In this document: in pieces, positions 1-64,000 of the stretch | Numbering within the stretch: position 1 is the first letter of the stretch | Layout: every line of letters starts with the position of its first letter | Source of the DNA: Thunnus maccoyii | Taxonomy: Eukaryota; Chordata; Actinopteri; Scombriformes; Scombridae | Length of the DNA: 64,000 bases | Assembly (NCBI RefSeq): GCF_910596095.1 | Contig: NC_056550.1 | Span: 18,198,501 to 18,262,500, forward strand | Direction of reading: 5' to 3' | The notes under the pieces: generated by a model | The model's database searches: none | What the model was told of the DNA's origin: nothing | The model's input: only the letters and a program-made list of their open reading frames with translations | Made by a program: the position numbers and the translations under genes

Positions 1-2655
1 TTTTTATTTTCTATAAAAGAGATGAGTTTATTCAATGATCATAACAGACTGAATCAGAGACCTCGATAGACCACTCACATACCAAACGATAATCGAGGAA
101 AATGTTTGAACAAAAAATCCCCCAAAACTGAACAAATGTAACACAAAATAAAATACCTGAATAAAGCAAACTCTGGGCTGAGCTGCAGGTCAGCACATTC
201 TCTGTGAACTCATGGCACGTTAATGTCCAACAGTTATTGTGAAAAGAGAAAAAAAAAAGAAAAAAAAAAAGCTAAAAAAAAAAAAAAAAAGGAATGAAGT
301 TTCTTTTTTTACCCTTTCAAAGCCAGTCTAATAATAAAAATTATATAATTCATATATGGTGGACTTCATAGAAATTAAAAAGGTGACTTAAGCACAGAAA
401 CAAGTTCTCCTGAAGTACTGTTTATCTGTTTATTCTCCTCTTCAATAGAATGCTTATCTACATCGGGGAACATGCCTCCCTGCACCACACACTTTAAAAA
501 AAAAACGAAACAAAAAACAAAAACAGTCACACAGCCATCCAAATTTACACAGTCACGCTCACAGACCGGACTCAAAACGCTAGTGTGGCAACGCTGAAAC
601 ATATCTACCTAAAATCTGCTGATTGAACAAAAATGAAAAAGTAGTTGTCAGGTGTGTACACTCATAGAAGTCCAGCTAAAACTAAATTTAAAACCCGAAT
701 ATTGACAACGGGTAAAATATAAAACGCTGTCTTTTCCTCTTTTTTTTTTTTTTTTTTTTAAATTATTTTTCTTTTTTACACAAACTCTTTCAAAAATCTC
801 CCTCCCCATTCAAATATTACACTACCCATCGCTGACTCTCTCTTTCTCTCTCTCTCTTTCTCTCTCCTTTCTAACCACCCCTCCCTCCCTCCCCCCCCTC
901 CCCACCTTGAAGTGTAATATAAGCCAACGAGAACTGCAATACAATACAGGCACTGGAGAAAAAACACCATAAGAGACAAGAGGAGAGGACGAGATGCCTT
1001 CGGATTTTCAACCCATCCCCGCTCCAAACGTCGTCTCCGAGAAACAGAATTATAACTCACATCCACTATTATCGAACAAGAACAAAGATATAAAGCAAAA
1101 CTTGTTTTTTCAGCGTTTTTCCGTTTCTTAACTTGTAATCGTTTTTGTCTTTTTTTTTATTCTGTACTGTGTGCCCTCGAGTGAAATTAGAAGACAAAAA
1201 CTAACTGGGAGCTCCTTTCCGGTCCCTTCGACTATTTTTAATAACCTGATTCAAGTTACAGCTACAGAAAGGTGGTAAATGTTTTGTCTTGCTCCCCTTC
1301 CTGTCGCCTGCCTGATGACATTTGATCGAAACCTTTAGGTTAAGATCAGAGCGCACCGACACTGTGCTGAAAAGAGGGACATAAAAGGGGGCTCTTCATC
1401 TTCTCTTTTCTGAACTGATCCAGTAGTGTGACTGTTGCGAACAGGCCAATGATATGAACATTTTTCTGACATTATGTTTCTAAGTGTAATACAAATAATG
1501 GTGCAACGTTTGTAGTGAAATCATATTTCCAACTAAAGCTCAGAAACAGCTGACCTTTGCCCTTTTCTGCTTCCTGTCGTAGCTTTACAGGGAAAACACA
1601 AGGCGGGATGAAAACTTCAACTGATTCTGTCTTTGATAAATACTTGCTGGAGCTATGATAATGCATATATTCAGGGTTTTGTTTTTTTGTTTTTTTCACT
1701 AGCTACCTACCATGTTTTAGGACAAGAAATTGAGCATAAAAGATAATGGGGTCATTTGGCATAGACATAGGTGGTGGAGTGTGTTGGTGTGACGATTCAA
1801 AGACCTAAAGAGCAAAAAAAAAAAGAAAAAAAAGAAAAAAAAAAAAAGAAATCCAAAATAAACAGTTATTGTAGTATAAGAAAATACTTCTTTACAGTAG
1901 ATACTAGATGATGAAAAAAGGTCTGCACTGCTCCTACTCCTGGTTGTAAATGTTACTGGTTTATCCATGAGTGCAGGCCACGGAACATAATGGTCTTTTT
2001 AGGAAAGAGGTGTAAGGCAAACTGTACCTTCTCTGCAGAGAAATATACATGATTTACAGTATGGAAGTTGCCCCCCACCCCGCCCCACCCCCAACCATTT
2101 CATGTGTTCACTTACAACAAACAAAAAACATAACAAAACATAAAAGACCAGTCTTCTTCACCACCTCAAGACATCTGGCAGTTTCAAAACACCTCTGCAC
2201 AGTCTGTCAGTACATTATCAGAGCATTTTCATAGTTATTGGGATGTCTTTACTCTTGCAATTATTATTGTGCCCGCGCACACTGTAAGAATAAAGTGTGA
2301 CAAAAGGCAACTGTGCCAACATGGGTCCCCTCTCTCTCTGGCTGAGATATCACGCAGGCAATGCCAGATTCCCGGGAAATGACATCTGCAACGATGAGAC
2401 GATCCCCGTTTGTTGTGTATGTTCGGTCCGCGGGGGGGTGGGTGGGGAGGCAAAGCAAGCTGCGACCCACCGTCCAGCGTTTGAACTCAGTCTCCGAGGG
2501 CCCGTCACGTCTACATAAACTCCGCGTCCCTCTGATGTGTAGTCGCCAAATCTCTCTTTAGAGCAAGTTTACATCATCCGAGTTTTTTTCTTTTTTTTTT
2601 CTGGGTTTTTTTTTTTTTTTTTTTTTTTGCAGTTTCGTTTCAGTTGCTCCTCTCC
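1..2655 (-). other. brd4: brd4 3' untranslated region (long isoform)
   Basis: This stretch lies directly after the brd4 stop codon at 2656-2658, reading on the minus strand. It holds no convincing exon; the open frames here are short and low complexity. It is rich in A/T homopolymers (for example 241-292, 736-760, 1809-1849, 2581-2630) and has a CT/CCT-rich tract at 835-905. A minus-strand AATAAA is visible at 3-8, right at the window edge, and another T-rich block with TTTATT lies near 1155. The true polyadenylation site may therefore be at or beyond the left edge. The 3' UTR extent is inferred from position only. Confidence 0.6.
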
Positions 2656-14489
<11,834 letters not shown>

Positions 14490-15656
14490 TCTAACAGGGT
14501 TGGGCGTGGGCTCGGGCCCCGGAGCGGGAGCTGGAGCTGGAGCAGGGGCAGGAGTAGTGGTGTTGGCAGGACACCAGTTCAGTCTTGGCCCCGGCACAGA
14601 CTCCACTGACAGAGCACCACTGATCCCATTGCACTCCTCGCTGGACTCTCTGGAGAGAGAAGAGAGCATACCATCATTATCATATCTATCAACAGTCATC
14701 AATACCGTTTTGTCAGTAACAACTAGGTCTCCTCCACTGGAGCAGCCAAGGCAGCATACAGCACTGAAAGTTTGTCAAGTATGAATATGAGCAAAAACTC
14801 ATGTGATTCCATCTCTCCTGGTAGACCAGGGCCCTGCTTCATTAATGTGAAGATAGATAAATTACTAATCACATTGGTGCCACAACCCCACGGCGCCTTC
14901 GGTCTCCATTGCTATTTATCCTTATTGCAAAATAATTGATGGAAAATAAATAATTCTGATTTTGCATTATAAATCACAGTGAGAAAATCACAGTTTATAC
15001 CACAGTCATGGATAATAACTAATTTCTGTTGGGTTGGCTGTCAATTAAAATCTTGTAAAAGAATAACAAACATTGTTCGGGTCAACAACTTCTTTGAATC
15101 AGTGAACAACGTATATTAAACTAAAGATAACCATAGTGACAGTACTTCTGCTTTATGCTACAGTATTAACTGTCACTGGTGTCACATGGGTTACTTCTGT
15201 GACAACAAACAAACTTAAAAAATGGATGACAGCTTCTCATTTTGCCTGTGGTATGTGTCACTAGGAAAAGCATGACAATACACTCTGAGGTGTCCTAATT
15301 TAGAAAATAATGAACCTGGCAGAGTTCCCACCTCTGCCTCGCCTGTTAACTACAACAAGGAATCAAGGATCCGACGTACATAGTGAGAGGGATTGTTCCT
15401 AACTGGATACAAGCATGGCAACACAAGCTATTATGCAAAATAAACGCTGTATGGAGGGAAGTATGTTGTATAACTGTGATGATTTATGATTTGATATGAT
15501 TTTTGTTGTGACCACTTTTCCCCAAACTGCTTCCCAACCTACAGAAGCATATTTTAATTCAAAACATCAACAGTGAGCTGGTAGTATGGAGAATTGAGGG
15601 TGCTACTGGATGCCATGGTGGTGAAAGGGACTTAAAAATTAAGAAAAAGAAAAAAA

Positions 15657-15862
15657 TAGAGCTGCAACAAGTAGTCGATTATCGACTGGACTGTTGGTCA
15701 GACAAAACAAGACATATGAAGACATCCCCTTTGACCCTGGGAAATTATAAACAGGCCTTTTTTCACTATTTTCGGACATTTTATTGAAAAAAACGCCTGA
15801 GCAATTGAGAAAATAATTGGCAGATTAATCGATAATGAAAATAACTGTTTGTTGCAACCCTG
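15657..15862. mobile_element. hAT-type MITE (about 205 bp)
   Basis: The left terminus TAGAGCTGCAACAAGTAG and the right terminus, reverse complement TCAGGGTTGCAACAAACAG, are imperfect inverted repeats. The interior carries the GATTAATCGATAATGAAAAT block common to short hAT-derived elements of fish. No coding capacity. A fragment of the same family lies at 32734-32812. Confidence 0.65.
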
Positions 15863-16891
15863 AATAAAATGTGTTTGTTTTTTTTTAATCCATTTTCTTT
15901 CAACTTTACAAAAAACTATCAACACACACTGTAAGCTCACAAAAAGATTACAACATGTACGTAGTTATGACTAAAAGCTGATACTGAATGCATCCAGACA
16001 CTAACCAAAGCATGTTAGTGCTAGTGTTACATAGTGAGCACAAGGCACGTAACAAGAAACAGTCATTCAAGGCTGCTGAGAAACTCACATGTCAGATGGA
16101 GAGGAAGGATGTGATGAGCAAAGGTATGGGAATCTTAGTCAGAGGGAAAATATTGCAAGTCTCCACAGGACGAACTAATAAAACAAGACTTACACCTGTG
16201 ACTTTTTTTTTTTTTTTTAAACCATTTTCATTTAGAGTCTTATCTTTACAATCACCAAGATGAAACCTTTCAGTGCCAAATAGTCTCTGTGTTAAATCTT
16301 TAAAATGTATAAATGTTAACTAATGCGGAGATTAGATCCTAACAGATCTGCACTGTATTCAGAAGAGTTTAGGTCTAGGTTTGGTTCTAGCATGTGTGTG
16401 TGTGTGTGTGCTTCAAGTGGATGTGTCTTCCCACTCCGTCTCAGGACCTGGGAGTGTTTAGGGATGTGGGCGGACAGGGGCGGAGGGTGGGGGTAGCTGG
16501 CGTCATCTGGCAGCTGAGGGACTGTGTGTTCCACTACACAGCACAGTCAGGAGCAACAAGGCCAAAAACGAATCTAGAAATACTTGACTAAAAATAGACT
16601 GGAGAACAACAACGTTCTGAGGAAAAAAAGATTGATCATAAGGTTGTGCATTCAAAATTCTATTAGGGACAAGACAGTCTTCCAGTTTTCCACCCCCACA
16701 ACAGGGCCTTAAAGATAAACACACACCACTGTATGGATCTGTGACTAATCTCATTCTTGATGAGTCACTTTCTGAGAAGAGGCAGTTTGTACACCACATG
16801 ATCGCAGTCTTGGTCTCCCTGAGGCACTTGAACGCAGTGGAGAATCTGACTAACTGACCAACATGTATCACAAGAAAAGAAAGAGTATCGG

Positions 16892-17110
16892 TAGGCCTGA
16901 GCAATATATTGATATTATATCAATATTGTGATATGACACTAGAAATTGTCACAGATTTTGGATATCGTAATATGGCATAAGTGTTGTCTTTTCCTGGTTT
17001 TAAGGGCTGTATTACAGTAAAGTGATGTCATTTTCTGAACTTACCAGACTGTTCTTTTATTTGCCTTTACCCACTTAGTCATTATATCCACATTACTGAT
17101 GATTATTTAT
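16892..17110. mobile_element. Truncated hAT-like element, interrupted by a second insertion
   Basis: It begins TAGGCCTGAGCAATATATTG and continues with palindromic ATATC/GATAT motifs typical of a fish hAT family. Similarity is lost at 17111, where another element begins. The expected distal half is not found beyond that element, so the copy is truncated as well as interrupted. Confidence 0.5.
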
Positions 17111-18284
17111 TAGCGATGCACCGATCCAGTACTGATATCGGATATCGGTCCGATACTGACTCAAATAGCTGGATCGGGTATCGGTGATAATGGGGCCGAT
17201 CTTGGCTGATCTATTATCTACAAAAGGAAGACACACCAGCGGGGACCGTGGTGTTGTTAGACGCTTTTCTCCCACTGTAGCCGGGTTGCTGCCGTTGTTT
17301 CAGCATTGTGAAGCACCAGGCTTAGACAGTACAAAGTGTACGCTAACTTACAACTTTAATGCCGGCCTATGTGAAGTTATTTTGGAGGCTATCTTTAGTA
17401 AATGAATATCAGCTGTCCTGAGGAGGCAGCGTAGCCTCAATAAGACCAGCTATTGTAGCTAATCTTGCTAAGAGAAAACCAGTCGCGCGATCCGCGTGTA
17501 ACGGCAAAACACCTAAATAAATCCAATATAACATATAACTTAACAAAATCCCCCGACTATCTACTTGATAACTGTGGGTGTCAAGGCAAGTGACTAATAA
17601 AAGTTTCCGTTTGATTATTTAGCAACGTCCGGCTCAGCTAACATTAACTTTACTTAGGCTCACTTTGGGTACTTTCCCCTCCGGGATTTCTTTCCTCAAT
17701 TTGTTGTGTCACCATCACTCCGGCAACGCTGAGCTGAATCTGCTGACTCAATCCAGAAAATCCCATATTGTTTATATTTATTGTTTATTTTAAACAGATT
17801 AGCAGCAACACACACACACACGCTCCATTCAGTGAGTATATCCTTATAGCTGTCCTCTTTTTCAAAACAGTAACATTACGCGTATGTGTGTGTACTGCTC
17901 GCAGTAACACTGAATGTTAGCCTACGCATATAATATCAGTCTAGATAATGTCATATGTCTGGATTGCAGTCCAAAACAAGTGTTGACGGCTCACTGCAGC
18001 TAAATGTTAGCAACCCAAATCAGCTGTCTTGAACACACCCCATTCCTCCTGCAAACAAATGACTTTATGATTATATTATATAATTCTAAACAAAATTTTG
18101 TCTTACACAGTTAGAAAAACAAAGTCAAGCCTGATGTTCCTTCACACATAATGATCCCAATCTCTTCCACACAGTAAGGCGTACAGCTTAACAATTGAAC
18201 ACTGGTATCAGATCGGTACTTGGTATCAGCCGATACCCATAGCCCAGGTATCGGGACTGAAAAAGTTGGTTTGGTGCATCCCTA
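17111..18284. mobile_element. Non-autonomous hAT-like element (about 1.17 kb)
   Basis: The termini are TAGCGATGCACCGATCC and, in reverse complement at the right, TAGGGATGCACCAAACC. Subterminal ATCGG/CCGAT repeats lie at both ends (17140-17205 and 18205-18260), as in fish hAT elements that begin with GATGCACCGAT. No transposase frame survives. A clear 8-bp target duplication is not visible. Confidence 0.65.
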
Positions 18285-19561
18285 CTGCCAACTGTTGGTT
18301 CTTCTTTTGTTTTTTCTTCTCTCTATACGTTTTTATACATTTTTATCATTTTTAAAGGGAATTTATATATATATATCTTTATCCTTTCCTTTGTTGCACT
18401 GCTGTGGGCTGGGAGGAACAGCATTATGGTTTTTTTGTACACAAGAAAATGTTTTTGATCAGCTGTCAAGAGATCATTACACAGTTTGGATGTGACCATC
18501 AGTACAACAGGCATGGAAACTAGCTAGACCACTGTGGTTGATGCATGGGTAATTTTCTGTAAATACAAACTGTGTCGAGTTTGTCTGATGAGTTTCTTGA
18601 TAAGTGTCATGGAAATGACAAGTCATATACTGTATATTTGAAAGTCACAGTTACTCTTATTTCTTACCTAGTATTAGGCTTTTAAGAAGCGTCTCAACAC
18701 AAGCTGTTAACAAGGAAAAGTTACCAGCTGAATCAATACCTCTGGCACAGTGGATTGCACTAGATAGTACAGGTGTTCATGATTTTGTGTCTACCCTCAT
18801 TGTACTAAAGATTGCACTTAACAGCTTCATCAAGATTCATTTTTGCTGGTGATATTTCCATTTTTGTCATTCCAACAGCCTTCACAACTGATCACTGGTT
18901 GTCAAATATGTAAAAACAGCTACAGAGAGCAGGGCAACTCTAAATGTCTTACCAACTTGCTACACGTCATTTGCAGGAACATTTGGCTTTTCAAAGCAAC
19001 CGCAACTAAACAATGGGATCTAGTGGAAAACAAAGTGCCCTCTTTATGCACCTACACTGAGCTATGTTTAAGTATCTGAACCTGAAATCTTCTGGAACCA
19101 TTAAAAACCTTTCATAATTTCTTAAGAGGGGTTCATTCTCATCCTCCAGTAGTAACATCATTTTAATGTGACAGAAAAAAAGCCATGCAAAAACTGTCCT
19201 GGATCCACATTAAGGAGAAAGAGTGCAATTTGTTCAGTGTATGGGAACACAAAAGCGGTCAACTAGCCAAACTAGAATGACAACTTTTGTTTAAGTTATT
19301 AGGAAGTCTGACAAAAGATAAACTCGCCGTCATTGCCAACATGACACTTGCAAAAGGAGAGTGATGTTATAGTAAGTGATATTAAGCCATCAGTATACTT
19401 AACATTTTATCATTTTTATAAAGACCAAATATTCCAGTATTTGAGAAATGGACTAGAATGACAAAGAGGATTTTTTGAATAACTTAAGTGATTCAAGTCT
19501 AAAGTGCTTTGAGGCAGCTAATGGCTCCCCTAAGCTAGGAGTCTAATATCTATCTGCCCAT

Positions 19562-20055
19562 TACGGCTGTGCCATATTGTGTCGCTCACCATAATATCGG
19601 TATAATTTTTTATGTGATTGAAAAACGAAAAAAATCATATCATGATAATGGCAATACTCCGACTTGTTGACTTAATGGCGTCGTACCGTTACCGCACAGC
19701 GACAACAAGCATGGCTGAAAGCAAAAGTAACATTGCTATTGGCTCCACGGTGGAGGAAGGGGAGCGACTTCAGTAGTGTGGACGTGGTTTGGTTACAAAA
19801 GATGAGATGTACAACAAACCACAGTAATATGTAAGAGTTGCAAAAAGACTTAAATAACCAAAAGGGGGCAATACAACAAATGTATATCACCACCTCAAGC
19901 AGAAGCACCCGGATGAGTACGAGAAGAGCCAAACATCCTGCGAGGAGTATTTCGTCATATCATCAAGAATACCATTATCGCAGAAATACCATGTTGTGAT
20001 ATTATTTTAGGGCCACATTGCAATATTACTTTTTGGCAAAACGGTACATGGTAGG
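19562..20055 (+). mobile_element. hAT transposon relic with BED zinc-finger remnant
   Basis: A decayed element bounded by AT-rich ends with CATAATATCGG-type and GTGATATTAT-type motifs. It contains the broken 5' part of a ZBED/hAT transposase gene, listed separately. Confidence 0.55.
19711..19935 (+). pseudogene. ZBED/hAT transposase N-terminal fragment, inactivated
   Basis: A possible start (MAESKSN) at 19711 is followed by a degraded BED finger. The recognisable pieces are WTWFGYKR, then DVQQTTVICKSCKK (the Cys pair), then, in a shifted frame, NTTNVYHHLKQKHPDEY (the His pair). At least two in-frame stops (near 19801 and 19851) and one frameshift (near 19868) break it. The C-x2-C and H-x-H spacing and the KQKHP motif fit BED fingers of hAT transposases. 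It is only a fragment, with no catalytic domain. Confidence 0.6.
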
Positions 20056-23000
20056 GGTTGGCATTGCATAATTTGATGATGATGATGATGATGATAATAA
20101 TGCACTGTATTTCTCAACCCCTTCTCTCCATATCACCACATTTATGGTTTCTTCACAGATTTTTCATGCATGGATTTTTAACTTTAACCTCCCTTCTCTC
20201 TATTCTTTCTATCTTACTATATTCTATGGTTTACTTTTTTCTTTTTGATGATCCTTATAGGGATCATATTCCAAAGCTTTTTCTATGATAATAGGACAAC
20301 AAAGATTTGAATGTTGTTTTCCTTTTTGTAAAAATATAACACTGCAGGACCAGATAAACAGAAAACACAACAGTCCTACAATAAATAATACCTTTGTGAA
20401 AGTATGATAAAATGTATCCAGAATTATTTTGGACGGTCTTTCGATTATAATGTGAACACATTTCAATATAACGCAGTCTAATACAACAGCAACACGAGGT
20501 ACAGCCTCAAATTGTACCATAAAACTGAGTAAACTCATAATTACATCTAACAACAATTAATTAATGACCCTTAATTACCTTTATAATTAAGAATCATTAG
20601 ACCTTATTTATTATTTATTTATTGACGCCTTCATTGTAACGTTTATCAAGAAAACCACCATGATAGTTAATGTGTTGTTTTACTAGAAACATTAATGCAC
20701 TCTTATTCAACGAAAATAAACAAGGTTAATTTAAGGGGGAGCATGTTTTTAATCCCATGTCTTATCTAGCCAATGCATTGGTTTTAAATTCAATTATCTA
20801 TAAAATAATACTATGCCAAAAATAATTTAAAAAATGTGAATCATTTGACTCAAATCATGTGAATCTACTGAATCAACGCAACTTCTAGTCATCTTCATCT
20901 TCATTTTCATCTTCACTACCGTCCTGTGTGTGAGGCTGAGGCATGTCCTACATTTTCCTCTTATAACATTGGCCTGTTACTTTGACGACATTGCCTGTTT
21001 TACATGTGTTTGCAAGGCGTCTTAGAGATGGATCTGCTGTAAAAAGCGCAACGTAAATAAAGATAATTAATTCATTCATGAAGCCCATCAACATCTGTGT
21101 GGCGTATATGGAAAATGCAGCACTTTCAGTAGACTTTTTAATACTTAATGTGCAATCGTCAAGTTGCTGCCACCAGTGTTTTCCAATGTAGCTCTTTTAA
21201 TGAGGATGTTCCATCTGTGCAATCACTGGAAATCTCCATGTGTTTTGTCAGTAATTATTTTGCTAATATTTGTCAAACACTGAAGACAACCCTCTGCTCT
21301 CTACTCAGCAGGACACCTCTCAGCTGAGCGTGCACACACACGCACACACTCATATAGCGCATGTGGGGGCGGGACTGATACAGACAGGCACGTTTCTCTA
21401 TCATCATGCTTGCAATGTTTTGAGGCGGAGGCTAGAGGTCATAAATGTTCACGCATAGTTCATCACAACTTGTTAATCGAAACAATTTTGAAATCAAAAC
21501 TTAATTTAATAAAGTAGCTGGCTGGACTTAAAAGAGTAGTTGGCTGTTTGACCGGCAGCCAGCACTAATGGAAAACTCTGGTGGTACTGCGTTGCATTAC
21601 AGCTTACAAGAGTTCCTATTATTTCGGTTACTCCACTATTACTGTACGATAGTGTCTGTTGAAGTTATGACTTCTTATGTCGATTAGAAAGAGCCTTTTG
21701 TCATAGTTTAAATGTGAATGTGAGGGACACTGCTGGGGCGCAAGATAATTATACACAAAAGACTTGTTCTGACCAAACACTGCAGCGGTTGCAAACTTCC
21801 AGATGCAATCCCTATAGTTGTGCACAAAATCTGGAAGGATGCAGACTTAATGGCACAAGCTTGGGGGGAATAGCAAATGTTTTGCACAACTGACTCAAAG
21901 CCCTTTCCTAAAAAAAAAACTTGTGGGGACCCAGAAAAAGAAAAGTCTGAATCACAGGCATATACAGTATGGATGGCTAGCAGCAGTAGACAAATCTGGA
22001 GTCAACCCTACAAGAAAGTCTCCCACAAGGACAAAGTCAAAAAAAAAGTTAGCCACAATAAGCCTGCTCAAGCTGGCCTCCAGTTCTGCGTGGACCAAAG
22101 TGTTATCATACACAAACAAATACTGCCAGATGGTCCTCAACAGCTCATTAACATCGTGACAAGCATCCTCACAGTGACAGTTACTAGCATTAATGCACTG
22201 CAACAATGGCAAGTGTAAACAAACATCTGGGAACATAGAGGCAGATGCAAATGTGCTCTTCAGAAATAAATGAGGGAACATGAGCTAAATGTCCTGTAGG
22301 ATTCAGGCATCTATAGCACACACATATAGTGTATCTTAACAGGCAGTACTTCAAAAATGTCTCATAAAGGTTTCTACTTTGTCAGACTTCCGTGCATGTG
22401 GTCACGCTGATAGTAGTCTGGCCTGTTGGTGCCTTCTGCTACTTAATATTCTTGCTCACAAGGACGCACAAACATATAAAAGCTTCGATCCTACTCATCA
22501 AGTTTGTGATGTGCATGTTGCACACATTTTGTTTTTGTCTCTATGTATCTATCTATTGTCTTTCATACTCAGCAAAGCTATTTGTGAAACAATTAGAGGT
22601 TCGAGACAAGCCCGCATTACCTATCATGGCAAAGGAGATAGTAACCTGACCTGATAGGTTTTAGCTATCAGGTTACAACACACTTCACTCATCTTGCAAC
22701 ATGTAAACTTCATCAAGTGCACGTGTTACTACGATGATAAATTCTTAATGAAGGCACTTGGCTAACCTGGGCCTGCTGGGTACACTTGAAATACCCATTT
22801 TTGAGATTCTCTTTAGAGAAATGCCAACCATTCTCCCTTTGCCAATAATAAAAAAAAAACATTATGAAGATATGCATAAGTTTCCATTAATATTTTATAC
22901 TAAGCCAACAGGCCAAACAGAGTTAGTGGTAGAGTTAGAGGCAAACAAACTTCACCAATACAGTATGCAGCCCGGTATATTGTTTTCTGTTTTCAGTTCC

Positions 23001-23744
23001 AGCGAATAACACGCCTCATTTCCAGGAATTACCTCAAAAACTAAAAGCTCCTGCGGTTCCTTTTTTGTTTGCATTTCCATAAGAAACATAAGGATGAGGC
23101 AGATTTTAGTCTGATAAATGATTATAGAACAACACTGAAAACAACTTTAAGGTAATTATGTTTCAGTTTGTAAAATTTTAGAAAAACGTGAAAAAGGCAA
23201 TCACAAGGGCCTAAAGCTGAAGCTGGAACTGATCAAACGGTTTCAGCACTAGTTACACAACATGAGTAGGTAAATGCATAACAAAAATCAAGCATGACAT
23301 TTTTTTATCCAACTACTGACCTTCAGTACTGCAAATTGCAAACTTCAGACGCAAATAGAAGCCAAGAAAGTACTATTACTATTATCATGACTTTTTCATT
23401 TTAACTAACTTAAAAGGTAATACTTGACTTGGTAATACATCTGCACTGACGTCATATTCAACCAGTCTAAAAGATAAATTAGTATAAAGCAGTCTCAATG
23501 ACCTGCTGTCCTGGTGTAAGAGCAATGTCGGCATGTGAGACTAATCAAGTCTACAGAAGTCCCAAACAAGGGCCAATCAAGAGGTCCACTTCCTGCTGCT
23601 GCATGTCCTACATTGCTCTCAGCTCTGGAATAACAGTTGACCTTTGACCTGGACATACATCACTGCAGACTGCTGTGGAATGTTTTCAGGGGAGGAAGTG
23701 GCTCTGGTTACTAAGGCAGGGCGGGGGGTGCACATCTCACACCA

Positions 23745-24180
23745 CAATCAGTTTTATTAGCCAAGTATGCAAGCATACAAAGAATGTGTCTTGGCATTTG
23801 CTCCCACAAACGCAACATAGAAGAATAAAAATAGAACAAAAGGTATGAAATAAACAAAGTAATATTGAAATTAAATAAAAAAATAAATCTATTCAGAGAT
23901 TAGAATAATAATAGTTGTGAAATGGGAAATAAAACTTGAAATTAAATATTGACTGTACAAAGGAAATATGGACTGTGCTACGGACAAAGAAATGAAGTAA
24001 ATTACATATATGAAGGCGACAAAATAAGCAAAAATTAAATGTGACATGTGCAATGAATAATTTAATTATGTAACAGTGGAGGTTGAATGCAATGTGCAAT
24101 GTTAAGTCCAGTTTGATGAAATATATGAAAGTGACAAGTGCAAGGATTGAATGAGGGATGTGTAATATAAAGTCCACTTT
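23745..24180. repeat. Interspersed repeat, probable retroposon or MITE fragment
   Basis: It begins with GTTTTATTAGCCAAGTATGC and ATACAAAGAATGTGTCTTGGC, a pattern I associate with a common fish interspersed repeat. An AT-rich body with short internally repeated motifs follows (ATTGAATG, TGTGCAATG and GTCCACTTTGAT variants). The assignment is from memory and the boundaries are approximate. Confidence 0.35.
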
Positions 24181-24699
24181 GATAACAGTACAATTCAGCT
24201 ATTTAGTTGAAAAACAGCTTCTGGAAAGAAGAAGCTGGGTCTGCTGATGGAGGCTTTTATAATGGATCTCAGTCAAGGAAACCTGGTCCTGCGTTCAGCC
24301 TCATAGTGACTGTCCTACATGGAAGGGGAAGAAAAAAAAATAATAGCAAGATGTCCGCATCCCCCATGAAAGTAAACTATTAATCATTCATGTATGGGGG
24401 TAGGGGTCGAGTTTAGGCAAAAAGAGGCCTGGAGATTTCACTTGAGGCCCTCACTAAGTGTCAGAATGATGCCCTGTGTTTTGCCTGAAAGCAAACAAAT
24501 AAATAATTAATGGGACCGCAGCGACAAGGCCAAGAACACCACTCCCTGCTTATTCACCCAGCCTTTTCACTCTTTCACAAAACCACCTTCAACCTTTCTC
24601 CAGAGAGAAGCTCCTCTCTAATTCTACGTCTGCCGATACACAGATATGTATTGACTCCACTGATGATTTGTTTCATAGGTTTCTTTGCACTCGTCTTAA

Positions 24700-25362
24700 A
24701 AAGGTATACTATGCAGGATTTTCCTGAAAAAAACCCAATGTATAGACAGACATACAGAAGTAATCCCTCTAAATCATTACTTATGACCCTCTAGAAGCGT
24801 GTGGCGGTGTATTTATCTGTAGAGACCCTGCCCTCTGCCTGTATTTTCTTATTATTTTGCTGTGTTCGGGATGCTTCTGGGCGTCAACCTTTGGTTAGTG
24901 GGTGTGTAACCCCCCACCCAATAACAGTGCACAGGGTGTGAGGTTGGGACTCGTAGCATAGCGACCAGGTTACATTGCTGTCTCAGTCTCTCTCCTCTGC
25001 TCTCTGTCTGTGTCATGGATGTATAAAGAGCTGCAGGTCTGAGCTACACACACACGCAGAACAGAGAGGCCACAGCGGACAGGATAAAGCTCTGCATTTA
25101 CGCAATATCTGGCAATGCAGCACCTTCCCGCAGGGTTGTGCTGAGGTGTGGGCGTGTTTATTTGTGCTTTAGGACATTGCCGCTGTGAAACAATCAGAAA
25201 ATAACATTTTATTTATCTGATTCACGGCTTTGTTCTCGCCAGCGCCACTCGCTCTCTTCATTCACTCTCTCACTCTCCTGCTCGCTGAGCCAGGGAGAAG
25301 GGGTCAACTTTGAATTCTGTGTGTTTACAAACACCAATCGCCAAATCCTGCATAGTATAACT
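24700..25362. mobile_element. TTAA-flanked TIR element (about 660 bp)
   Basis: The inverted termini share TATACTATGCAGGATTT (left after 24700; right in reverse complement ending at about 25362). The tetranucleotide TTAA is present at both borders (24696-24699 and 25363-25366), the duplication typical of piggyBac-like transposons. No transposase is encoded. The superfamily call rests on the TTAA only. Confidence 0.6.
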
Positions 25363-25879
25363 TTAAATGTTTCTGTTTTAGTTTTTCCTGTGGAATGGTC
25401 AGTAGATGAGGAATCTGGAGGTCATTTTTGTTTCACAAACTCAAACTAGACAATTGGCCTCTGGGCTGACACGATTCCAGTAACAATGTGGTCACACTAC
25501 ATGACTTTCAAAGTCATCAGATCGCTGTACTGTTCAAACCACACCACCTTCTGTCTTGTAATCATGTATCTGAAAGTTGTGGTTTGTACATTACATGACT
25601 GATTGGCGACAAGGGGTCACGTATTACAAGATCTGTCACCAGAAGGAATCCCCGACAAGTCTGTCTTGTCTCCAAACTCTGCTTTGTCACAAAAACACAA
25701 ACGAGATGACACGGGAAATGATGCGTTATCATGCACTTAAGTAACAGTAAATAGGTAAATAAATATTTATGCAATGAAAAGTAGGTAGCTGCCTACTCAT
25801 ACTGTGGTTCGGCAAGGACAACAAGGTTACAAATACTGAAAAGATTGTGTGTATGGCAATGTATTCTGATAGAAACTAG

Positions 25880-26605
25880 GGATACCTGAGGAAAGTTTCC
25901 CACCGGTTAATAAACTCATGACAACACCGGTGTTACCGGTTACATCGGACATTTTACAAGAGAAGATATTCGTCAATGACGCTCAATATCTTTTGAGTGC
26001 TTACTTTGATCTTTAAAGTTTGATTTTTAATTTAGATCTTCCCCTTAATTACGAGTTAGTGACGGCGGGCTTCAGATGCAGGGACGAGCCAGAGGATGAC
26101 CGCCGCTTAGAACCAGAACCGGAGCAACCCGCCTGCCATCTGGAGAAAGACACACTGAGAGTAGGCAGAAAGAATTTCTGCCAAAAACAAGCACCAAGGC
26201 CTGGCGAGACATGAGAACAGCTGCTCGCTAACAGCTACGTGTGTTTACAATAGGGAGCAGGAGGGAGGACAGACGTCTCACTCCGCTACTCTGTGCTGCG
26301 ACTCTGCTGCTGCGACTCTGCTGCTGCTGCAGATGTTCATGGAGCAGACACCTTCAGTTTATAATTGTAGCGTCCATCATCTGACTAAGTATTGATAACA
26401 TACTTAGTATTTAACAAATCAGAGTGTTTTTTATTTGATGAACATAGGCGCTGATATGCGAAAATGAACTAAATGGGTTTTATTTCTATATAAAAAAAAA
26501 AAAAAAAAGCAAAATGATGGTGGGGGCGGTGGGCAAGTAATGTAAAAGTGTATGCCGGTATACCGTGTAACACAGGTAACACTGACTACCGTGGCAAGCC
26601 TAATA
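25880..26605. mobile_element. Probable non-autonomous DNA transposon with ACCGGT subterminal motifs
   Basis: The left part carries repeated ACCGGT/CCGGTT motifs (25905-25945). The right part carries GCCGGTATACCGTG and a terminus near TTGCCACGGTAGTC in reverse complement. This subterminal arrangement resembles fish hAT-like elements. The ends do not match cleanly and the inner 26020-26214 open frame is not recognisable as a transposase. Confidence 0.4.
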
Positions 26606-27569
26606 GAAACTATATTATTGTGCCCCCCCTTACAAATAGATGCATGATAAGACTGGGTTCAGAGAGCTGCTGTGGATGACAGCGGAGGAGTTTGCTCTGC
26701 TGTCATCACCCTGTGTCTGCCTCACACTCTCTCGTTGCTCGTCGCTGCCAGTCACACTGTTCACACTACAGGATTTGGACTCCCCAACAGGTCCAGATAT
26801 TAAAAGGCTGATTTATAGTAGATCACAACACTTTCGAGTGTGTGTCACTTGACAGAAATGATGTATTTTTGACAGAGGAAAGTGTTGCTCAACACTTTCC
26901 TTTCATGTTGCACACCTGGAGAATTTTGTTATATCGCAGACATTGTCATATTTTGTTGCACAATGTGACTGGGTAGTGTTACTAATATTGCCATGGTGAT
27001 TGTAGTTTTCATTGAATTTCCTTATTAATATTTTGGTCTGTAACTTTAAGTAACTCATAACATCCTTGTTTAATTAGTCCCAGTCGGTATGATAAAATTT
27101 TACTAATCAAGCCGGCTGCAAGATAGTGTCTGGTTACCATGGAGACGACTGAAACCTTTCACCGAAGCATAAATTAAAAACATTGTGCGACTCTTTAATT
27201 TCTGTTGAGAGACACTTATCAAGTGTTGAGCAACCTAACATAAAACAGCCTTTAGCCTGCTCGATATCTTCTGTGTGTACAATTGCACAATTTTTCACTT
27301 TTTACTCAGATTTCCACCTCTAAAACAGAGATTGCCAAACGAATTTGATGTGATAGCAGTCACAGCTTTTAGTTTTATTTACATTATTTTAATAATAAGT
27401 TACAAGGCAAGGTAACTTGTACTGTTTAGTTAGGCTGATAAAGCATGTTTGCAAAGTTAAATGTTTACATTATGTTATTTTATTTTTTTTATGTTACTAA
27501 TGAACCCGCTGGTTTCTTCAGGCTTCAGTCATTATCAGGATACTCTTCAAACTGGCAGCATTATCAAAT

Positions 27570-27654
27570 TATACTATATTGTGATAAATATCAATATTGA
27601 TCAATATGGAAAAAATGATCCTGATCATATTTTTTGCCATATCGCCCAGGCCTA
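27570..27654. mobile_element. Terminal fragment of a hAT-like element
   Basis: In reverse complement it begins TAGGCCTGGGCGATATGG and continues with ATCAATATTGATATT. It is the same kind of terminus as the copy starting at 16892. Only the end is recognisable. Confidence 0.5.
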
Positions 27655-28424
27655 TACGGCAACCACAATAAGCTCTCCCCACTTCTAAAAATTGTACATT
27701 GTGGAGTTGAGTACTGCCACATTAAATCATACAGAAATAATTTCTACACATATTAAGTGTGTGGCAGAGTCAACTATTCTAACTTTGTCCACCTTTTATC
27801 ATATGTCATTGGTTTAATGACGCATTAATAGAATACCACTGAAACTTGTCTTTAAAAAAAAAACAACAAAAAAACCCCCCTAACAAATGCTGCCAAGGTT
27901 TCTATGGTAACACTCGAGCATTTCTTGGCCAGTGCACTGTACTTTTATTCTTGATGGTTCCAAATCCTAGTTTTGGATGCGTACCAATACAAAAGTAACA
28001 ACTGGGGTCTGCCGGTTAAAACTCACACAAATAGCTTTGATCACAACAGAATTCATTGTTTCAAATAATCCATCACAAGATCGCAAACTTAAAGAAGTTC
28101 CCCTACTTATTATTACAAGTATGTGCTGTTTGAGCCAGTGAATCAGCACACCGACTGACTCATATAGACTTACCTATGACTCAGACAGATTTTAATCTGA
28201 AGAGTTTCACACCAGCTCTTTCAAGTTAAAACTTCCAGCTAGTTAGGATAAGGAAGCCAAACTCTATCAGGAATCGGGCAACATTTCTACTACTGCAGCA
28301 CACACAACCCCCTTCTTCCTCTGTAGTCCCCCTTCCCCCACACACCCCTCTCTCACCAGGAGGTAGGTTCATGGCTTCTGGCTGAAATCTGGATAACAAT
28401 ACTGTCCTCAACACAACACTAGAA

Positions 28425-28447
28425 CACACACACACACACACACACAC
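28425..28447. repeat. CA dinucleotide repeat
   Basis: A pure (CA)n run of about 11 units. Confidence 0.8.
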
Positions 28448-31153
28448 TTAAAACTGGACTGTTGTGCTGGGCCATGTAAAACTAGAGCTAGCACTAACCA
28501 CATGACAGTCCCAAGAACTATAACTCCAGGCTGTCTTTAATGTAGCTACATCCGCAGCATTTAACCATGTATTTCAATTGATAATATTTTGTATGTATGG
28601 TTGTAAAAGCCTTTGGTGACGCTGGTAAATATCTGAAAAGTTCGGACGAGGGTTTACTTCACCGAATAACATTACCTTTTCACAGAGACTGAATGTGCAA
28701 TTTTTTCCAGAAGGGCATCCAGTTTTTGAAAATCCAGCAAATCGTTTGACTTGGCATGCATCTTGTAATCCATTTATGAACTCCACTAAACAGAAACAGA
28801 AACAGAAACCAAAAACCAAAGAGAGGGTAAAAAAGAACTAAGAGTTTGTTTTTCCTTTTCTCTCATCCGAAACACAGGAGAGATTTATTCTTCAGTCTCA
28901 GTATCCTAAAATCCCAGAGAACACGCTGAGTAATCCTTAGTGTAGTCCAAGTGGAGTTGAGAGTGGCTGTTCCAGGAAAAATGCCCCAGCCTGGAAACAG
29001 TGGGTCCTGGCGGGGAGGAGAGGCTGTGGAAGCCAACAGCCGGCAGGCTGTGTTAGCTGTGTGAACCGGTCCTCTCTCTACCCCATCCCCCTCTCAGTAG
29101 TACAACGGCCCAGTTGCCACAGGCTCTTCGCTCCATTGTGTGTCCTCTCCAGGGCCTCCCCAACTTAAATGGACACCAGCAGCAAGCGAGAGGTGAGCAA
29201 GGAGGAGAGGGGAAGGCGAGAGAGGAGAAAGAGGGCTCCTATAAGATCCAGGAGGAGCACTTTATACCTCTAGCTCGCTCTCTCTCCCTCTCCCTAGCAC
29301 AAGCAGACCAGCATGCAGTTACTCAACAGTAAAAATGGCTCTGCTGCTTCCTCATTCAGCGGAGCCTCAGCCCACACACCCCTCCCTCCCTCCTACGTGC
29401 TTGCTCATTCAACCCCTCCTCTCTTTCCCCATCAATAGCTTGAGGTCCTTGCTCTCTCCTCTCTCTCTCTCTCTCACTCTGTTACACCTTCAACACCCCA
29501 CCCCCTTCCTGTCTTTCCTCTGTCCATTTCATCATGCCCCACCCCCACTCACTCTCTTCCTTGAGAGTGATCTTGTATATGGCTTCCCCCACCAAATTAA
29601 GGGCTCCCTTATCTGCACTCCATCCTCTCCTTATATACAACTTGTAGAGGAAAAATGATCATTTAGTGAATAACCTTTGTATTAAGAGTGACTCTCTGTG
29701 TTATACTGTTTTGTAGAAAGCATGACTGGCTCCCTTTCCGCTGAACTTTACTCGAACCCCTGATACTATAAATGAACTGTATTTCTTAATACAATGCCTG
29801 ATCTGTATACCACATTTAAGTACTAAATGATGTAAGGTTGAAATATTGCCTAGCTTGCACATTAACCTTTTTTTTTTTTTTTTTTTTTTTAAATCGGTCT
29901 GAGACAAGAGTATGCCTTCATTTGGGAAATGCCTTAATTAATCATTGATGTCTATCCCTTCATTGAATGTAATTATTGACTCTTTGTTCTTATGCATATA
30001 AAAACCCTGGTGAGGATGCACTCAGGATCGATTCCTCAGCCGTCACTGACTGTCACTTTGTTGGTTACGGTCCTTTTGCGCAAAAACAAAATAAATATAC
30101 AAAGACAAATTTTTCTGTGTTATTCTCCATTATTCGGTCAACTTCCACCACACAACTCACATTCATATTCATACTGGACTACTCCAATACAAAACAGCTG
30201 CACAACAGTTTGTTTTTTTCTTGCAAACTGTTGAGAAGAAAACATCTGATATTGGGCCAGATCTATAAAACAAACTCTGCAGTCTAAGAAACACTAGCAG
30301 CTCTAAATCATTTAATTCAGGCACAGACCTTCATCAGTTTTACAGAAATTAACACTTGATCAATAAAGATCAAATCTACTGGAAAATATTTTTTTTGTCA
30401 GACATAAACCCACACCAGGTAAAAAGTAATTTTGTACCTCATCACCACAAAGTCATGAGCATATTCACTCATTGGTGTGAGTGCTGCGCCACCCACAACT
30501 TGCATGGAGGCAGAGGCTGCACTTTGTAGCGCTCAAGACGGCAGGTAAACTCATCTGAATAATGTAGTGCAGCATAACAGTCACCAGCAAGGGATGTGAT
30601 GGATCACAGTGAGTATACAGTATGAGACAGAAACGGTTCAAAAGCATGAGACCACCCACTATGCCTTCCTGTAGAAAAGCAGCTGCCAGTAATTATGTTC
30701 ATGACAGTATGGTGACAACACTGCAGCGGCGGCAGAAAGTTGAACTCATCAGTGGATTATTTCTAATACTTATCTGTGATGCTTTCCTGTACAGACAAAT
30801 TGACTGTGGTTATACGTTTTAAGTTCAAGCAGATATCATCAAGAGTGATGACAGAATAATTCACACAATTAAAAATCAAGTTCTTAGGAGGCCAGGTTAA
30901 TACAAGTTAATATTTTTTTTACCACCATTTCCAAAATACTGAAGTGCTCAAAGTAAATGCTGCCTCTTACGAAAAAAAGTATAAGCGCATTTTAAATTTG
31001 TGCATTAAAAAACAGTGGAACAGCCAGAAATGTGAAAAAAGTCATATTTTGATAAAAGTTCGTACGCTTGGCTGAGGTGGAAAAGTTGGTATGATAAAAA
31101 GAAAACGTGACAAAGTGCAATAGAAACAATCTTAGCAAAGAAATCATAATGTA

Positions 31154-31220
31154 CAGTACCAGTCAAAAGATTCCTGTTCACTTGAATGAGAAAGCGTGTC
31201 CAAACTTTTGTCTGGTACTG
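31154..31220. mobile_element. Miniature Tc1-like element, 67 bp, TA-flanked
   Basis: It begins CAGTACCAGTCAAAAG and ends CTTTTGTCTGGTACTG, an inverted pair, with TA on each side (31152-31153 and 31221-31222). The inner GAATGAGAAAGCGTGTCCAAA matches the ends of Tc1-type elements common in fish. It is little more than two fused termini. Confidence 0.65.
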
Positions 31221-32160
31221 TACATAAAGCATGTGACCGACATCAATCAAGCTTTGGCTTCACTGAAGAGATGAAAAATGCTGGTGTAACGTTCCTCAAA
31301 CTAATACATAAAACATTCGTAAATGCCTTTTTCCCCTATCACCTTTTCCACATAGTTTTCTAATACTTGAGGTTTGACTAGCACTCTTTTAATTAAGTCA
31401 TCTCATTGCACCCTCTTCTTCTGCAATAGTTTAACGGCACCAGACCGGAGAAATAGCTGTTTATCTTGAGTCCAACTCTTAATGTTTGCACATTAGTAGT
31501 GCATGGAAAAGCACATTAATTTACTTTTGCTTGCCAATTTTCTGGAAATTTAGTTAAAATTTGTGTTACAGTTGTATGGAAACTCAGCCAATAAGAGTTT
31601 ACTCCCAGTTTACTCTGCACCAATATTCCAAGCTGAGGGCTTGGTTATAGAGGGCTGGTTATAGAGTTGATTGTCTGGTGTTGAGTGGATACTTCTTAAA
31701 CCCTAAAATATTACATTTGAGTCTTGACCACAGTAGTATACCAAACGAACCACATCGCATGTCTCTGTACATAATATACGCTACCAAAGGCAAGCTGACC
31801 GCTGACCTCTCAATCAATCTTGAGTCTAATGTGCATGCAAACAGGCACACACCCACTGAGTTTCAAAATTAGTCATATGTCGAAACCCCAGGAGAACAGG
31901 TGAGTAAACAGCCAACCTGTGAAATGTATAACTTGTCAGGCGACTGGTGAGTGCAATGCACAATGTCTGATTTCCCAAATGAAACAAGCAGCAGCTCCTC
32001 TGTGCAGCAGCCAGACACCGACAGTGTCCTCACAGACCCAATTCCCTGTCCACGTGCCATATGCACCATTCCCAGAGACAATACAGCAGCTGCCAGAGTG
32101 ACAAAGCTCCAACCTATAGCAATTCAGAGGAGGCCAAACCGATGGCCCTGTCACTGGAAG

Positions 32161-32201
32161 GGTGGTGGTGGTGGCGGCGGCGGGGGGGGGGGGGGGGGGG
32201 G
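32161..32201. repeat. GGT/GGC repeat running into a 20-nt G homopolymer
   Basis: (GGT)n, (GGC)n and then 20 consecutive G at 32182-32201. A G-quadruplex-forming and sequencing-error-prone tract. Confidence 0.9.
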
Positions 32202-32733
32202 TTGTATTCAGACATAAGGAGGCAGGGAGGGAGGGAGGGAAGGATGATGGCGAGAGGAAGGGGGGAAGTGAAGGACAGGGTTGCACATAGACTGGGGGTT
32301 GGGTCAGAACGAGAGGCAGCGGTACACACAGAGATGAGACTCAGCGAGAAAGTCTGAGCGTGCGTCCATTAATCATCAGAGCAGCCCAAACCTACAGGGA
32401 CCCGGAGTAGAGAAAAGAGGGAACAGGCAATTTGCCAACTTGACATGGTATAGTATGCACTTGTGTACATTCAGCTACGCGTTGAGAAACAACAGAAAGA
32501 AGAATAGTGAAAGTAGTACTCAGTAGTAAAGATACACAAAGCCTATTTTTGTTGTATGAAAATAAACTGAATCTAGGAGAGAATTCTACTGCGGTTACAC
32601 AACCTTGCTTTTTACTCCCACAAAATATCATTTAACAACCTAGAAACAGTAACCCAAGCATTTCTCACATCTTGTCCTCTCTTTTGCAATATATTGTACA
32701 CTTGACATGTAGCAACAATCTTAATACTAGACA

Positions 32734-32812
32734 AGGGTTGCAACACACAAATTATTTTCATTATCGATTAATCTTCAGATTACTTTCTAAATTAATCGTT
32801 AAGTCTACAAAA
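32734..32812. mobile_element. Fragment of hAT-type MITE
   Basis: It begins AGGGTTGCAAC and contains ATTATTTTCATTATCGATTA, the same family as the copy at 15657-15862 in opposite orientation. It is truncated on the right. Confidence 0.5.
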
Positions 32813-34308
32813 ACACAACTGACATTCAATTTATCAAATAATTGTTATGCTCCAGACTAGATCTGAGCAGCACAAGGTAAAAAAAAAATTGTGTCACCAC
32901 TTAAGGAGTGTGCAATGCTTTGGATAACACTGTATAATAGCTATGCTTAAGTATTTAAAGGATGCTCAAATCCACCAGGCATGACTGGAATTGACTGAAA
33001 ATCATAATATGCAAGTCAATCTATACTCCTTAGATTCACAGATGATCATATAATAGGTGAAACAAATATAGAGTCTAATATTAAAACAGTATTTTCACTG
33101 CCCAATCCATCATCTCCAATACACAGGCATTCACACAGGACATTTATGTTCACACAGGACGCTTATGTACCACATGAGTAAGTTTGTTGAATAACTGCAC
33201 TGAGTAAAACCCTGGAAATATTCAGTCCATGTTCCAGAGTTGAGAAGCTTCCAGGTATTACTCAGCACATTTATTCAGCTAATGTCTAAACCCTGCTCCA
33301 CAAGACATACTCCCTGCCTTGTGCCATGCAGTCTGGCACTGCTGACCATAGTGGAGTCAATATCTAGTCGGGTCCTAAAAAAATAACTGGCAATAGAGTG
33401 TAAATGTTTGTAATACAATAAATTTTTCAAGCTACTCTGTGATCATTCATAATGATATGCATGGGAGTGACACCTACTGAGAACTTTGAAGATAAGAAAT
33501 TGAAATTGCGGCTTCCGGACGATGTAAAGGAATGTAAGAAGTTGCAATAAATATCAGCTTCCTGAAAATAGCCTATTGCTTTTGAAATGTGTAACTACCT
33601 TTTGGTGTGGGATAATTTTTTGAGTAATACTAAGCAATGTTTTGATTAAAACAACTGTGTATGGCAGACATCATTAGTAGGAAGTTATAATGTGACAAAG
33701 TGTTTGGCACAGGATTGTGAGATGTGACTGCCCTCAGCTGGAATTTATGCATAAATGTTTGCTCCACATAATGTTATGACAAATACTGTTGAAAATCTGC
33801 ACAAAGCAATTGAAGAATATATCGTTAAAGGACCCCCCTCCCATCAAAAAAACACCCCACTATTCTTATTATCAATGTGTGATATTGGATGTCATATAGT
33901 TCTCAAAAATTTAATTTCAGCCATCACTTTTACAGTGATGCAGGAGCTTTCTGTAAAAGTGATTAAGGACAGGAACCAGTGATTGGTGTTAGATTGGCTC
34001 ATTGTAATAACATAAAGGCCTTGATCAACATGGCCCTTAAAAGCAGAGCATTATTAACAGTAGTAATCGCAAATAAAAATATTCGTATTAGCTAAAACTG
34101 AAATAGAAATTATTGGTCATCACATGATGATTAAAAAAACAAACAAACATCTATACCAACATGCCACAGTATGAAAAAGATGCACTGTTTTCATGCGGCT
34201 GAAGAGAAATCAAAAAACCCAGGTTCAATAATATGGTTTTTGTAGTAGAAGCAGTAACATGGTTGTAGTATGTCTCATTCAAAGTGGTAAATAAAGCACA
34301 CATTATAT

Positions 34309-34351
34309 TATATGTATATATATATATACACACACACATACATACACACAC
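34309..34351. repeat. TA/CA compound microsatellite
   Basis: An alternating TATATG/TATATA run followed by ACACACAC and ATACATAC units. Confidence 0.8.
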
Positions 34352-36158
34352 TATAAGATTTTGTTTCCTAGCTCATTTCTTCTCAGACCACACGCTCCTT
34401 TTCATTCAGAGGTCATTCACAAGTAGGCCAAAGATGGTGTTACCATGGCAACTAAACCAGAGAGAGCAGAACCAAAAAAAGGAATAATAAAATGGAAAAG
34501 AAGGAAAAAAAACAACAGGACAAGAAAAGTGTGTTTGACATACAACATCATAATGATCACAATCTGTCAATCAAATATCACAGCCAGACTTAGTCAGATC
34601 TCAGACTGTAAGTTAAGCTGCATGCATGCATAGTTTCATTTTTAGAAACCGTGGAAATGTTTCAGGTAGTTGATTAGTTTCATGGAAAACCCATACATAT
34701 CACACACTTTCATTTTGAGGCATGCGATTAATAGTTTTAGCTCCCTGTGATTTACTGCCTACCGGGTATCTGCAAGCACTTTGATCTAGTGGGTTTTCTT
34801 TATTTACAAACATACACTGTGCAGTTGATCAATTTCAACTGGCGTAAAATGATTAAAAGCTCAGCCCTCTGAGCTTTTTTCATTTACTGTTTATCTTGTA
34901 ACTTTATGCCCTTTGACCTGATTCATCCTCTTTACTTACAAGGTAAACAGTGATAACAGCTTTTATAACTAACCAGTGACAAGTTAATCTCAAAACTGAC
35001 CTGTAGCTATTATTAATATATACACAGCTCTAGGCAGCAAACTGACAAAACATTGTTTGAAGTAGACTGCAAAGAAAGGGCACAGGTAACTAGTAAATGT
35101 AATGTATGCCTAGAGCTTTAAACTGCACCAGTCTTTGTGCACCTTCAGGCAAAGAAGCCTATCCAAAACAAGCATGTGACTGCAGGTAGGCTAGTGTCAG
35201 TGCTGTATGTTATCATCACATTGACTTCCGTGTCTCTAGCTACGATAGCAGTAATCAACCATTAAAGGCAAAAACACGTAAAATTAGGAATCCTAGTGCA
35301 AAGACAACAGCAGAGCCAGTTTGCCAAGTAACGGGCCTCTGCATGAGTGATCTGTTTGAACACACCGGTCGGCTGAATGCCACTGCTTTGTCTATCATAC
35401 CCAGCCATATTAGTCACATATGAACACTACAGAGCAAAAGACATCTGTCTAGGGAAGGGACTATTACCAGATGTGGTGAATACAACGCAAATTGCAGAGT
35501 AATAACTGCTGGCGAGGGAGCATCGTCGAGGAGCCAAGATCCTAACGTTAGGCCACGGGGCATAGATTATTGCCTGGATTTCGTAATGGACGTCAGTGGC
35601 ACACACAGCAGAACTGGAAGCGCACGGGTATATAAAGGCATTTTCTTTCCAAGTTAATGGCAGCAAGGCTATGGGAAAAATGAATCCGACACTAGTATTT
35701 TGTGTTATCTGCTCCATTGACTGCATTCTCAGCAAACAGCCTCAGTCTGAGTGTGCGCCATCATCACCGTGACGGCGTCACCGTCTCACACAACACAAGA
35801 CAGTCGACGAGCAAACTAGCAATAGATGCCGAACACGGTGGTCGCAACAGCATTTGGTGGGCTATTTGTAGCGTAATTGTGGCCAACAGTGAGTAAGCCG
35901 GGTACGGGATGTCAGATAGACACACAATGTAAGTGCGGTTATTGTGTCTTTTTTATAGACAACTGCCAACTAGCTTTAGCTCGCAAGCTAGCTATCCAGA
36001 ACAGGCCGCCGATCAAATGAACGGTCTCCGTGGGCGCCGGACATTAGCTCTACCTGTTCAGCCTTTGCACCGCTGCCACCGTGTTTCTTGCTGTCTTCTC
36101 ATACAGTTTACTGACTTTACATGACTAGCAGAATAACGTTTGAAACAACGGCGTTTAC

Positions 36159-36345
36159 CTGGGTTTATCAGGTTGCCAGGGCGCGCGGGATCTTTCTCTC
36201 CGAGGATCCTGAACACCTCTCGTCGTCGATGACGTCACGCGTAGGTCTTTTCGTTGAGGACGTAAAAGAGCGCGTCACGGACTGCAACTTCAGCGGCAAT
36301 TTAGGGGAGATCTGCCGGCAGGATCTGTCCGGGAGGATAACTTGC
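36159..36345 (-). other. brd4: Candidate non-coding first exon of brd4
   Basis: The minus-strand sequence is GC-rich and ends in a consensus donor (CCAG followed by GTAAAC, the GT at 36158-36157). BRD4 of mammals has a non-coding first exon separated from the coding exons by a large intron, which fits the distance here (about 21 kb). The 5' boundary is a guess. Confidence 0.25.
36230..36237. promoter_or_regulatory. Consensus CRE palindrome TGACGTCA
   Basis: A perfect 8-bp CREB/ATF site inside CpG-rich DNA, followed by CGCG. This context is typical of functional, methylation-sensitive CREs in housekeeping promoters. Confidence 0.5.
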
Positions 36346-36479
36346 TAAAAACTTTAAATAAACACTACAGGACACTTGGTGACAGTGGAAATATAGCTGA
36401 AAGTGAAAAGTAATGTACTGCACTCTGCCAAAGTCACAGACCAAACTATTTAATTTCAGTTGTTATAATGTATGGTAGC

Positions 36480-36830
36480 AATAATAATAATCATAACCAT
36501 AATTATAATCATGAACTTAATTTATATAGAACAATTCATGCATAAAATGCAAGAGAAAGTGCTTAACATAAGAGCAGATAATAATAGCATTTATTATAAA
36601 GCAATAAAAACAAGGAGAATAAAAAATAAGATAAAATTAAATTAAAACGACAGGATAAAACAAGGTAAAACAACCGTCATGTAAAAACACTTTAAGAGAA
36701 AGCAATGGTAAAAAGATGTATCTTCAGATTTTGTTCGAAGGTGCCAACAGATTTAGAGCCCCCTTAGACCCTCTGGCAGGCTGTTCCAGAGTTTTTATTA
36801 ACAGTATTTGTCCTCACTGTTATTTTTCTG
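36480..36830. repeat. Interspersed retroposon-like repeat
   Basis: AATTTATATAGAACAATTCA is followed by AAAGTGCTTAACAT, then (AATAAAA)-rich sequence and CAGGCTGTTCCAGAGTTT. This order is that of a widespread fish repeat (a retroposon 3' region). Assigned from memory; no ends are visible. Confidence 0.4.
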
Positions 36831-37050
36831 TCCTACCCATGAACAAACACGTTACAGCGTCCCAACAAAAGTTGTTCCCAACAGTATCAGTGGCCACTCT
36901 TTTTAGACCCCTTTGCCCCAAAAAGGTGAAAGATAACACACGTGACTGACTCAAGAGTGGCAATAATTTACCCAAACACGCTGTGGCTTTATTGCAGACT
37001 TATCTCTTTCTAATGAGATTAGATACAATCGTAGTTCCTAAGAGTTAAAG

Positions 37051-37085
<35 letters not shown>
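37051..37085. repeat. Poly-C homopolymer, 35 nt
   Basis: An uninterrupted run of 35 C between TTAAAG and TCCACTC. Its length is prone to assembly or sequencing error. Confidence 0.95.
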
Positions 37086-37088
<3 letters not shown>

Positions 37089-37700
37089 ACTCAAAAATGT
37101 GTTTTTCTTCTTGTTTCTACAGTTGAATGTTTGAGCTTCACTGTACAGGATGATGTACAGTATGCGCAGAGTTTGACACTAGAAGGCTGTTTTCACATTC
37201 ATCTGCTGAAAGTGGAAAGTTTCTCTGTGCTCACTGAAAATCTGATTTTAAGGGGTGGGGCCTACAAGCGTGATTTATGACATCACAACTAGTTTGGAGC
37301 CAATTCTTGTCCAATATTCAATTTAACACAAGTATGATGTGGAAACTTGAAGCCTCCAGTACACAAACACTGAGAATAAACTTTACAGTGAAGTAGGAGA
37401 CATCTTGTGTCCAGCAGGAAAACCTTTGAGGTGAAATATATTTGTGTATTTTGAGATTAAAGATTTTTTAATGAGGGAGAAGGAGATGTAATATTAAGGA
37501 TTTTAACAACATTTTATATACATCTTAAAACATGTCTGGGGGAAGAAGGGGTGGGGGGGGTCTCTAACGAAAATACAGAAGAAAATGGGTTTGGTAAAAC
37601 CATTTAATATATCAGCACCACAAAGACATAATTTAATTTTTTTTCCCTAAGAGATACCATTCTCTGGACTGGCATTATTCTGGGGTTGTTGATGTTGTAT
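37086..37700. repeat. Probable interspersed repeat upstream of pet100
   Basis: It contains TTGAATGTTTGAGCTTCACT, GTGCTCACTGAAAATCTGAT and GGGGCCTACAAGCGTGATTT blocks that I associate with a common fish interspersed element. There is no coding capacity and the ends are not defined. Confidence 0.35.
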
Positions 37701-38015
37701 TACGTAAGAGATTAGTAGAACGGGATCAGCAAAAAATTCAATGCAGGTAGATTATTGCAAGTATTCCCCAACTACCCACCGGAGAAAATTACAGCTGGAA
37801 AAATTCAATGGTTTGCAGCGCCACTCAGTGGACAACCACTGTCCAAGATATCTTTATTACACTAACGTCGGCTGCGATGCAAAAGTACGATTTAGATGTC
37901 GAGATACCCACATTTAATTTAACAAGATGTATTTTTTTTATTTGAACGAAATACCATGTGTCAGTCAAATTTAAATTGTGTTAAAATTATTTTTTTTTTT
38001 TTACACATAAACCCG

Positions 38016-38116
38016 GCGCATGCGTTGTGGCTTTCACGTGATTGGACCTTCGAGAAACCCGGAACTAGTGTGAAGGTCTTCGGTTGTGTGGCTGGAGTTT
38101 AGATAACATATTCCGG
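38016..38116 (+). promoter_or_regulatory. pet100: pet100 proximal promoter with NRF1, E-box, CCAAT and ETS motifs
   Basis: Within about 130 bp of the pet100 ATG lie GCGCATGCGT (38016-38025, NRF1-like), CACGTG (38035-38040, E-box), ATTGG (38041-38045, inverted CCAAT), CCGGAA (38059-38064) and TTCCGG (38111-38116, ETS/GABP cores on opposite strands). NRF1 and GABP drive many nuclear genes for respiratory-chain assembly, which suits PET100. There is no TATA box. Motif matching was by eye. Confidence 0.55.
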
Positions 38117-38141
38117 TTGTGGGTCTAAAGTCGATGTGAAA

Positions 38142-39295
38142 ATGGGTGTTAAAATAGAGGTGTTTAGAGTAAGTAGCAGCAACTTGAAATCACTAGTCGT
38201 GGACGTTTGTTATGTATTTGTCTTATGGTTTAAATCCGCACAAGTCGGCCTAGGTTTCATGGTTTGATCCAGCTATCAATAAGCTAACAGTGGTCATGAT
38301 GTAACTCACTAGCTGGTGTATTTGTTGTTGTTTTGGGCAGATGATGCTGTATTTGTCCTTTCCTGTGGCCATGTTCTGGGTCTCAAATCAAGCAGAGTAC
38401 TTTGAAGAATACATAGTAAAGAGAAAGGTCAGTAATATGTAGTAATGCTGTTTTTTAAAAAATTTGAATATCACTTCACCTAGTGAAGTTTAGTTCTTCT
38501 TGTAATAACAAATGTCTGTTTCTCTGTACTACGCTGGCATCTTTTCTGATCCCCAGAGAGAGATCTTCCCCCCTGATGAGGGACTTCATGTAAGTATAAT
38601 CCACATAGCTCATCTGTGTTTATGAAAGCCATAATTTCAATAAAAAAATAATCCACAAATGTTTGTGATAGTGACGCTACACTTGACACTCACTACCACA
38701 AACACTGGTGGTTTATTTTTTCAGACTCCACAATCATCTTGCTATTACCAGCACCTCATACTCTGCACCACAACTTACTTGTGTGTGAAAAGCTTTTCTT
38801 TTTGTTTTGTATTTTTCTCCATACAGTCTTTTATTGTTTCCTCAATTTATCACTCAGAAGTAAAGAGATAAATGGTGCAATCAAACCACACAGAAGCCAT
38901 CAGAGCTCCACATTGTGATGCTGCTTTTTAATTTAATTTTAAGAAAGTCCAATCATGCTGATAGACCGTACTGTTTTCAATTAGAGTGTTTTTTAAATGG
39001 ATTTATTGGGCTGATAATTAAGTATTTTTCCCCCACACTTTCTTCTCACGATTCTCCCCTGAAACCACAAATCAGTGTTGAGTAATTTCCCTGTGTCTTC
39101 ATGCATCTTAGCTGATTTCCTTTTATGTCTTTTACTTAGTATAAAGATCTGAGGATGTAAACTGACTCAATGATCTGCTGATAATTGTGTTATGTTTATT
39201 TACAGAGGAAAGAGCTGGAGGACTTCAAAGAGCGAATGCGTGTTCGGAAGGAACAGCGGATATTAAAAGACATGTCTGTGCAGTCTGACAACTGA
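38142..39295 (+). CDS. pet100: PET100 homolog, cytochrome c oxidase assembly factor
   Basis: A small mitochondrial inner-membrane chaperone needed for assembly of complex IV. Exons: 38142-38168, 38341-38427, 38557-38589, 39206-39295. All introns are GT-AG and in phase 0, giving 78 aa. It starts MGVKIEVFR and continues MMLYLSFPVAMFWVSNQAEY, which matches the human PET100 N-terminus closely; this hydrophobic stretch (about residues 10-25) is the single membrane segment. A charged helix follows (KELEDFKERMRVRKEQR), ending ...VQSDN. Human PET100 is 73 aa, so the length fits. It is the immediate neighbour of stxbp2, as on human 19p13.2. A possible ATTAAA signal lies at 39553-39558. Confidence 0.93.
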
Positions 39296-39552
39296 GGATT
39301 ATGTGTTGACGTATAACTGTATAAATTCCCAGCACAACCCATGGAGAAGTATCCGGCAATGTTTTTTGGGCAAAAGAAAACTGGTTGGACTGGAGGAAGA
39401 GCACGACACACTGGAAATCTCTGCGAGTTTAACACATCCCAAGGGTTTACTGGGTGTTTTCCAGAGATTAATTATGCCAGTTGAATTTTCATGTGAGACT
39501 TTTTAAATGTCAGAATTTGCCTGATCATTTGAGTTGCTGTGATGTCAAAGTC

Positions 39553-39558
39553 ATTAAA
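39553..39558 (+). terminator. pet100: Possible pet100 polyadenylation signal ATTAAA
   Basis: The hexamer lies 258 bp after the stop codon, in T-rich DNA. No better AATAAA occurs nearer the stop. Confidence 0.4.
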
Positions 39559-39614
39559 TATTTTTTGAGTTAAATATCCAGTTGGATGTAATATAAGTAT
39601 CATCTTAATTTTGT

Positions 39615-39870
39615 CGTGTACAGTGCCTATATACCCTTGGATTTGTTCATGTTTAGTCTCTTCATGGTATTATTATTGCATCACAGTGGAATGAAATTAG
39701 GCTTTTTTGACACTGATCAACAGAAAAAAAGAGCTTACTATCAAAGCCAGACTCAGCAAATCTTCATAAACTGATTTAAATTGAGTACAAATCTAAAACA
39801 TAAACAAACTGCCTAACTTTAGAACAGGCACCTGTGACAGCAATTACTGCCTTGAGCCAACAGTATATAA
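39615..39870. mobile_element. Tc1-like element remnant
   Basis: The order CAGTGCCTATATACCC, GTGGAATGAAATTAGGCTTT, TTTTGACACTGATCAACAGA is that of the terminal region of a common fish Tc1-type element. It is decayed, and no transposase frame remains. Boundaries are approximate. Confidence 0.4.
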
Positions 39871-40639
39871 CAAGACCTCGGTAGCTTTTGCTTTATGTTC
39901 TAGTTTGTTGTCTCATTGGAGTGAAATGTTCCCTCAAATCGCAATTCACTTACTGCATCAGGTTGATCTATCTGTATTTAGCTGAATTCATTTTAACCGC
40001 TACCTTCACATGCCTTCCTGGTCCTGCTATAAATAGACATCCCTACAGCTTGACGCAACCACCACCGTCACCAGAAAAGCACTCTGCCCATGATAGCGCT
40101 TCTCTGGTGATGTCAGCGTTTGTTGCACATGAACCATAGCCTTAGTATGATGACTAAAGAGCTCATCTTTGTTGTCATTGGATCATAGCGACGTCTTCCA
40201 TTTTGTCTCAGACACTTCCTCATGCCTTCTTGCGAACATTAGATCAGATACTGGGAATATTTGTTGACGCACTGCCTGTTCCTTTATGTTCATGAATTTT
40301 TGCACCTTGCAGATACCTATTTTTTACAAGCTAAAATCACTCGTCACACCTAGATTACACATAATAGATCAACTTGTGACATCCAAATACAATTGGCTGC
40401 ACTAATTATGATTTAGCTGTGTTGGTTGTGTGACGCTTTGACATGAAATAATATTTCGTGTCAAAGCCCAATTACATCCATTTTGCTTTGTAATACTAAA
40501 GTAACTAGTTAAATGTATTCTTGTAGACTTGTCAGTTTAATGCTTTCTTTCACAAAGGCATTTGTTGGTTTTGTTTCACTTACTGTGATTTATTTATTCA
40601 CTCATTGGATGTGGTTGTATCTGTATATGACGTTGTATC

Positions 40640-40860
40640 TTATGTTGTACACATTATGTGGCCACATCTGTAACCTCAGGTTACCAGAGGGTAGCTGGTT
40701 TGATCCTCTGGACTAATATTTTTGACAAGCCTTTAGCAAGGCATATCAGCCCCTACTGAACCTGTTTCTGATTGGCTGGTTGTTGTCAGACTGGGCAGCT
40801 CCACATTGTGTCAATGTGAGCATTTGTTCTCAGTAAACCTCCGCTGGGTTAATAAAGACA
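40640..40860 (+). mobile_element. tRNA-derived SINE-like sequence
   Basis: A Pol III B-box-like motif GGTTTGATCC at 40697-40706 lies in GAGGGTAGCTGGTTTGATCC, a tRNA-like TpsiC arm typical of fish SINEs. A body with TTTCTGATTGGCTGG follows, and then a run to AATAAAGACAAAA. It is not an intact tRNA; the cloverleaf stems do not pair. Confidence 0.45.
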
Positions 40861-40869
40861 AAAACATAA

Positions 40870-42283
40870 GTTCTTGTTTAGAAAGTGCCACTTGTACCTG
40901 AGTCTTTTCCCTGACCCCATATATTCCTTAATGCTAAATCACATAAGAGGCTGCTTTTCACATAATTATATTACCAAATATGTAATTCATTATTACTGAT
41001 TTTGCAACAACTTGAGCAATGGCATTGACTATCCATATTAAGTGTGACCCAAATGTACATCCTGGAACAAAGGCAACATAAAATACTGAAATATGTACCT
41101 CAGTAACTTCAAAATGTTTCAACTGAAATAAAACAATATATTTATCAGGCTTTTACCAATAATTCATGTGTAAGCTGGTGCCATCAGTTTAAAAAAGGAA
41201 TTCCCAGCATCTATCTTGTATGCTGAATGTGCATGAGGATATGCATGTTACGGCTAGTATGACACCACAGCGCTGTCGATCATCCAGCTCCAATTATCTC
41301 TGAATTTGACCCTGAATGTTATTAGGATGTTGTGCTGGTTGCAGTTCAAACACAACAGTTTCAAATTAATGCCCTTTTTAAGCGGTAATACTTGTTCTCA
41401 CATGCTTAAGGGTTCATAACAGTTCACAAATCATTTTGAATATGACATGGACAAAATTACACCGTGACCTTCTTCAGACCAGCACAGCTATCTATGATCT
41501 CCGAAATATGAGTATATGTGACAGGGATTAGCTTGTCCAGACACTCTTAAGTCTCAGATGTGTCCAACATCAACCGAACTAATGAACTGCTGAAGTTCTC
41601 ATCCATCATGATGAAACGATGACATGTTTTTTCCCCAAGGTCCATCAAATGATACCCTTGAAATATATTTGGCAATGAACGGTGGCCAGCTAGATGTCTC
41701 ACAGTCTCTCTCCAGAGGCACTGGAGACAGAGAGAGTGTGTGTATTTTCCTTCTTGCAGCTGTTTCTTTTTAATAGCTGCCATTCATTTTGAAACGCATT
41801 AAAAATATAGTATTATGTGATACACATATAGGCAAGATAAAGGTAGATAAATAATTTTCCTCCTGTGATGAGCTATGGAAGTGTACTGATGGTATAAACC
41901 TTGCTTCAGTGATCACATTGTCCTCATCATATTATTATCTTGAGGCTTTAATTATCACAATTCTTGGTGATGACCAGAAACACTGTACGACACAACAGTG
42001 CTCACATTTAATTGTTGTATTTACTATTTTACTATAGTTATTGGTTACACTGAATTTGTAGATAAGCTCAGGAATTGCCAGGCTTTATTTAAGGCCAAAA
42101 TGAATTGGAATTAATAGTTTCACAGATATCTCCTGGATTCTTGCTATTCTTGCTATGACGTGTTCTTGCGAGATAAACATCAGACAGTAGGGGGCAGTAT
42201 TTCTCTGTGAATAGCTGAGTGCTTGGACCATACAGGCTTTAACAACAAGGAAGTGACCGCCTAACCAGCAGACTGCTGTCAAG
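40870..42283. other. Intergenic pet100-stxbp2, nothing recognised
   Basis: AT-rich intergenic DNA leading to the stxbp2 start. I see no exon or RNA gene and no well-bounded repeat. The stxbp2 promoter should lie in the last few hundred bases, but no TATA or strong core motif is evident. Confidence 0.5.
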
Positions 42284-45200
42284 ATGGCACCGAGTGGGCT
42301 GAAAGCGGTAGTAGGAGAAAGTAAGTGACATATTTGTTGTAAAGTTGTATCCTTTCATGAAGTTTCTTCTAACCAGAAGACAAAGGTACTTTACCCGAAC
42401 TTATCTCGCATCAGCTTAATAAACTGACGCTAAACCTGACACTTAACACCGTTGAGGACGTCGGTCCTTTAGGTTTCTTCCTGCTCCAGTCTCAATCAAA
42501 ATGCTAACGTTACCGAAGGAGATAATGTCATTTAATTAACTAAGTTAGGGCTAAAAAGTAGTATTATTGTATTGCATGTGTTGGTAACAACAGTTATTGG
42601 GTGGAAATGGTGGTTTGTTGTTATGACATTTGACAGACGTACAAAGAGTAACTTAACGTTAAAAGTCTCAGTGACTGTCAGTCCAAGTTGTTGGCTAATG
42701 TAAGGCTAACGTTAGCTTACTAAGTTAACCCGAAAAGGAAGTTCATAACTTCGCTTGTTATCGATTAGTTAAATCAACAGGAGTATGTATAATTTAACAT
42801 TAATAAAATCACAAACCTTTGGTGCAATATGTTTTGTTGTATCTTATATTTCAGTATTAACACACTTGTCTCGTGTAATTTAACAAATAACTATCGAACC
42901 GGGTGTAAAAGTAGCTTATAGATCTGCTGATAATCAGGACATTTTATATTCACAAATCCATACAAAGTCAAATAATATTATGTAAGTCTAATGTTTATTT
43001 AATAAATCTAATGTTTACATGTTTACAGGTACACATGCACAATATAATGTCATCCAATACACTAGCTCAGGCATACATTTTGCTTTTATGTCGCTTATAA
43101 TATTCAGGTGTTGTTTTTTTACGCTGTCATAGAGTTGTTAATTCAATTATATGTTTAAGTATTGAGGTCATAGTTGGTGGTGGTGGTGTTGTACTGAGCT
43201 GCGTTATACTCAGAGGTGTTTGTAATATTCTGTATGTAAATCGGGAGGACCAAAACATTAGAAACACCTCTCAATATAATGTAGTTCAGTACAACACCAC
43301 CTTTAACTATGACCTCAGTAATAAACATACAATTCAATTTACACATTTCCGACTCTGTCAATTCAAACTGAACATTATAAACTTAATAAATTAGAATTTA
43401 TGACAGAGCCGTTGTATTGAATTGCATTAGATTATTCGGGTGTACCTAATAAAGTGGCCACTGAGTGTATGTTAATGTTACATAATATTTTAAGTGTTCA
43501 AATAAAGTGGTAATTATTCTAAACAACTTAAAACTCTAATTGGTAAAATGTTTTCAATACAGATACAACTCCTGTAAAATATGTAGTATTTTTGCAAGGG
43601 TTGTCTGTGACCGTATTTTGTTCTTTTACACATTAGGAGTGTGATGTGAACACACCCGTCGCTCAGAGTTGTTGAAATTTTTAGGTGTGTACTGCTAATA
43701 ATCCTGACCTTGCCCAGGATCAGGCCTACAGTGACTTGTTATTCGCTTGTACTAACCAATTACAATAGTAATAGTTAATTTCTATGAATTTTGGAATATG
43801 CGCTTGTTCTTGTGCTGCCATTCAATTCAATGCCATTATTATTATTTATGACAATAGGAATATAAAACACACATTTATGAAATCAACATAAACAGGCTGG
43901 AAATGTGGCCAGGTCTTGTGAGGTTGACCTGATGCTTGAAATATTGTTGTTTAGTTTAAGCACAGGAGTGTGCAGATCCTCTCCTTTGGCATTGTTAATA
44001 ATGGCAAATAAAATAAGTAATCTTTAGTATTAAACTCAGGCCAGTGACAGAATAAATTCAAATAAGGCTTCAAACAGCATTGTGTTATAGGCCAGACAGG
44101 TTTCCAGGGCAATTTTGCGTGCAGATATTTTTTGACATTTTGAAAATTACCAAATACATCAGCTAATCTTGTCAGGATTGCTTGGAATGGTCGTCTATTT
44201 TAATGCAAGTAACAAGTAGTCATCGTTTCCAGTTCCCAGTATGGAAATAGGTTTGGCATTACAAGACAAGACATTTGTCGGTGTGGAATTTTCCTCTTGG
44301 TTCAAAATCTCAAAAAAACAACAACAATGAGAACAATATTGAGTTTGTAATGTTTCTTATATTTACATTTACACAATTTGGTGTCAGTTAGTCTACAGTA
44401 ATTCTGTCAGTTTTATGTTGTTGAATGTACAGTATGTTGGTACAAAACTAGATCATAGTTCTGTTATTTTTCTTTATAGTTAACTGCTGGATTAATTTCC
44501 TGTAACCAGCCAATTATCATTTCAATTTGCAATAGACTTGATATGGTAATAATAGCACTCAAACAAATTCCTTTGTGAGTCACCACTGTGTTTCTAAATA
44601 TGTTCAACAAGGAAGTTGTGTAGCTCTTCATTCATCAGTACGTGTCTTCCCACAGTCTCCTTCCTTGAATGCTTCCTTCAAAGTACAATGTCAGTAAATG
44701 GGATTTAAGACATTTCAGATGATGGCCACATTAAATATAATGGCTTTTGCAACATGAAATGGCGTCTCTGCTCTTTTACCCTGTAGGTTAATGTGTAATT
44801 TCTAGGTATTTTGGGCATGTTGGCCCACTTCCACTGTAAAACACTGCAGGTAACCCTCAGTTTTGCAATTTGTTTCGGTAGTAGCACCACACCTCAGCTG
44901 TTGTGCCTATGAAGTCACTAGCACAAATATACTATTGTGGATCTTCACAGTCTGTGATCTCAACAGTATAATGCAAGACAGTTGCACCCAACTGGCTGAG
45001 TTGGTAAATACAAGTGCCAAATATGGGTTTATTTTAAGAAAGTTCCTGGTTCCTGATTTAAAGTTTTAGACATGTAATTGACCTCTAACCTTTTGCATTG
45101 TGTTTATACATGAAATTGGAAAACCTTTCAATTAAACCACATATGTAATCTTTTACTCTTTTAATCCACTGGTGCACAACAGATTAAATGCTGGATTTAG

Positions 45201-48200
45201 TTGTACTTTATAGAGATTAATTTAACTAAATAGGAATTGTATAAATTAAGATAGAATGCTGTTATTAAAAAATTGAATTTTTTGAATCATACATTTTCCT
45301 TATTAAAAAAATTACTATGGTGTTATGTTACTTCTGCTTTACAAACAGAATTGCTAAAGTATTGCAGCAGTGGCGTCATTATATATATTGTAGCACTTGT
45401 TACCCATTGTACCTATTTCCTGTGCTGAGATAGAAATGTTTTCTCAGAAGTTATTGATAGTTCTGTAATTACATTTGAATCTTTGTCTTGTCTTCTACAG
45501 AAATCCTCAATGGGGTCATCAAGAGTGTGAAGAAGGATGGAGAATGGAAGGTAAGGGAAGTTGACAAATAAGAATCAAGACATCCCCTGATTTTGTCACA
45601 CTGAATTATAACCCCTGTTTATTTCATGTGTTTCTTCAGGTTCTTATTGTGGACCACATGAGCATGCGAATTCTGTCCTCTTGCTGCAAGATGTCTGACA
45701 TATTGGCAGAGGGGGTGACCAGTAAGTATGCAGATAATTATTGAATTTGCGTCCTGTGCATCAGTTGTATACAGGTACAGATATCCATATACTTTCTTTT
45801 TTAAATTTAGCTCAACTTTACTCAATCTGGGGGATTTACACAATTTATACTCAGAGCTGTTGTGTTTTAGTATTTAAGTACACATTTCACCCCTTCCCTT
45901 ATAGCTGGATGACATTAATCTGTTCTAAGTTGTTTCCTGTCCCCAGAGTTCTGATTGATTGGAAATGAAAGAGATACAGTCCATACAAAGCCACCTCACT
46001 CACAAAAATCAAAGAAATTTTAGATTTGCACTTGTAAAAGTGTTTTTCACCCGCATTTATAACTCAACTAATATTCCCATGGAAGATGGAGGTTTTTTCC
46101 CTCTAGGAGTAATTAATGTCAGCACTTACTTAAGTTGTCCTGGCAGCTTGTATCAGTGCATTATGTTGCTGTATTTGACATTACATTGATGTTTTATTTG
46201 CATGTGATATCGTGTTAATTCATATGGTTCAGACTGAAGTAAAATTCCTCTCTTCTCTGCTTTTCAGTTGTGGAGGACATCAACAAACGCAGGGAGCCCA
46301 TCTCTAGTCTGGAGGCCATATATCTGATTTCACCAATAGAGAAGGTTAGTGGTCTTCTGTGTTCATTTTGATATTTCTCATATTTTGATATTTCCCATAT
46401 TCAGAATCTTTTAAACAACATTTTGTTTTTTTGAATTACAGTCAGTTCGTGCTCTCATTAATGACTTCAAAGACACTGCCTTTACTTACAAAGCAGCACA
46501 CATCTTCTTCACTGACAGTAAGTTTGTGTGTGTGTACAGTATACTCTGCTACAGCTACAGACACTTTATGAATAATGCTATTTTCAAATGTAGTTTTCAA
46601 AACATTTAAAGTTACAAAATATATAAAATAATCAGATCAACCTATTGCCATTCCTAATATTTGTTATTCTTTTACTTCTGTAGCTTGCCCAGATGGCCTC
46701 TTCACTGAGATTGGGAGATCCAGAGTTTCCAAAGTTGTCAAGACTTTAAAAGAGATCAATGTTGCTTTCCTGCCGTATGAGTCTCAGGTAGGGGATTGTC
46801 TCCACTTGTCTCCTAAACCAACATTATCAACATCAATTTATTTTTAAATTCATTCATCTAATCTAATTTTTGAGCTGTCCTTAAATCTCGTTTTAGCTCT
46901 GATTTGATTTCCGCTAGCTAAAGTCGCTAAATGCTCCACTATGTTCAACATAAATAAATAAATATATACATAATAGATAAAGTTATATTTTGTGTTCTGT
47001 GAAGTTTATAATTACAGTTTTCAGTTTTGCTGCTTAAAATGCAGTGTCTCACAATATTTGCTGTAGTGGCATTACTGTGCGCATGGAAGCATTTATATAT
47101 ACTGAACACAGCCTCTCACATTTCATTGTATCATCATTTACAGTAGTTGTTGCCTCACTATCATTACGCAAAGACAGGAGGAAAAATTAAAGATCAAGCT
47201 CTTGACGATCTTGGATTAGTCCCATATCTTCTTCTTCTAGAAACGCCTCTGGTCATCAATAAGATATATTCAAACTGAGGTCAATCTTAATCCCTGTCAC
47301 CCCTACAGGTATTCTCCCTGGATGACCCAAGCTCCTTGCACTCCTTCTATAGCTCAAAACCCACTGTAGAAAGAGACAAAATGATGGAGAATCTGGCCGA
47401 GCAAATTGCAACCCTGTGTGACACACTTAAGGAGTATCCTGCAATCCGATTCCGCAAGTATGGAAGTCTTGCATCAAAGTACAATGAAATTAGTTTGCCG
47501 CTGAGTTTTCTTGCTGATTGAAAGTTGCATGCCACCCTGTCTCACAGGGGACCAGAGGAGAATGCTAGACTGGCTGAAGAGGTCTACCAGCGCCTTAATG
47601 CTCACAAAGCTGACAACCCAAGCATGGGAGAGGTTAGGGACCACTAAGATACCACCCGCATCAATTCCTATGTGCTCTACTGTATTAATGCAATTCTTTG
47701 ACAAAAAAAAATCTAAAACTGGATTCTTACACTGCTTTTTTTCTGCTGAACCAGCTTTTTCATACAAGAAAATAAACTTCCATTGGGATTCTGCAGCTCT
47801 TCACCTTTACTGGTTGTGGACGTTTCTGTGGTTTCAGGGTTTTATTTCCTGTTTATTTCCTAATTTTTCTCATGCTTTGCTGGACCTTTCTCTTTTTCCC
47901 TTCTTCTTTTCTGTCTCTCTTAGCTGACATTTCCTTGCTCCTGAGATGGGTCTTAACAGGCATGTATTACTGTTCTCTTTTTCCCCCCATTCATCTGAAT
48001 TGCATTAACTGTGCTGTATGAGCATTCTCTGTATTTCCTTTTACTATACATGACATGGCAAGTTTGCTGAAGTGCTGCCTCATGCTGCATCAGTCATGCT
48101 GCAATCAGACAGTGATTGTTGCAATTTGTGATTTTTTTTTTTTGTTTAGATAAAAACTGATAACACTTTCACTGCATGACTCACAAAAACATAACAGAGG

Positions 48201-51200
48201 ACTTTATGTTTCATGCGTACTGTAGACTAGGTCCTAGTTTATTATGCATCTGTGGAGTAATAAATATCTTTCATTTTTATTGATTCATATGCCTAATCTG
48301 TCTTGTTTTTCAGGGTGCTGATAAGGCGCGATCCCAGCTACTGATTATTGATCGTGGGTTCGATCCCATCTCACCTATTCTACACGAGTTGACCTTCCAG
48401 GCAATGGCTTACGATTTGCTTGATATCACGCAGGATATCTATAAGTGAGTAAACATCTGATTTTACTGGAGCTGCTGTTCATTGACTTTGCGAAGTCAGT
48501 GTGCTATATTTGGCGTCCCATTTTTCCATACAAATTTTTGTTGTACCTATGTACTTTTTTTTTTTTTAAGGTATCAGACAACCGGCATTGGAAATGCAAA
48601 AGACAGAGAAGTGTTATTGGACGAAGATGATGAGCTCTGGGTTCAACTCAGACATATGCACATCGCAGATGTCACTAAGTAAGTCCACATGAGTGCCTCT
48701 CATGGTCATCCTTCCCAACAAGTGCTGGTCATTGCTTTCACCTGGCTGTATATTATACCTTCAAAACACACACCTCACTATGTGTGCCCTCTCAAAGTTA
48801 GAAATTGTTACTTTGATATTACATTGTAATATTATATTTAATGGAGGGAAATGAAAATAATGAATTCATCTGTTTTTTAAAAAATATTTTAATGGAATGG
48901 AGGGGTCAAGTAAAGCAGTTTAGATTGCAATAAGAAAGTTGCCCAAAAGATGGTGTAAAAGGCATTGTGTTTGTGTGTGTGTGTGCGTGCGTGCATGTAT
49001 AACAGTTGGGTAAAGTTTTGATCCTGTATAATGTGAGGTACCTAGATTACAATTTGATTGCTCATTAACAATCATTTCCCAAATTAATTATTGCAGGAAA
49101 GTGACAGATCTTCTTCGCACCTTTTGTGAGAGCAAGAGAATGTGCACTGACAATGTGAGTGTTTATGTGCAATAATCATTTTTGTTATTATTACAAATGT
49201 CTGTGATTTAACATGAAGACTGTTTTTATTATTGTGATGCAATTTGATTACAAATGTGTTTTCCATTTCAGGCCAACATCAAAGATCTCTCTCAGATGTT
49301 AAAGAAGATGCCACAGTATCAGAAGGAGCTGAGCAATGTGAGTGGGATGAGGAAAAGCCAGCTGTTCACCTTTTTAGTATATTAATGTTGCGATATTGTA
49401 CATGTAATGCTTATTTTTTATTTCATTCACAGTACTCTACTCACTTGCACCTAGCTGAAGCTTGTATGAAGAAGTTCAAGACCTCTCTTGATAAGCTTTG
49501 TGAAGTGGAACAGGTCAGTACTCTTGTGGAGTGTACATTTGAAATTGATCTCATGTTGTGACGGGATCATCCAAAATTTTGACTTAGAAAATTGGTCATT
49601 CGGACACAAACAGCATTTTCATTGTAGTAAACATCTTTATAGTCTTTTTAAATCCATGGAGGTCTAGTTTATTACATCTATAGTTGTCTGGCAATGTAAC
49701 AAGTGAAGCTTTAGTGTTCCTGTACATCTATAGTTGGAGGTATAAATAGAAACACGATAATGGACTCTTGATCCCTCAAGAGAAAGGCTACCATAGATTA
49801 CAACTGAGCCATTGAACTTCTTGGAATTTGTCTGCTCTTGTGTTGTTGTCAAAACCTGTCAGTCTTTAGTTTTTATCACACAGGATCAACAAGAATGTCC
49901 CACTGTATTAGCCGCCGACAGTAAGTATCTTAGAGAGAATGTTTGACATGGAATTACTAGTGTGCCACTCACTCAGCACTCTTAAGTGACCTCGACTTTA
50001 TAGTGTCTTTATTTATAGCTCCTCTGGGGTGTGTTCAAATGCCACTGGCACGGTCTTGTGATGTTTAATGGAGAATCATAATCGTAATATTGCATAAGAA
50101 GCTTGTGACCGGACATCAGCATCCGTATATCTACAGAAATGCAGAAGAGGCTATTATGCCATGTAAAGGCATTTAATAACATGCATATCTACTACTTGGT
50201 AATGTAGAAATCCTTCCAGGTTCCTGCATGAGCCAGGCTTTATAAAGAGTGGGATAAAGCCAAGGCCCAGACCAGTGCCAGACCCCAGTGTGTTGTTTGG
50301 ATGTGCCAGACATGCTTTGTCTCCCTGAGGGCCTGTATTCTGCCACATTTAGCCTTGTATCAAATGAGTCTCAACCACACAGGAAATGATAAGCCATGCA
50401 TGGTTGTGGCATTATGAGATGCAAGTGTTAATGGGGCCTTTTTGTATGACTGAACAACTCGACTGCATTAATGGATTGCCAGCATGTCTGAAAGCTGCCT
50501 CTTTAATCCAATGGGCATGTTTTGGCTCTGTGATGGACAGTGTGATCCAAACAGCAATAGCTCTCTTTCAGCTGTCATTTGTGTAAGTGTTTTATATTGT
50601 TTGGACAAGCAATTACAGATGTATGTGTATAACACGTGCTCTTCTCGCCATTTTCTAATTTTAGTTGCTTGCAAAAAGTTTTGTTGTTGATTGGCCCTAA
50701 CAAGGCTTAGTCCAAATTCATCATAAAGCTTAGCAAAGAGTTTTTCGGGAGATTGCACAGTGCCCAGGATATCATTAAAGGGAAATCCCCTAGCTAGACG
50801 TAAGTATAAAAGCCCAAGTTAAGTAGCCAATATTTGTCATTATTTTTGACATAGTTGATGGATTAAATATGCAATATGCGTTCAGTGTTTTGTAACACCA
50901 GCATTAACTTAAAATAGTTTAATGGTTAGAGCAATAGTGCCAATGCAGTCTTCCTAAATTATTGCGTGGTCATGAGCGAGAGAATTGAATTGAGAAGACA
51001 TAGAACAAGGTTGAGAAGCAGTACACACACGCACACACACACAGTATATATACAGTATGGCAGAATTTTCACTTCAGAATACTGCTCTGTTAAGAGTATC
51101 AGCTGCCTGGCTGTCAGCTGACTTAAGGTGTGATTGGTAATTCAGATTCCAGTAGCAGTTAATAGTTAACCACGGGTGTCTTCCACAGGACCTTGCAATA

Positions 51201-53150
51201 GGTGCAAATGCGGAGGGGGAACCTCTAAAAGATGCCATGAAGAGCATTGTTCCTGTGCTCCTCAACAATGAAATTAAGGCCTATGACAAAATCCGCATCA
51301 TACTGCTCTACATATTCCACAAGAAAAAAGGTGGGCCCTTGACACAACTGTGTCTGTTTACAGTAATACCTATGTGACATTTTAAAACCAATATTTTTTT
51401 GTGCAAAAAAACATCAAGTTTTAAATAAAAGAGTTTTGTTTTCCATGTAGGCATCGGGGAGGAGAATCTCGCCAAGCTCATTCAGCATGCAAACATACAG
51501 GCAGACAGCAACATCATCACCAACCTGCAGAACCTGGGCTGTAACATTATAGCTGAGGTAAATTTCTTGATTTCCGTTTGACTATGGTCTTAATGTTTGT
51601 ATGTGAGTATTTCTTACATGTGTTATGTTGTTTTTTTTAGGGCCGCAACGCTGGTAAAATGCTGCCAGAGCCGAAGGTGCGCACAGAGAGCACATACGAT
51701 CTCTCTCGATGGACTCCCATCATCAAAGACGTCATGGAGGTATTAAAGCCGAAGTGAGGTTTCAGATGTTGCTGGCACACCTGCTCAGTTTTGCTTTCAG
51801 CTTTTTACACCATCTGTGTTTCTGTTTCCCAGGATGCCATTGAGGATAAACTGGACAGAAAGCAGTGGCCATTCATATCTGATCCTGCTCCCATCAATAC
51901 AACCCAGGCAGCAGTCAGGTGGGAACTAGAAAAAAGATCACTTTCATTTTATCAGAGTTTGCAATGTATATAAAGAAATTATTAAATGAAAGCATTCCAA
52001 GGAAATATTAGTTTGTAAAACAATTGTTGTTGTTTGTTTTTGAAGCAAGACAACTGTTAAATTGGGTAACAGGCAGATTATTTTTGTAAAATGAAAGCTT
52101 TTATCCCTGTAACTGAGATCGAGACAAGCTTTTGACAAAGTAAGTTGGAGATGAAAGGGTGAAATTAAGCCAGTTTTGCTTTGAATACTGAATATAATCC
52201 TACAGGGAATTCCCATCATGATGATGGTGCTTATACAAACCACTCTGATGGACCTGGGTGCACTCATAATCTGTATAATGCACAATGCCTGTCATCCTTT
52301 CCTTTTAGCAAAGTGCAGAATTAAAGCTGAGTAGTCATTAATATTAACACTAGAATACAGGCTGACTATACAGGGATGGTTGTGTAAAACCAGACATGGA
52401 AGTTGAACTTTTGTAACATTATAAAACTGATTAGCGGAAGTAGTAAGCAGAGAATTACAATAAAATATAAATACAATATCAGCTTGAACTTAAGTTAAGA
52501 CCGGAAAAAAGTCATTTCTCTGCTTGTTTCGGATTTCTGCTTCTTCTCAGGCGGCTTTATTTTCTTCCCCACGTGACATGCTTTATTTTTTAGGATTTTC
52601 ACATTCACATTAAATCATCAGGGTCAATTTCTTCTTAATACTGTATTAAAAGGAAATATTCCATGATATTTTGAGTGGTTGCTGTTTAATTGAAATTGAA
52701 ATGATTAGTGAAGGATCATGTATCTGTAATAAAACTGGCGGCTCACAAACAAACTTTCATTTAGTTACTTGTTGCTAAATTATTGTTTTTATTCTTTTAC
52801 AGCAGTGCACGTTTTGGACACTGGCACAAAAATAAATCTCCAACAGAGTATCGTTCTGGCCCGCGGCTTATCATTTTTGTGATTGGTGGCGTGTCACAGT
52901 CAGAGATGCGCTCTGCCTACGAAGTCACTCGAGCCACTGACGGGAAATGGGAAGTGCTGATTGGTAAGCAATTGCTGTTGTGAAGCAACATGATTTTTCT
53001 GCTTCCTCCTAAGAATATAGCATTCAAGAGGTTTTGCCTTTATTCAATATATAATTTTTCTCCTTGACAGGCTCAACTCACATCCTGACTCCAACCAGCT
53101 TCCTTAATGACCTGAAGAGTCTGGACCAAGTTCCTAATCCTGATTGTTAG
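42284..53150 (+). CDS. stxbp2: Syntaxin-binding protein 2 (Munc18-2)
   Basis: A Sec1/Munc18 protein that clasps syntaxin and drives SNARE-mediated exocytosis, notably granule release in blood and epithelial cells. Exons: 42284-42320, 45501-45550, 45640-45721, 46268-46344, 46442-46517, 46684-46787, 47309-47457, 47548-47632, 48314-48444, 48571-48678, 49097-49154, 49272-49337, 49433-49513, 51189-51330, 51451-51557, 51641-51739, 51833-51918, 52803-52963, 53071-53150. Every junction is GT-AG and phase-consistent, giving 592 aa (human 593). It starts [31 protein letters not shown] and [15 protein letters not shown] favour STXBP2 over STXBP1. Family landmarks include [49 protein letters not shown] and [14 protein letters not shown]. 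The first intron (3.2 kb) holds a fold-back repeat, and intron 13 (1.7 kb) holds a possible cryptic exon. Confidence 0.95.
43139..43341. repeat. Long fold-back (inverted repeat) element in stxbp2 intron 1
   Basis: The arm at about 43139-43221 (with TGAGGTCATAGTTGG) is repeated inverted at about 43262-43341 (with AACTATGACCTCA). The best-matching core is about 57 bp per arm (43163-43221 against 43262-43317), with a loop of about 40 bp. The tail at about 43425-43470 carries GGTGTACCTAATAAAGTGGC, a sequence common to fish repeats. Probably a MITE. Confidence 0.65.
49884..49920 (+). other. stxbp2: Possible cryptic or poison exon in stxbp2 intron 13
   Basis: A 37-nt segment lies between a good acceptor (TTTTATCACACAG) and a consensus donor (GTAAGT). 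Its length is not a multiple of 3, so inclusion would shift the frame and meet a stop in the next exon. It is not part of the standard protein. Confidence 0.2.
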
Positions 53151-53784
53151 ACCCTGAACAGGGAAGAGCGCATTTGAATAAGGGTTTAGTCTTTCTTCTG
53201 AGATGATTGGTTGCCGATCTTGTCACAGCATCTCTGACATCAGAAGTGAAACATGAGGAGAAATTTTAGATGTAGATGGAAGGAAATGTTTGTGATGCTT
53301 TATTTTATTTTAGAAGGTTCTTCTTATTGTTTGTTGTGAAATTGGTTCTGTATACTTCTGTGATTGAAATTATGTTGAAAATATTTAATTTGAATGTAGG
53401 TGTTATTAATATTTTGATTATTGTACTATTCTCATTCAAATTCTTATTTTTGTTACTATATATTTGATTTCCTTAGTTTTGTACTGAAAGGATTGTATCA
53501 TTCCCACAAAGCTGATCATCTCACACCAAAAATTTCATTCAAGTCTAATCTAGATGTATATAAGTCAATAAGTGTATGTACCTTATATCCAGGGACATTA
53601 AGTGTGTGATATCTGTCTTCTCTAGGTACCCTTTTTTTCCTCATCTGGGAAATTTCATCTCAGACAAAATGTCTCACCTGCTGTCTCGTGAAATCTTGCA
53701 CATTTACCTTTCAATTTAATATATTGCTGGGAGCAAATGTGGTGGTTGTGTGTTTCTTGGTTGTTAAAAGTAATATAAGTAAGT

Positions 53785-53790
53785 AATAAA
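53785..53790 (+). terminator. stxbp2: stxbp2 polyadenylation signal AATAAA
   Basis: A canonical hexamer 635 bp after the stxbp2 stop codon and about 700 bp before the next gene starts. It is the first AATAAA in the 3' flank. Confidence 0.6.
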
Positions 53791-53799
53791 GAAACATTA

Positions 53800-54488
53800 T
53801 ATGCACTCTAAATTGTGATTTAAAAGTTGTTTTAAATGTGTGACAAAACAATCTCAAATCAAGGTCCACTCACTAGCTTTTCTGAGCTTCTATGAATGTA
53901 TCAGACAGCTCAATTTGCTGTGAGTTTGAATATTTACAACCCTTTACAACCAGAACCAAATATTTGAGGTCTTATTAAAATGTGTGTATTATACTGATAA
54001 GTGTATCACAGCAGGGGCAGATTTGTTCATCTCAATACCGCGTGACCCAGGCATATGCCTTCTTGCTCCATATAATGACAATGTGGAAGCTTCAAAATGC
54101 AAACATGAACTTTAAGTATAGTGTTAGGTCAAAGGGCAGTCATGTACACCTACCAGTGAAAAAGATCATCCCTTTCCATGTTGAGGATTATGTTTTCATC
54201 TGGGATTACAGATGGTAATATTAAGAACGGGGCACTGGCTGGGGTCTTAATGGCAGTGGGTTAATACTCCGGACTTAACTCTGTTTAAAAGCCTTCCACC
54301 AAGCCATATCCAGTACACATTTGGAGAAACATCGAACAGGACCATATATTCCATTGCACATACAATAGATCCATTCAAGAAGTGTTGAATGGGATCTCGA
54401 TCAATAGTACATCTGTGCAACTTTCTTGACGTTTCGCATTTTACCTAGTTTTCAGTCAGGGACCTTTTCCCTTTTTGTATTATTTTTC
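53800..54488. other. stxbp2-pcp2 intergenic spacer
   Basis: A short spacer containing the presumed promoter and 5' UTR of the GoLoco gene. No clear TATA box, CpG island or repeat was seen. Confidence 0.4.
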
Positions 54489-57400
54489 ATGATGGCAGCT
54501 GCTGGAGTGGATTCAAAATCAGAAGCTACAGACACTGTGCAGGTAAGACCTTTGTACTGTAATAGCAGTTCTCAATTCTTGAAAGTTTGTACATTTTGAA
54601 GTATTTTGTTTTGATGGTTTACATTTTTGACTAATAATTTTATTCTTATTAGTGTTCAATGTGTATTTTTCAGATGTTTTTACAGATTTATATTATTCCT
54701 CAAAAGTTACCAAAAGAAGTAAATATTTTAAGTTATTACATTTATGCTTTGTCATAAGTATTTTATCACAATTTGTTGAAAGTGTAATATACTGTAATTT
54801 GTTACCTTTTAATATGATGCATTGATGTTTTAAATTGATCCCCAACATGAGTTCCAAGACTTTTATTGTGATATGGAGACAACTATACAGGACAACAGAT
54901 TTGGTGCCAAGGAGAAAAACATGAAGTAGTAGTTCATACTATTTGCCCATTCTTTTGGCTTATGTTCAATAGGAAACCCCTGAACAGGAGCATATCTTCA
55001 ACATGATGAGTTACTCACAGCGTGGACGAATGGACGATCAGTGTTGTGCCTTGAATCCTTCTAAAACCTCACAAACCAAAACCTCACCTACAGGTTGGGA
55101 CAGTAGACACAAAGATACCCTCTCCATTGTATGTTTCCTTTTGTAGATTTTTTCTTGATTGTTTCACCCCTGCTCCTCACAGGTTCAGACAATAAGAACT
55201 TCCTCAGTACCTCGGACAACATGCAGGGACGCTTTAATGACCAGGTACGCAAGTAAGGTTGTAAAGGGCTGACTGGATGTATCTGCACAGGTTGTGTGAT
55301 GAAGTAATGTCTGACCTCTGCTCCAAAATGTGACTTTTTCTCAGGAACCAGGGAGTAATAACCATCATGGCTCTGCACCTCAGATCTCCGTGACAGAGAG
55401 TACTCCAGATATGAACAGGAAGCTCCTGTCAGTGCCAGACAACCAATTACAGGTTCCCCCTCAGCGTGACCGCTCCAATTCCATAAAGGTCTGTTCTCTC
55501 CCACTGTGTCATTGTGGTTGCTTTAGCTATTACAGATTCTTTCTACTGACCTGTTTGATCATGTGTTATTAAATGTTGATCATCCTCATTTTGATCAGAT
55601 CATTATTGCACTGTTTTTGTCCAATAGGAAGAGACACCTGATGAGCAACAAAAGTTCATGAATATGATCAGCCACGGCCAACGTGGGCGCATGGATGACC
55701 AGCGCTGCTCCTTGAATGTTTGCAGGAGTGCTCCCTGCACACCCAAACACACAGACAGAAAGCCTGCTGCAAGTACAATAAACACAGGTGAATGATAAAT
55801 ATAACTGGCTGTATTACAAATATTTTTGTAAACATTTACAGAATTGTGTTGCAATTCTTGCAGTTGTCTTTTGCTTACCACCTCTTTATGACAGATCCCG
55901 TTTCAGACAAGTTGCATTGCCTATATAGTTACTTAACTATTACACATGTTTTCACATTTCATCTTCCCAGCCTCAGATTCTGATATGTTCTTCAGCCTCT
56001 TGGCCAACACTCAGAGCAGACGGCTCGATGACCAGCGAGTATCTCTTGCATCATTACCAGGATTACAGAAAGAAAATCCTAAATCCATGACAGAAGAAGA
56101 TTCAAACGACTTGAGTGACATCGTCTCTAAAATTCAGGTTAGTCCTTCCAACTTTTCTTTTAAACACCTAATATTTTTGACATCAATGCATGAAAGTATC
56201 AAATCCAAAATAGTGACCTTTTGTCTTCCTTTAAATGTTGCACAAATATGAAACTAGAATGTTAACAAAATATGCAAATGAAATTTAATTTGTTGGATGG
56301 CACAAAAGGCCAAACAGCCATGAATTTACAGCAAACAGTTTCACTCTTCCCCATGTTTGGGATGTATAGTGCTTCAAAGTCTGTTTAGAAGAAAATGTCA
56401 TGTTAAAGCATGCCATGAACTAACAGCTTGTAGCTTTAAGAATGGTTGACATGGGACGATTTTTACAGGTGCTGAAAGCTGTGATATATCATTTGCATTC
56501 AAAATAGTTGACATTCATTATCTTCTGCTCGTTGTGATGTGGAACTGTATGCCTTAAAGGAGTCTGCAACTAAATAAAAAATGGTGGGAAATGGTCCAAT
56601 TAATTTTCAGGGTTCCAGAATGGACGACCAAAGGTGCTCCCTACCCAAGATCCTGACCCCCGAGGCCCAGTCTTCAAAGGATAAGATTGGTTCAGGTCCT
56701 CCACGTTCATCCTCCTTCAGCCCTGGCTCAGACATAGAACGTGCAAAGAGCAAAGATAAAGCATCTTCAAAACAGGTATATGCACAAGTCACTTTAATTT
56801 TTCACCTCGGGAGGTAAAGCCAGTTACATTTAGAACAATGATGTTTTAAATCTGCAATCTTAATGCCTTTTTCACCATCTAGGTTTTGACTCCAACTGAA
56901 CAGGATGATTTTTTTAGCTTCATGAGTCATGCCCAGCGTGGGCGAATGGACGAACAGCGATGTGTCTTAAACCCGAGTCCCAAGTCCACACCTAAACACA
57001 AGCCCACTGAGAGTACAGCGCCCAAAGGTTAGAGGTTTGCTTTCCACTCTTCTTCTACTCTTCCACTGTTCTTATTTAATAACTCCACATTACACATTTG
57101 ATCATTCAGCTAATATGTCTCTTTTGTACTCCCCCAGGTCCAGATTCTGAAAAGTTCTTCAGCCTGTTGGCCAACTCTCAGGGCCGACGGCTTGATGACC
57201 AGCGAGTATCTCTTCCTTCATTGCCAGGAATACGGAATGGAGGCACAACATCAGCTGCTGCAGAGATGGATGCAAGCCACTTGTGTTACATGGTCTCCAA
57301 AGTCCAGGTTAGCCCCATAATTAGCTTGGTGTAAAGACCATTGTGACAAGTTGTTGACTGTCATTTTGTCCTTCACACATTTAATTACAAATATAGGAAA

Positions 57401-59740
57401 TATTTAATAATACACCCAACTCTTTTGATACAATATGACTGCAGTTAATCCTATTTTCCTCCCACAGGGCTCAAGGATGGATGAACAGAGATGTTCTGCT
57501 CCCCAAATCTTACAGACTATAGGTACCCCATCTACTCAACGCAGGGACCATCCTACTTCAGACACATCTGATAAATCTCCCAGAAGGACTGGCCAACAGA
57601 AAGTGAGACTTCATGCTGCACAATGCACAGCTTAGAGTTTTGCCTGTACTTTTACTGTCCTGTAATCTCGTGTTCTTTTAAGTAAAGACGTTAAAATAAC
57701 ATCAGTGTTGGTGGACAGGGAGCCTCTGTTGTCTGTGTAATTTCTGAGTTGTCCCACTTCTCATTGCTTTCCTCTCTTTAAATCTTTTTTTAGGAGGCAT
57801 CTCCAGCTGAGCAGGACCAGTTCTTTAATATGATAAGTCATGCACAAGGTGGACGTATGGATGAGCAACGCTGCTCTTTACAACCGAGCAGAAGCACTCC
57901 TGCTACACCCACACACAATGGAAGTTCTTTAAATAATGTAACCACAGGTCAGAAAAACACACAGGGCACTTAGGGTCAAGTATGTGTTTTCTGTCTCTGA
58001 GATGCCATAAAAATAACACTTGACTCTCCGTAACAGGTGCAGAAGCTGACGCATTCTTTAAAATCATTGCCTCCAGTCAGGGTAGACGGCTAGACGATCA
58101 GCGTGTTGCACTTCCAACCCTGCCGGGGATTCGTGGGAATTCTGAAGGAAAACAAACTGGTCATACAAAAGTAGGTTGTAGGTTACACCCTATTTAAATA
58201 ATTAGTGGTGTGAACAAAAAGAACATTGCCAACTTAAATTCATTTCCTTGTTATTTTTGTGATTTCCAAACCCCAATGTGAATGGTATGCAGGCCTTGTG
58301 ACTACAGTACTGTAACTTGAGATCTATTCATGGGGGAAATGTCATACTTGAACCCAAGGTTCACCCTATAGAATAGTTGAGCAGAATAGATTTTTTTGCA
58401 CCTTAATGACTCCTCAGTCCTAGATATGGTGCATATTTGTACCATCTAATCACTGGTGTTATGAAGGAATACTTGACAGCTTGTCTGCCTTTTTTCTCAT
58501 TTTTCTTCTGCAAGGCTTCTGCCCCACACATTACTGTGGCTGAAAGTACACCAACAACACCAAGGAAGGACCGCTCCAGACCCTCCTCTCAACCCCAAAT
58601 TGCAGAATCTGGCTCCCCCAGAGCCATACCCAAGTCTGCCTCATTTAGTCCCGGGTCAGAATATCAGAAGCAAAATTCCCCAGGACAGGTAAAAAGTTGC
58701 CCTCAAATGCAAAACTATTTTCCTCAAGTGTGATTACTGGAAAACTGAATATGCAGAGGTCATATAAAAGGGTGTCAGTGCAATTTACACTTTACTGATC
58801 TGGTTGATCTTTAGTGCCTTGCACAAGTACATCAAATCGATGAGATGATGAGATGAAAAGATCTTACTTGCATGAGTCCAGTCTTTAGTGATGCACTGTT
58901 TAGCAGACAGTTTGTTCACTCTGACATGAATCATTACTACATGTGGGCAAATTGACCATACCCTATCAGAGATAGTGGTTTCAGTTAGGGGGAAAGAATA
59001 CTCCTCTCTCGGAGCTTCAAGTGTGAGTTTTGCTGAGGTGGGTCTCTTGCCCTTGTTGTGATTTTAAAGTTTTATCTTAATGCAAGACTAAAGAGTCACT
59101 GAAACACTTATATCACATAGAACAATGACATGATGTTTCTTTACAGCTTACAGTGAAGGTGTCTATGAGCTTCACACCACAACAGGTAAGCTGTGCCAAA
59201 GCTTGTATTGATAGTGAGCTATTTGCCCAAGGATGTGATCTTGATAATATATGTGTGCTTTCATCGATCCTTTTTTGACTCTTTTATCTGTCAAAGGGAC
59301 ATAAGAATATGGACCAGCCATGTACATTCCCAGAAGTCTTCCTCACTCTAGGAGCCCCAGGGGATAATCTTGTGATCCCTCTGAGTCCAGCACCTGGCAG
59401 ACCCCTTTCCTTCAACTTAAACCTTGTCCCAAAAGAAGGTGTTACATCCAGGCACTGCTCTCCAAGCCGTGCCAGTCCCAGGAAGGGCCGCTCAAGGCCA
59501 TCATCTCCCAACCAAGGAGCAACCAATGAACAGGGGAATGTCTTGACCAGGTCTATCAGCCCAGATGACGACTGCTTCTCTCTGATTGAGAAGGTTCATA
59601 CAGCCCAGCTGCAGAAGGGGATGGCTCAAGGAGAACAAAAATGGAAAGGGGATCCTGGAAAGGGGAGGGAAAAGGCAGAGCACGGAAAAGGAAAGGGGGG
59701 TGGAAAGAAAGATAAGAAGGATGGTGGAAACAAACAATAG
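54489..59740 (+). CDS. pcp2: Multi-GoLoco protein, expanded PCP2 (L7) orthologue
   Basis: GoLoco motifs bind GDP-bound G-alpha-i/o and block nucleotide exchange. Exons: 54489-54542, 54973-55093, 55183-55244, 55345-55488, 55628-55787, 55971-56137, 56611-56775, 56883-57027, 57138-57307, 57468-57602, 57794-57947, 58037-58170, 58515-58688, 59147-59185, 59297-59740. All junctions are GT-AG and in phase, giving 755 aa; mammalian PCP2 is about 100-136 aa with two motifs. Eight motifs keep the D-Q-R triad: exon 5 ([10 protein letters not shown]), 6 ([10 protein letters not shown]), 6/7 ([10 protein letters not shown]), 8 ([10 protein letters not shown]), 9 ([10 protein letters not shown]), 9/10 ([10 protein letters not shown]), 11 ([10 protein letters not shown]), 12 ([10 protein letters not shown]). 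Motifs in exons 2 (DDQCCAL) and 3 (NDQ then E) are degenerate, and exon 15 has a remnant ([13 protein letters not shown]). The B-type tail SLPGL/I matches human PCP2 (SSLPG). The C-terminus is a Lys/Gly-rich tail. The gene symbol rests on motifs plus synteny. Confidence 0.85.
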
Positions 59741-60146
59741 GTATGAGGAATCAATGGAAATGAAATATGAAGTGTTAGTAATTGGTAAAAAGAAGTTTAT
59801 CAGACAATTTTTATAAAATTGTATTTGTCAAACCCACAGTAAGCTGGGTAAGCTATTTGTTGAGGCATTTATTTATTTGTTTTTCCTCTTTGATAGTTAC
59901 ATGTTCAATAGGTGTACAGCATATATTGTTTATTTTGTTTCGAGCTCAGTTATGTAGTTGAGATCTCATTGCTTTACTTTTTTAAACAAACACTGTTGAA
60001 TATACTGTACTGTTAAAGATAATACTGAATTGATACTTTACTGTATTGATACTAGCTGCTCTTCCAAAGAGAGAAATTGTAAACAGGTTGGAATTACACC
60101 CATAACTCTGCCAAACTGTGTGAAACTATGAAGAAAACAGCAAAAC

Positions 60147-60152
60147 AATAAA
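60147..60152 (+). terminator. pcp2: pcp2 polyadenylation signal AATAAA
   Basis: A canonical hexamer about 410 bp after the pcp2 stop codon and before the convergent myosin gene's own signal. Confidence 0.55.
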
Positions 60153-60484
60153 CAGAAATGACAAAATTAAATGTGATCACCAATTCATATTTGCTCTTGA
60201 TTAGTTGAACCACATGAATAATAAATGAGCCTATATTGTAAGATCCTATTTCATTCATTGGTGCATCTCAGCTCGAGCACATGATGAAAAACAGGTTGTA
60301 AAGTTTGATCTTAACTGACATTGCAGCAAAGATTTCTGCAATATTTTGCCAGTTTGGTCTTCTTATTTACACACTGTTATAATATGGTTTCATGTAACTG
60401 TTATCCAAGCTAGATTGGGTATCTAAGGTTGAATATGACAAACAAGAAGTAAAAACAAAACAGAACACTTAAGATTTTTCAACA

Positions 60485-60490
60485 TTTATT
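60485..60490 (-). terminator. Myosin heavy chain polyadenylation signal (minus AATAAA)
   Basis: TTTATT on the plus strand reads AATAAA on minus, about 80 bp after the myosin stop codon. This gives a short 3' UTR typical of muscle myosin genes, and transcription converges with pcp2. Confidence 0.6.
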
Positions 60491-60568
60491 GAAGATTTAC
60501 AGACGACAATTTTCAAGCGGTTCATATTGTATGAACTCTGTTGAAATGATTCAGCTGGATGTTGTATC

Positions 60569-63826
<3,258 letters not shown>

Positions 63827-64000
63827 CTATAAATTCATAATAAGAAGCATGAAAGTCTTAATTTACATAATGTAGCACATACACAAACACAGAATGTCTT
63901 TACATTAACAACCTACCCAATTTCCTCATGGGGATTATTAAAGAGTAACTTCATTTTGTCATCTTAACTAAGAAACAGACAGACAAATTAAATCTTTCAT
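63827..64000. other. Myosin heavy chain intron, cut by the window edge
   Basis: AT-rich intronic sequence upstream of the first visible rod exon. No exon is recognisable before the window ends. Confidence 0.6.

Follow-up and report, generated by a model that had tools for sequence, protein, structure and literature searches.

A probable PCP2-type gene with a predicted array of eight intact GoLoco motifs in Thunnus maccoyii, built from a four-fold repeated exon block

We uncovered in a ray-finned fish, the tuna Thunnus maccoyii, a probable PCP2-type gene that is likely to have grown by block duplication, and whose product is predicted to be a multivalent binder of Gα-i/o-GDP. Its joined open frame (54489-59740, + strand) lies in a stretch of 64,000 nucleotides, hereafter the window, and comprises 15 exons coding for 755 aa. 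The array of GoLoco motifs that it encodes consists of four copies of a three-exon block. This four-fold GL1-GL2-GL3 exon structure is an addition to the original prediction, which had described the locus as a PCP2 orthologue with up to eleven GoLoco modules in one continuous 15-exon frame.

That continuous frame holds up: the spliced coding sequence measures 2268 nt with the stop, which is the only one and stands at the very end, none being encountered inside the joined frame, and all 14 introns have GT..AG borders, the splice sites having been hand-picked from listed candidates so as to preserve the frame. Three donors of this model are weak (gttggg, gtctgt and gtcaga). The least certain portions of the predicted model are exon 1 (54489..54542, + strand; 18 residues), a putative start based on sequence without homology, for which a second ATG offers the better start context, and exon 14 (59147..59185, + strand; 39 nt, 13 residues), likewise without homology. 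The 15 exons are presumably transcribed into a single mRNA, and candidate poly-A signals follow at 60147..60225 on the + strand (AATAAA at 60147, ATTAAA at 60166 and AATAAA at 60220).

The whole 755-aa protein matches the Pfam GoLoco family (PF02188) with 205.6 bits (E=4e-62) over 9 stretches. Within each block the motifs follow the order GL1-, GL2- and GL3-type, with the GL3-type missing from blocks 1 and 4; we designate the exons of a block A, B and C. In block 2, exons A2 (55628..55787) and B2 (55971..56137) carry intact GL1-type and GL2-type motifs (39.8 and 38.7 bits, respectively), and an intact GL3-type motif is split between B2, which holds its N half, and C2 (56611..56775), which holds its C half and a linker (32.4 bits for the spliced peptide). 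Block 3 repeats this arrangement, with A3 (56883..57027; 26.3 bits, or 25.7 with longer flanks), B3 (57138..57307; 44.0 bits, again including the GL3 N half) and C3 (57468..57602; GL3 C half and linker, 33.8 bits for the spliced peptide). In block 4, the intact motifs of A4 (57794..57947; GL1-type, 46.7 bits) and B4 (58037..58170; GL2-type, 30.7 bits) are followed by C4 (58515..58688), a linker exon from which the GL3 motif has been lost. In block 1, the GL1-type motif of A1 (54973..55093) has its arginine finger replaced by Cys (DDQC, codon TGT) and scores 17.8 bits, B1 (55183..55244; 62 nt) is a decayed GL2 relic on which the frame nevertheless depends, and C1 (55345..55488) is a linker exon without the GL3 half. 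All of these exons are on the + strand.

The per-motif scores uphold the count of eight intact and two degenerate motifs in the original prediction, because all eight intact peptides singly exceed the Pfam gathering score of 25.1 bits, the A1 motif falls below it, and the B1 peptide in the gene frame gives no Pfam GoLoco match. The D/E-Q-R triad is present in 8 of the 10 recognisable motifs. When the 64-kb window is read in six frames, the intact core R[ML][DE][DE]QR turns up 8 times, and none of 30 mononucleotide shuffles contains it; with a looser core, nine motifs come to light (the eight intact ones and A1), all on the + strand and all within the PCP2-type gene.

Several further observations bear on the block structure. 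The exon lengths modulo 3 run 0, then 1, 2, 0 four times over, then 0, 0. In comparisons of motif pairs within the protein, B1 excluded, same-class scores are all at least 80 and cross-class scores all at most 66. The linker of C1 aligns with those of C4 (0/1000 shuffles) and C3 (3/1000), though its alignment with C2 is at the level of shuffled sequence (651/1000). Intact motifs are spaced by 41-50 aa inside blocks and 63-73 aa across blocks, never below the 34 of the GPSM2 GL3-GL4 gap. The introns joining the blocks measure 139, 107 and 191 nt and therefore leave scant space for separate genes; with the frame preserved across these introns of 107-191 nt, we set aside an arrangement of separate tandem genes. 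The ancestor probably possessed a GL1-GL2-GL3 motif series, as in present-day GPSM2/LGN; the three-exon block with these motifs would then have been copied in tandem to give four copies, and motifs would afterwards have been lost from the outer copies.

Tandem repeats are a recognised source of assembly errors, and a single block copy might have been placed several times in the assembly. We found two families of direct repeats, both confined to exons (one starts 5 nt ahead of its exon), with 60-86% identity to the reference copy, and detected no repeat of at least 30 nt between introns, within the limits of the tool for gapped or very diverged copies. Because no repeat was detected between introns, such an artefact is vanishingly improbable. 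A second alternative, that the gene is a decaying, non-working remnant of a longer array, would account for the lost arginine of A1 (TGT codon), the truncation of B1 and the lack of GL3 in C1 and C4. Against it stand a 2268-nt open frame with its splice sites present and no frame-breaking damage, eight intact motifs, and pN below pS in all 10 motif pairs compared (nine with pN 0.16-0.28 versus pS 0.63-1.04, and the B2-B3 pair with 0.11 versus 0.21); we consider decay of the whole gene very unlikely.

The final exon (59297..59740, + strand) includes traces of a C-type linker, a Lys/Gly-rich tail and the stop. Its start aligns with the C3 linker (7/1000 shuffles), and a segment of 13 residues in it may possibly be a GL4 relic: PDDDCFSLI aligns with PDEDFFSLI of GPSM2 GL4 (1/2000 shuffles, the best of 12 comparisons). 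The C-terminal tail peptide and exon 15 gave no Pfam GoLoco match; hence, the C-terminal vestige of the original prediction finds slight backing in the GL4-like alignment and none in Pfam, and we set aside a genuine eleventh motif at this end. Likewise, of the "up to eleven" modules, eight are predicted to be active, one is devoid of the arginine finger, one is decayed, and the others are traces at most.

The upstream neighbour, likewise on the + strand, terminates at 53150, leaving about 1.3 kb before the PCP2-type gene, and is identified as STXBP2 by its scores (908 bits, versus 798 for STXBP1 and 531 for STXBP3); a BRD4-like gene is also linked to the locus. In mammals, STXBP2 adjoins PCP2, and in humans the two are arranged head to head, as against both lying on the + strand in the tuna, so the order is not identical. 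Pcp2 and Stxbp2 are among the genes drawn around Retn in a figure legend of PMC4467842, and the same paper reports the Retn neighbourhood as not conserved in fish. A search for TPR families (E up to 0.1) in the three + frames of 44801-54600 found none and recovered Sec1 only, its sensitivity being reduced by small split exons and its coverage of exons past stxbp2 extending to some frames only. We place the gene with PCP2 because of the STXBP2 adjacency, the absence of a detected TPR nearby and the BRD4-like linkage. Elsewhere in the window, no Pfam families were found in 14801-29799 (1/6 frames) and 29801-44799 (3/6 frames). The prokaryote-oriented NCBIfam gave no match to the 755-aa protein, and in a viral contig collection the first 595 of the 755 aa yielded two pattern matches, neither of which encodes a relative, an outcome to be expected of a vertebrate gene.

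The motifs themselves are divided. The A motifs are closer to PCP2 GL1 in three of four cases (in pairwise comparisons of 31-residue motifs with few references), whereas the B motifs are closer to GPSM2 GL2 in three of four (97, 95 and 91, versus 90, 86 and 75 for PCP2 GL2), the decayed B1 behaving in the opposite way (22 versus 30). For both GL3-type motifs the top score is the one with GPSM2 GL3 (78 and, by a narrow margin, 60). Thus, motif similarity by itself does not separate PCP2 from GPSM2. One could then propose a gene of the GPSM1/2 family, rather than PCP2, whose TPR domain disappeared and whose GoLoco region expanded, as the B and GL3-type scores would suggest; moreover, GPSM2 accounts for all four PDB matches (E up to 10), an unfair contest since no PCP2 chain was among the matches returned. 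Weighing against it, beside the GL1-type scores, are the neighbouring STXBP2 and the absence of detected N-terminal TPR repeats in the three + frames of 44801-54600, only about 1.3 kb separating the gene from the upstream one; in place of the single GL1-GL4 series of GPSM1/GPSM2 there are four GL1-GL2-GL3 blocks with a GL4 trace at most. We regard a GPSM1/2 origin as unlikely. In sum, the designation as PCP2 orthologue draws support from the adjacent stxbp2 and the absence of detected TPRs, and not from the motif scores, which are split between PCP2 and GPSM2.

PCP2 has so far been viewed as a small two-motif modulator. The mouse sequence that serves as our PCP2 reference has 120 aa and two GoLoco motifs by Pfam. 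The tuna protein resembles it in the succession of a GL1-type and a GL2-type motif (the A and B classes), in the absence of detected TPRs, in the STXBP2 neighbour and in GL1-GL2 spacing (40 in the mouse reference sequence, 45-50 in the intact tuna pairs), but differs in its 755 aa, its eight intact motifs and its GL3-type motifs, which are without counterpart in that mouse sequence. According to PMC6792250, PCP2 gene size varies little across vertebrates, with 2.1-2.8 kb in human, mouse and anole; the tuna gene spans 5.25 kb. With GPSM2/LGN it shares the GL1, GL2 and GL3 types in the same order and possibly the GL4 trace of exon 15. In contrast to GPSM2/LGN and GPSM1/AGS3, which combine eight or seven TPRs with four motifs (PMC4528294), it has no TPR found and a three-motif series four times over; the sequence comparison was with GPSM2. 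Studies of echinoderm AGS describe evolutionary change in GoLoco number as affecting function (PMC6706577, PMC11666239), and one motif gained or lost can alter asymmetric division of the sea urchin embryo (PMC6706577). There too motif number has changed in evolution, but in a TPR protein acting in cell division that gained one motif for a total of four, without block expansion. Among the matches listed from openly accessible papers, fish annotation databases lying outside the search, we encountered neither a PCP2 exceeding two motifs nor a GoLoco protein exceeding four.

The predicted product would be a chain, mostly linker-like and about 82 kDa in mass, in which each of the eight intact GoLoco motifs would bind one Gα-i/o-GDP through its Asp/Glu-Gln-Arg triad and keep it from Gβγ. 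Eight sites per chain could create a clustered, high-capacity Gα-GDP sink that would set the speed of Gi/o switching in its cells and the duration of free Gβγ. We infer the binding by each motif, the stoichiometry, the cell type and the physiological effect, and it is reasonable to suppose a scaffold or buffer for many Gα-i/o-GDP in Purkinje or bipolar cells, as originally suggested. What PCP2 itself does biochemically is not settled: PMC6585000 describes stimulation of GDP release from Gα-o by PCP2, and nearly normal Pcp2-null mice.

It is conceivable, if rather doubtful, that the gene chiefly yields several shorter isoforms through the skipping of A+B pairs or of entire blocks, most products having two to five motifs. 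A+B exons can be dropped jointly, and C exons singly, in frame because their lengths are 1+2 and 0 modulo 3; three donors are weak, and mouse Pcp2 is alternatively spliced (PMC5243870). However, the splice sites for the full length are all present, and the frame symmetry, which stems from block duplication, is no proof of exon skipping. Returning to the eight-motif product, we offer as a tentative proposal, less probable than the multivalent binder as such, that block duplication in the PCP2 line may have produced an adjustable Gi/o buffer for at most eight Gα-i/o-GDP, altered stepwise through skipping of A+B or GL3 exons, with mammalian PCP2 a reduced form of a longer series.

If true, an eight-motif PCP2 orthologue would connect PCP2 with the GPSM series, and its array would provide both a ready multivalent Gα-GDP trap and a natural experiment in which the influence of GoLoco valency on Gi/o signalling in fast neurons could be read.

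The predicted 15-exon model of a pcp2-type gene on the forward strand (54489–59740) holds up, and its original description is right. With exon coordinates hand-picked among the listed splice sites so that the frame stays open, a direct reading of the region yielded the same number of exons, the same end points and the same length as previously described: 2268 nt encoding 755 aa, 14 of 14 introns bounded by GT..AG, and a terminal stop as the only stop codon in the joined frame. A better start context surrounds the second ATG (54492), use of which would shorten the protein to 754 aa. In the proposed search against the Pfam GoLoco model, the whole protein scored 205.6 bits (E=4e-62) over nine stretches; comparable scans gave two for mouse PCP2 and four for the GPSM2 C-terminus. 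The motifs are named after their exons, whose types A, B and C recur in four blocks (A1–C1, exons 2–4; A2–C2, 5–7; A3–C3, 8–10; A4–C4, 11–13). Scanned singly, all eight motifs predicted to be intact (A2, B2, C2, A3, B3, C3, A4 and B4) exceed the Pfam gathering score of 25.1 bits, at 26.3 to 46.7 bits (25.7 bits for A3 with longer flanks). The two described as degenerate behave as such in the same single-peptide scans: A1, a GL1-type motif with DDQC, falls below the gathering score at 17.8 bits, and B1, a decayed GL2 relic, has no Pfam GoLoco match. The pattern R[ML][DE][DE]QR occurs eight times in the six frames of the window and in none of 30 mononucleotide shuffles. The GoLoco motif itself is ordinary; its number in this gene is extraordinary.

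The exons display a regular architecture, their lengths modulo 3 being, in order, 0,(1,2,0),(1,2,0),(1,2,0),(1,2,0),0,0. In every block, exon A runs from phase 0 to 1 and carries a GL1-type motif; exon B runs from phase 1 to 0 and carries a GL2-type motif, joined in blocks 2 and 3 by the first half of a third; and exon C, phase 0 to 0, encodes a linker, preceded in blocks 2 and 3 by the second half of that third motif. C1 and C4 are identifiable as C exons from their linkers, yet lack the motif half: the scores of the C1–C4, C1–C3, C2–C4 and C3–C4 linker alignments were reached by 0, 3, 2 and 10 of 1000 shuffles, respectively, and that of C1–C2 was chance-like (651/1000). Within the protein, same-class motif pairs score at least 80 and cross-class pairs at most 66, with B1 left out as it scores at most 30 against every motif except itself. 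Against the reference proteins, PCP2 GL1 outscores GPSM2 GL1 for three of four A motifs (the exception being A1, 52 versus 55), GPSM2 GL2 outscores PCP2 GL2 for three of four B motifs (the exception being B1, 22 versus 30), and GPSM2 GL3 is the best reference for C2 and C3, narrowly so for C3 (60 versus 58 for PCP2 GL1). GoLocos of the same number are reported to be more alike across organisms than neighboring ones within a protein (PMC6706577). On this basis, the ancestral unit appears to have been a GL1-GL2-GL3 series, present here in four copies. The alignments also revealed a basic, serine-rich linker, PRK[DG]RSRPSS, recurring in exons 13 (58515–58688) and 15 (59297–59740), and an S[AS]SFSPGS-like phrase shared by exon 13 and exon 7 (56611–56775); these are possible kinase sites.

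The C-terminal vestige of the original prediction fared unevenly: neither exon 15 nor its tail peptide matches Pfam GoLoco, but the stretch PDDDCFSLI of exon 15 can be aligned with GPSM2 GL4 at a score reached by one of 2000 shuffles. This is one of 12 comparisons, the others giving 5 (C2), 17 (C3), 81 (GL3) and, for the remaining eight, at least 241 of 2000. Further, the start of exon 15 aligns with C3 (7/1000 shuffles) and its linker with C4 (0/1000), alignments with C1 and C2 being chance-like (841/1000 and 346/1000). These are hints, and no more, that exon 15 may contain the relic of a GL4 motif and a decayed fifth C exon.

Only two families of direct repeats of at least 30 nt were detected, both exonic, and the block duplications therefore look old. 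Silent sites are saturated in six of ten motif pairs (dS not computable) and dS is 1.4–2.0 in three; pN across these nine is 0.16–0.28, single values being rough as the stretches span only 26–32 codons. The exception is B2–B3 (pS 0.21, pN 0.11), where exons 6 and 9, which encode the GL2 motif, are identical at 85 of their first 100 positions (55971–56070 and 57138–57237). Ungapped flanking windows drop on both sides to a chance-like 2–9 of 20, those downstream being partly out of register as exon 9 is longer by 3 nt. Such similar exon starts amid chance-like flanks, with the other repeats diverged at silent sites, fit a short, apparently recent gene conversion.

As to orthology, the exons immediately upstream (about 45479–53150, forward strand) join into stxbp2 (Munc18-2), with best PDB matches to STXBP2 (908 bits), STXBP1 (798) and STXBP3 (531); its first exon lies outside the located part. 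Farther upstream, on the reverse strand, is a BET bromodomain gene (about 2857–14774), probably brd4: the best 60 of 110 PDB matches of one ORF are all BRD4, a name over-represented in PDB. That ORF has no Pfam match, and two further ORFs contain the bromodomain and BET domain. This gene also has a very long polyglutamine run near 5.9–6.2 kb. The roughly 30 kb between it and stxbp2 (14800–44800) showed no Pfam match in the frames scanned, one of six for 14801–29799 and three of six for 29801–44799. Convergent with the pcp2-type gene are myosin heavy chain tail exons (about 60570–63830, reverse strand); of three ORFs scanned there, one passes the Pfam cut-off, one matches below it and one has no match. 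TPRs were not seen in the three forward frames of 44801–54600. Human PCP2 and STXBP2 presumably adjoin on 19p13, with BRD4 likewise there, and we take GPSM1, GPSM2, GPSM3 and PCP2 each to lie near one NOTCH and one BRD-family gene, as expected if all four arose through the whole-genome duplications early in vertebrate history. Given the STXBP2 neighbor, the BRD4 linkage and the TPRs not seen, we therefore place the gene with PCP2; genomic position carries more weight in the proposed orthology than motif sequence does, the motif scores being divided between PCP2 and GPSM2. Judging by gene content and short introns, the host is probably a ray-finned fish. A figure legend on the Retn neighborhood names Pet100, Pcp2, Stxbp2, Wiz and Rasal3, and the same source places zebrafish Stxbp2 on chromosome 3 and describes the Retn neighborhood as not conserved in fish (PMC4467842).

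GoLoco (GPR) motifs are described as binding Gαi/o-GDP and keeping Gβγ off, such that Gβγ signaling can last longer (PMC4528294). Mouse Pcp2 is reported to partner Gαo and modulate Go inhibition of Cav2.1, with null mice nearly normal; it is also said to stimulate GDP release (PMC6585000), so its action may be either GDI or GEF-like. A retina-specific splice form reportedly speeds the rod bipolar light response (PMC11269129).

The triads of the eight intact motifs are spaced 41–73 residues apart, in contrast to 34 between GL3 and GL4 of GPSM2; hence, simultaneous occupancy of all eight would be sterically plausible. In the A1 triad, Cys (codon TGT) replaces the Arg encoded by CGN or AGR in eight others, and under the arginine finger model for GoLoco GDI activity A1 is predicted to lack that activity. 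Judging from exon lengths, the valency of the protein may change in steps of A+B pairs, as loss of A or B alone breaks the frame whereas loss of the pair does not, or at GL3 through skipping of C exons.
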